Part shown: in pieces, positions 1-64,000 of the stretch
Position numbering within the stretch: the stretch's first letter is position 1
How the letters are laid out: each line of letters begins with the position of its first letter
NCBI RefSeq assembly: GCF_014633365.1
Contig: NC_068338.1
Coordinates: 20,098,616-20,162,615 of the forward strand
Length of the DNA: 64,000 nucleotides
Direction: 5' to 3'
Origin: Diospyros lotus
Taxonomy: Eukaryota > Streptophyta > Magnoliopsida > Ericales > Ebenaceae
The notes under the pieces: model-generated
Database searches by the model: none
What the model saw: the letters and a program-made list of their open reading frames with translations, nothing else
Told to the model about the DNA's origin: nothing
Program-made: the position numbers and the translations under genes

Positions 1-110
1 CAGAGAGGACAAACAGAAAACTAAATTTAGATAGACAAAAGTAATGTCTAAGTACACTATGTCACATTGAAGGGAGGGAAAATATATTCGCAAAGAAATA
101 ATACACTTAC

Positions 111-179
111 CCATCTGTTGGAACAGGTGACATAGTTAACTTGACAGGATGTAAAGGAAGTGCCATTGTCACCCAAAAG
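111..179 (-). CDS. SIZ1: SIZ1 coding exon 7 (start of PINIT region)
   Basis: This is a 69-bp exon, acceptor AG at 181-180 and donor GTAAGT at 110. The final C of a Pro codon is followed by FWVTMALPLHPVKL and MSPVPTDG, the stretch that follows ADP at the end of the PHD finger in SIZ1. The phase matches the exon at 13797-13930 although 13.6 kb separates them. The next exon lies left of the window. Confidence 0.88.
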
Positions 180-3100
180 CTGCATAAAACAAATCAAAAG
201 ATCCACAAACTTCTGAATTCACATCAGGTAAGCTTTGAAAATCAGAATGAAAAAACACTAATTGCAGAGGAAAAATAAACCAGCTAAATAAGTTACTCCG
301 AATCAATTTTAAAAAAATTCCTACCTTGCTTGATAAATGGATCAAGATGACTAGTCTAGGCAGCTAAGATTGGGTAGGATATCAAGAATGACTTTCTCAA
401 CTTGTGCTCAATATCCAGTCAGGAAAAGTATATACCAAACAATGGTTTTTGTCGTAAATATCCTTTTGATCTTCTTTCATACAGGGTTCGCCAACTTTTT
501 GCTAGCTCAATTCTATATACATTTACTCATAAAAAAATCATATATATACCAGGTGTAATATCCAAGAAAATTCTTAAATGGCATTCTACGAAGGATATAA
601 GTGGAATTTATCAAAAGAATGAGACCATAGGGTATACTATCATAGTTTTAAGTGACCGAATCGACCGAAGAGAGTATCCCAGACCTTAGATGCTTAAGGA
701 AAATGGAATAGTATGGACGAGTGATTCGAGGCATAATTTTAGGTGTCAAAAGAAATTGGATCGGGAACGATTTTCGGTACAGCTGTGGATCAGGCTAAAA
801 AACCAAATCAACATATGAAACTTTCAAAAAGTCAACGGAGTGTGTTGAGCACCAATATTTTATATGTAGAACAACCCTTGAGCAATTTCGGGTTGAAACG
901 AAATGACTTAGGGTCAAATCGATGAACTGGGTGAAAGTGTAATTTACTAATTTTGCCCGAGGAAGGTCAAAAAGTTAGTTTTTCGAAAATTTTGAGAATG
1001 AAATGAAGAGTACAAAACTTGTGGGCCTTAGTGGTATTGTTAGAAAGATCAGGGGCTTCAAGGAAAGGGGTAAACTGAGATTGGAAATTAGTTAGGGGGC
1101 TAAAGTGCAATAAACCAAAAATAGGTGTGAAACCTGCAAAATCGGCGCCAACTTTCTTGCCGCCGTTTTCAGCGATGAGACGGTCGAGGGAGGGTTGAGA
1201 AAGGTCGTATACGACGGGGGGATGCTTGGAGGCCAAGCCTTGGCCGATGATTGGTCGAGAGATGGCCGGATTTTGCTATAAAAGGTGGTCGGGGGTTTCG
1301 ATTTTTGGCACACAAATTGGTAGAGTTTTGGAGCGTTTTTGAATGATTGGTTAAGGGGTTTTTGATCATTGCATCAAGGGGAAGAATTTTGGAGTTTTGG
1401 GGAGGGTTTTCATCAAGTTTCGAAGCTGTTCGAAGCTTCGTCGGAGACACAAGGCGGACGTCGAGGGCCGACCTGCAACTGGATTTTTGGGAGATTTTTT
1501 GGTGGTGTTTCTGGCATCCAAAAGGTGCCATCTGGATCGACTAAGTGAGGACTTCAAGAGGGTGTGCTTAGTTCGACCATCGGAGGAGTCGCCAACAACC
1601 GGAATCTAGGAAGAAGAACAGCGCGTGAGCTAAACGCGCCACACTACACGCGCAAACACGCGTTTGGCGCATGAAGGCGCGTGACATAGGGGTAATTCTG
1701 GAATTTTGTTTTAATATTTTTCTTAAATTATTTTAGTAATTATCATGTTGAAAAATTTGGGAAAATGTTTAAGGAGATAATTATTTTAGAATTATCAAGG
1801 TGAAAACTAGGAGAAAAGTAAAGGAAATTATGAAAAATTAAAGAAAAATGAATTTTGATACTCCTTTAAATAAATATGATATCTAGGGAGTATCGTGGCT
1901 TGAGTTGAGTATAAATATGGGTGTTTGAGGTGTCGCACGCAAATCGAGGCATTCCGAATACGTTCAAGGTCAGTGTTCGCCCCCAAAACTTGATTTATTG
2001 TGAGTGTTTCTACCCTAAAAACTTAGTATTTGTGCTACTTAAATGCGTTATGATTTCATGCAAAATGATTTTGTTGCATTGGAACGATAACCGGTGACTG
2101 TTGGATTCAAAAGGGAGGTTCGTCCCTAAATGTTTTGTACATGTGCATTGTATATTATAAAATGTTGTTTATATGATGCATCGAGTTGTGATATGTGGCA
2201 TTGTCCTGCATTTTGTGTTGTTAATATGGGATGTCAGCCTAGAATGTTGTCTGGATAGTGTAGCCGTAATTCTCCGAGGGTGTTGCCGGAATAATATATA
2301 AGGATATCTTGTGCTGGTGTACATGTCGGGATAGCCGCCTAGGTTTCCGTGTCGGGCCATATGGCCAGAGAAGTTGTAGTAGGACGACTAGTGGTCCATA
2401 TGGGATATGAGTTGGGATTGGATAATGGTTCCTGAATGCTTTTGAGTGGGAACGTAATCCCTGACGTAATTGTGGTGAGCCGAGTTCCTACATTGATGTG
2501 ACCCTCTTGAGCCGGAAGTGGTAACCATTGTTCTGGAGGTGTTGGGGAGATGCATTGACTTTGCCCCTCTTAAGCTAGGACCATTTTGTGTCAATGTGTT
2601 GGTATGGTGATGTTACCTTTAGAGAGATTGCTCTTTCCTCGTGGTAGGGTTAAGCGTTGTGTGGGATTCTCTTGGGCTAGGGCTTGTCGGGTTGTGTTGG
2701 TTTATTCATGTCTTGCATATATTCATGAAAACGTGTTTTGAACTCTCACTTAGATAATTTATCATCTAATATAGACTTTGTCCCTGAAATATTCAAACGT
2801 TCCAGGTAAAGGCAGCAGTGCGAAAGAAAAAGGGATTGCCGAGAAGTGACAGCAATTAGTGGATAATTTATAGTATGTCATTTTCAATTATGCTGTTTAT
2901 TTTGATGACGTCATGTAAGCGTTGGTTTGACTTTAAAGTTATGAATAAGATGGTTTTGGCTGTATACCATTTGAGGTTTCGATCTAGCTTTTGCATTTGA
3001 GGTGATTTACCTGTCTTAGCTTATTAATGATTCTAAATTGATATACTAAAAAGTTGTAACGGGATCTTTGGAGATTGATTTATGTGTTGAGTCTCTGTTG

Positions 3101-6100
3101 AAAAAAAATATATCCCTGAAATCTTATATTATCTAACGTCCTGGGAAAGTGGGGTGTTACACCAGGCATTGCTGGCACTACAAATAAACATAGGAAGACG
3201 ACTTAATGAGTGTAAGAAATTAGGTACTTTGTTGTTTGGCACAGAATGTTGGGCAGTAAATACCAATATGTGTAAAATATGAGCGTGACCAAAATGAGGA
3301 AGCTAAGATAGATGTGCGGTCATACTAGTAACAATGAACTTAGAAATGAGATTATTTGAAATAAGGTCACCGTGGCTCCATTGAAGATAAGATGTGGAAG
3401 GCACAATTAAGATGATTTGGTCATGTGAGAAAAAGACCAACAAAGACTCATATAAGGATAATGGATGAATTGGAACAAGTACTTAACAAGGGAGCAAGTA
3501 GTGTTGTAATCACTTGTATTAGATTAGCTTTTATGTCTCGAGAGAGTTGTTTTCTTTTGTTGTTAGCATTTGTATATCACTTGTTTTATTCTAGAAGGTT
3601 TGTTTCTAGAATGGTTAGTTAGCAAATTTGTTAAATCGGTTAGTTAGTTGTAACTTCCGATAATTTTTTGATAGCTTTTCTGTTACCACCTCCATGCTGT
3701 ATAAATAGAGGTCGAGTGTTAGTCTTTTAGAGCAGCTTTATTCTGTCTTGGGAAGAGGGGAAGAGAGGAGTATGCGCTGGTTCTACTTGAGTACTTAGAG
3801 GGTATATCTTTGTATTTTGGGTAGGGAAACTCTCAGCAGTTCTGTGTATAAGGCTGGAGAGATCATTTAGTGCATGTAATCTTTTCAAGGTTCATTCAAG
3901 ATAGTGAAGATAAAGTGCCTAGGGCAATCTGGATGTAGGTCTTGCTAAAGACCGAACCAGGATAAAATTCTTGGTGTTTCTTGTTCCTTCAGTTTGTGTT
4001 TTGTTTTTTGGTTTTATCGCCAATCTTGTGTGTGTCTTCGTGTGAGTGATTCTGAGAGTGTTTCGGTTGTGAATTTGAGTGTGCTTGAGAGATACAAAGC
4101 TAGGGGATTATTCCAACAAGTAGTTGTCAGGATCCTAGGGTTTAGCTAGTATTTTAATAGGAAATCTGGAAGGAACCGAGGGATTTAGAATAGAAATGGA
4201 GGGCAAATTAGAAGAACCGAGGGAGATATTCAGCAAAATTGAGGGAGACTACAGACAAAACAGAACCAAGAGAGAGAGAGAATCAGAGAGCAACGATAGA
4301 AATCAGACTTGAGAGAGAAATCTGGAAATCAATTATCATTCAAGTATATGGTTCTCTAACTAATCCAGCCCATTTAGAGGCTTTACAACTGACGATACTA
4401 ACAGCTATAGCAGAAGAGTACAACCAGAAGAAAATACATATCATACGCATTACTATTATATCCTTGGGAATTTCTTGAGGTCGTGACAATTCCCCCCTCC
4501 TTGAGAGAGTTCTTGTCCCCAAGAACTTACAGCTATTGACCTTGCTCTTCATCCAATCCCTGCCTTCGCAATCTGATTGATTCTTCTTTATTTCTCCTTT
4601 TAGGCCTCTTCCTATTCGCTCTTATGTTCCTTTGCTTTTGCTTTCCCTACAGACATAAACTGTAGACCTCAAGGATCTCCATGTCAAAGCTCCCTTCTCC
4701 AGTGTCAAAACTCTCGAACCATATGGCAGAAACCTTCTTTTCCATCATCTTCTGAACCACATGGTTGTTCTCCTATTTAGTCAGTTTCAGTTACTCCTTT
4801 TCTAGTAGAGCGAGCACCCGTAACTGGTCTACACCATTTACAGCCAAACTGTCATATTGTTCAAGATCAAAAACACTCAAAGCGTCAGTAAGATTGTGCA
4901 AGTCCTCACCCTCCAGCTTCTTTCTTTGGTCCAAGTCCTCATTGCATGCCTGTCTCTCCTCAGCAATATGAGAGCTATCTTCATCACCATCCTCATCTTC
5001 CAATGCTACTTCATTAGCTTCCTACAAATATAAAATGTGATTGTCACTGATATCCTTGTCCAATCTCTCTTCCTTGCCAAAGTCTTTAGTTACAACTGGC
5101 CAGTCCAACTTCAATTTTTCCTCAGATTCTTGCTCTACTTGATTTGCGGCCTTAGAACCTCCTTCAATCTGTTGACTACTCTTAAGATAGCTTTTAGGCA
5201 GCAATCCATGCTTCTTGTAAATGGCTTCTAGTGCCAATTCTTGCAGCCTCGCCTTCTCGGCCATTTGTTCTACTGTGGCAGGGTGCATCACTTTCATAGT
5301 AGACCCCAGCGCATCGTTAAGACCATTAATGAATTTTAACACAAAGTAAGACTCATTCAAGGTCGGATGGGAATTGAGCATCAGCACTTTCAATTCCTCA
5401 AACCTGACCTTATAATCCGTTACGAAGCTTTCTTGTTTTCAGTTATTGAATTCTTCACTACACCTCTCATCTCTGACCTGATTTACTACTAATCCATCCG
5501 TTGTCTTCAAACTGTAAGCATTATGTATGCTTCCAATGCTTGCTCGAATTGGTCCTACAGTGGATCTAGAGTTGTCCTTTATCACTGAAAGCCGACTCCA
5601 TGGACAAGTAATGTCAAGATCTCCACCTGTCACCAAATCTGATCCCTTTCTTTGAATAATTGGGTCCGAATACTCGTTAGAAATTAACTAAGCTAGAAGG
5701 AAAATCTGAAATCGTTTGGCTACCATAATCATAATTTTGTCCAGTTGTTTGTTGAGTTTAGTGCATGTTTCCTCAAGTCTTGCGTCCATGGCTCGCTTTG
5801 AGATTGCTTCCGTTGCACAACTCTTTCTCCTAAACTTGAACGACTCAATTGCAGCTTCTTGAGAGGCGCCTACTGTCTAATTCAATAACCTAGATCCAGC
5901 CACTTGGAAATCACCAGAGTATCAATCAGATCTGAAACCGTTTCCTGAATTGATTGACACTGAGATCTAAGCTGACTAAGTTTGTCATTGAACCACCTTC
6001 AAATGCAGCTAGGATTAGGGTCGATTGCTCTGGATCGCCGATGGTCCGCATGCAAATCAACAATCCTCTGATTCTGCTTCCGATCCGCAATTGACTATCG

Positions 6101-9100
6101 CTTGAACCTTAATTCACCGGGATTCCACTAGACTCTTCGCCTTTCAATTTCAAACCTCAACCTAAGTCATGATGCAGTTACCGAGAATTGCCGCTATGAA
6201 TCCGCCTCAATTTGATACTTCTTTGTTAGAACCGCTTATGATTAATCGAGAATCAACATCCTGTTTTGCCTGCAAGATTTGAACACGGACTGTTGGAATT
6301 CACAACAGAGGAACGATCGGTTCTATTCACCTTCAATTCCAAGCCAAGAACTGCTTTACTCCTTGATTACAATCAATCTTTGATTCCTTCACCATCAGAT
6401 CATAAGAGATCGCCTATCAATAGTTGAAAATCACCATCAGAATTTGATTCCAATAACTGATTTGCTTTACTTGGAATCTGGCTTTGATTCTGATAGGCAC
6501 TTGACTTATCAAAGACAAGGGGCAAGGGTGTAAATTGGATGGCTGGCATAACAGCTAGCCATGTGCGTAGGGGTAGTGAAGGGAAATCGCTGGGTTGTGT
6601 AACAACCCAGCAAGCGCGTAACAGATTTATGTTGAGGAGGAGGGAGGGAAGAATATATAGAGGAGGAAGAAGTTGGGAGAGGGGGACATTGTTCTTGCAT
6701 TGAGTCTTAGGGAGAGTTAAGGGCCTCTCGAACGCCCTGGGTTGCTTTTGTTCTTGGCTAGAAAGTCTGATAGCTATTGATATTTGATTGTTGTTTGGAT
6801 TTCTATCGGGGATCCTATCAATTTGGTATCAGAGCATTTCGATCCTAATGGTGAACTTGACTGATCTAGTCGGTGATTTGGAGATGAGGGTGGAAGGCAT
6901 TCAACTGGGAGATGATGCCATGAGGAGTGCGTTTCAAACGATGGAGAGACACCTAGCGAACCTGCTAGAGCAGTTCGCGAGGATGCGAACAAGATGGGAA
7001 GAACAGGAGCGGGCGAGCAAGAGGAAGAATGAGGAGAGACGGGAGGAGCAAGAGAGAGAGAGGAAGGGGAAGCGAGATGAGGAAGACCCACCTGCGGGTT
7101 CGCCCTTGACAAGGGAGGGAACGCCGGTAGCTGGAGCGAGAAGTGGCGAAGGGGGTGACTGGGTCGATGGTGTCGAAAGGCAGGAGTACCGTGGGAGACG
7201 CCTGGAAATACCCATCTTCAAGGGAGATGATCTAGACGGCTGGGTCTTTAGGGCTGAGCGCTACTTCATTGTGAACCAGCTGTCTGATGCGGAGAAGCTG
7301 GAGACAGCAGCCTTATGCGTTGAAAGAGCGGCTATATCGTGGTTCCAGTGGGAGCAGCGAAGGCGACAGGTGAGGAGTTGGGCGGAGCTTAAGGCGACGG
7401 GTGAAGAGTTGGGAGTTGTGGTGAATGGGCTGGCTGTCGAGGAGAAGATGGACACAGCAGCACTGTGTTTGGAGGGTGCTACTCTTTCATGGGTCTAGTG
7501 CAAGCAACGGAGATGAAGAGTGAGAAGCTAGGAAGAGTTGAAGGGGCTGTTGAGGAATCGCTTAGGGTCCATGCTGGAAGGCGCGGGGGACGAGCTGCAT
7601 ATTGAAGGGGGATTGGCGGTTGAGCAGATGATGGTGCCGCGAGGCAAAGTGGCTGCCGACGACGATGGTGTTGGGGAGTTTCACGGCGAGGCAGAAGAGC
7701 AGTCAACGATCGATCCATTTAAAAGGCCGTGGACGGTCGAGCCGGTGACAACCAAGGAGAGCATCTCGCCGAGGAAGAGGGCGCCATCAACAATCCATGT
7801 TGTCTGGGAAGTTAGTGTGACTCTTAGCTAGGTTTCTCAAAAATTTTACATGGGGTTGGTTGATAATGGAGGGCCCCCCATGTATTCTCACCATCATGAG
7901 GGGGTGGGTGCCTCGTCCAAGCAGGTCATGATGGTGGAAGGGCAGCCTGTTTCTAGAAGTCAAGGGCTCAATTTGCATTATGTTGTGGAGCCTAATGAAT
8001 GTGCATCACTATCAAGCATTCCTCATGGTATATGGTACTGTTCGTATTGCCAGAATATGTTCCAAAGAGATAAGTTGGTGGAGCGTAATGCTAATGCTGT
8101 AGCAGCTAGACGGGTTTCAAGAATTGATCCTATTGAAGAAATAACCAAACGTTGTATTAGAATTGTCAAAAATCCTGAAGATGCTGAGGTCATTGCATGT
8201 GTTTTGTGCAGAGGTTCTGATTTTAGCAAATCTGGATTTGGCTCACAGACTGTTATAGTTTGTGATCAGTGTGAGAAAGAATATCATGTCGCCTACTTGA
8301 AGGAACATAAGATGGCCGATCTAAAGAAATTCTCAAAGGGAAAGTGGTTCTGTTGCATGGGTTGTAGGATGACCTATTCTGCTTTACAAAATTTACTAAC
8401 TTGTGGAGAAGAGAAGATCCAAGATTCTCTGTTGGATGTCATAAAGAATAAGCATAAGGACAAAGTTCCATATATGGTTTCTGACTTTGATGTGAGATGG
8501 AGGGTACTCAATGGCAAAATTGCTTCTTGGGAAACTAGAATGTTGCTCTCAAAAGTAGTTGCCATCTTCCATGAATGCTTTGACCCTATTGTCGATTCAG
8601 GAACTGGACGTGACTTAATTCCATCTATGGTTTATGGAAGGGGCTCAAGGGGCCAAGACTTTAGAGGAATGTATTGCGCAGTATTAATGGTGCACTCATC
8701 CATTGCATCAGCTGCAATCTTCAGGCTTTTTGGACAAGAAATTGCAAAGCTTCCTTTGGTTGCAACAAGTAATGATAACCAAGGCAAGGGCTACTTCCAG
8801 ATATTGTTTTCCTATATCGAGAAACTGCTTGCAAGCTTCAATGTGAAGAACTTGGTGCCCAATGGAATTGACCCAAAGATCTTAAATAATTATGGAAATT
8901 TGGGTGAACTTCATGATGAGGTTGAGAATTGGTAAGCCTTGAAACAATTGACAAAGTCAAGGTGCTGGGAGCTCGACCAGGGTCCGCAAAGAACTTACGG
9001 GGGTTCGAAGTGCTCATACAATAAAAGAGGGCTACCCCTATTGGAAGCTACTTGGGAACCTTACCTTTGATCCAGCAACGGTTTCCATTTTTCCACCTTG

Positions 9101-12100
9101 AGGACAAGGTGAAAGTTGGGGGGGGAGAGTAATGATAGGCACTTGACTTATCAAAGACAAGGGGCAAGGGTGTAAATTGGATGGCTGGCATAACAGCTAG
9201 CCATATGCGTAGGGGTAGTGAAGGGAAAGCGCTGGGTTGTGTAACAACCCAGCAAGCGCGTAACAGATTTCTGTTGAAGAGGAGGGAGGGAAGAATATAT
9301 AGAGGAGGAAGAAGTTGGGAGAGGGGGAGATTGTTCTTGTATTGAGTCTTGGGGAAAGTTAAGGGCCTCTCGAACGCCCTGGGTTGCTTTTGTTCTTGGC
9401 TGGAAAGTCTGATAGCTATTGATATTTGATTGTTGTTTGGATTTCTATCGGGGATCCTATCAGATTCCTTCAAAATCAGATCAGAACTACTGAAATTTTT
9501 GAACTCGTAACCGAGAATTGTCAACTCTGATACCAATTGTCAAGATCTTAGGATTTAGCTAAGATTTTAATAGGAAATCTGTAAGGAACCAAGAGATTTA
9601 GAATAGAAATGGAGGGAGAATCAGAAGAGCAGACGGAGATATTCAATAGAATTGTTGAGGGAGAATGCAAAGCAAACAGAACAGAACCAAGAGAGAGAAT
9701 CAGAGAGCAACAAGAGAAATTAAACTTGAGAGATAAATCTGGAAATCAATTATCACTCAACTATATGATTTTCTAACTAATCCAGCCTATTTATAGGCTT
9801 TACAACTGAAGGTACTAACAGCTATAGCAGAAGAGTAAAACCAAAAAAAGAAATACGTATCATACACATTACTATTGTATCCTTGGGGATTTCTTGGGGT
9901 TGTGACAGTAGTTAACAAGAGGTAGAGGAAGAACAAAAAACACTTGTTGGGAGACACTTAGGATAGATATTAGGACCATGCTACTTGTACATCGAGAGCT
10001 ACACCTTGGGCTACACACACACACACACACACGAGAAAATGACTAAAATACCCCTCGAGCCTCACCACCTTGTGTGAGGGGTATTTTAGTCATGCACCTC
10101 ACCACCTCGCGCTGCCTTAAATGAGGGGTATTTTGATCATTTGTGCGCGTGTGAGTAGCTCAAGGTGTAGCCCTCGATGTACAATAGCATTTTCCTAGAT
10201 ATTAAGTATATGAGCCTTATGGGAAAAAAGGCCATGGATAGAAATGAATGAAAAGCAAAAATTCATGTAGCCAACCCCACATAATGGGATAACGGCTTGG
10301 TATATTGTTGTAGCGTCAAGAAGAATAAAGGAGGTAGCACTATTCAAATCTATCCATCAAACTCGAAATGTTTGGCTTAAAATGAACAAATGCCACCAGA
10401 AACCATATTAACAAAATTTAAAAGGGCCAAACCCAACAAAAAGAACAAAGGCATCCCCCATCAACTGGGGAACTGGATTGCACAACTAAACAATCTAAAA
10501 ACTGTGAGTTCAATCAAAAACCGCACCTTTCTCTTCTTCTTGCCCACTATAGCTCCCCACCACTCTCTAAGATCTCTGACCATACTAGGGAAGCCCCAAA
10601 CAATCAATCAACAACCACAACTCTCTACCCAACAAACAAATGAGAAGGTGAGGTGCTTTACGTAAGAAGGTTTTCCTAGTACTGCAGATTTGATATGTAA
10701 TAATGATGGGCAGTTTTTGTGTGCCATGCCCAACACATTGAACAGAGTTATGTGAGACACCACATTTATCAAATAAAAGCAGGTTGTCTTGAATATAGAG
10801 TACTGGCCCCCACATTTATACAACTTAAAAATCAATGGCAGAAGACAGGAGCTCAAATTATTGATAATCACCATCACCAGAAACTTTTCGAGGACTGCAA
10901 ATTAAAAAGAATAAGAAAACAAAAACTGCAAATAGGATGAAGATGAAGTTCGCTCTTTCATAGTGATGGTATGATTGCGTCTTAATGACCCGAAGGTTAT
11001 AGGTTTAGTTGTGAAAAAAGCCTCTTCACAAAAAAGTAAATGAAGGTTGCATACAAATATGACCCTCGCAAAGTGTAGAGCCTCATGTACTGGGGATGCC
11101 CTTTTCAGTATGAAGATGAAGTAGTACATTAAAACATAGCATGGCACTATTCACATAAAATAATGAGGTTCTCAAGAAAGTAATGCCAACGGCAAGAATG
11201 GAGCATATAAGGCTTTTCTTAATATAAAAAGAGGAAAAAAGGCACCACTATTGACCCCAATCCAAGCAAAGGAAAAAGAAAAGACTAAAAATTAAAGGGC
11301 TCATTAAGCAGATGAGGAAAAGAAGTCAAATAAAAAAAGAACCTAATCAGCAAACCAAACAAAAAGCAAAATAAGGGTTGAACTCTTCAGAGAGTGAATG
11401 TAATGCTATACCCCTTGGAAGGCCGTACCATTCTCCTAATGTACCACATAAAAAAATGGAGTTGAAGGGAAAAAATGTATGAACTACAAGCACAGAACCC
11501 TAACTGCAAGAAAACAAGAATTCCCTTGCTAATGCTAGCACAACCATCTGAATACCAAAACCACAGAATATTAAACTCCAAATCTTATGAGCCAACCAAC
11601 AATGCAGAAGCAAGTGATCCGTTTCCTCACCATCTTCCTTGTACAAGTAGCATAACTGACCTAAAGATTGGGCCTCCCCTCCTCCAAATGATTTTCCAAG
11701 AAAGAGAGAGCCACAATCACTTAAGAGTACCGTACAAAGAACTAACCGAGAAGTGTCCACCTAGAGAAGGCCTCCAAATCCACCGATCTTCAAACTCTTT
11801 TCATGGAAAATGTACATGAAGGTTCCAAAATGAATTTTTATCAAATCAAACTCTCAATCCTAAAAATTTCTCCAAGAGATGGTGAGGTAATACCAATTCC
11901 TAAATATCTGAGCTAATACGAATCCATATAGACCTGCTGGTTACAAGCCAAACTAAAAAGAATGGGAAAGATTTCCCTCTATGACCAGTCCAGCTATCCA
12001 GCCAAAATCTGATTCTATCCCCCAATTCCATCCTAAAAAAATATTATGAGAAATGATTGGCCAAGAACCCTCAACTCCATACGATGAAAGGAAAGAAGAA

Positions 12101-15100
12101 TTAAAGCCTTGGGACAAATCATCGCATGCAGAACCACATTTACAATCCTCCAGAGATTGTCTAGTTCAAAACCTGGTTCACAATCCTCCAGAGATTGTCT
12201 AGTTCAAAACCGAATCTACAAAGACTTTTACCAAGGACAGCCTCATTAAAATTCCAAAAATTCTTATTCGGGCTGCTTCCTTCCATTAGAAGGAAAACAT
12301 ACCTAAAACTCATTATTCAGAGCCCTCCCCCCCCCCCCCAAAAAAAAAAATAAATAAATAAATAAATAAAAGACAAAAAAAAAAGGAAGAAAGAGAAACC
12401 TCTTTGGATTTTTCTAATCTCTTACATATCAGTGGTGGAATAAGACCAACATAAAATAAATATACCGGAGATCAAGATACTTTTAATAAGAGTCAACCTA
12501 TCTTGTTTAAATAAATAGTATGTTCTCCAATAAGCCAGTTTTTTTCTTCTTCTCTCAACAACCCCATTCAAAACCGCCTTCACTTTTTGAAATTCATTCC
12601 TAAACAAGAGCCAACGTGGTAGAAGGTGTTTTATTTCCTAAGCACCAGGAAAGAAAAAAGATTTTGCAACTCAAAGCCAGAAACTTCTGAATATTCTCCA
12701 CCTGCCCAACAGGAAAAATCTCACTTTTAGCAAGATTAATACTTAAACCAGAGACTCGTCATGACCTTGACCCTTCCCACTGCTTTGTGACTGGCACTTA
12801 GCAAAAGTCACCGCCCTTGGTGATGCTAAGTCAGCCATTGAAACTCTCTTAGAGGCAATGCACACGACAGGAGGAGCATTGAATGAATAGAAGGCTAGTA
12901 TTTCTAGAGAGATAAAGTACAAGCTAGTGAGATCAGTTCTCAATGATCACTAGGGATATTCAGGATTTCCATGATGGTATGGCAAAATGAGACCTCCCCC
13001 GTATGTAAGCTCTACACCTTATAATGGACGGTAGATATCCACACATGATGTTCTCAAACTTGAGACAAACTAGAGCCATCCAGAACTGCTAGAGCCTTCC
13101 ACAAAATTCCAGGACTCTCCTTAAAGGAATAGAGAATTCCGAAAGCTTCCAATAACCTCCAATGCTTCCTTCCTTTACTCATGGCTGAGCATCAGAATAT
13201 GTGTGGTGTGAATCACTTCAAAAATACGAACACATCTCAAAAATATCAAACCTCTAACTTTAGCATCACTAAAAAAAAGTGTCATCTGCAAAGATGCAAA
13301 TGTGACACACCCAGACACACACATACACACACAGCTGTTAGACTTCAAGCCAACACAAAAGCCAGAAACCACCCAGCCAACTCAGCTTTAAACACCAGTA
13401 ACTACTGATTCCATCACTAGGATAAAAAGGAAAGCATAAATAAAAACCCCTGGCTTCAAACCCCTATAGCTACTAAAAAAACCTTTTGGAGCACCATTGA
13501 TCATAATAGAAAATTTATCCAAAGAAATATAAAAAAGAAAAGGAGAATCCAACTCCTTCACTTGTCTCTAAAACCCATATCAAGCCTACAAGCAAACCCC
13601 GACATCTAGCTCTCAGGCTAAGAATCAATACATTCAATAGCAACAAGGGCCACTTTCAGCATTGCAATGACATTGGGAATACTTGATGTTACTAATAAGT
13701 AAAATTCCACTACAGTAAACCTCCACAACACAAGAATCATAAATCATCCATAAATTAACCAAAACAAGTGAAGAGAAAATGAATGGCATTACATACGGAT
13801 CTGCCCGCTTGAGTCGGCAAAGCTCACAATAAAAAACCTCGGGAACAGCAGGAGTAATACCCTCCTCAGGCTTCTCAGAAATAACAACACAACCCCTATG
13901 CTGCCACGCATGGCACTCTGGATCAACACACTGCACAACAAAATAAAAGAATAAGTAGAAAATGAAGCACATGTAATACACTGAAGTAACCAGTATATAC
14001 AAAGTATTGACATAACGTTTGTAAACTCTGCGTGGATCCTTTCCTTTTTTTTTCCCTTTCTGGTAGTAGTGAACGTATACTTGCATGGATATTTAGATAT
14101 TTTATGCAGCAGTCCACATAGTTATAATATCTTCTTGTTCAAACAAGAAAATGAACATCACGAGTAACCCTATATTGTCTTGTGACAATAAAGCAAACAA
14201 AAACTTTAACCAATAAACAGAATAAGGCAATTGAAAGGGGACAATGCTTTAGTTTTGCATAAACCCATTTACATGCTGTAGAAAGCCTCATTGAACACCT
14301 TCAGATCCCCAAAACTACGAACTCAAAGTGAAAAGGAAAATATTTGGGAAAAAAAAAAAACATAAACTCAACCACTCCCCTACAATATCCAAGGAAAGAA
14401 AATTCAGAAACATTGCTTCTTAATGCAAATTGGTTAACATCAGACATTCTACATCAGATTCAATTGCTGCTTTTTGTTTCCTTTCATCAGTAATCAGGTT
14501 TTATTTAGACCCATCTTTCTAAAAACTATGATTTTTGGATCAGATGAATTACATTAAAGTCTCCAAAAAATCAACTTTTACCAACACAATCAATAGCCAT
14601 GTAAGCTGCAATATGGCCATACCTCAAGTGTCCACGAGAAAACCTTGGTTAGAGAAAACCGTGGTAATAACCAAACACAAACTAAAAAAATCCAAGAGAG
14701 CCTCAAAAGAAGGTAAGGTCGTCCTAAATGCATTAGGCTTCTTGCTTTGCAACAATTGAGAAGGGTCATTTTTGTACACACCCTTACCCTTGCTCTACAA
14801 AGAGACTGTTTTCACAACTCAAACCCCTCACCTTCCAATCACAATGAACAGCCTTACCATTGCTACCAAGAAGTTGAAGGAAAAAATACCTTTAAAAATT
14901 TCACATTATGCACATTTAAATTAAGAGCTTATTGTTGTTTCTTGATTATACTCTCTTGCATTAGACTAGAAATGAGTTTCATGATTATTTCAATATATTC
15001 AGACTGACAAAGGTGTCAACTACTATCGAACAAAAACTTGTCATGAAGTTACACTTAGTTATTATGTTGATCATAGATAAAGCTTGCTCTAATGGAGGAA

Positions 15101-18100
15101 TTAACTGAGATCAACATAAAGCTTGTTCTCATGGAGGAATTAACTGAAATATCGTGAGCAGCAGATATATTACTTCACCACAACTATAGTGAAAGTTATA
15201 TTCTGATTAAGTTGAAGGTATTCAAGATTGATATAAAGGTTACAAGAAGTACATAGCAGCTTCAAAGTATGGCCAAAGCTAAAACTCTAAATCAGTGAAT
15301 AACCCACAAGCGACCCACAGCAGGGACTGGAATTTTAGAAGTTGTTAAGAAACCAATCCCTAAAGGATAATAGAAAAGGGGAGATAGCGAATAATTGCAT
15401 TTACTTATTGCCACTTATTTTGCAGGTTAGTATATAACCATGTGCCAACTAAAGGCCACAAATGGAGGATAACAAAAGAACAGGTGGTGGTGGTGATTCA
15501 TGTGAAGGCACACTAGAGAAAAACCATAATGCATCAGTAACAATTACATTCTAAATCCATTAATCAAAGAAAGAAAATCAACAATTACTACCACAAGATA
15601 CAGGACAGGTAATATCCATATGGCATACAAGTGTTGGATTTTACAAGGAAATCAAGAACAACCAGAATAATTGCTTTCAAATGTAGGAAGACTGAATTCA
15701 GCAACATGATGTCATGAATCAGAAGTAACACCATTTCTAACCTTCAGATCTACCAAAATAAACATGCAAGGGCACAAACTCATGCACTAAAGCAAGGAGA
15801 GAGAGGGAGAGATGAACAAAGGGATAGAAGAGAGTAGGGGAGGGAAGCCAACTTGGATTGGAAGGAATGTTAAGATATTTATATGACCTTAATCATTGAC
15901 TCTGTTTGTGATGAACTTCCACATGGACAACAAATTTTATCCATTTGATAAGAATCTTCAATTTCCTCCTTGGGCCTCACATTACTGATGTCTTTTACAC
16001 ATTGTCCTTTAGATGCTAAATCAGTAGCCCCAGAAACCTGCATTTTCCTGGAAGAGAACAATGTTATGTAGGTAAACTAAGAAGCCACAATTTTTAGCCA
16101 ATTGAAACTATGGTATAAAAAGTGTTCTGCAACCACAAACAAGTTTAATCACATGTTGACAACAACTTATGAACTAACCAAATTTAAGACTCCATAAGGG
16201 ACAAAAATGAATTGATCATGATACAAAATGAAGCATGCAATAAAATAACAGCAAAAAAAAAAAAAAAAAGAAAGCAAGAAAATAACACACACCTATAAAT
16301 GTCATCTACTAGTTTTGCTACTTCTTGCTTCCCAGCATTTTTCTTTGCCCAGACACCAGACACTGCACAGAAAGACAGGCAAATTGTTCAGAGGAAAAAG
16401 ATGGGAAATTGCAATTTAGTACTGCACAGAGAAAAGCTATTCCATCTGAGTGCATATTCAGCTGTCATGCAAATAGAACTAATACATTTGTAAACCTAAA
16501 TACCACAATGAAAGAATAGCAAAAGTCAACTTGACTGCAAACTGACACAAGGACTAAAACCAATTGCTGCACAAAGAAGTGCTGAATCAGGGGTCGGTCT
16601 GGTTTTGGGCAGCATAAGAGCACCATAATATGCTGCACGAAGAAGTGCTGAGTCTGGGGTAAGTCTGCTCGTTTTCCAGTCAAGTAAACTAACATGCAGC
16701 ACAAAAACCACCTTAAGGGGGTGAACCCTATGCAAAAGATATATAGGAAATCAAGGGTGTCTAGGTTACAAGAGAAATTGAACTGTAAGTTATACTCTTT
16801 ATGAAAACACTTTGATTTCTTCTCCCTACACTAGAACAGAAGGAATCTTGGACTGGACAATAGCTAAGTTCCAAAGAATCAGAAAGTTGGATTGACAACA
16901 AAGAAGCAACAATGGTAATTTAGCACAGAGGATACACATAAAACTAAATATACCAAGGCAGTTCTTCAACTTTTTGATATTGAAGGGCATAGTAAATGAT
17001 TAATGGAAATTAACCATTTTTAAATTTTTTTATTTCACAGAACGTTATGGTAAATAATGAATGAATATTAACCGTTGCTAAATTATTAACCACCAACTTA
17101 TCCAAATGCTCAAACTCTTTGGAAAAAATCCCAAATGCAACTAGCATGGGAACACAGGTGCCCTCACACACAAAACTAGAATGCACAATAAATATAAAGT
17201 GGGCAAACACACACAACAAAATTTCAATCTAGGACCTTTTAGAACCCAAGCTCTGATACCAAGTTACATTCCCACTTGCCCTAAAAGCACCTCATCTAAA
17301 AGCTTAAACCATAAGAGAAAAGGGAATAACTTAACCTTTTATATTATTATTTTTACTCAACCATGAACAAGGAAAGAAATACAGTTGTCATATTGACTAT
17401 AAAAACAAATAAAGAACTCACATAAACAATTTAACCATCAAATTTGGGAGGTAGGGAAATAAGAAAAGCAAATAAAATAGAACCAATTACCTTGTTCACT
17501 TGAGAGATTAGCTAATATCCGATCTACAAGGTCCTACAGAATCAATTATAAGCAAATCAGATTTAATTTGAATTTATGACAATCCAACTTAAATGCCTAG
17601 AGAGATTATTTACAATAAGGTCATAATGAAGTGATTGATCAATAAAAACAAATAAGAGATACTCAACCTAAATCAGAACTCGGATTTGCTACTGGAAAGG
17701 CAAAACAGAAAATTTAGGACTGTTCAAATATAAATAAGCAATACTATTCTGGTAGCTTGCGAGACACATACCAATAAATGATAGCAATTTTACTTGATTA
17801 AGCATATTGCTAAACAACAAATACTAATCACAGAATATATGAACAATTTCACATATAAACAATTGCAAGTTTAAAAAATGTGAAAGTGACATTTATAAAT
17901 ATGAAAATTTTGTGGCCATAAAGCGGCTGACAAGTGATATATATCTAGACTTTCAAGAACGACAGTGGTACATTTCAGGGTTCAAATATATGTCTACATT
18001 TTAACAGCAATCCAAAATGGTTCTATGTTCTTTATTCGTTATCAAAATGCAGTGGATATGAAGCGTAAAGAGGATGCACAAGCATAAATAACACAACTAT

Positions 18101-21100
18101 TGTCAATTTTAGGGCATAAAGCAATTGCAATCATTGGGCTTCCAGTAGTAATCTTCAACTTCATAATATATCAAAAACATGGACTTTCACCAATCATGCA
18201 AATTAATAAGCACACAAGATATCAGACCTGCTTCTTTCCCTGCTTTGAAAGACCCAGTTGAGTGAGAACATCCTTGAGCTCCTTTATTCTAAAATATGCA
18301 AGTTTATCCTACGAGAGAGAAGGCACATTATCATGATCTCAGTTCAACCAAACTCAAAAGCAGATAATAGTGATCATATATCAAAATAACACAAAGACAA
18401 ACCAACTTAAAACATGAAAATAATTGTGATAATGGGGTAAAGATGATTGTGAAAAGAATCAACCAAGAAGAAAAGGCAACCAAAATTTTCATCAGCAAAG
18501 TAATTCATAAAAATCAGTGTCACATTGTTTATATAGAAATTGTCTCAAACCAAGATGAATCTGATTTGGTAATGGAATCATGAGGCATAAACTCTAGGGG
18601 TCACATTCAGAAAATAAGTACTTATACAGAACCAAAAGTGTGCAACACTAGGTATGCAGAGAGTCAATGTGGTAAAACCAGCAACCAAGCACTTATAATT
18701 CCTCCAAAAAGTACACAAGTCCATCTAAAAGATGAAGGTAATCATCCAAAATCAGAAGAACTGTATCAGCCAACAACCTAAAAATGGGCTAAGTGTGGTA
18801 ATGTACATAGTGTGCCCAAAGGTGGCCCGTCAAGTCTGACTTGTTCTTGTATACAGGTGTTTAATGATCTAAGGCACGCATCAGACAAGCTAGAACACAT
18901 GTCGAACAAGCCAATTGAGGTGTCTAAAAATTCAGCACAGTTACAACTCAAACAAATATATTTATATATATTAGGACATGCTGAGAGATTATGTTATTAG
19001 AAGGGAAAATTACAAGTGACACTCCTGAGGCTTGGCAAAAAGACACAAACACCCCCTGGTTTATCAAAAATGACAGAAACCACCCTTGACTTTATGGGTA
19101 TTGCGCATCACTTTCCCCCTTACCACGAGAAAATGGCAGTTAAATTTTTTAATCCTCTCCCTCACTCCTCTTCTCCAGTGAAACTCTCTCCTTCTTGGAC
19201 AGCCATGGAAGCGGTGGTCCTCTCTCTCTCTCTATAGGCAAAACCAATCCCCATAGGCTGGGTTCTGCAGAAAGGATTTAAAAGAGCTTCAGAAACTGAG
19301 CATGAAGGTAACACAAAGTGGGGATCCACCAAAAGCATTTCTCCCAAAACTCACCACAAATTGGGTCAACCAAATTGGACTAAAAGGGATGATGTGGCAC
19401 TCCTACTCACGATTAGCATTAGATTTCTTTTGCCCAAAACATTGCCTTCTTCAACCTTAGTCAGCAACAATGGCAGGCCAGTCAATCACAGCTTCTCTCA
19501 GCAGGATGAGGACCTCCCCCTCCCCCTCCCCCTTCTCTCTCTCCCTCTCTCCACAGCAAGATCTGGTCTGCTCCAGAAACAGTGAAAAGCAGCAAATTCC
19601 CATTAAACAGTGCCAGATTTCTTCAATGGCAGCAGTGGAGCCTCAAGGCTTTTCTTCAGGAATCTACCTGTTGCAGAGGCATAAACTTTATCGGCAACAA
19701 GTTTAGGCTCGCACTAAACTTTTCTCCACACTAGAAAACTTGCCCCTCCGGTCTCTGCTGGAACCTTTCACTGTGGCGACAGTGTGGTTGCCACCCCTTC
19801 AGGCAGACAATGACGCAGCGGCAGTGAAAATAAATGGGGGGTTGGGTGTTGCAACTATAGCACTCAGCAATGGGGGTTGCACCCACATCGCTAGCTTGCA
19901 GTGGCAACAAGCCACCAGGGTACAGTTTTAAAGTTTATATGCTTTTATACATTTTTTAAATTGATATATATGTGTGTATGTGTGCAAATATCTATATACT
20001 TATATTTATTTTTTTGTTTGTTATACATCTTTAGGGTAAATTGAACCTAGAACCCCTATGTTTTGGGCCATTTGCACGAAGATTCCCTATGGTTTAAAAT
20101 AGTTCTAGAGGTCGCCCGTGATTTAATTTTTTTACCCAGACAGCCCTTCCATTACTAACACCATTAATTAAACATTAATTATGCAATATTAAGTCAATGA
20201 AATCATAATAACTTAAATTTAAGTTCTTTAACTAACATAAAAAATCAAAAAATTGAAACAAACCTATCATTGGAAAAAGGTTATTATCAGCTAGGACCCA
20301 TTGCTAGCCTAGAAACCATTTGGATGATGAGTTCTTACAACCCACCAACAATGGGTCTCACAAAACCATTGTTGGAGGGTTTTTTGGAAGAGATAGAGAT
20401 AAAGGGGAAGGGGGGGGGGGGGGGGATCTCGTAGAATCCTCGCTATCACTAGTATCATATCCTCCTTTTTCTTTTTCCGTTTTGGAGAGAGAAGAAATCC
20501 CATAGAATTGCATCCTCCCTTTTCTTTTTCCTCTTCAAAAAGAAGAAATCCCATAGAATCACCTTCACTATCACTAGTATCATATCCTCCTCTCCTCCTC
20601 TTTGTGTGTGGGTGTGGGTGTGGGTGTTCCAAATAACCCACTAGCAATGGGTTCCACAAAATCCATTGTCGATGGTTTCTAATGGGTTTTCCAGAACCCA
20701 TCATCTAGATGGGTTCTCAACCAACTATAACCCATCACCGATGGCGGATTCAACGTAGCGATAACTTTTGTTTTAATTTTTTTGATCTATTTTAGTTAAA
20801 TAACTTAAATTTAAGTTCATCATAGTTGACTTAATTTTGCTTAGTTAGGGTTTAATTTAAAGGCGTTAGTAACAAACAGGTGTTTGAGCAAAAATAATTA
20901 ACTACAAGAACCGTTGAAGCCCTTTTTAAGCCATAGGGGATCTCCATACAAATGACCCAAAGCATAGGAGGTTTGGGTACAAATTACCCTATATATTTAG
21001 TTCATGTGTGTAATTTACATTTTATATGTAAAATAAATATTTTGAGTTTCTATTATATAATTTTATAGTTTTGTAATTAAAAAATTTAAAAAATATAGTT

Positions 21101-24100
21101 TCTATGTGAGGGAGAGAGAGAGAGAGAGAGAAAATAGGATTTAAAAAGCAAGGGCAAAATGTTCAATTTAAACATTCAACTAACAGCAAAAGTTTTTGTC
21201 ATTTCTAATGAATTGGAGGTGTCATGTCTTTTTGCCAAACTTCAAGGATGTCACATGTAATTTACCCTAATATTTTAAGAATAATGTTATTTATCTAAAC
21301 TTGAGATAGATCTCCAGTCTAATTGACGCATTTTCATTGGAAAAGTAAACATGGACACTTGCATCTTTTCATTGGAAAACCTTTTCATTTTTCAATGAAA
21401 AAGTGCCAACTAGACTAGAGATTTCTCTAATTTAAATAAATAGCATTACTCTTATTTTAATTATATCCTTCTGTTAGACTAGGAATTTCTAATATTTTAT
21501 ATTTGTCATTATTATAGGCTAAATAGCATCTTCACATTGAATTAGAGGTATTTTTCAATATTTTTTTGTAGTTTTTGGACAGAAATAACTTCTCTCACTT
21601 TTCATTTGATAGGACATACATATATATAGAAAATACAAGAGAGAAACCACCCATGTGGAGTCGGTTAAGGAAGGGAAAAACTGATTCAGTTAAGGAAAGA
21701 AAAACTTTAAGCTAGAGGGAAAAAAAAAAAAACTATACACCTAAATACAAAATTGTAATCACATAATTTTCTATACACCCCCTCAAACTGGGCTTAACTG
21801 GGTTATAAATATTAGGGAAGCCTAGCTTGGATCTTCACATCTTCAAACTGTGTCTTCAATAGATCTTAGTCCACCTTCAATTTTTCGTTATGAAGTGTCT
21901 ATCTATTTAGGTCACTTTGAACATGTTGAGTTGCTATCAATATCTAGTTAGATGACTAAGATATTGGGTAACTGAGAGGTCTTTTTGACAATGCCTCTGC
22001 TATGTCCTCAATGTCAGAATACGTCTCCTCTACAGCATCCTAAACTTCTTGTACCGTCTTGTGGAGGATGAAATTTACTCCGACTTGATGTCTCTTCAGG
22101 GTTGGAATACATCTCTTTCGTAGCATTCTCTTGTGCCATCTTGTGGAGGATGAAATTTCTTATCAAATGCCTTTTATGAGAGGCAAGCACCATCCTCTTT
22201 TACAATGGTAGCTTTTGACAAGTCCAGCTATAACAAACCTATACTCTTACACGGGATCAAGCAATAACCCTTATAATGCTTTTTACACTTGGGCTAAAGC
22301 AATAACCTGTACAATGCTTTTTACACTTGGGCAGAAACAATAACCCCTACAATACTTTTTTATACTCAGGTTGAAGCAATAACCCTTACAACTAAAATAA
22401 GATGAAGCCACCATAAATGCTAAAGCAGCAACCTCCAGAAAAATAAAGACAAATTGCCATACCCATTGTTTAACTCATTCGTGGCAAGCAAATTTTTTAA
22501 AAACTTTGAGGTTTCCTTGGCTGAGTCCGTGTGAATTACCTTCTTAGGGTATTTGGCGATGCTAGTAAATGCCATGACATGAAACTTCTTCATTGTCTAA
22601 ACCTGTCTACTAGACCTCGGAACATGGTTCACTGCCTTCGGATCCCGCAAGTCCTGCGACTTGAGCCTTGACTTGTGTAGCACCACCAGCTCCCAGTCAA
22701 TGGCGGTCTTTGTTGGAGATCATGTGACATGAGTAACTAAAGTTTGTTAGCTTTCTCTATGGTTTAGTTTTATGTTAGCTAGCTGTTGTAAATTAAGAGG
22801 TTGCTTTACACGATCAGGCTTGTAATAGAGGCTGGCTGATTGTATATATATACCAGCATAGTCTTCCTTTTCTGTATCAATTGCTGTGTTAATACAATAT
22901 CAGTTCTCTCTCCCTATCCCTCTCTGATTCGTTCCTCCATTATATCGTATTTTGACATGGTATCAAAGCCAACGGATTAACATCCATGGCATCAAATCCT
23001 AGTTCGAATTCTGCTTCCTCTCTTCCTCCACATGTCTCGTCATCACTCTCGTCTGCATCTCAGTCGAATTTTGCTGAGATGACCAAGGCGTTTAACTACA
23101 TTCCAATTCACCTTGATCCGAACAATTTTCTTTTCTGGAAGGCACGGATCTCTGCCACTATTCGTGCTTTCGATCTTCAGTCGTTTATCAACAAGACGCC
23201 ACCTCCTCCGAAATTTATAGCAACTTCAGATGTTGATGCAGAAGACAGTACAACGGTGAATCCAGAGTATCTGATTTGGATGCGATCTGACTAGTTGCTA
23301 CTTGGCTGGCTGTTTTCAACCATTAACAAGGAAGTCTTAGCTCAAGTGATTAATTGCGAGTCATCCTCTGAGGTATGGTCGTGTCTAGAGAATTTATATT
23401 CGAGACAAACAATTGCTAAATCTTTTTAACTCAAGCAACAACTTCGATCAGTTAAGAAAGATTCTATGTCAATTAACGACTATATACTCAAGATTAAAAC
23501 GATATGACACTCTCTTGCTGCTATAGGTGAACCATTGAATGATAAGGATGTTCTTCTAGCAATTCTTAATGGATAGGATCAAGAGTATGAGCCTGTTGTC
23601 AGTCTCATAACCTATCAAATGGATGACATTGATTTAGACAAAGTGCAGTACCTTTTGTTAATGCATGAACAACAATTGAGTGTCAAGAATTCTGCTCATA
23701 CGTCTGTTAATGCCGAGTCGTTTTTACTGTCGACAATGAATGTAAATTTTAGTGACAGCAAGGCAAGAAGTACTGGTGGTTCAGTGAATCATGGAGGAGG
23801 TTACATACAAAATAGAGGTGGTTATAATCGTGGAGGAAGAGGTAAAGGTCGTCAATCTAATAGACGTGTGTATTGTCCGCTTTGTGGAAAGCCAAGACAT
23901 GTTATGGATCAGTGTTATCATAGATTTGATCGTAATTTTCAAAGAGGAACTTCTTTTCAATCAAGTCAAAATCCTGGTCTGATCTATGGGAGAGGCAACT
24001 CGAGTTCTTCTTTTGATCCAAGAGCCTATACAGCCTCTCACTGTGACTCTAACGAGCCCTACACTAGTGATGTAGGTTCTGCGTATGGAACAATTGGCCA

Positions 24101-27100
24101 TTTTTCTCAGCCACAGAGTTTTGACAGCCCTCAGTCTTCTATTTTATCATATTCTTCATGGTTTGTTGACTCCAAGGCAACTAACCATATTACATCAAAC
24201 CTCAACAACCTTTCTTTACATGCTCCATACAACGGCAATGACAAAGTCTCCGTTGGTAATGGTAAGAAACTTCCCATCTCATGTTGGTCTTGGACATTTG
24301 AATACCCATACACAACCAGCTTCTACCATTTCTCTATCCAATGTTTTACATGTGCCTAACATGACTAAGAATTTAATTAGTGTTTCTCAACTCACTAGAG
24401 ATCATGATCTTGTGGCTGAATTTAACTCTTCTTCTTGTTTGATCAAGGACAAGAAGTCCGGGCTGGTTCTTCTCAGAGGATTTCTTAAGGATGGGCTTTA
24501 TCAGCTGCATTCAGCATTTGGTCATGCTAACAGCCCTTCTGCCCAACCTCTTGAACCAACTCCTTGTTCCTTTTGTTCTAGTAGTACTTTCCTTTCAACA
24601 AATAAATGTAATAGGCCAAATTCATTTTTTCCTGAACTGCCTATGGCTGTGAATGTAGCTTTTAACAGCGCATTGTGTAATCAATAGCATGCCAAATTAG
24701 GCCATCCCTCGTTTCATATTCTGAAAATGGTATTGAATAAAATTCACATTCCCTGCTCTAGTTCTACTATTTCCTTTTGTGATTCTTGCAAGGTTGGGAA
24801 ACTTCATCAATTACCATTTGTTGATTGCTCTATAACAGCAAAACAGCCTTTTGAATTACTCTATTCTGACCTCTGGGGACCTTCACCTACTGTTTTTGTT
24901 GAAGGTTATCGGTATTATATTGTTTTTGTAGATGCATATACACGGTACACCTAACAATACCCTCTGAAACTTAAATCAGAAGCCTTGTCTGTTTTTGTAA
25001 CCTATCACAAGCTTATTGAAACTCAATTCCAGACCAAACTTAAGGCTCTACAAACTGATACTGGTGGTGAACTTAAAGCTTTTGTCCCTTATCTCCGCCA
25101 TCATGGTATCCAACCTCGGTTCACATGTCCCTATACTCATCAACAAAATGGAGTAGCTAAACTCAAACATAGGCATATTGCTGAAATAGGGCTTACCCTA
25201 CTGTCTCATGCCAACATGCCTCTCTCATTTTGGGTAGCAACCTTCAGCACTGTTGTGCACACTATCAACCTTCTACCCTCTTCTCCTCTCAAATTTTGTT
25301 CTCCATTTGAAGCTCTTTTTCATAAGCAGCCGAATTATCTTAAGCTACAGCCTTTTGGTTGTACAGGTTTCCCTTATCTTCAGCCTTATCATAAACACAA
25401 GTTTGATTTTCACTCTACCAAGTGTGTTTTCATTGGGTATAGTTATGGTCAGGCTGGTTACAAATGTTTGCATCCTTCTGAGAGAATCTACATTTCCCGT
25501 CATGTAGAATTCAATTCAGCTGAATTTCCTTATATCCAGTTGTTTCCTTCACCTATGTTGGCTTCTTTTTCATCACCTTCTACCTTTGGTGGACTTTCCA
25601 CTATTGTGTTTCGATCTCTTTCGTTGTATAAATCCTCTAGAGGAGATCAGCCTGTGGATTCTTCTCCTATGGGTACAAATGGTTGTAGTGTTTCAGCCAC
25701 TATATCACCATCCAGCCCTGTGGTCCCCAGATGTCAATCCCGGATTCCTCACCCTATACCTGCATCAACTCCCTCTATTCATCCTCTGGAAACCTGGTCC
25801 AAGACCAAACTTCTTGCTTCTTCTCAACTTTCTCCTCATGTCCTTGTTAGTTCCCTAGAACCTACTTCAGTTAGTGAGGCCTTGTTAGATTTCCAGTGGG
25901 TTCAGGCTATGACTAATGAATTTTCAGCCTTGCAACGCAACCATACATGGGATTTGGTTCCCTTTTCTAATGATATGAATCTGATTGATTGCAAATGGAT
26001 GTTTAAAGTGAAGTATAAATCTAATGGTACAATACTTAAACATAAGGCTCGGCTTGTAGCCAAAGGATTCCATCAAACACCCGACATTGATTTTGAGGAG
26101 ACATTCAGTCCAGTTGTTAAGGCCCCGACAATCCGAGTTTTGTTTACTCTAGCAGTGACTTATGGCTAGGATATTCAAGAAGTGGATGTGAATAATGCTT
26201 TCCTAAATGGAGATCTTCATGAGGAGGTGTTTATGGTCCAACCAGAGGGTTTTATTGATGATCGATTTCCCACTCATGTCTGTAAACTTAGGAAGTCGCT
26301 CTATGGCCTTAAACAAGCGCCTAGAGCTTGGTATACAAAGCTGAGATCAGCCCTACATTCTTGGGGTTTTGTTAGAGCCATTTTCGATGCTTCTTTGTTC
26401 ATTAAGAGGACTGATCAGTTTGTTATGTATGTTTTGGTATATGTAGATGATATCTTGATTACCGGGTCTAAGCAATCAACTCTTCAAACATTCATTCGTG
26501 ATTTGGACACTCATTTTGCTCTCAAGACCTTAGGGTCGATTCATTATTTCCTTGGGTTTGAGGTGTTTCGAAGTTCCACTAGAATATTTCTTTCTCAGTC
26601 CAAATATACAGTTGATTTGCTGAGAAAGGCTTCTATGCTAGCATGTAAACCTTGTGACACTCCTATAACTTCCACTAGTGCATTAACATCTGAGGGTGAA
26701 CTATTTTTTAATCCTTCATTGTACCGAACAATCATTGGTTCTTTACAATATTTGACTTACACACGACCTGACATCTCCTTTGTTGTTAACAAGCTTAGCC
26801 AGTTCCTGTTCTCTCCGAAACAGCAACACTAGGTGGCCTGCAAAAGTTTACTACGTTACCTCAAAGGCTCTGTTGGTCAAGGATTATTATTCTCCCCAGT
26901 TCCTTCTGATCTACCACTTGTAGTCTACTGTGATGCTAATCATGCAGGTTGTAAAATTACAAGAAAGTCAACAAGTGGTGTATGTGTTTTTCTTGGCAAC
27001 AATTTAGTGGTGTGGAGCTCAAGAAAACAAACTATTGTAGCTAGGTCAGTTGGAGAGGCTGAGTATAGAGCTATTGCTCAAGGTGTCACAAAAATTATGT

Positions 27101-30100
27101 GGTTGGTTTCTTTGTTTTCTGAATTGGGCCTTAAATCTCAGCCTACGCCAATTATTTGGAGTGATAACATGGCGGCTAAGAGCATTGCAAAAAACCCAAT
27201 ATTTCATTCTCGTACAAAACATTTTGAGATTGATCTTCATTTTGTTTGAGAAAAGGTTGAGAAGGGAGAAGTGGAGATTAGATATGTTCCTACATCTAAT
27301 CAGTTGGCTAATGTTTTTACTAAAAGTATTCCTAAGAACAGATTTCAGTTGCTATGTACTAATCTGGGCCTACGGATGTCTCTTGCTCAAGCAGCTCATT
27401 CTAAGACAATTGAAGAACAACCATCGGTCAACAGGAAGTTTGTTTTGAGGGGGAATGTTGGAGATCACGTGACATGAGTAACTAAAGTTTGTTAGCTTTC
27501 TCTATGGTTTAGTTTTCTGTTAGCTGGCTATTGTAAATTAAGAGGTTGCTTTACACGATCAGGCTTGTAATAGAGGCTGGCTGATTGTATATATATATCA
27601 GCATAGTCTTCCTTTTCTGTATCAATTGCTGTGTTAATACAATATCAGTTCTCCCTCCCTATCCCTCTCTGATTCATTCCTCCATTATATCGTATTTTGA
27701 CAGTCTTCTTCGCCTTCTCTATTGTGAGCGACTGTCCGTCTATGACTAACCACTTGCATCTACCATCTTCAATGCCGGAGTGTGGCACTGTGTTGCCCCC
27801 TTTCATCTTCTCCAACGAAGGTGGGATTTCGGTTTTCGAGTTTTTGTGTTGCAAACCCTTTTGTCTTTCCCGTCAATCTCTGTTCTGCGACCCTTCGCTT
27901 TCTCCATCGTGACTGCAATCGGTCAGTCATCCCTTTGATGGCAACAATTGTGATTGCAGTTAAGGGCGACGACGACAGTGGTTATGGTTGGGGTTACGGC
28001 TATGGCAGATGAAGTTAAAGGAGATGACTAGAGATGAAGGAGATGTGCAGGTGCCAACGATGGCAGAGATCTTCACCATCTTCGTCACTCTCTGTGTCTC
28101 TCTCTCCTTAACTCTTCGTCTCACTACTTTGATACCATGTAGTTTTTGGACAAAAATAACTTCTCTCACTTTTCATTTGATAGGACATACATATATATAG
28201 AAAATACAAGGGAGAAACTGCCCATATGGAATCAGTTAAGAAAGGGAAAAACTGATTCGATTAAGAAAAATTGTCACCTAGAGATAAGAAAAAAATAACT
28301 ATACACCTAAATACAAAATTGCAATCACATGATTTTCTACATTTTTAATATTCATTATTGTATCCATAATTATTAATGATTAAAATATAAAAAGTGTTGC
28401 ATTTTGTCTTATCATTGCAACATCTATATCCTTATTTTGCACAAATCACAATATCATACACCCTTCATCATATGCATATCAATGTATTGCCTAATAATCG
28501 AAATTTTGGAACCAAATTACAAGTACCATGAATATGAAAAGTGTATCAAATCTAACAAGGATACAATTATGTGGATTAGGGCACCATAATGAAAACACCA
28601 ACACCACAAAAAGTTGTGGGTCTTGTCACAGATTAAATGAGGTGTCTATCTTGGTTAGATGGGAGATGCAAACACCAACTATTAGATTCAGATGTCACGA
28701 CACGGCCAACACTGTAATTGCACACTATTTGTATTTCTATTGATTCTATTGATTGTACTTTGCTAATACTATTTTTTATTGCACCTCCAGTTACAATAAC
28801 TAAACAACAGCAAGCCTATAAATAGGCTAATTGTAGAGGATGGGGATTCATGTGGAAATTAACAAAAAATCTTTTGCCTCCAATTCTCTATTCTCCCTCT
28901 TTTCTTGATGTTCTCCCTCCCTTTCAGCCTAACTCTCCCTCCAATTCTCTTTAATTCTCAAATTCTACCCAAAACAACCACTGTCAAATCTTAGGATCTA
29001 ACATTGAAGTATTCGCGAAGTGGGAAACAACTCCGTAGTTATTCTTTAGCACATTAATTGCAAAATAAATCTATCTTTTCATATGGAAATTTGAATCTTA
29101 GTTGCTAACATATCTCATGGATAATACATAGACATTTCAACACCTTAACTTAATTCAAAGATTTGTGGAAAAGACATTCACTCTTATCACTAAACTAAAT
29201 TTGCACCCTATTTCGAAACAAGGTACATTGTTTTGTCACCTTACCTTGGCATGAGTCAGTGTGTTTTGCCTGCCACATCTATGGACAAGCTTAAATCACA
29301 AGGCCCTAGGCCTTGTCATGAGTGTGAATGGGCCTTACTCAATGAGTAAAGCATACCACTTACCTCAATTGTGCATATCCTCCACCTTGAAAATGTATTT
29401 TTCTCATTTCCAATTCCTTAGGGTCAATAATTTGTGACCAATCAACTCTTCTTCCTTCAATCTCTCAACTATGGATAATTGATTGTATCTTCTCATTTTG
29501 AGTTACATTGGTGTCACAACCTAGGGTTGGGCTAGGGTTTAGAAAGGAAATTTAGAAGAATTCGAGGGAGAGAGAGAGAGTAGAATTGGAGGGAGAGACT
29601 AAGCAGAAACAGAGAGAATAGAAGGAAAACTGCGGAAATCAAGAGAGAGAAAATGTAAGGAAAGAAGCTTGAATTCAATATTTCATTTCATAATCCATTC
29701 TTTATATACGATAGCCTATTTATAACTGAAAGCATATTCTAGAAATAGCACCCATGTGCTCTTCAATAGATATCATAACCACCTATAGCTAAGGGAAAAT
29801 ATCTCTAACAGAAAGGAGAAAAAAAATACAAATACTACTCTTGGAACGTGACAAATTTCCCCCCTTAAAATGTTTCTTGTCCCCCAAGAAAATTACTACC
29901 ATTGAGCTATTGTTCCTTTATCCAATTCCAGTTGGCTATCCTACTTCGTTGTCTTCCTCTAAGCCTTCCATATTCAACAACTGTCTTCTGCATTGGTGGC
30001 CCGGACTGAATTTGTCCCCGCATTTAGAGGATAATCTAGGCCTTCTCTTTGGCTCCATAATAGGAGGTTTGGCTGCATTAGGGTTAGTGTGAACCCTAAG

Positions 30101-33100
30101 ATGCTCTTTTCCTTGAGTTAGACCTGAGGCTGCAGTCCAAGCATTTTCTCCCACCTCCTAACTACTCAGAGGATAACCTTCTATTAGAGTTCCGAGCCTT
30201 TTGAAAATAGCTTCTAATGCAAGCTCCTGCATTCTCACCTTCTCAGCTGCTTGCTATACTGTTTCTGGCTACATCATCTTTGCAATCAGTTTTAATTCGT
30301 CATTCAACCCAGTTACGAAACTAGACACAAAATATGCTTTCATTCAAGGTTAGATAAGATATGATCACTAACGATTTCAGCTCCTCAAACCTAGTTTGAT
30401 ACTCTTCTACCGAACCTTCCTACCTTGGCTTATTGAATTCTTCGATAATGTCCATCCTAGTTCTTTCCCCGAATCGCATACAGAAATCGTCCACAAACTC
30501 CTGCCAACTCAATTTCATCCTCCTCCTATTCCACCCTTGGAACCATACAAGTGGTTGCTAAATTCACCTTTCGTCCTTCCGCCACTCTATATTAGTAAAA
30601 GAATCGTTCACATCTCCATATCCACCATCTTGGTTTGTCTCCTTCGAATACCGGAATGTCTAGCCTCGACAATGGGGGTGTGATACTGATTCACTTGTCC
30701 CCTAATGGAATTTTTTGGTACAAATTCCGATCGTTCCTCTGTTTCCAGAAGATCAAGAGCATGCTGCCAAGGTCTTGCCTCTATTGGAATTGAAGCCGAG
30801 GTGGGCCTTGGAGGGAAGTTTGTTGGCAAGCTCATGTTAGGAATTATGGAGAATAGACTTAGGACAGTTCTTAGCTGCTGTCTAAAACTAGGGAATTCTT
30901 CTTGGAGAGTGAAGAAGTCTTCTCTCAGATTTCTCTCCACCGCCATTGTTGAAGTTTGCCTCGAGTTTTGTCCTAGAAGATAGCAGAACCAGAAGGAGTA
31001 TAAAAGAGTAGTTTTGGCTGAAGAAATTAGGCAGCTAGGGGTTAAGTGTAATTAGTACATTTTGTTGGGGTTAATATGTAATTTCCCTAAGTTAGTTAGT
31101 TGCCTAAGTGTGTCTGCCTCCTCTATAAATAAGAGGGCAAGGCAACAGTCTAATAACTCCTCTCTCTTGTCAAGTTCTCTGTTTCTATTGTGAGTATTCT
31201 TTGTTCTAGAGAAAGTGAGGCATGTGTATTGTGTTCTTTAGTTTTCTTGGAGTGAACAAGGGTTGTACTTGAGCAATAGGGTTGAGAGAGGGCTTGGGCT
31301 TTGTACTGATCAGTTTCATCCTAATAAAAGGCTGCTCTTGATGGGTGTTTGAAGGCTGGATGTAGGATTGCCAAATGCATTCCGAACCAGGATAAATCTG
31401 CGCCTAATGCTGTTTGGTTTGATCTTTTAAATTCAGTTATTTTCTTTTCTGTTGTTCATTTTTATGTTCTTACATTTACATTACATCCGAGAGTCTTTAA
31501 GAGGGTTTATGTGAGGGTTTTCTCGCCTAAGGGTGTAATCTAAGAGTCCTAAGGTTAACAGCCATCATGTCAACTCTGCCTCGACTAACTTCCTCTTGAG
31601 TCTAATGGAGGCCAAGTTCCATCATCTCCAACCTTTCCTCTATCCGTTCCCGGTTCTATTAAAGGCCCGTCTCCATCGCATCCAACACCACATCTCCAAT
31701 TGTTGCATCCTCGTTCCTTCCACCATCACTAAATGCACCTATTACTTTTGATAACTTGGCTACACAGCTCATCGAGTCCACTGATGGTGATAACCGATCG
31801 AAATTATGAAAATTCCGATCGTCTTCACTCAATCAGCTTCTAGCTCACTGAACCCGATCAATGGATATTTTCAATCGTGATGGCACTGAATTTCGATCGC
31901 TCGGAATTGCTGCTTGCTAGAAGTACTCGAAACTAAATGGTCGAGAATCGCCTAGCTCTAAACAGCTTTGATTGGATTTGCTGCTTGCAGTTAAGTTGAT
32001 TGCTCAGACTCAATTTGCGATCATTGTGATTCAACAACCGCCCCCAAACCTACTTCCACTTCGCACCTTCCTTTCTCGCTAGAATCAACGCCTTTGTCTA
32101 ATCACCGTCCAATGTTCAGAGGACCACTGGCTCTAATACCAAAATGTCACAACCTAGGGTTGAGCTAGGGTTTAGAAAGGAAATTGAGAGAGAGAGAGAG
32201 CGGAATTGGAGGGAGAGACTAAGCAGAAATAGAGGGAATTAAAAGGAAAACAAGGGGAATCAAGAAAGAGAAAATAAAAGGAAAGAAGCTTGAAGTCAAT
32301 ATTTCATTTCATAATCCATTCTTTATATACTATAGCCTATTTATAACTGAAAGCATATTCTAGAAACAGCACCCATGTGCTCTTCAAAAGAAATCATAAC
32401 CACCTATAACTAAGGGCAAATATCTCTAACAAAAAGGAAAAGAAAATTACAAATACTACCCTTGGAACATGACAACAGGGTAATTAGTCAACACCAGTCG
32501 ACTTCTTCCTTTACCTCTTAATTGTGGGTTATAATGGATTGTCCCAACCTCACTGTCGATTATTCAAGCAATAGTTGACTACAACAGCCATCAATTGACC
32601 TTTCTTACATGTCTACCTTACATACACTTAATGTCAATTCACAATCAAGCTTATTCATGAGATATTAGATGCAACAACTCTCTCTGTGATCAAAACATAT
32701 CCCCATTTCATTTTATATCATAAGATCAACATGATAGATAAACATTTAAGCATCTACATAAGGCGCATAGTGTTGTGTATATCTTCCTCCCTTATCTACC
32801 CCCCAAGTTGGACATCTTCTCCAACATTTCCATGGTCTAGAATTTTAAAATGCAATGCATGAGAATACATTCTCAATAAGGCATGGCATGGCAATGCAAT
32901 AATACACAATAGCCATCAATCACACGTTTCATGAAAGTAGCCCTTAACCTTGAAATTCCCCATTCATTGCATGGGGACCTCCTAGGTTCAAGCCTCATTT
33001 TTCCCTTTGACATCATTGTCGCATTATCTCTGTGGCCCCAGGCCATAATCTCACATTAGCCAACATTCTCTACCATTACAAAAGGGGTATCACAACACAT

Positions 33101-34685
33101 TCATGGCAATGAACCTTCTTTACCAACACATACTAGACTCAACATATTTATACAACATACCCACATTATACTCATGTATCATGCATATATCATTTTGTCA
33201 TTATGTAATAGCCATAATCATGCACTTACCTCCTTAAGAAAATAGCTTCAACAAAACTTCCTCAGCTTTCCAGCATTAGCTCAACTATAGTAATTCTCTT
33301 TGAGAGCCTCCCACTCTACACTTGATTGAATTGTAAAATGAATAAAGAATGGCCTATTTATAGGCCAAGGGAAATAGTTGGGCAGTTGTCCTCTTCCTCT
33401 CTTGCCTTTGCATGCATCTCATGCATAAAAATAATTCACTAGGTTGCTTTAGCACACCCGGTCCCCTCATGTTGCTTCTAGAAGCTCCTGCAAGCTTTTC
33501 CAAGACCATAATCAACTTCCACAAATCTCAACCAAAATTAATAATTTTTAACATCATTGGAAACCTCTCATTAGCCGACTCCATATGGTGGGATAAAGGC
33601 TTAGTGTGTTGCTGGTATTTATTGGAATCCTCTCATTATGTCAAATAGCATATCCAAAATTTAGCTAATTATCTCCTCACTCAACCTCTTAAATTTAGTA
33701 TGTTGTTGTTGGTATTTACTGGAATCCTCTCAATGTCAAATAGCATAACCAAAATTTAACCTGCTACCAATAAGTCAATCAAAAGTTGACTGATAGTCAA
33801 CTCTTCATCCCTGCACATCAACCCTCCCTCCAGCTGATTGTAGGTCAAATCCCGACCTTCCTTCCACTATTTCCCTCTATTTTTCTCATACCAACATACA
33901 AGGCGTCACACAAAACACTTGAGTTGCTTTTAGCAAGGAACTCAAAGTACCTAAGATACCAAAAGACCCCATTTGGGTATTCAATTGTTGTTGTGTCTAG
34001 CATTTTAACTTAAACACACGCATCCATGCCAGAGCCGAAAAAATTTTAAGCAATTGCTTTAATTATTCAAGGAACCAACCATAAATAAATTAAAAACAGA
34101 ATGAAAGCAGCATATGGTGAAGCACAGGTGGAGGATAATGACACCTGAAGTGTAATAAAACTTATTTACAAAGAATATCCCAAGAATCAAACATTTACAC
34201 ACCAGATCATCCCCCTAAAGAACAATTGAACTCAAGAGACTGCTAAAATGCAAACTTTTTGGTTCATCCAGCAGGTAGAGGTGGATTCTTTTCAACTCAA
34301 TAGAATGAAATAAATGCTTATAGAGAATGGAATACATGCAAGACTGCAGTAGCTGTACCCATAGAATTCAAAAATACACAAGCTAAGCATATCCTTAACA
34401 CACTCCATCAGCATTTTAGATGTCATAAAATCAAAATTCTCAACAACATTAGAGAAATTATATAAACTAATTCCTATAGTAAAGGGCAAGATCAATATAT
34501 CACAGTCCATGCAACAAATGACTGGTCTTCCACAATATTAACAACAGTCCAACTACACCGTACTGCAATTCGCGTACAGACCATTAACATAGCCGAACAA
34601 GGATGTAAAACGCAATCCAAAACTAGAAACGCAGTGCCACCAAAGTTAAAAGCCAAAATACCTTGCAAGTGGATACCAAATCCAT
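111..34685 (-). CDS. SIZ1: SIZ1-type SUMO E3 ligase, 5' part (7 spliced exons, gene incomplete)
   Basis: Spliced minus-strand gene: join of 34662-34685, 18228-18308, 17491-17533, 16293-16362, 15888-16047, 13797-13930 and 111-179. All visible junctions are GT-AG and the frame stays open for about 193 codons. The product starts MDLVSTCK and reads into a SAP domain (residues about 9-50, with KLAYFRIKELKDVL). A C4HC3 PHD finger follows (about residues 100-165, with CCPCGSS, CHAWQHRGC and FYCELCRLKRADP), then the first residues of the PINIT region (FWVTMALPLHPVKL). This order matches plant SIZ1/PIAS-type E3 ligases, nuclear enzymes that promote transfer of SUMO from the E2 SCE1 to substrates. The family is usually about 850-900 residues, so the rest of PINIT and the SP-RING lie beyond the left edge. 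Introns 1 and 6 exceed 13 kb each because of transposons. The assignment rests on recognised motifs, not a search. Confidence 0.9.
554..3161 (+). mobile_element. Solo LTR, about 2.6 kb, Gypsy-type, with CCAGG target duplication
   Basis: Begins TGTAATATCC and ends GGGGTGTTACA, the inverted TGT...ACA ends of plant Gypsy (chromovirus-like) LTRs. It is flanked by exact 5-bp duplications CCAGG at 549-553 and 3162-3166. No primer site or polypurine tract follows either end, so it is a solo LTR left by LTR-LTR recombination. Promoter-like TATAAAAGG at about 1277 and TATAAATATGG at about 1911 support a plus-strand sense. Several short frames across 967-1609 have no recognisable content. The lineage is inferred from length and end sequence only. 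Confidence 0.85.
3170..3496 (+). mobile_element. LINE (L1-type) 3' ORF2 fragment, upstream part
   Basis: Frame-broken translation retains the C-terminal signature of plant L1 reverse transcriptases: GTECWAV, a degraded CGHT, NEI...KVTVAPL, KIRCGRH and the WFGHV-like region near 3415. The fragment is interrupted at 3497 by later insertions and resumes at 9913 (ANPT..WDNGLV). It has many stops and is inactive. The 5' part of the LINE is absent, or removed by the solo LTR to the left. Confidence 0.7.
3502..4118 (+). mobile_element. Solo LTR, 617 bp, Copia-type, TSD AGTAG
   Basis: Begins TGTTGTAATC and ends ATTCCAACA. Flanked by exact duplications AGTAG at 3497-3501 and 4119-4123. It has a promoter-like TATAAATAGAGG at about 3700. 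The stretch GGATGTAGG...CCGAACCAGGATAAA (3931-3965) recurs in the solo LTR at 30947-31560, so the two belong to one family. No internal domain remains. It inserted at the very edge of element 4125-9907, in that element's own target site. Confidence 0.88.
4125..4488 (-). repeat. LTR (3' LTR in element sense) of 4125-9907
   Basis: Starts TGTCAGGATCC and ends GGTCGTGACA. Pairs with 9538-9907. A palindromic-looking CTATTTATAGGC-type TATA region is present in the partner copy at about 9787. Confidence 0.87.
4760..5830 (-). pseudogene. Decayed gag of the gag-only element 4125-9907
   Basis: Three consecutive minus-strand frames (5439-5636, 5022-5393, 4791-5003) read as one broken Ty3-type gag. The best piece has FEELKVLML, YFVLKFINGLND, ATVEQMAEKARLQELALEAI and KKHG, the Retrotrans_gag-related helix region seen in plant non-autonomous elements. 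An acidic tail follows (EDEDGDEDSS). An upstream stretch begins near MDARLEETCTKL (about 5788). Stops at about 5440 and 5020 break the frame, so no full gag can be made. Confidence 0.65.
6491..6820 (+). repeat. 5' LTR of 6491-9462
   Basis: Direct repeat of 9133-9462, starting TGATAGGCAC and ending GGATCCTATCA. Followed three bases later by the tRNA-iMet primer site. Contains AGAATATATAGAGG as a TATA candidate at about 6650. Confidence 0.93.
6848..7498 (+). CDS. Gag-like protein of element 6491-9462 (about 216 aa, interrupted)
   Basis: I chose ATG 6848 (MVNLTDLVGDLEMRV) because the earlier in-frame ATG at 6788 lies inside the LTR, before the primer site. The N-terminus is a coiled-coil-like, strongly charged stretch (residues about 1-90, rich in Arg/Glu). 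It is followed by a Ty3-type gag motif: RLEIPIFKGDDLDGWVFRAE, YF, then EKLETAALC and SWFQWEQRRR. The EKL...SWFQWEQRRR...AELK segment is repeated imperfectly just downstream (EKMDTAALC...SWV, stop, CKQRR). The copy carries the TAG at 7496-7498, and frames after it are broken. Truncated gag with no zinc knuckle; probably non-functional, or working only in trans. Confidence 0.65.
   Translation: MVNLTDLVGDLEMRVEGIQLGDDAMRSAFQTMERHLANLLEQFARMRTRWEEQERASKRKNEERREEQERERKGKRDEEDPPAGSPLTREGTPVAGARSGEGGDWVDGVERQEYRGRRLEIPIFKGDDLDGWVFRAERYFIVNQLSDAEKLETAALCVERAAISWFQWEQRRRQVRSWAELKATGEELGVVVNGLAVEEKMDTAALCLEGATLSWV
7850..8935 (+). CDS. Captured IDM1/ROS4-like PHD-finger/GNAT acetyltransferase fragment inside an LTR element
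   Basis: This is an open frame of 361 codons with no intron. Residues 1-40 look element-derived. From about residue 42 (NLHYVV) it reads as the plant family of PHD-zinc-finger acyl-CoA N-acyltransferases (IDM1/ROS4 relatives, nuclear chromatin proteins). The landmarks are WYCSYCQNMFQR (about 61), a PHD finger with CVLCRG, CDQCEKEYH and FCCMGC (about 115-170), LLLSKVVAIFHECFDPIVD, GRDLIPSMVYGR, and a GNAT domain (about 275-335). The GNAT domain keeps the acetyl-CoA-binding NQGKGYFQ motif and ends at FNVKNLV. The last 30 residues are again unlike the host family. The host protein's N-terminal part, first PHD region and C-terminal end are missing. One PHD cysteine is Tyr (YHVAYL where the family has YHxxCL). 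It could be expressed from the LTR, but function is unproven. Confidence 0.82.
   Translation: MGLVDNGGPPMYSHHHEGVGASSKQVMMVEGQPVSRSQGLNLHYVVEPNECASLSSIPHGIWYCSYCQNMFQRDKLVERNANAVAARRVSRIDPIEEITKRCIRIVKNPEDAEVIACVLCRGSDFSKSGFGSQTVIVCDQCEKEYHVAYLKEHKMADLKKFSKGKWFCCMGCRMTYSALQNLLTCGEEKIQDSLLDVIKNKHKDKVPYMVSDFDVRWRVLNGKIASWETRMLLSKVVAIFHECFDPIVDSGTGRDLIPSMVYGRGSRGQDFRGMYCAVLMVHSSIASAAIFRLFGQEIAKLPLVATSNDNQGKGYFQILFSYIEKLLASFNVKNLVPNGIDPKILNNYGNLGELHDEVENW
9133..9462 (+). repeat. 3' LTR of 6491-9462
   Basis: Preceded by the GGGGGGGGAGAG polypurine tract and followed by the GATTC target duplication. About nine substitutions relative to the 5' LTR, a recent insertion on the scale of one to a few million years at usual plant rates. 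Confidence 0.93.
9538..9907 (-). repeat. LTR (5' LTR in element sense) of 4125-9907
   Basis: Starts TGTCAAGATC and ends GGTTGTGACA. Directly adjacent to the minus-strand tRNA-iMet primer site at 9525-9535. Confidence 0.87.
9913..10320 (+). mobile_element. LINE 3' end, downstream part (continuation of 3170-3496)
   Basis: After the GTAGT duplication that closes element 4125-9907, the LINE text resumes (arginine/lysine-rich stretch, then WKAKIHVANPT and WDNGLV after the MITE). This is the usual L1 tail just before the 3'UTR. It is split again by the MITE at 9973-10195. Confidence 0.68.
9973..10195 (+). mobile_element. Mutator-type MITE with 9-bp TSD TAGATATTA
   Basis: This 223-bp element has terminal inverted repeats of about 40 bp (GGACCATGCTACTTGTACAT... 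versus the complement of ...ATGTACAATAGCATTTTCC). It is flanked by exact 9-bp duplications TAGATATTA at 9964-9972 and 10196-10204. The 9-bp TSD and GG ends point to the Mutator superfamily. The interior has a (CA)n run (about 10011-10032) and internal copies of GAGGGGTATTTTAGTCAT. It is non-coding and is inserted in the LINE tail. Confidence 0.88.
10955..11104 (+). mobile_element. tRNA-derived SINE (Au-like)
   Basis: A-box-like TAGTGATGGTATGATTG and B-box-like GGTTATAGGTTTAGTTG are spaced as in a tRNA promoter. Downstream come the SINE body GTAAATGAAGGTTGCATACA, a GACCCTCGC stretch, and an end near GGGATGCCCTTTT. This layout matches Au-type SINEs of flowering plants. It is diverged, and the ends are approximate. 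Confidence 0.65.
11380..12660 (-). mobile_element. LINE remnant, minus strand (RT C-terminus and zf-RVT domain)
   Basis: Two minus-strand frames lie in the right order. 12422-12607 has KKLAYWRTYYLFKQDRLTLI, matching the WK..YLS.GGRLTLI region after the reverse transcriptase core of plant LINEs. 11500-11760 has CYLYKEDGEETDHLLLHC, the zinc-binding RT-associated domain (family form CxLC..., HLLLHC). Frameshifts and stops separate them, and the 5' half is missing. A 32-bp stretch is duplicated at 12142 and 12180. The homopolymer run at 12327-12386 lies inside. Confidence 0.7.
12327..12386. repeat. Low-complexity C, A and AAAT run
   Basis: A C run is followed directly by an A run, several AAAT repeats and another A run. 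Simple sequence within the minus-strand LINE remnant; assembly length here may be unreliable. Confidence 0.8.
13797..13930 (-). CDS. SIZ1: SIZ1 coding exon 6 (rest of PHD finger)
   Basis: This is a 134-bp exon, acceptor AG at 13932-13931 and donor GTATGT at 13796. It encodes CVDPECHAWQHRGCVVISEK, a short linker, and FYCELCRLKRAD plus two bases of the next codon. Together with the preceding exon it completes the Cys4-His-Cys3 PHD finger (MIK-C, PEC, WQH, GC, YCELC). The longer open frame around the exon reads through intron sequence on both sides and is not coding there. Confidence 0.93.
13931..15887 (-). other. SIZ1 intron 5
   Basis: AT-rich intron between the two halves of the PHD finger. 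It holds a minus-strand SINE at about 14705-14870. A short direct repeat (TAAAGCTTG and following bases) occurs at about 15075-15135. I see no other gene. Confidence 0.75.
14705..14870 (-). mobile_element. tRNA-derived SINE (Au-like), minus strand
   Basis: Reading the minus strand: A-box GGTAGCAATGGTAAGG, B-box GGTTTGAGTTGTGAAAACAG, then GCAAGGGTAAGGGTGTGTAC, a GACCCTT stretch, AGAAGCCTAATGCATTT and a final CTTACCTTCTTTT. This is the same family layout as the SINE at 10955 but in opposite orientation and better preserved. It lies in SIZ1 intron 5. Confidence 0.72.
15888..16047 (-). CDS. SIZ1: SIZ1 coding exon 5 (linker and first PHD cysteines)
   Basis: This is a 160-bp exon, acceptor AG at 16049-16048 and donor GTCATA at 15887. 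It completes an Arg codon and then encodes 53 residues, including KMQVSGATDLASKG, an acidic linker, and CCPCGSS..TESMIK. These are the first zinc ligands of the PHD finger, and the motif order matches plant SIZ1. Confidence 0.9.
16293..16362 (-). CDS. SIZ1: SIZ1 coding exon 4 (linker after SAP)
   Basis: This is a 70-bp exon, acceptor AG at 16364-16363 and donor GTGTGT at 16292. It encodes (V)SGVWAKKNAGKQEVAKLVDDIY plus two bases of an Arg codon. The conserved WAKKNA..EVAKLVDD stretch follows the SAP domain in plant SIZ1. A run of about 18 A on the plus strand (poly-T in the transcript) lies within 25 bp downstream of the donor. Confidence 0.87.
16566..16690. repeat. Tandem duplication, 66-bp period
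   Basis: GCTGCACAAAGAAGTGCTGA at 16566 recurs as GCTGCACGAAGAAGTGCTGA at 16632, followed by similar GGGGTnnGTCTG text in both. Two imperfect copies in a SIZ1 intron. They create accidental open frames on the minus strand that I do not regard as genes. Confidence 0.7.
17491..17533 (-). CDS. SIZ1: SIZ1 coding exon 3 (SAP domain, second half)
   Basis: This is a 43-bp exon, acceptor AG at 17535-17534 and donor GTAATT at 17490. It encodes DLVDRILANLSSEQ plus the first base of a Val codon completed by the next exon. It finishes the SAP fold begun in the preceding exon, and the phase agrees with both neighbours. Confidence 0.88.
18228..18308 (-). CDS. SIZ1: SIZ1 coding exon 2 (SAP domain, first half)
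   Basis: This is an 81-bp exon with phase 0 at both ends, bounded by acceptor AG at 18310-18309 and donor GT at 18227-18226. It encodes 27 residues beginning DKLAYFRIKELKDVL and ending SKQGKKQ. This is the first helix pair of the SAP DNA/scaffold-binding domain, nearly identical to the equivalent exon of known plant SIZ1 proteins. Confidence 0.9.
19003..21267. mobile_element. MULE-like element with about 80-bp terminal inverted repeats
   Basis: The left end GGGAAAATTACAAGTGACAC and the right end (complement GGGTAAATTACATGTGACAT) stay similar for about 80 bp, including TTGGCAAAAAGACA and AAATGACA. This is the look of plant Mutator-type TIRs. The 2.27-kb interior has no transposase. It holds short frames (19361-19706) of non-transposon look and a nested element at 20032-20991. 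I could not find a clean 9-bp target duplication, so the boundaries may be a base or two off. Confidence 0.7.
20032..20991. mobile_element. Nested MULE-like MITE, 960 bp, TIRs about 65 bp
   Basis: Left TAGGGTAAATTGAACCTAGA and right (complement TAGGGTAATTTGTACCCAAA) form inverted repeats that continue through ATGTTTTGGGCCATTTG and CCCTATGGTTT. No coding capacity. Inside are a G run at about 20410-20425, two copies of TATCACTAGTATCATATCCT (about 20443 and 20570), and related arms around ACCCATCATC / GGGTTCT near both ends. It lies wholly inside 19003-21267. No exact target duplication seen. Confidence 0.68.
21277..21453. mobile_element. MITE with long terminal inverted repeats, 177 bp
   Basis: AAGAATAATGTTATTTATCT at the left pairs with the complement of AAATAAATAGCATTACTCTT at the right. 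The arms extend through GAGATAG/AGTCTAATTG and CATTTTCATTGGAAAA, so almost the whole element can fold into a hairpin. ATTTT flanks both sides (21272-21276, 21454-21458) as a possible short target duplication. The superfamily is not determined. Confidence 0.65.
21567..21777 (-). repeat. LTR (3' in element sense) of 21567-28341
   Basis: Shares GGACAGAAATAACTTCTCTC, CATTTGATAGGACATACATA and the ACACCTAAATACAAAATTG end with 28138-28341. Confidence 0.85.
22261..22400. repeat. Tandem repeat, 38-39 bp period, about 4 copies
   Basis: GCAATAACCCTTATAATGC (22261), GCAATAACCTGTACAATGC (22299), ACAATAACCCCTACAATAC (about 22336) and GCAATAACCCTTACAAC (22376) are separated by TTTTTACACTTGGGCTAAA-like spacers. 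They lie in the interior of the TRIM-like element. Confidence 0.82.
22711..22957 (+). repeat. 5' LTR of Copia 22711-27702
   Basis: TGTTGG...TTTTGACA, 247 bp, directly followed by the tRNA-iMet primer site. Confidence 0.94.
22986..27440 (+). pseudogene. Copia gag-pol polyprotein, broken
   Basis: The start is MASNPSSNSASSLPPHVS at 22986. Gag has HLDPNNFLFWKARI; the zinc knuckle at about 23874-23928 is CPLCGKPRHVMDQC. The protease motif is DSKATNHIT where the family has DSGATNH. The integrase zinc-binding region is HAKLGHPSFHIL and CDSCKVGKLH; the core has DLWGP and TDTGGE, but the third catalytic acid is lost (NGVAKLKH instead of NGVAERKH). The reverse transcriptase has VDVNNAFLNGDL, YGLKQAPRAWY and YVDDIL. 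RNase H has YCDANHAG, KSTSG and RTKHFEIDLHFV. In-frame stops lie at about 23293, 23428, 23503, 23575, 24687, 24952, 26167, 26830 and 27247, and there is a frame change near 24290-24360. Most stops look like TGG to TAG or CAA/CGA to TAA/TGA. Confidence 0.92.
27456..27702 (+). repeat. 3' LTR of Copia 22711-27702
   Basis: 247 bp, about 97 percent identical by hand count to 22711-22957. Preceded by the GAGGGGGAA polypurine tract. Confidence 0.94.
27703..27830 (-). pseudogene. Unrecognised ORF of the TRIM-like element, split by the Copia (other half 22590-22710)
   Basis: If the Copia and one GTCTT duplication are left out, the minus strand reads an open frame from ATG at about 27807. It includes VPHSGIEDGRCKWLVIDGQ, then EKAKKT, and continues across the insertion point as AIDWELVVLHKSRLKSQDLR and NHVPRSSRQV to a TAG at about 22597. 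After that stop the same frame continues (MKKFHVMAFTSIAKYPKKVI). The base composition is gene-like compared with its surroundings. I do not recognise the protein. It may be a captured host fragment or element leader sequence. Confidence 0.4.
28138..28341 (-). repeat. LTR (5' in element sense) of 21567-28341
   Basis: Starts TGTAGTTTTTGGACAAAAAT directly after the minus-strand primer site and ends GATTTTCTACA. Confidence 0.85.
28693..29003 (-). mobile_element. LTR remnant related to the TR-GAG LTRs
   Basis: On the minus strand it starts TGTTAGATCCTAAG and has GAGAATTGGAGGGAGAGTTAG and a central GCCTATTTATAGGCTTG. It ends GGCCGTGTCGTGACA. This is the same architecture as LTRs 4125-4488 and 29512-29853 but in opposite orientation. 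No exact target duplication (TCAGA / TTGAA), so solo LTR status is uncertain. Confidence 0.5.
29512..29853 (-). repeat. LTR (3' in element sense) of 29512-32474
   Basis: TGTCACAACCTAGGGTTGGG to GGAACGTGACA, with a (GA)n run near the start and CCTATTTATAACTG in the middle. Confidence 0.85.
29900..30946 (-). pseudogene. Broken Ty3-type gag of element 29512-32474
   Basis: Minus-strand start MAVERNLREDFFTLQEEF at 30946, just right of which a solo LTR has inserted. Further on, in several frames, come FVTGLNDELK, EKVRMQELALEAIFKRLG and a zinc-knuckle-like CGDKFSPGHQCRRQLLNMEG (about 29970-30030), as in plant Ty3/gypsy gag. Stops and shifts interrupt it at about 30150-30400 and 30600. There is no pol, as in the other two gag-only elements of this window. 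Confidence 0.7.
30947..31560 (+). mobile_element. Solo LTR, 614 bp, Copia-type, TSD GCCAT
   Basis: Begins TGTTGAAGTTTGCC and ends CCTAAGGTTAACA, with exact duplications GCCAT at 30942-30946 and 31561-31565. Promoter-like CTATAAATAAGAGG at about 31121; polyadenylation-like AATAAAAGG at about 31323. Same family and length as the solo LTR at 3502-4118 (shared GGATGTAGG...CCGAACCAGGATAAA). Confidence 0.9.
32145..32474 (-). repeat. LTR (5' in element sense) of 29512-32474
   Basis: TGTCACAACCTAGGGTTGAG to GGAACATGACA. Clearly the partner of 29512-29853. Confidence 0.85.
32475..34661. other. Rest of SIZ1 intron 1, no gene seen
   Basis: AT-rich sequence. 32830-33400 resembles decayed Gypsy LTR or leader DNA (repeated ATGCAATGCATG-type text, GGCCTATTTATAGGCC at about 33351). 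GTCGAC/GTTGACT motifs recur at about 32500, 32570 and 33785. A stretch (TGGTATTTACTGGAATCCTC) is duplicated at about 33613 and 33711. I found no coding sequence. Confidence 0.5.
34662..34685 (-). CDS. SIZ1: SIZ1 coding exon 1 (start codon, MDLVSTCK)
   Basis: Eight codons on the minus strand from ATG at 34685, reading MDLVSTCK, the usual start of SIZ1 proteins (MDLVxSCK). A donor GTATTT follows at 34661, and an acceptor AG (34687-34686) sits directly before the ATG. The exon joins in phase 0 to 18308 across a 16.35-kb intron. It is too short for ORF finders and was placed from its sequence and both splice sites. Confidence 0.82.
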
Positions 34686-35160
34686 CTACGATAAAGCCAA
34701 AAGATAAACCCCAAATTAGTCGGTGGTCACTGTCAAACGCTAGGACATCAACAACCAGACCCGTCCACCCCGGCCGTGTTCGCCTCCAAATAACCAGAAA
34801 CGTAACTGAAATGATCAAACACAAACCCCGCAGTTAACTGATTGACATGCCAATCTCCACAATTACTCGAAAACACTATAATTTTTACACTAATGCAGCG
34901 AATTTCATCATCGGTACCACAAACCGAAACCCTAAGCATCAACATGGAAACATCAAACCCCGAGAAGCTTACAGATAAGTGCAGCGAGTACAGAACTGAG
35001 GCGAGTTGGAATTTCCGTCGATCGAATCGCAGAACGAATAATTAACGAGAGTGGTTGGATGCGACGACTAGACGAATAGGTGAGAGAGATTGCCGCCGCC
35101 GACTTCAGCTTTCTCTCTCATGGTTGGCTTTTACTTTTTCTCTACCCCTTTGCTTGACCC
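34686..35160 (-). promoter_or_regulatory. SIZ1: SIZ1 5' leader with a probable 5'UTR intron and promoter-proximal DNA
   Basis: Reading the minus strand, a pyrimidine- and GAGA-rich leader (about 35120-34973) ends at a good donor (ATCT/GTAAGC, GT at 34972-34971). An AT-rich stretch follows, ending at acceptor AG 34687-34686 immediately before the start codon. This predicts a 287-bp intron in the 5'UTR. The transcription start would lie near 35.1-35.2 kb. I see no convincing TATA box. The intron is inferred from splice signals only. Confidence 0.5.
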
Positions 35161-35639
35161 AGACCGGCCCGGAGGCTGTTGAGCCCCGCCTACAATTACA
35201 ATGCTTCGGACTTGTCCTCGATTATGAAATCTGGTTCAATCTTCCCGGACGAATCCGCGTTCCGATTTGGCTTCTTCGTCCATGCACGTCTCGCTCTCCT
35301 CAATTGCTACGGGTTGCGAAACAATTAGTCGAATGGAGACCCCGAGAAAACTTGTTACAGGTTTCGTTCAAATTTCAATGCAGGGGTAAAGATGTCTTTT
35401 TGTATTCTCGGCATCAGCATTCGGCTGCCATATTCGCAACCTCTACCATAGTCTTGTTCATTATAAATTATAACGTATATTATTGATTTTTGAGGAAAGT
35501 GCATCGACACCCTTTAGATTTAGGATTTGTTTAGTTTTTAATTTTAAGTTGAGTTTTGTTTGCTTTTTAAGTGGAACAAATTGTATATTTGATAATAACG
35601 TAATTCTATTTAACTCATCTCAACTCGACTCGACAAATC

Positions 35640-35772
35640 TAACCTCAAGTTGAGCTCGAGCTCAAGTCAAGTTTGGAAACTGAGCTCGAGCTTGAGCTCA
35701 TTTAACATAGTTCGAGCTCGACTCGAGCTTGACTCGTGTCGAGCTCGCCACCATGCTCGAGCTCAGTCAAGG
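35640..35772. repeat. GAGCTCGAG-rich simple repeat
   Basis: Degenerate copies of GAGCTCGAGCT / CTCGAGCTCAAGT fill about 130 bp. It is upstream of the SIZ1 promoter and has no coding content. It is probably the edge of a decayed element. Confidence 0.7.
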
Positions 35773-35889
35773 CGAGAGTAGAGGATACGGTGGTCAGCAG
35801 TGGCCAAAGCAACGAGAGAGGTGAGGCGACGCACAAGAAATGCAAGGCAACAAGCTTCAATAATAGATCTCTTTATCTTTGAAACCGGC

Positions 35890-37176
35890 AGTATGACAAC
35901 CCCACCCTTAGAGACCCCGATCGAGGGAAACATGGGAGAAGTGTCAAAAAGGAATGATACATGCTGGAGTCATAATAGAAAACACCACAACATCTTATAA
36001 CCAACAACAAGATTATATATATATATATATCCAACGTAGAATACTAACGCATACAATAGGGCCATACATTAATAGCATTACGAAGCAAAGAAATACAAGG
36101 CCCTCAAAAGCTAAACATCTACAACAGACACCGTGTCAATATCTTCCAAAACTTTTTGTCTGAAACAGCTCTGTACATGTCTAGACACTAGACCCCACAT
36201 GGCTAGGCTCCTTACCTTCTTTAGACTTGCCTCTACTTGGAATGACGCAAGCACAAGTGAGTTACAAAACCCAACAAGTAATATAAAATAAAAGGCAGTG
36301 GAAGTATCAAAGTTTGAACTATAGATGATAGTGAATATCTCCACTAATGCACATAGGAAAGAAAGGAAGTAAGCCATAAGCACCATAAACATGCAACAAC
36401 ATGAACCCATGTTATGTTAGCATTGTAATAGCCCACTTCCCAAAGCCCCTACTAGCATAGATGATCTGTGATAGGATCAATATGAGGATGATATATAACA
36501 GTAACACAAGCCAACAACACGCACCAACCTCAATGCAATACAAACCATGGCTTTCTTTTCACACAACTAGCAATAAGTTACACAGACAACAAAATACTTA
36601 AGCTCCACAAACTAACAAAATAAAATGACACCCAGGACTGTTTCTTTAGGATAGCATTGCACACGAACCTAGGACTCAAGGACGAGACTTGACGTCACTA
36701 AGCAAACCTGCCACTTCCAGCGTCCTAATTGAAATGATTGACAGTAAAGGCGAGTCACAAAAATTAGCAATTATATACAAGAAACAAAGGCTGGTAAAAC
36801 TTAGGAAGAAGATCCCAATACAACCCGCACCCAAGACACACGCATCCACAGAATTAACCACTAGACAAAGGAAAATCGCATAAATAAACATGCACATAAT
36901 GGTCCTTGGGGCCCACATAGAAGACACAAGCACCCAAGTCCCTAACAAACCTATCGATATCGTGAATTGACAAGCATAAATACTCCGCGTTGAATCCAAA
37001 GCTTCCTCGAGACAGTTCCTCCGCCTGTAAATCATGTACAGAAAATCTCAAGTCCAATCAAGTCTTCTCTTGGGACCTTTCCGAGCTAATCTAAAAGTTT
37101 TCCTTCGGGTTTTCTCCGAGCTAGTCTAAGAAAACCGAGATGAAGCTCCCCCCGAGTCGATACTCCCGTCACCTAG
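35890..37176 (-). mobile_element. Gypsy LTR fragment, minus strand
   Basis: On the minus strand, GACTTGGGTGCTTGTGTCTT and TGGGCCCCAAGGACC (about 36900-36945) match ACTTGGGTGCTAGTGTATTC and GGGCCCCAAGATCC (about 57885-57920) in the solo LTR 51236-58531. The + strand TGACAACCCCACCC at about 35893 looks like the end of such an LTR. It is abutted on the right by another LTR at 37177. Not delimited by a target duplication. An (AT)n run is at 36014-36030. Confidence 0.5.
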
Positions 37177-40100
37177 TGTAACACCCCAAATTTTCGGGCG
37201 TGTTATAACTTAGGATTTAAGGATTTTTTTTTTCTTTTTTACACCACATCCATTGATATACAACATACGATTCTCAAAAATCCCAATTTCACCTTCTCAG
37301 CCTATCAAACCCAATGATCAAATAGCTAAAACAGGTGTTATAATTACAAATGTGGAAGCTAGATCGAACCTGATATAGTACATAACCATAACGTTTTATT
37401 TATGATATGAAAAATTGTTCAAGAAGTCTACAAAACAAATTACATGGATATCATCTCTTGAAAGCGATAACTGAACGCCTTAAACATAACCAAAACGTAC
37501 TAAGGTTCGCATAAACTAAAATTCTCATACATACTTAAAGATATGCTAAAATATGCTACAAATAGCAAAATGAGTTTATTCTTCAGTTATCTCATTTCCC
37601 TTAGAGCCGCTTATTGAACCTGGAACGTTTGAATATTTCAAAGACACAGTCCAATTAGATTATGAATCTTCTAGTGAGAACTCCAAAATAGTTTATATAT
37701 ATGCATGAACAGATATAAAATGTATGAGGAAATAACAAGAACTATTCTGAAGTGCCTCGTGAACATGTCAGCCTTCTCCAACGAGAGATTTCTCAACAGC
37801 GCACACATAGCGCTTCTCAAGAGGTCCTTAACCATGTCACATTTGCCCGACCTCATAGAACTCGTGTAAGCACCACATCAGTTACTCATGATCTTCCCTA
37901 CGAGAGCTTTCTCGATGACGCACGCATAACGTCTCTCGGCGGATATCTAAACTTTCACTTTCGGGTAACAACACATAAGTACAACAATATAGCCACACGG
38001 ACTTTATAAATACAACAATTAAAAGCCAACAACATATATTTCCAGGAAAACATATTTCATATATGCAACATGATTTCATGTAAGAGAACAATAGAATTTT
38101 GCGTACATGAACGTTACATAAAACATGTTTCATGCAATAGAAGTCTCACATAAGAGAACAAAAAAATAAGGTTTGAAGTATAGGAGCCTCACCTTGAAGG
38201 TTTGTCTTTGGAAGTTACGATTTCTCCGCAAACGACCTAGGTTTCTGTTGAAAATATGAGTTTCGATAAATCTAACCTCCAATTTTTTTATATAAGGTTG
38301 AAAGGCATTAAATGAGGGATATAACTGAAAAATTTCAAGGCAATGAGGCCCCTCGTGGGCCCTCACGCGCCCTAGGAAGGTGGCCCACATGCCTTCACAT
38401 GCAACCCCTTCCCGTCGCATGTAATTCATGTACTGTCGTGACAGCACTGCGTAATATTTTTTAATATTTGAGAAAATGTGTTTGATGAAAAACCTATCTT
38501 AGAACGAAATTTTTTTATGTAAATCTCATATTTCGAAATAAAGTTTTCATATTTCGAAACATACTTGAATAATGTTTGGCGCAAATGTTCAAATGTTTGA
38601 AAAATTCAAAATTCATACATCATGTTTCGAAACTAAGTTTGCATGCTTCAAAACATCATTCTGCCATGTTTCGAAATGTCTACTGATAAGGTTTCAATGT
38701 TTGCTAAGTTTATATGCTATTTCGAAACTTGTTTGAGATTTAAGCATATGTTGTGAAACTTATATAGTATGTTTCGAAACCTCTGTCATTTTTGTCAGTA
38801 GAGTATTTAAAATCTATGTTGCATATGTTTTGATAAATGTTTTTGAATCATATTTCGAAACCTTCATAGTATGTTTCGAAACATCTGACTCTGTCAACAG
38901 AATATTTGAAAAACTGACATGCTTTTGCTCTTTAAATTTCTTTTCATCTAAAAGTTGTTTAAAAGTCTCTTTTAACTTAATCTCCATACTCTAATGTTTC
39001 AATTTCAAAATTTGAAAGTGGAGAATAAAACAAAATCATTTTATGTTTAAAAGCATTGTCTTCTACTCATTCTGTCTCTAAGTGCATAACCAACTGTAAA
39101 GGCTGGATGTTTCGAAACCTCAGTGTAAAAGTGTGCTGTTTTGAAACCTACTTTCTCATCTTGTCTCTAACGGTTATAATTACCCAAAACTCTATCTCTT
39201 TGATATATATATCAATTCTTTGAAGACAAGAAACACAACTTACAAGCATACACTTGAGAACACACTTACAAGAGACATACACAAGTACAAGTGAACCAAA
39301 TCTTTGTTACAAGCTCTCAAATAAGATCCATTCAATCAATCCAAGATGTGAATTGTGGTGTAAAAAAGAGAAGCAAACTGAAACCGACGTCTCATTCTTT
39401 TAAGCTCTTCTCATCTCATACCAAGAGGTTTGTACAACCATTTGGTAAGGTATTTCATTACATTAAAATTGTTGATTTGTAAAAGATAAGTTTCATTTAT
39501 CTTGTTAGTGATTATAAGGTTTGAGTTGAGCCATAAAAACTCATCGTGTACAAGGTTTTATGGTGAACTGAGTTAAACCCTTGTTGTGGTTGATCACTAG
39601 TAAAAGTGATTGTATTTGAAAATTTTTCAAGTGGGTAAGCTTGAAGGTAGTGGACTAAGCGAGGTGTCGAACCACTATAAATCTCATGTGCATTTGTTTT
39701 ACTATTTTACTTGCATATTATTATTGTTTATGTTTTCAAAAGAAACATTTTCAATAGTTAAAAGTTTCAAAATAAGCAAAATAGATAACAAGGTTTCAAA
39801 ACATATCATAATAGGTTTCGAAACATACTTAACAAAAATGTTGATTTCGAAACATACTTAATTATATTTCGAAACATATTTAACAGAAATGTTGATTTCG
39901 AAACAAACTCCTTGATATTTTGAAACATAGTGTTCTGTCATCAATAGGTCTTTAATTTATCAAAAAATTTACCTTAATCCCAATTCACCCCCCATTTGGG
40001 ATATATTTGCCATCATTTGGAACTAACAAATGTCTGTCACCCCAACCCCCATTTATGCTTTCCTAACTTTGCCCCTTCCATTTGCACACACATATATTTC

Positions 40101-40555
40101 CATGCTCTTTTATGTCATTTGCCCCTCATTTAATTTTCTTTTTAAATTTAAATAATCTTTTTGTAAATGGGCTCAAGCCCAAACCCATTCATCCTTCACA
40201 TATAATTTAAGCCCAACTCATTTAATTAGGCCCGACATCTCATAAAACCCAAAATACTCCTTTTCAACTTGGCCCAACACTTAAGGCCTGAAAGATCTAT
40301 TTTTCACTTGGTTCAACCCATTTCATTTAAAATCAAATATGGACTCAATCTATACATATTAGGCCCAATCCATTAAAAATGGTTTCATTTAAATTCTAAC
40401 TACCATTTGCCATGCACTTTCTCACATTGGCCCAAATCTAGTTTCATTAAACCCTCAATCCATTTTATTTAATTTAAAATAATGTCATTAGATATATATA
40501 CATCAAAATGAAAAAAATATCAATAATGGCATAAACCCAATAACGGGTCGTTACA
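37177..40555 (-). mobile_element. Gypsy LTR, minus sense, split by a Sirevirus-like LTR
   Basis: On the plus strand it starts TGTAACACCCCAAATTTTCG and ends GGGTCGTTACA, so its sense is minus (TGTAACGACCC...GGGGTGTTACA). Without the insert at 38479-40028 it is about 1.8 kb. To the right is Athila reverse transcriptase sequence (LAGNSYYCFLD). To the left is an unrelated LTR fragment. The flanking pentamers CCTAG and CTTGC differ, so this is not a simple solo insertion. Confidence 0.65.
38479..40028 (+). mobile_element. Sirevirus-like LTR, probably solo, with TTTCGAAA palindrome cluster
   Basis: Begins TGTTTGATGAAAAACC and ends with CCCAATTCACCCCCCATTTG and GGAACTAACA. It contains the Sirevirus landmark GTAGTGGACTAAGCGAGGTG with GAACCACTATAAATC (about 39644-39685). 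The flanks share AATG (38475-38478 and 40029-40032; AAATG if the last A is shared). The same LTR end occurs reversed at 62455. About 14 copies of TTTCGAAA-type palindromes are spread over 38526-39905. Short frames here are not genes. Confidence 0.62.
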
Positions 40556-40559
40556 CTTG

Positions 40560-43500
40560 CAGGTAATTCTTATTATTGCTTTTTAGATGAATACTTGGCA
40601 TATAATCAAATTCTTATTATACCCCGAAGATCAAGAGAAAACCACATTTACATGTCCATACGGAACCTTTTCTTATCGAAGAATACTATTTGGATTGTGT
40701 AATGCACCCGCAACCTTCCAATGGGGCACGATGGTTATTTTTTTTTTATATGGTGGAAAAATTTATAAAAGCCTTCATGGATGATTTCTCTATGTTTGGT
40801 TCTTCTTTTGATAATTGTTTGGCTAATTTTTCTTTAGTTGTGCAGAGATGTGAAGAAACTAATTTGGTGTTAAACTGGGAAAAATATCATTTCATGGTAC
40901 AAGAAGGAATTGTATTGGGACATAAAATTTCAACAAGGGGAATAGAAGTAGATAGAGCAAAAATTGAGATCATTGAGAAATTACCTCCACCTATCTCTGT
41001 TAAATTAGTAAGGAGTTTTTGGGACATGCTGGATTCTATAGAAGATTCATTAAAGATTTTTTTAAAATCACTAAGCCTTTTTGTAATTTATTGATAAAGG
41101 ATACACCTTTTAAATTTACTAATGAATGCATATGTGCTTTTGACAGGTTGAAAAAGATGCTAATTTCAACTCCCATTATTATGTCCCCTGATTGGAGTCT
41201 CTCATTCGAATTGATATGTGATGCAAGTGACTATGCAGTAGGAGCAGTGTTGGGACAACGAAAAGATAAAAAGTTGCATGTTATTTATTATGCTAGTCGT
41301 ACATTAAATGATGCATAACTAAATGATGCTACCACAAAAAAAGAACTTTTAGCTATTGTTTTTACCTTTGATAAATTTCGATCATATCTTATTAGGTCAA
41401 AAGCAATAGTATATACAGACCATTTAGCTATTAAATATCTTCTTGCAAAAAAGGAAGCAAAAACAAAACTCATTCGTGGGATTCTTTTGTTGCAAGAATT
41501 TGATTTAGAAATAAAAGACAAGGAAGGAGCTGAAAATTTGGTAACAGACCATCTATCTAGACTAGAATTGGAAGAGGAAAAAGAAGGTGCATTTCCTATG
41601 AATGAATATTTCCTTGATCAGCAATTATTAGCAATCCACATTTCCAATACTCCCTGCTACGCTGATATTATGAATTATTTGTCATGCAATATTGTTCTTT
41701 CCCATTTATCTTATCAACAAAGGAATAAATTTTTTTCTGATATTAAATATTACTTTTGGTAGGATCCATATTTGTATAAATATTGTTCAGATCAACTTAT
41801 TAGGAGATTTATTCCTGAAAATGAGATTAGAAGTATTTTAAATCATTGTCATTCTCGAGAATGTGGTGGACATTTAGGTTTGTCAAAAACAACTACTAAG
41901 GTACTTCAATGTGGATTTTATTGGTCTTCATTATTTAGGGATGCTCAAAACTTTGTTAATGCATGTGATCGGTGTCAAAGAACTAGTACTATTTCACATA
42001 AAAATGAAATGCCATTAAATAATATTTTATAAGTAGAGCTGTTTGATGTATGTGGAATAGATTTTATGAGACCATTTCCACCATCTTTTTCAAATCAATA
42101 TATTCTTGTGGCTGTGGATTATGTATCTGAATGGGTTGAGGTAGTGGCACTTCCATCCAATGATGCTAAAAGTGTACTCAAGTTTTTGCGAAAGAACATT
42201 TTCACTCGCTTTGGCATCCCAAGGGCACTCATTAGTGATGGAGGTAAGCATTTCTGTAACTATTATTTTAATTCTCGACAAACTAAATATGGTGTCACTC
42301 ATTGTGACGACCCGTTCCCACTTATGAGTGCCATTCGTGAACAAACATCCGAAATGCTCACATGCCTGGCCATTTGTGAAGGGCGGATTATGTTTCGACA
42401 CGAAACGCCTTAAGTGGGAACTAGACTTCGTCTTTCTCTTTCCTCAATCCCAGGATCAACTAGCAGACTTGGGCTTTAACTATACCACACTTGGCTAATT
42501 AATTTCCATTTAATTTGCCCAATCGTCATTTTATTATTTTAATTCTTCTTCTTTCCAAGAATTCCACCGGGCTCCATATATTTCAAAATTCCAACAACCC
42601 ATTGATTTTCCCAAAAATTCAAAATTTCCATTTTCCAAAAATTCGAAATTTATCTCCAAAATACTTGAAAAATCCTTTTATTTTTGAAATTCTTCCGGGG
42701 CCCATAATCAACCAAAAAATACCCCAAATTTTTTATTTTTTTAAAAAAAATTGGTCAGCGAGGCTTGCTGGTGCGCCTGGGGCCCTGTGGTGCATTGGCC
42801 GCGTGGCTGGCCACGGCCCTCGTGTGCCTACCTCACACCCACCCGGGCACTTGCGCCCGAGCAAGTCCCTGCGCGCCTGCTGCCCACCATGGCCACCTGC
42901 GGGCCACCTGGTGGCCCCCGTTATTGCTACTACTGCGTTCTTCACACTTTTACCCCTCTGTTTTTTTTTTTTTTTTTTTTCTCTTGGGCTTCCTAGCCCA
43001 AAATTTTTAGAATTTCAAAACCCCATTTTTAACATCCCAAAAATCTTTATTCCCCCCCCAAAATACTCATTTTCTTCTTTCACAAAGCTTACACAATAAA
43101 GGAAAAATATTACTTCTTACACCCACTCACGATGCTTATTATAACATAAATCAATACAATCAAAAATAGGCTTCCATAAGCCATACAATGGTCTTGAATC
43201 TTCATTCTCATGCATCCACATGTTATCCCATCTTTGTCTTAACTTTCCCATGCCTTAACAATCTATATGTGAGGGTAAAACCTCATGAGCTATTGAGTTC
43301 AGTAAATGTGCAATGACAATAAGCATGGACATGAATATAAAATGTGATGCCAATGCATGCAATGCAAGAAAGTTAGGGCTTCCATATCCTCACAATCACC
43401 TTGGTTTGAGACTTTAACCTACCCTACCTCACACAACCTCATGGCCATAGGTCATTGAACACAAACAACATGCCAATGCACACATAAAAATTTATGAACC

Positions 43501-45472
43501 ATACTTACAACCTTGCTAGCCACCATCCTATAGGGCTATCCCTTACCTCTTTTCTTTTAAGAGCTTCACCAACTTTTCTTTCAAGACTTGTTCATGCTTT
43601 CAATCCCTTAAAAATAAAGCTTTTGATCTTTAATTATTCTTTTGAAGACTAGAAAATAAAGGAGTAAGAAGACTCTTCTTTCTTTTCTTCTTCCCATTAC
43701 ATAACATAAATCAATATAAAAGAAAGCTTAACTCTTTTGATTCTTTTCTTCTTCCTTTCTTTCTTTCTTTCTCTCCATTAGAAGACTTCTCATTCCAAGC
43801 TCTTCAAAGGGGAAAAAATTGAGCATAAAGCTCTCTTTCCCCTTTTATACTTCTCTTGTCTTGATATCTCAATTTCAAGACTTCATCTTAGCTCTTGATT
43901 TCCCTTTACTTTTAGAGAGAAAATCCCAACCACACAAGAAAGCACAATCCATGTGCTTTTGCCTTCTTTAATCTCATCCATTAGATTTCATTCACTTTCC
44001 AAGAGAAGATCTCAACCATTGGAACAAGTACAATTCAAGTGCTTTGCTAGGATTTAATCCTAATCTTCCATCTTCTTAACCCATGATCTCCACCATCCAA
44101 AATCAATTTAAAAAAGATTTCTTAAATGAGTTGGCAATCCATGCCAACTTGAAGGATTTTATCTATCCCTTAGATCACTTCCCATTTTCAAGAATAATTC
44201 TCCACCCTTGGATCATCTTGAATTTCCATTTCCTTTCTCATTTAATTAAATTATCAAATTTTGCAAGGCATTAATGGTGACTAATTACCATTTTCTTTAA
44301 TTCACCATAATCATGCCTCTCATTAAATGCTTACAAGACTAATATCTTTTTTCTTTTGGAATTATTTAATTCCACATTTCTCTTGGAAGAGAACTTGCCA
44401 AGTGTCACATTTAGACACAAGCCTTTGCCTCCAAGCTTCTATCACAACCATCCATGTGCCATCACCACATTAATTCATAATTTAAGGAAAATCAATTATT
44501 TTCTCTCATAATTTAATATTCTCTATTTTCCCCATTCTCCATAATTTAATTCCTTTATGGAATTTCACTCCAAATTACTAAAATGCCCTTTGTGAATTAT
44601 TAATCCCATTTATCTCCACATAAATACAAAAATAAGAAATTAATTCACTTCCATACTTAATTCCACCTAGGAATTATTTTTAATTTACCAAATTACCCTT
44701 TATTGGACTTTACTATCCAAATTACCAAAATGCCCCTCTCATAGGACACCATTTTTCTCAAAATCCATCACATTCTTAAGGGTATTTTTAGAAGTTTCTC
44801 ACTTCCTTTCCTATTCTCCTAACACCAGTAACACTGGTGTTACACTCATCGTGTAGGAACTCCTTATCATCCTCAAACGAGTGGCCAAGTGAAAATTTCC
44901 AATATAGAAATCAAGCGAATATTGGAAACAACAGTGAATTCTTTAAGGCGAGATTGGTCTAAAAAGCTAGATGATGCATTATGGGCATACAGGATAACAT
45001 TCTAAACACCAATTGGAATGTCCCCATATTGTTTAGTCTATCGTAAGACTTGTCATTTACCGGTGGAATTGGAGCATAAAGCTTATTGGGCAATGAAGTT
45101 GTTGAATTTTGATATGAAAGTTGCGGGTGAATGGAGATTGTTGCAATTGAATGAAATGGATGAATTCCACCTTAATGCATATGAAAATTCTTGTATTTAC
45201 AAAGAAAAACCAAAAGATGGCATGATAAAAATATTGTGAGATAAGAACTTCAAGAAGAGCAACAAGTACTTCTTTACAACTCCCAATTTCGATTGTTTTT
45301 AGGAAAACTTTGCTCTCGATGGTCTGGCCCATTTACCATTACCAAGATTTTTCCATATGGTGCAGTAGAGTTACAAAGTGAAGATAAAACTTTCAAAGTT
45401 ATTGGTCAAAGGTTGAAACCTTATGTGAATGGAGGTTTTGAGCAACACAAGACTTCCATTAAACTTGATTAA
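40560..45472 (+). pseudogene. Athila pol (RT, RNase H, integrase), broken
   Basis: Usable frames are 40690-41094 (RT thumb), 41019-41318 (RNase H start), 41487-41762 (tether to chromo-type domain), 41772-42032 (zinc domain), 42066-42302 (integrase core with GIDFM and ISDGGKHFC), then 44850-45239 (core end and C-terminal region, [14 protein letters not shown] and [15 protein letters not shown]). Frameshifts lie near 40620, 40730, 41020 and 42260, with stops at about 41092, 41318, 41761, 42030, 45003 and 45239. The third catalytic acid of the integrase is replaced (GQVKISN where Gln-Val-Glu is expected). Not functional. Confidence 0.82.
42303..44844 (+). mobile_element. Solo LTR, 2.54 kb, Gypsy-type, TSD CTCAT
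   Basis: Begins TGTGACGACCCG and ends ACTGGTGTTACA, with exact duplications CTCAT at 42298-42302 and 44845-44849. It interrupts the Athila integrase coding sequence; the frame resumes afterwards. It contains a GC-rich block (42760-42940) and a 20-T run at 42961-42980. The open frames at 42515-43099 and 42733-43010 fall in this LTR and have no recognisable product. Confidence 0.9.
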
Positions 45473-46040
45473 TGTGACATGTTGCCAAGTCTAGCTAAAG
45501 ACTATAAACAAGCGCTTTTTGGGAGGCATCCCAAATTTATTTTTCATTTGTTGCATTTTATTTTATTTTCTCACCCCAATTTTTAATCTCATATGCCTTC
45601 TTTAATTTGGTTTTGCATGTTTGGTAGGAACACCAATGAAAGAAGCATTGAAGTACCACTTATGTTCCTTCAAGACTATAATAAATCCAGGGGGAGTATT
45701 TTTGCTCTTTATATCTTTTATTTCTCTTACAATATTGAGAACAATATTGAGTTTAAGTTTGGGGATAGATGGAAAATTTAAAATTTTTAAAAAAATGATT
45801 TAAAAAAATCAAAATTTTGTGTAAATATATATATATATATATTTGTTTTATTTCGATTTGAGACTTGTTTGTTTGAATGATTGAAGAGCCCATGATAAAA
45901 CTTGATTGAAAAAAATATGACTTTTGGAAAATTCTCTGCATTGTGATAATTTGTATTTAAAGATTGAGTTAGTTTATTGTTCATTTAGAGTTTTTGGAAC
46001 AATTTGAGCACATAGCCTTGAGTAATGAGTTCTTTTGCTA

Positions 46041-47161
46041 CTTAGAGAAGGTTTATGTAAATTTTATAATTTCAAATAAATCTCGACAAACTCTAGAACT
46101 TTATAGTGGTTCGGCTTTCCAAGCCTAATCCACTACCTTAGCTTTCCACTAAGGATTTTGAAATCAATCCACTACAAACCCCCTACTCAAGCCGAGTAGG
46201 TCCTCTAGTCCACGACTAGGAAGATTACAAGCCTCCCACTTCAAATAGGCCCTCTAGCTAATGCTAGGTAAATAAAAGGAAATAAATAAGAGAATCTAAG
46301 AGTAAAACTCTTAGTTACAAGTTCTCTCTATAGAAAAAAAAATTATGAGGCTTAGAATGAATATAACAGTGTAGACACAAAGCCTAAAAAAAAAAAAAAA
46401 GATAAGAACAAAGAGAATGAAATTTAAAGCTTGATGTGAACTTGAATGCTCGGTAGTTGGAATAATAAATATTCTCAGCAACCTTCAATGATCATTCAAC
46501 CACCTATTTATAGTTGATGGCGAATGCTTCTAAAAATAGAATCGTTAGTGTAGTTGGATGAGCATTAAATGTGCCAAAAACTAGCCGTTATAACTTTTTG
46601 TGAAACAAACTATCAACAAACTCAAGAGCTTAGTCGACTAATTATTTGAATAAAATTAAAACATAGTCAATAGAGCCATAAGGATAGTTGACATAAAAAC
46701 AACCAATGTCACTGATAGTCCACAACCACCCTTACATAGTTGACAGATCAAAAATATGAAGAAAACTTCTTCTAACATACACACTAATAGTTGACAAATC
46801 AAATTATTTTATCAACAGAATCATGAAGATAGTCAACAGATCAAGACATAGTCAACAAATGCTAGGCATAGTCGACAAAACAAGCACACGTAGTCGACTA
46901 TTCACTTAGAAAAACTCAACACTTAGATGACAACATGTAAAAGAATACTTGATTGATATAAGTGAGATTCCAAACATAAAATTTTTAATCATTGAACTCT
47001 CTTAACTTTATTTCAAGCAACTTGAGATTATTAAAATGATATTGATGTTGAATTCAAACACTTAATTGTACTTTTTTAAATTTCAAGATTGATTTTCATA
47101 TAATGAAGAAAATTGTGTCATTATCAAAACTTTTATTAATACTTAAGAGTAAAATATTAAT
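46041..47161 (-). repeat. Probable 3' LTR of the Sirevirus-like element
   Basis: Contains ATAGTGGTTCGGCTTTCCAA and GCCTAATCCACTACC (about 46090-46135), the conserved Sirevirus LTR block on the opposite strand. It also has a cluster of GTCGAC/GTTGAC motifs (46630-46900). Bounded on the right by the polypurine tract complement TCTCCCCTTTTTTT (47162-47175). The left edge against Athila DNA is approximate. Confidence 0.55.
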
Positions 47162-47589
47162 CTCCCCTTTTTTTATGATAACAAAACATATTTGAAAATC
47201 AATTCATATCTTATTTCACATCAATTTATAGTAATATCTTATTTCACATCAATTTATTTTATCTCCCTCTTTTTGTCAAAATCAAAAAGATTGGACTTCC
47301 CTTTTTTGAAACAGAATAAGAATAGTAGAAAAAAAATGAAACTCCCCCTTAATCCAAAAAAAAAAAAAAACATACTCCCCCTTAAACCAATCATTCATTC
47401 AGTCACAAGCATCCAATAGCAAGAGTAAAATGTCAATAGTTAACCACATTTCATAACTTGATAATAATTCATCCATAAAATGGCAATGTAGCCAACACAA
47501 AATCACATCACAAAAGCAACATTCAACAGCTCCAAAGTAAACATTTATATATCAAAAGTAAAATGAAATGTATGATGAGGGCAACATCT

Positions 47590-48781
47590 AAACATCAAGT
47601 GAAATGGGCGATGGAGAAGATTGATCAGTTGAAGGAGAAAAAGTTGAAAGTAGAGATGATGATGAAGCAAGAGGAGGAAACTAAGAAGACATTAACTACA
47701 TGAGCCATCCCAACTGAGATGAAATCTCTTCTTGCTGCCTGTTGAGACTCTGCAATTTTGATCTTACCTCTTCTCTGAATTCAGTCAAGCTTGTTTATGC
47801 CCTTGAGATGTCCAACTTCAGATCTGCCATCCCTTGAACCACCAACTCATCTTGAGACTCAGGCTGAGACGATGATGGTCCTTCTGATCTCCTCTTTTTC
47901 TTAGGATTCTCTTACTTATCAACCTTGACCCATTCCCTATCCTTACTTGCATAGCCAATCCTAATGGCTATCTTTCCATTATTATGCTGAGAGGGATTAA
48001 GATAGACTTTCCTAGCACTTTCCATTTGGCCCACTAAATTATCCAATAATTCACTTATTGTCATACCATAGGGAAGTGACCTATGTTTCCTCGAAAAAGA
48101 TTCTATCATTTGGTTGATCATCAGTAGACATAGATTTGGCCTTCTTTTAGCCTTAGTACATTGAAGTAGCCATAAATCTAATCCAGTAACCAGTGAAAAA
48201 CTACCACTTCTAGGATACATCATCTGATAACAAATGAGATGAAGAACTCTAGTGTTCAAGTCCACATATGTTGTGTTAGTGATTTTAGTGGTAAAAATGT
48301 CATCTCCTATGACTTCTTTACTAGCTTGGACACAGTCTTGTGTCCAGGAAGCATAATCTTTACCACGTAATGGAATTCCAAACCAGTTATGAATTAGTGT
48401 CAAGGTGAATTCAATATGAGAATCTCCAATGTTGATTTTAAACTTCTTATCCGACTTTCTCTTATGATAGGTGTTGTCTGCATTTGAATAAAATGCCCTA
48501 ACTGTATCTTCATATATACACCTATGGATAGTTAAGAAATCCCACCATCAGAACTCCTCAAACGTTTGAATGTATGGAAAATCAGTGGATTCCAGAAACG
48601 TTAAATCCAAATAATGACTTTTTAGGACTTCTCAAGATTCAAAGTGGATGGAATTCCTTTCTTGTTAACCCTCAGAGTTGAACAATTGGATTTGAGGCCT
48701 AGGTTGTGACGATGGACGACTTGAAGAGGCCGATTCTTTCCCTTTTCCTTTATCCTTGTTGGAGTTTTTTGTCCTTACCAT
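47590..48781 (-). pseudogene. Extra ORF between Sirevirus pol and 3' LTR (plant transposon-protein-like)
   Basis: Start MVRTKNSNKDKGKGKES at 48781, with a Ser/Pro/Gln-rich head. After frame breaks come YEDTVRAFYSNAD (about 48500), IEFTLTLIHNWFGIPLRGKD, and RVLHLICYQMMYPRSGSFSL with DLWLLQ...NLCLLMINQMIE (48403-47912). The C-terminal part (47911-47600) is coiled-coil-like (FREEVRSKLQSLNRQQEEI) after a stop. The YPRSGS and MI.QMI region resembles the 'putative plant transposon protein' family found in many plant retroelements. Its position is that of the env-like ORF of Sireviruses. Family assignment is from memory; function unknown. Confidence 0.6.
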
Positions 48782-49654
48782 TGATATTTCTTTGAAAGAA
48801 ATGTCTTGGGCTCGGAGAGAACAAATTGTTGAGAATGATAACGAGAGAATGAGAAAGAGTTGAGAGCTTCGAGAAATATAGTGAAGAGGGATGTTCGGCC
48901 AAAAGCAAAATTTTTAGGGCTTGAAATGAACTTTTGTGCAAAATGATCGAGTATGAGTATATATATATATATATATATATAAGGGTTTTGAGAATACCGA
49001 TGGTCTCCCATTGTTTAAATAGATCAACCTAGATAGTCAACAAAGAACTATGTTCTGTCGACTACCCAAACGATAAAAAAATAAGCTTAGTCGACAGATG
49101 TTATGCTTTTGTCGACTGATTGAAATAAGATAAGCAACATAGTTAACAACGGTTGGACCTCTTGTCGATAGAGACTTTGGTCTGTTGATTATTTCAAAAG
49201 AAGAAAGACAAGTTAGTCGACAAAGGAAGAGCTTTTGTCCTTTGTCGACCATTTTAAAAGGAAAACAAGATTTAGTCGACAAAGAGAGGACAATTTGCTA
49301 ACAAAGATGTGCCCAAAATCACATATAAAAATTTGGCCTAGATACACTTTGTTAATAGATCATTTTATTTGATCGACAAATTTAGATGCTTTGCCTTAGA
49401 ATCGAGATAAAACATATATATATATATTTAAAATTTAATAAACCAAAGACAATGTCAAGTCAAATAACACATAGTTAATCATGTAATAATCAACCCTAGC
49501 TCACTCCTAAAATATTCAAACTTCTCTTTGTCCAAGGCCTTTGTAAAGATATATATTATTTGATGATTTGTATCTATGAACTCAAGGTTTATGTTCCCTT
49601 TTTGAACATGGTCTCTAATAAAATGATGTTTTACTTCTATATGCTTAGTTCTAG

Positions 49655-51055
49655 TGATGTGTGATTTATGCACAATTAATTCGCGCAAGTGTACCCTAGT
49701 CAAATATACATATAGTGATAAAAAGAGTGTCGATCCCACAAGGACTAGATCACAATACCAAAATAATTTTAATTAGTCTAAGTTGAATTAATTAATTAAT
49801 CAGATAAATAAAAATAAAAATAAATAGAAAAATGAATTCTTTATGAGAAAAATTAATTAATGAATGCACTAGGGTTTATATTTCATTTAATTTGGGTCAT
49901 GTAATTATTTATTCAACTTGATTCAAAACCACAAATACCCTTATAATATTTTATAATTATTTGTATGTGTTGGTGGATTTTCCTCAATTAATTAATAAGC
50001 TTTCTCAAGTTATATTAATCCTTTATTAATTCAATTTTACTGTCAGATCTCTGAACAGATATCAACGAAATAAATAAACATTAAGTTCTTTGGAAACCTC
50101 TAATCTCGAAAGGGGATTTGACTCACTAAGCTTCCTCGATTCCCACACATGAACTAATCATCTTTCGATCTCATAGTCAAGCATGTGATTTATGTTGCCT
50201 ACGGATCTAATTTATAACAATCCTTTAGTCAATCATATATAAATCATTAAAATGTGGCCAATCTTTTAAAGCATTAAGCACAACAATATAAAATCCTCAT
50301 GCAAATAATAATTGAGTTTTGAATCAAACTAAACAAATAATCACATAATCCCATAATTAAAATCCATTCAAACCCTAACTAAAATAATTTAGCTAGATAT
50401 AATTAAAATAAAAAATAAACACTGAAAATTTAATGGAAGAAATAAGGGCTCTCTGCCCAGATCTATTCCAAATCTGGGTCATAATTATTGCTGCTGTGCG
50501 TGAAGTGGCTCGAGGCTACTTCTAATCTTCCGTTGAATCCCTTGCACTGCTTCTATTCAATCTCCTTCACTATGCGTCTGTGCCTCAAACACTCGGTCGT
50601 TGTTCTTTCAGATCTTCACTGTGCGCCTCCTATCCCCTAATTTCATCCACTCCCCTCTTAATATCTTATTATATATATATATATATATATGTGGCGTGGG
50701 CCGTCCATTCCTCAATTTGAACTTCAATTCCAAGTTTTATAATATAATAATATATACATATATGTTCCATGCGCCCAACCTCACGTCTCCAATTCAACTT
50801 CCATTTTAACTTTATAATATAATATAAAATAATATATAAGATAATATTAATTTTAAAATAATTTTATAAATTAATTTATAATATTTTTTTTCTTCTTTTT
50901 GTGCCCAAATCTTCGAATTCAATTCCTTTCTTGGATTCCTATAAAAAATATTAAAATAATATAAAATTCATATAAATATATATTTTAAGTAGAAATAATA
51001 GCACAAGGTTAAGATTAAAAATAGATAAAAATATATATAAAATTAAGCCCTATCA
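49655..51055 (+). mobile_element. Solo LTR, 1.4 kb, TSD TCTAG
   Basis: Begins TGATGTGTGATTTATGCAC and ends AAGCCCTATCA. Exact duplications TCTAG at 49650-49654 and 51056-51060. It has the AAAGAGTGTCGATCCCACAA motif near its start, as in several plant Gypsy LTRs. It splits the RNase H of the Sirevirus-like element. Orientation is assigned only by that motif and is uncertain. An (AT)n run is at about 50671-50690. Confidence 0.85.
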
Positions 51056-51962
51056 TCTAGCATGAAATACATGATTCTTTGTTAGAGCTATAGCACTTGT
51101 GTTATCACATTTTATTGGGATATTTTAAAGTCTTATACCATAATCTTCTAACTGATATTTCATCTATAATATTTGAGCACAACAACTACCTGTTGCAACA
51201 TACTCAGTCTCGGTAGATGATAGTGCTATTATATTGTAATGACCTAAATTTATTTATTTATTTATTATTATTAGTATTGCTATTGCTGCTATTATTATTA
51301 TAGTAATATTATTATTACTCCTAGTATTATTATTATTTATTGTGGATAGAATTATTATTGATATTATTATTATTATTATTATTATTAGTTGAAAGTACTC
51401 CCCGCAGCTTTTGTTGCCCACTTTCATCTGCCTCCAAGTTCCTAAGCCATTTCATGAAGCCGATGAAGGCGATGGGTTGGTGGAGGTTTGAGTGGGAAGA
51501 AAGAGAGAGATAGATTAGAGCTTGGCCATTGTGTAGAAGAAGGAGCCAATGAAGAACAAAGGAAGTTGCAAGAAAAGAAGAAGCAGAGGAGGAAAAAGGA
51601 ATTGCATAACAGAGAGGGTTCGGGCGTGTTGCTGTTGCTTTTGATTCTGCAAATAGGCAAGCTTCTTCCCCTTTTTCTCTAGCTTAAATAGTTGTTATCT
51701 AATAGTGGGTATGTAGGGTCAAAGGTCTATCAATTTACTGTTGCATCGTGAAGCTCTGTAATTATATACATATATATAATGTGTACACGGACAGAATGGA
51801 GATTCGGTTGCACGCAGTAGTCTTGTCGAGGCCCAGTTTAACCGTTTAATCTCTTCTTTCCTTGCTCAATACCCTGTTTCAGTTGGGTTGGGTGTTCTTT
51901 TAAGCTAACTTTAATCTTCTTAAGCTCTAAATTATGGCCATTGCTCTCGCTGGAGTGAGAAC

Positions 51963-52325
51963 TGTTGGTGATAACTAAGAAAATAGAAGTAAAACACAGT
52001 AAAGAGAATTCACAAAATGGAGGCAAATCACAGATATATTTTATTGAGTCTCTAGAATTGTTTAAATACATCAAACCTTAACTGAATTCATCCATAATCT
52101 CCTAAAATATTGGAACTAATTAACTGAAGAATTTCAACTACAGATAAATAAAAAAATAAATCATAATAGAAGCTAAAAGATTAGGACTGTAACTAACTAT
52201 TTTATCAATTAAGTTAGCTACTTCTGCTCCTATTTTTCCTCTCCCAAAGCCAGCTATAAGAGAGATTTCCAGATTATCTTCAATTCTGCTCCAACGTTAT
52301 AACAGTTGCTAAGGCATTTTCAACA
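51963..52325 (-). repeat. LTR (3' in element sense) of Copia 51963-56659
   Basis: 363 bp, TGTTGGTGATAACTAAG to GCATTTTCAACA. Its complement is the end of the transcript; GAGTCTCTAGAATTGTTTAA is shared with the partner LTR save one base. Confidence 0.94.
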
Positions 52326-55300
52326 CTCCTCCTTGCATTAGCAACCGGACACATTCCTAAATCCAATCTCAGTTGTTCAAAGTTGGTTTTAGGTAAAGCC
52401 TTTGTAAATATGTCAGGCAACTGGTCTTCTGTTTTGCAATACAGAAGCTTAACATCACCATTCTGTTGCACTTCTCTGAGAAAATACAATTTGATGTTGA
52501 AATGCTTAGTTTTGCCATGGAAAACTGGATTGTTGGAGATAGCTATAGCTACTTGGTTGTCCACATAAATTGGTGTACTTTTTTGTTGCACCAAACATAG
52601 ATCAAATAGAATTTTCCTCGGCCAAAGAGCTTGATTCATAGCTGCAGTTGCTGTTATAAATTCTGCTTCTGCAGTTGATTGGGCTACAATTTCTTGCTTC
52701 TTTGAACTCCAAGAGAACACTCCAGATCCCAAAGTAAAACAGTACCCTGAGGTGCTTTTGATATCATCTAAAGATCCTCCCCAATCTGAATCAGAATAAC
52801 CTTCCAACTTGACCACCTGATTAGGTTTAAACTGAACACCATAATCAGGAGTTCCCTTAATGTATCTGAGGACTCTTTTTGCAGCCTTGTAATGCTTTAC
52901 ACTAGCACAATGTAAGAACCTTGAAAGGACACTTACAGCATGAAGGATGTCAGGTCTTGTTGCAGTCAAATACATGAGACAACCAATAAGACTTCTGTAG
53001 ATTCCTTCTTCAGCCTTCTCAGCACCATCATCCTTACTTAGTTTTTCCTTTTGATTCATCGGAGTGGCGATTGCTTTGCATTCTTCCATATAAAACCTTC
53101 TTAGTATTTCCTTTGCATACCTCTTCTAACATATGAAGATTCCTTGTTGATCTTGCTTTATCTCCATTCCCAGAAAGTAAGCCATCGCTCCAAGGTCTGT
53201 CATTTCAAAAACTTTCAGCATTTCTTGCTTAAATTGATCAACTTGCTTAACATTACTCCCTGTCACCAAGAGATCGTCTACATACAAAGACACAATCAAT
53301 ATATCAGCATGTGAGTGCTTGATGTACAAGGTTGATTCACTTAAGCTCCTTGTGAGGCCAAGATTCTGCAAATGCTCATCTATCATGCTATACCAGGCCC
53401 TAGGAGCCTGTTTTAACCCATACAAAGCTTTTTTCAACAAATAAACCTTGTCTTCTTGCCCTTGAACAACAAACCCTTCTGGTTGTTCCACAAAAATCTC
53501 CTTTTCCAAGTAGCCATTGAGAAAGGCTGACTTGACATCAAGTTGAAATACAATCCACCCTTTTTGAGCTGCTATTTCAAGAATTAATCTAATGGTATCT
53601 AGGCGTGCAACAGGTGCAAAAGTGTCTGAGAAATCTACTCCATACACCTGTGCATAGCCCTTAACCACTAACCTTGCCTTGTGTTTGTTGATAGAACCAT
53701 CAGCATTCAGTTTTGTTTTGAACACCCACTTCACTCCTATGACTTTCTTGTGCTGTGGTCTATTAACCAAGTCCCAAGTCTGATTCTTCTCAATCATCTT
53801 CAACTCCTCCTGCATTGCTTCTATCCAATTGCGATCTGTTGCTACTTCATTGAAATATCCAGGTTCCACCATAGAAAGATTACATCTCTGATATACATCA
53901 GATAACAATCTTGTACCTCTGATTGGCAAATCATCAACGGTCTCATCCTCAACTAATGGTGGAGCTGCAAATGATGGCGAGACAGCTACTGATGTGCCTT
54001 TTTATCCTCCTAATGCCACTTTTCCTCTTCTGCAAAATGGACATCTCGGCTGATCACAATTTTTTCAGACTGTGGCTGAAACACTCTATAGGCTTTAGAG
54101 AAATTGCTATAGCCTATAAAGATGCTCGGATCAGCTCTCTTATCTAACTTGTCTCTTTTTACCTGTGGCACAAGAGTATAACAAATACAACCAAACACCT
54201 TTAAGTTCTTTACAAGAGGTTTGTTACCATACCATGCTTCAAAAGGTGTTTTCCCTTGCACTGATTTTGTAGGCAATCTATTTTGTAAAAACACAGCTGT
54301 GTTAGTTGCTTCAGCCCAAAACTTCTTAGGAAGATCTTTCTCATGAAGTATGCAGCGAGACATCTCCATAATAGTCCTATTCTTCCTTTCAGTCACTCTA
54401 TTTTGTTGTGGAGTGTAGGGAGTTGAAAATTGGTACTCAATTCCAGCCTCTTCATAGAATTTGGTAAACTGTTCCGAGGTGTACTCCGTCCCATTATCTG
54501 ATCTAATAACCTGAATCTTGCAACCACTTTGATTCTCAATCCATGCCTTGAATCTCCAAAATACTCCTGTAACTTCAGTTTTGAATCTCAAGAAATAGAT
54601 CCAACACATTCTAGTTAGATCATCTATAAATGCAATATAATAACGACTTCCCTTCAAAGATGACTCTGACTTTGGTTCACTAAGGTCAGTATGAACCAAC
54701 TGCAGCTTTTGAGTTGCTCTCCAAATTATTCGAGTAAAAGGCATCCTAGTTTGCTTCCCAAACTAGCAGGCTTTACAAACTGATTTAAGATCTTCCAATA
54801 CAGGTAATCCTTGCACCATATTCCTTTTCCTGAGATCCTGCAAAACAACCTGATTGCAATGGCCTAATCTTTTATGCCATAGTTTAGTTGCATTATCAAT
54901 TACAACATGAGCTGTTTGTTCATTTTTCTTCAGGTCTAAAGGAAAGCATTTACTTTTCATGCTAACCTTAAACACCTGCTGACCATTAGCATCCTTAATC
55001 ACGCACATGCTATCCTCAAACAACAGTTTAAAGCCTTTTTCAAGCAACTGACCAACACTAAGCAAATTCTGATCAACTTCAGGCACAAAAAGAACATTCG
55101 AAATCATCTTAGTACCTTAAGAGATTTCCAATGCAATTGTTCCTCTGCCTTTGACCTCCATGTAATCTCCATTGCCTATCTTCACCTTCATGCCCCCGAC
55201 GTCTTCAAGCTCCTTAAATAACTCTAGATTGCTGGTCATATGATTGGAGCAGGCACTGTCTACCAGCCACATTTCCTTTGAACAATTGGCTAAAAGATAA

Positions 55301-56237
55301 TTTGCAGCAAACAATTGCTCTTCCTGGTGATCAGCAACCTGAGCTTCTGTAGCTTGATGAGATTTACTTTTGCATATCTTAGCAATATGTCCCAGTTGCT
55401 TGCATTTGTTACACCTAACATCTGGTCTCTTCCAACATCTATAAGGTGGATGGCCCTTCTTTTTGCAGTGTTCACAAGGAGGAAAGTTTGGCTTGCCACT
55501 ACCTCCTGCCTTGCTGTCAGATCGATCCACTTCCTCCTTCTTCCATTTCTTTTTTTCTTTACCACCTTGACTAACCTACAACTTAGCCTGCAATGCTCCC
55601 TTAATTGACCCTTCCTGCTTTATAAACATTCTCTGTTCCTGTGCTTGCAAGGCATTCAAAAGTTCTGCCAAAGTGATGATTGACATGTCTTTTGAATTCT
55701 CCAAGGCTGAGATTGTTGTCTCAAACCTTTCAAGAACTGTCACAAGTAACTTCTGCACTATCCTTGAATCAGCAAATTCACCTCCCAGCAATCTCACCTT
55801 GTTTGCAATTCTCAGAAGTTTATCTGAGTATTCTTGAACTGTCTCAGATTCCTTCATCTTCTGCAACTCAAATTCCCTTATTAGATTCAGCTTTTGCATC
55901 CCCTTGATCCTCTCATCTCCTTCATACTCTTTCTTGAGAAAATCCCAGATCTCTTTAGCTGTCTTCAGGGTCATAATTCTGGTGAATATTGTGTTGGAGA
56001 AACTGTAGAGAACAAATAAGACTTGGCCTTTGACTTTCTCTGCTTCTTTTCTTTGTGATTCCTTAGTTGAGCTACAGTTGGATTCTCAGGCAAAGGAGGG
56101 ATGTCATAATCCTCCTCAACAGCTTCCCAGAGGTCATTGGCATCTAGAAAAGCTTCTATTCTTACTGCCCAAACTTGGTAGTTTAAACCATCAAACACTG
56201 GAGGAGCTATAACAGTAAAAGGAGTTTCAGCTTGCAT
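52280..56237 (-). pseudogene. Copia gag-pol polyprotein, lightly broken
   Basis: Start MQAETPFTVIAPPVFDGLNY at 56237. Gag runs through 55971, where a 2-bp insertion near 55990 shifts the frame; it continues MTLKTAKEIWDFLKKEY (55974). The zinc knuckles are CEHCKKKGHPPYRC and CNKCKQLGHIAKIC (about 55465-55370). The protease motif is VDSACSNHM (Ala where Gly is usual). Integrase has HKRLGHCNQ and CKAC, then VHTDLSEP, RSDNGTEYTS and NRVTERKNRT (all three acids kept). Reverse transcriptase has LDVKSAFLNGYL, YGLKQAPRAWY and YVDDLL. RNase H has YSDSDWGG and STSGYC and ends near FTKALPKTNFEQLRLDLGM. TAA/TAG stops at about 55115, 54762 and 53128 each look like a Gln codon changed by C to T. A frame break lies near 53930-54010. 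Confidence 0.93.
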
Positions 56238-56296
56238 GGTGTTTATCTAAAAAATAGCTCACAGGTCCCACAAGAAAAATAGCTCTGATAGCAATT

Positions 56297-56659
56297 TGTT
56301 GGTGATAAGTAAAAAAATAGAAGTAAAACACATCAGAGAGAATTCACAAAATAGAGGCGAATCACAGATATATTTTATTGAGTCTCTAGGATTGTTTAAA
56401 TACATCAAACCTTAACTGAATTCATCCATAATCTCCTAAAATATAGGAACTAATTAACTGAAGAATTTCAACTACAGATAAATAAAAAAATAAATCATAA
56501 TAGAAGCTAAAAGATTAGGACTATAACTAACTATTTTATCAATTAAGTTAGCTACTTCTGCTCCTATTTTTCCTCCCCCAAAGCCAGCTATAAGAGAGAT
56601 TTCCAGATTATCTTCAATTCTACTCCAATGTCATAACAGTTGCTGAGGCATTTTCAACA
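56297..56659 (-). repeat. LTR (5' in element sense) of Copia 51963-56659
   Basis: 363 bp, about 96 percent identical by hand count to 51963-52325. Adjacent to the primer-site variant. Confidence 0.94.
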
Positions 56660-56675
56660 AGAACTGGACTGATAT

Positions 56676-56709
<34 letters not shown>

Positions 56710-59700
56710 CAGCATGCATGCATGCTGGGTTAGCCGAGTGAGAGAGCAGCTCCTGTTCCTCTATTCTCCCCCCTCAATATGCATGGTTGATTTAGTATAA
56801 TCTTGCAAAGCTCATAATAGTTTACTCAAATTATAGATCCTGGAGATTTCTCTCGCTGGAGAAGAAATGTGACCCATGTGCACCTATATATATATATATA
56901 AAACGTGGTAATGTATGTTGAAGGATGGAAGTGGTAGGCAGCACGTCCTTGTGCCTTTGGGAGTATAAAGTGTGTTTATATATATATATATACATTTATG
57001 TAAATGTTGTTTAAAGACTATAAGCATAATTTGAGGTAACTAAATAAATAATAATAGTAATAGACAATATTAGTAAAGATTATTTTTATTATTATCTTTC
57101 TTTCTTAAAAATAATAATAGAAATAATATTTATAAATAATAAGTATTATGTGACATAATTCATTAAATTATATATATATATATTATAATATATTTTTAAT
57201 AGTTATGTATCATATGTAATGCCTCATTGAGTTATTATAAAATAAAAGTATAATTTAATAAGACCATAGAGGTTGTAAATGTATCCGGCGTGTGTTGGTT
57301 GCATTTCTAGAGAATTTGTTCACTATTTACCTTCTAAAAGGAATGAAGATAGGTACATTTGGGTTTAACGTTAGCTAGTGTCCATAGGGAACGGGTGTAT
57401 GTCTTATAACACTGTTTCCCCTGTCCCAACTAGTTAAACTCATACTACACGACCAAGTGTTAAACGTACACTCAAGTCGAGTTTATGCATTTTTTGTGGT
57501 TCATTTACACTTGAGTGCTTGTTACACGATCATGTTATATTTATTTGTAGTTGGTAGACACGAGCATTTGCATTTGGCGTGTGTTTTACTAGTTGGATGA
57601 GGCTTAGCGGGATGCTTGGCGTATGGGGGCTTCATATCCTGTTTAGTCTACTATGTCAGCCTTATATGTTGCACTTGCATTATCATGGCACCAGTTTTGA
57701 AATACTATTGTATGGTGTCGGGCTTTCCCGAACCAAGTAACTTAAGGACGCCTCGGCGTGCCTAACTTTTTATTTTGGTCGCTTATGCAGGCTAGAGGGT
57801 GTGGTCGCTCCCACCCAGGCGAGCTTCAGCTCGTAGTTCAGGTACAGTCTGCCTTCAAGGTAGTAGCAGGTTTGTGATAAGAACTTGGGTGCTAGTGTAT
57901 TCCTTATTTGGGCCCCAAGATCCTGTATATGTGCATTGTTACTTATGCAATTGGTACCTATGTCAGTTTATGAGATTGCATGGCATGTTATGCATGAGTT
58001 TCGGTTTGTTATGCACTTGAGATGCAAGTTTACTCTTAGTACCTACTCTATCCGTCTTTCCTTTATTTATGAGCTTGCTGAGTCATTTGGACTCACCTTG
58101 TTTTCTCTTCATTCCAGGTAAAAGCAAGGACCCAGTTGTGGGCGGGTCTAGTAGTTCTCGACTACTTGGTTAGGCGGTGTATAGGGCCATGCAGACCTAA
58201 CAGTTGTCAGCCTGGGGGTTTCTTTTTGTGCATTTTGTCACTTCCAGACTGTATTTTCTTTAGTTTATTTGGGTCTGTATGGTTTATAATTATTTTAAGG
58301 CTAGTGTGCCAGAGATGTATGTTATGCATGCTTGGGCTATGTAAGCCTAGAGATCAGTTGTTGTGTAGCAAATTGAGGTTTTGTTTTATATGCCGGGATG
58401 ACAAGTTTTCCCTATCAGTTTTCCCTTGGTATTTATCAGTGGCATGCATGACAGGTTCTTTTTGACCAGGTTGTCTTTATTTTAGTAGGGCACTTGCTCT
58501 GGTTCTTTGGGGACTTGGGTGGGGGCCTTACATATATTTTGCTTCCTACTTGACCAAGACACTAAACAATGTCCTAAGAATTGACATGAACCACTTGTGC
58601 TTTTCCTATCTATTTTACAACCATCATAATCAACATCAATACAAGTCATTAGATCAAAGTTGTTTGATTTAGGGTAAAACAGTTATAAGCTTTTAGTTCC
58701 TTTTAGATATCTCAAGATTTTCTTAATTGCTTTTAAGTGAGATTCTTTGGGATTGGATTGAAACCTAGCACACAAGCATACACTAAACATAATATCAGGT
58801 CTACTAGCTGTTAAATAGAGCAAAGAGCCAATCATACTTTTATACAACTTGTTATCTATAGCCTTGCCTAACTAATCTATATCTAGGCTTAGAGAACTAG
58901 TCATGGGTGTAGCCATAGGTTTGCAATTTTGAACATCAAATCTCTTAAGAAGATCTCTCATATATTTTTGTTGAAAAAGATAAATACCCTCATCTTTTTG
59001 TTTTATTTATAATCCTAGAAAGTATTTTAGTTCACCCATTATGCTCATTTCAAATTCTCCTTGTATAAGATTTGCAAATTGATCACATAGAGATTTGTTT
59101 TTGGATCTAAAGATGATATCATCTACATATATTTGAACTAATAATATATCCTTGTCATGATTTCTTGTAAATAGGGTTGTATCTATTTGTCCTCTTTTAA
59201 ATCCTTTTTCTAAAAGAAATTTACTAAGCCTTTCATACCATGCTCTAGGGGCTTGTTTTAGACCATATAAAACTTTGGATAATTTGAACACATGGTCTTC
59301 ATACTTATGATTTTCAAAGCCAGGGGGATGTTCTACATAAACTTCTTCATTGATATATCCATTTAAGAAAGCACTCTTAATATCCATTCGATATAACTTG
59401 AAGTTTTTGTAACAAGTAAATGCTAATAACATCCTGATGGCTTCTAATCTAGCAACAGGGACATAAGTTTCATCATAGTCAATACCCTCTTCTTGGCTAT
59501 ATCCTTGAGCCACTAGCCTAGGTTTGTTTCTAATGACTATACCATTTTCATCCTTTTTATTTCTAAATACCTATTTTGTGCCTATAGTTGGATAATCTTT
59601 TGGTCTTGGCACTAGTTTCCAAACTTCACTTCTTTCAAATTGATTTAATTCTTCTTGCATGACAATAATCCAATTTTCATCATCTAAAGCTTCTTTGACA

Positions 59701-62454
59701 TTTTTAGGTTCAACTTGAGATAAAAAACAACATATTTGCATTCATTTCTAATGGATGATCTAGTTTTAATGCTTTTAGATGGATCTCGTATAATTTCATT
59801 TTCTTTGACCTATTTTCTTTCTCTTGGAAATATTTGTTCTTTTTCTACTTGATGCTCTTGTTCTCTGTTGAATGGATCATTATCTAGAGAGTTTGATTCA
59901 TTTTGATCTAATGAAAGTTTTTCAAGATTTTGGGATACTTTATTTTCACAATCTTCCATAGGTTTTGAGATTTCAACATTTATGTCATCAATTATTACTT
60001 TGAATTGTTTCTTCTACTATTAAGGACATTTTGTTGAATACTCTATAGCCTTTGCTTTGAGATGAACAACCTAGAAATATACCTTCACCACTTTTAGCAT
60101 CGAATTTTCCTAGAGACTCATTTCCATTGTTGACAATGTAGCAAGTACTACGAAAAACATAACAGTGACTTATATTAGGTTTTCTTCATTTGTATAACTC
60201 ATAAGGGGTTTTCTTCAAGATGTGTCTTATGGAGACTCTATTTAGTATATGACAACCAATTTTCACAGCTTTCTCCCAAAAATACTTAGGAAGATTTTTA
60301 TCACATAGCATTATCCTAGTCATATCTTGAAGAGACCTATTCTTTCTTTCTACTACACCATTTTGTTGAGGTGTCCTAGCATAAGAAAAACTATGATTTA
60401 TACCATTTTCTTCACAATATATTTTGAAAGATTCATTTTCAAATTCTCCTCCATGATAACTTCTAATTTTTGAAATGCAAAAGCCTTTTTCCCTTTGAAC
60501 TCTTTTATTGAATACTTCAAATGATTTAAAAGTTTCATTTTTAGAAGCAAGGAAAATTACCCGTGTGTATCTAGAATAATCATCTACTATGACCAAAACA
60601 TATTGTTTTCCTCCTAAACTTAATGTTCTCATAGGACTAAATAAGTCTAAGTGAAGTAATGTCAAGGGTCTTGATGTTGACACTTCATTTGTAGGTTTGA
60701 ATGATATACTAATTTGTTTACATTTCATTCATGTGCCACAAATGTGATCTCTTTCAAACTTTATCTTTAGAAAACCATTAACAAGGTCATGTTTTACTAG
60801 TTTGTTAATCAAGTTCATATTAGCATGACCTAATCCATTATGCCATAACCAAGTATTTTGAGAAGTATTAGACATTAAACAATTTTCCATCCTAGATGAC
60901 CCAGAAAAGTAGGATAAACATTTCCTACTCTTTTTCATTTTAGTTTTATTTCCTTTGTCTTTGGACATATGACCTTAAAAGAACTAGCATCAAAACGAAC
61001 TTCATAATTCATATCACATAATTGACTTATGCTAATCAAATTATGCTTTAGACCATCAACAAAAAACACATTATCCAACACAAGGTGTTCAAAAGAGATA
61101 GAACCCATACCTATGATCTTACCTTGGGAGTTATCACCATAGAATACATTGTCTCCTTCCTTGAAGATGATGTTGTTGAGAAGATCTTGGTCTCCCGTCA
61201 TGTGCCTTGAGCACCCACTATCAAGGAACCACTTGCTCATTGAGTCAATTGAAACCAAAGTAGTCTCATCTTCAAGATTAGCCATGAAGCAGACATTGAC
61301 AACTTCATCATCTTGTGATTCATCACTTGATGATAACTCCCCCCCCTATATAGCTAGTGCCTTCTTCCTCATTTTTCTCTCTTTGCGATCTTTCTTTTTC
61401 AGTTGAGGACAGTCATTCCAATATGACCTAGCTTTATGCACTCAAAACATTGAATCTCATTAGAGGGGTTAGCTTCATTTTGATCTTTATCTTTTTTAAA
61501 ATTTCTTCTTTGATTAAATCTTCCATTTTTCATAAAATCTCCTAGCTAGTAGTGTAAACTCATCATCATCACTATTTTGAGAGTCTTTTTTCTCGTCTTC
61601 AACTTTAAAAGTTACATTCTTGTCTTTCTTTGGTTTTACATGATCATTTCTTTTCATCATGATTTCATGGGTCGTTAGTGAGCCTAACAGATTATCAAAT
61701 TCAAGTTTATCTAAGTCTTTGGCCTCAGTAATAGCAGTGACTTTTGGATCCCATGACACAGGCAAACTTCTCAAGATTTTTCTAACCTTTTCCCCATTTG
61801 TATATATCTTTCCTAGAGCTTCTAAAGTGGATACAATATCATTGAATCCAGTATACATATCTTTTATGGTTTCATTCTCTTTCATTGTAAACAACTCATA
61901 TTCATGAACAAGGAGATTGATTTTAATTTCTTTTACCTGGTTTGTACCTTCATGTGTTGCCTTGAGCTTATCCCACATTTCCTTTGTTGTTTTGCAAGTT
62001 GAGACTCTATTGAACTTTTCTGAGCTAAGAGCATAAATTAATGTGTTCATAGCTTTGGCATTGATCTCAATATTTCCCATGTCGGATAGCTTGATTTGTT
62101 TATGAATAGCCTTAATCAAGCTAGAATCTTACACTAAATAAATTTACATCCTTGTTTTCCAGTAATTATAATTTGTTCCATCAAAAAATAGAGGACGAGT
62201 ATGCTTTGACCCTCGGTTTGGGATGTAGATACAAAATGTGCCATTAGAAAATATCTTTTTCCCTAGGTTGTTAGACCAATGAAGACACAAGGAACCTCGC
62301 TCTGATACCAATTGATATAAATGTATAGCAATGGTACCAAAACCCAAGAAAAGGGTGAATTGGGTTAATTAAAAATAATTGATTTTACTTGAAAAAATCT
62401 TAATCGATAATGATGCTTAAAGAAATGAAAATGATAATCAATGGGTAATGTTAG

Positions 62455-62550
62455 TTCTATATAATGACAAATATATCCCAAGAGGGGGGTGAATTGGGAT
62501 TTAGGTAAATTTTCGATAACTTGAAAAAACTTTTGCTTGCAGGACACTAT
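62455..62550 (-). mobile_element. End of a second Sirevirus-like LTR
   Basis: TGTTAGTTCTATATAATGAC, then AAATATATCCCAAGAGGGGG and GTGAATTGGGATTTAGGTAA. This is the reverse complement of the end of the LTR at 38479-40028. It continues right until cut by the CACTA element at 62551. Its relation to the primer-site-bearing element at 62314 is unclear; it may be nested in that element's LTR. Confidence 0.55.
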
Positions 62551-64000
62551 CACTACAAGAAAAACGGAATTTAGTGACTGAAAAATCCGTCACTAAAATA
62601 TCAAAATCCGTTGCTAAAAAATTTAGTGACGGATTTAGCGACAGGCAGCTTCCCGTCGCTAAAAATAGCGTTACTAAATTTCAGCGACGGGGAAAATCAG
62701 CGACGGGTATTTTTGTAGCTGATTAAGAAATAAAAAATAAAATTTATTTAAAAAATTAAATATTATTTTAGCGATTGAAAACATTCCGTCGCTGAATAGC
62801 AACGGAAAACTTTCCGTCGCTGATACACAATAAAAATTAGAATATTTAAAAAATTAAAAGAAATTATAATTAGCGATGGAAACAATTCCGTCGCTAATCA
62901 GCGACGGAATTGTTTCTGTCGTTGACTTTAATTTAAAAAAAAAAAATAGCCTGCGTTGAAAGGATGCGCGCGCTGCCTTGCAGCGCCACGTAGCGCGGGG
63001 ATAATTTCTAGTGCATTCCTTTCTTCCCTTCCTCGGTTTTGATCCCTGGTTGCCAGTGTGAGCGCCCCCGCGCACAATAGTCTGAGCTAAGAGTTTCCTT
63101 ATGATATACACTTCACATATTAACTATATACTATACTTAGTTGCCAGCTATTTTAATTTTATTTTAAACTAAGTTTTTAAATTTTAAATCTTTTAAATTT
63201 ATAAATTAATACTTAAAAAAATAAATATTGTAAATTTTAACTCAACTAATATACCACTTAAATGTTGTAATTAATTTATCTCTTAAATATTTAAGTTTTA
63301 TTTGATTAAAAATTATTTTAATACATATTTATTATTATTATAAATTTTACAATATCATATCAATTTACATATTTTTGGTTTGTAAATAAAATACATAAAA
63401 TATGCATTTAAAAAATTTTAATATTTATTTAATCTTTGTTTAATACATAATTAATAAATTTTATTTTTTTAATTTACTTTTTTCATTTGTAACGACTGGC
63501 TAATTGTTTTAATTATTAATTTATTTTTTAAATTATTTAGTGATTTTATATTTAATTTAAATTTATTTTTATTTAATTTTTTATTAATTAGTGACGAAAT
63601 ATTCCATTGCTAAATATATTTAATTTAATTAAATAAAAAATATAAAATTTAGCGACGGGATAACCCCGTCACTAAAAAATAAAAATAAATTAATTAACAA
63701 ATACCAAATTTAGCGACGTGATAAGTCCCATCGCTAAAAAATAAAAATAAATTAAATAAAAAATACAAAATTTAGAAACGGGATGAGGTATAGTCCTCGT
63801 CACTAAAAAATGAAAATAAATTAATTAAAAACAATTCCAAATTTAGTGATAGGATAGCCCCGTCGCTAAAAGTGTCGCTAAAAAAGAAAAATAAATTAAT
63901 TAAAAATTACCAAATTTAGCGTCGGGGTCACACCCATCGTTAAAAAATAAAAAATAAAAAAAATAAAAATCCAAAATTCGACGACGGGGCATCCCTGTCA
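62551..64000 (+). mobile_element. CACTA (En/Spm) transposon, left end, truncated by window
   Basis: Starts CACTACAAGAAAAACGG, the canonical CACTA terminus. It is followed by subterminal repeats in both orientations built on TTTAGYGACGG / CCGTCGCTAAA (62570-62930, and again 63590-64000). No transposase is visible in the 1.45 kb present. A GC-rich patch (62945-63075) lies between AT-rich stretches. The 3' end and target duplication lie outside the window; the 3 bases before it are TAT. Confidence 0.8.
63590..64000. repeat. Tandem repeat array in CACTA, 61-73 bp period, at least 6 copies
   Basis: AAATTTAGCGACGGGATA-type units start at 63645, 63706, 63768, 63839, 63912 and about 63973. Each runs into CCCCGTCRCTAAAAAATAAA and AATTAATT-like spacer, and each unit contains a small inverted repeat (TTTAGCGACGGG / CCCGTCGCTAAA). 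It continues past the window end. Confidence 0.82.

Follow-up and report, generated by a model that had tools for sequence, protein, structure and literature searches.

A short, degraded LTR element in the genome of the date-plum, Diospyros lotus (positions 6491-9462), holds a spliced piece of an IDM1-like host gene and belongs to a family whose members have taken up other host genes as well. It lies in the window, the 64,000 nucleotides analysed here, which correspond to C1:20098616-20162615 of the 630-Mb assembly. The best explanation of these captures, and judging from the sequences a highly probable one, is that element RNA was spliced onto host exons and that reverse transcriptase then jumped to element RNA, as a habit of the family. 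This reading is built on joints at exon starts, a GT in the recipient, lost introns, 3’ ends in mid-exon, stacked captures and neutral decay, all of which were observed.

The element reads on the plus strand and shows TG...CA LTRs, a 5-bp target-site duplication, a primer-binding site and a polypurine tract, as expected of an LTR retrotransposon. Its 330-bp LTRs (5’ LTR, TGATAGG...CCTATCA, 6491-6820; 3’ LTR, 9133-9462) are flanked by a perfect GATTC duplication (6486-6490 and 9463-9467), as an earlier sequence-only reading of this DNA had described. The LTR pair has 9 differences (K2P 0.0278), corresponding to an insertion age of about 1.1 My at an assumed rate of 1.3e-8. The primer-binding site, TGGTATCAGAGC (6824-6835), presumably matches a tRNA of the initiator-Met type. 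A degraded gag and leader frame (6839-7831) with in-frame stops at 7496, 7514, 7529 and 7829 is followed by an element leader of 55 codons ending in CCTAATG (7832-7997), as defined by comparison with relatives and family members, and then by the captured segment (7998-8857). Element sequence resumes with CCCAATGG (8858-8911, from comparison with relatives), where the bases from 8858 on duplicate, with one mismatch, the 7 nt that precede the insert. Among the 11 IDM1 copies having this flank, 10 read CCCAATGGTATTG, or CCTAATGGTATTG in L007, and the window reads CCCAATGGAATTG. A remnant of Methyltransf_29 (PMT-like) coding sequence, another capture, comes next (8912-8973, right edge approximate); it was assigned via the aligned relatives L035 and L028, with no direct match in the window. 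The chromodomain-like C-terminal end of pol follows (9003-9132), with the polypurine tract at about 9110-9132, before the 3’ LTR. A candidate reading of the window’s pol-like tail as pure element sequence was dropped, as the Methyltransf_29 piece is present there in L028 and L035.

The window gag frame itself gave no Pfam gag match, and a search with it returned three matches only. One relative, P0119, shares 56% identity with 68% of the window gag and contains Retrotrans_gag (E 2e-5; 25.1 bits, cut-off 24.1). A search with the leader only had a sole match, P0117. Chromo (PF00385) was found at 18.6-23.9 bits, below the Pfam cut-off of 25.1, in L026, L027, L028, L029, L030, L032, L034 and L035. 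By its gag type the element is a putative non-autonomous member of the Ty3/gypsy type, perhaps of the chromovirus branch; reverse transcriptase and integrase were not seen in the elements read. The earlier term ‘gag-only’ was loose, as the gag and leader frame has four stops and as a pol end resembling a chromodomain and a second piece of host origin are also retained.

The IDM1 element sits within an older minus-strand LTR element (4124-9849; LTRs near 4124-4432 and 9537-9849), just inside the latter’s primer-binding site, from whose letters the strand was read. Elsewhere in the window, a second short LTR element on the minus strand (29619-32475) shows similarity to the same gag in one stretch (P0119, 40% over 40 residues). 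Its gag region also contains a long stretch of foreign appearance, and no captured gene was recognised in this element. Copia-type elements are located at 22711-27702, 51963-56596 and 59007-62128, where Pfam recognised RVT_2, gag and integrase pieces in some of the frames, and a tandem repeat with a period of about 62 bp lies at the window end (63607-63978).

The captured segment lies in a stop-to-stop frame of 367 codons (7832-8935), whose terminating TAA falls within the Methyltransf_29 remnant. Counted from the ATG at 7850 it has 361 codons with no stop and none of the parent’s seven introns, which confirms the open, intron-free frame described previously. Residues 56-342 of the frame are IDM1-like and the remainder is element; in a BLASTP search against 121 proteins, residue 55-57 is the start of 72 aligned pieces and residue 342 the end of 59, and a few extend to 347-367. 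The bounds of the host insert were given by P0117, in which the element parts matching 7781-7996 and 8858-8923 abut with two residues overlapping. The insert corresponds to the spliced form of 8 exons and contains the end of PHD1, a linker, PHD2 and 95 of the 140 IDM1_C positions. Of the PHD plus GNAT content that had been proposed, the GNAT part stands (IDM1_C, E 9e-33), but the domain is incomplete, with profile positions 1-95 of 140 compared to 1-139 in the protein P0001, and the PHD is degenerate (Pfam 12.2 bits against a cut-off of 24). Cys155, which we take to be a PHD2 zinc ligand, is Tyr in the window and in L002, and Cys in the parent and in 8 of the 10 copies with data. Base shuffling of the insert left none of 5000 sequences open.

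The predicted model of the captured piece has a mean pLDDT of 76, with about 120 alignment columns matching GCN5-type domains and TM scores (normalised by target) of 0.55-0.62 to GCN5/PCAF entries among the 50 matches listed. It stops after the central helix and a short strand and covers a GNAT domain in part only. The window’s end branch in a 21-protein tree was 0.30, against 0.13 for Escallonia, the nearest row, a median of 0.19 and others up to 0.79; this is weak evidence because several other rows are longer. Viral contigs scanned with the frame held no relative. A PHD-finger exon of a likely host gene, presumably SIZ1-like, is also present in the window (13634-14092, minus strand), with a Pfam PHD match below the cut-off.

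The insert aligns to C13:5386872-5412714 of the same genome in 8 blocks of 93-99% identity (96.2% nucleotide identity over 861 nt). Between these blocks lie 7 introns of 125, 91, 117, 21408, 125, 150 and 2967 nt, all GT-AG and none in the element; the exon junctions were taken from this alignment, in place of gaps in the proteins of relatives. The parent’s coding frame is intact over the compared exons, and paralogues on C14 and C3 are more distant than the C13 gene. The insert begins at a parent exon start on the left and ends on the right 69 nt inside the last exon. In the parent region (L009-L012; C13:5380001-5418000) there was no match to the PHD1 / Tify-binding part of P0001 within 6.9 kb upstream; the C13 parent may itself be 5’-truncated, or its upstream exons may be distant. 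IDM1 exon pieces that begin with the same exon or close to it also occur in two short Camellia proteins, P0111 and P0118, one of which is fused to a gamma-tubulin complex protein, perhaps through an annotation error or another capture.

The IDM1 piece was found at 12 loci (L001-L008 and L015-L018, the last four partial or internally deleted), and none was seen in the examined stretch of 35 fetched family members. Eleven changes from the parent (6 synonymous, 5 not) are common to all copies with data or to all but one, and therefore point to one capture followed by amplification. Both outer LTR ends could be resolved in five IDM1 copies, four of which have perfect target duplications (L001, L005, L006 and L015; not L016), and LTR divergence is 0.028-0.076 in the nine copies with a measurable pair. 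On this comparison the segment is evidently a spliced piece of the C13 IDM1-like gene, captured once and then amplified with the element. The sequence-only reading, which had proposed a spliced host mRNA piece in a non-autonomous LTR element, was upheld in this respect by the intron-bearing parent on C13, by the 12 insert-bearing loci and by the family members lacking the piece. None of the outcomes that it had named as refuting was observed.

A genome search with the element leader gave, by hand count, at least 71 further places besides the IDM1 copies; 16 places with the element tail directly behind the leader were left out of the survey. Thirty-five of the further places were read in a non-random sample, made up of ten with long open frames (L019-L028), eight others (L029-L036), four of which have frames >330 codons, and seventeen taken regardless of frame (L037-L053). 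Pfam was run on pieces of 13 loci, and the remaining loci were assigned by DNA alignment to those. A clear host piece was present in 30 of the 35 loci; in L047, L049, L050 and L051 about 40 nt of a Methyltransf_29 piece seem to be left (alignment to L032), and L033 was the sole locus with no host piece in the stretch read. Besides IDM1, pieces of at least five host genes occupy the same slot, namely those of a Methyltransf_29 protein, a KUP transporter, a Sec63-domain protein and an AGC-type kinase, together with an exon from C6.

Methyltransf_29 was identified by Pfam in L026, L028, L029, L030, L032 and L035 and by alignment in 12 of the 17 loci L037-L053, with 56 nt of it also in L042; the piece in L044 is the fullest among the fetched elements, others having internal deletions. 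The KUP transporter piece is carried by L026, L030 and L031 (K_trans down to E 9e-75). The Sec63-domain piece occurs in L027, L034, L036 and L042 with weak Pfam values of 0.005-0.02, below the cut-off, and no Pfam match in L036; a Sec63 domain in the PDB matched the Sec63 piece at 3e-7. The AGC-type kinase was found by Pfam in L019, L021 and L022 (E down to 6e-21) and by alignment in L023-L025 and, for its start, in L020. In the related public protein P0117 the same leader is joined to the C-terminal 237 residues of GDP-mannose 3,5-epimerase. Captures are stacked in several members: KUP with Methyltransf_29 in one element (L026 and L030), the C6 exon joined to a KUP remnant, the kinase joined to a preceding C6 piece and, in the window, the IDM1 piece with the Methyltransf_29 remnant at about 8912-8973, as assigned through its aligned relatives. 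Near the leader end of L026 there is a short tandem duplication (HSVVEP repeated) just before the KUP joint.

Comparison with host DNA placed the 5’ joint at a host exon start in five of five cases (IDM1, KUP, Sec63, C6 exon and AGC kinase). With a slash at the joint, and the genome given before the element, these are tgcag/AATGTGC and CCTAATG/AATGTGC for IDM1; tgcag/ATATAGAAG and CCTAATG/ATATAGAAG for KUP (host locus C3:5315475-5321964); tgcag/ATGGCAATT and CTTGAAG/ATGGCAATT for Sec63 (host on C3); ttgcag/ATGATAATGG and CTGCTT/ATGATAATGG for the C6 exon; and tacag/TTAACAG and GATGAG/TTAACAG for the AGC kinase (host on C2). The joints are exact to within 0-2 bases because the element and the intron end share those bases (G or AG) at each of them. 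The KUP joint alone would be ambiguous because ATATAGA resembles the element’s GTATAGA, and the host exon start decides it.

Recipients continue with GT in all four cases having one to compare, the kinase joint being without a recipient. For IDM1, AATG/GTATTG stands beside the insert itself in 10 of 11 copies; these 10 read AATGGTATTG there, and the window reads AATGGAATTG, with GGAATTG and not GT beside its own insert. The KUP recipient reads CCCAATG/GTATAG, and this site at the leader end, which was used for KUP, is G/GTA in 18 of the 25 members without IDM1, KUP or kinase and not GT in the other 7. Sec63 recipients read CTTGAAG/GTGTGG in L032, L037, L040, L046 and L048, with the variants CTTGAAG/GTGTGA in L045 and CTTGAAA/GTGTGG in L039, and those of the C6 exon read CTGCTT/GTATGT, or CCGCTT in L031. 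GT makes up 0.055 (5.5%) of the dinucleotides in the elements. When 3888 positions, pooled and in part overlapping, were scored with a donor matrix, the leader site being taken as GTATAG, 8, 6 and 12 of them reached the values of the three sites. At the other end, all three 3’ joints examined (IDM1, KUP and Sec63) are mid-exon, with shared words at KUP and Sec63, and introns are also absent from the KUP and Sec63 pieces.

An exon-start left joint, a GT in the recipient and a right end in mid-exon fit splicing followed by one template jump. An element transcript would run on into, or be spliced with, a host pre-mRNA, presumably by read-through, with a GT in the element or in an earlier captured exon acting as the 5’ splice donor for a host exon start. 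In the resulting chimeric RNA the 5’ end would still carry LTR, primer site and gag, and this RNA could be co-packaged with ordinary element RNA. Reverse transcriptase would then begin on the ordinary RNA and make a single jump, probably in this direction, onto the chimeric RNA inside a host exon, which would rebuild a two-LTR element with a host insert. Captured exons can bring new cryptic donors, and therefore captures can stack. We lean towards viewing the family as a ratcheting exon trap, in which the leader-end donor and the donors of captured exons splice onto downstream host exons that are collected serially, the reverse transcriptase jump mobilises them, and fusion frames (leader plus IDM1, kinase or transporter) are seeded genome-wide. 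The parent region gave no match to the LTR or to internal element sequence (C13:5380001-5418000), and a read-through donor is not seen at C13 because no element lies within 6.9 kb upstream of the parent or in its introns; an element formerly by the parent may have been lost or may lie farther upstream.

Both ends of a capture could instead arise from reverse transcriptase switching templates, between element RNA and a spliced host mRNA packaged with it, and the coincidence at exon starts would then be accidental. Template switching is an accepted capture route (PMC13317346, as far as the source was seen), and the short shared words at the KUP and Sec63 3’ joints agree with it, but five exon starts out of five and four recipient GTs out of four would be very unlikely for free jumps; the idea is already strained and we consider it unlikely. 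An imperfect 7-nt duplication of element sequence flanks the IDM1 insert and might suggest capture at the DNA level, by gene conversion or repair insertion of genomic DNA. All seven introns are precisely missing, however, and the KUP and Sec63 pieces are intron-free as well, which excludes such an origin for these inserts unless the donor was a processed cDNA and makes it the least probable alternative of all.

The IDM1 piece might have been kept for a function, as an element-made anti-silencing or dominant-negative protein, given that the frame is open through leader and insert and that a straight reading of the host piece meets no stop in 7 of the 12 copies (three full length, four partial). 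The same straight reading finds stops in 5 of 12, a figure that we use in place of the 4 of 12 counted by aligned codon; it adds L008, which also has frame-shifting deletions. Private changes in the 12 copies number 135 (99 nonsynonymous, 31 synonymous and 5 stops) against a neutral expectation of 69%, 27% and 4%, and purifying selection on the captured frame was rejected on these neutral counts; changes common to subsets of copies were 19 nonsynonymous and 10 synonymous. The window copy differs from the parent by 25 nonsynonymous and 8 synonymous changes (dN/dS 0.82), and the other copies give 0.20-0.70, values that include the parent’s own constrained branch. Based on the LTR age, the neutral chance of no stop since the window insertion is 0.65, and the claim that the element ‘kept it open’ is not supported. 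Together with IDM1_C cut at 95 of 140 positions, a predicted model of only part of the GNAT domain, the Cys155 to Tyr change and unrelated genes captured in the same way, these counts leave a retained function very improbable. A special anti-silencing role was likewise rejected, and there is no sign that an anti-silencing gene was chosen because IDM1 is only one of several captured genes. The insert could also act mainly as a source of small RNAs against the C13 parent, to which it is 96.2% identical over 861 nt, and such conflict is reported for captured maize genes in the part of PMC13317346 that was seen; the parent’s coding frame is nevertheless intact over the compared exons, and we regard this role as doubtful. 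A dominant-negative or siRNA effect on IDM1 would raise silencing and be no help to the element. That a silencing target benefits from IDM1 debris is without support here.

In the model of retroviral oncogene transduction, capture proceeds by read-through, splicing and packaging. The captures described here are similar in their splice-like 5’ joint and recombination-like 3’ joint within host sequence, whereas the element is a plant, Ty3-type, non-autonomous one with repeated captures and no sign of product selection. A 5’ joint made by splicing is indicated by the sequences (five of five exon starts, four of four GTs), and an element upstream of or in the host gene was not found at C13:5380001-5418000.

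Gene capture by LTR elements is already established (PMC13317346 and PMC3726574, both seen in part). The maize LTR retrotransposon Bs1 holds three host-gene segments in one element, according to the part of PMC13317346 seen, and the present family resembles it as an LTR element with segments of several host genes in one element and a hybrid frame; an intron-free segment between LTRs, an intron-bearing parent in the same genome and more than one captured host gene were likewise found here. Unlike Bs1, members of this family differ in their gene sets, their captures are stacked and the tested 5’ joints lie at exon starts by an element GT. In rice, sorghum and maize, 672, 1343 and 424 LTR-captured genes were counted and tested for selection and expression (PMC3726574). 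As here, these are host genes between LTRs, many of them pseudogenes, but in the text of that source as available to us ‘intron’ appears 0 times and no description of capture junctions was found, whereas junctions are described here.

In Drosophila, TART-A has captured nxf2, a gene that suppresses TART-A, and makes piRNAs (PMC7785250, in part). Both cases involve a transposon holding a piece of a silencing-pathway gene, but from the portion seen of PMC4899616 IDM1 opposes silencing, in contrast to nxf2. VANC and KIU are described, in the part of PMC13317346 seen, as working anti-silencing genes of Vandal transposons; the link of a mobile element to anti-silencing is shared, but the IDM1 piece is a decaying fragment. 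In a literature search mostly at record level, neither the family nor the splice-joint signature was found.

Large numbers of captures by plant LTR retrotransposons have been recorded, but accounts of how a capture starts have mostly come from models. In this family, host parents and members that lack the piece could be compared within one genome; for several captures this places the 5’ joint to within two nucleotides and indicates splicing. Open chromatin-regulator frames in transposons can be neutral debris, and the long-standing question of whether capture starts by a splicing accident or by a template jump becomes testable.
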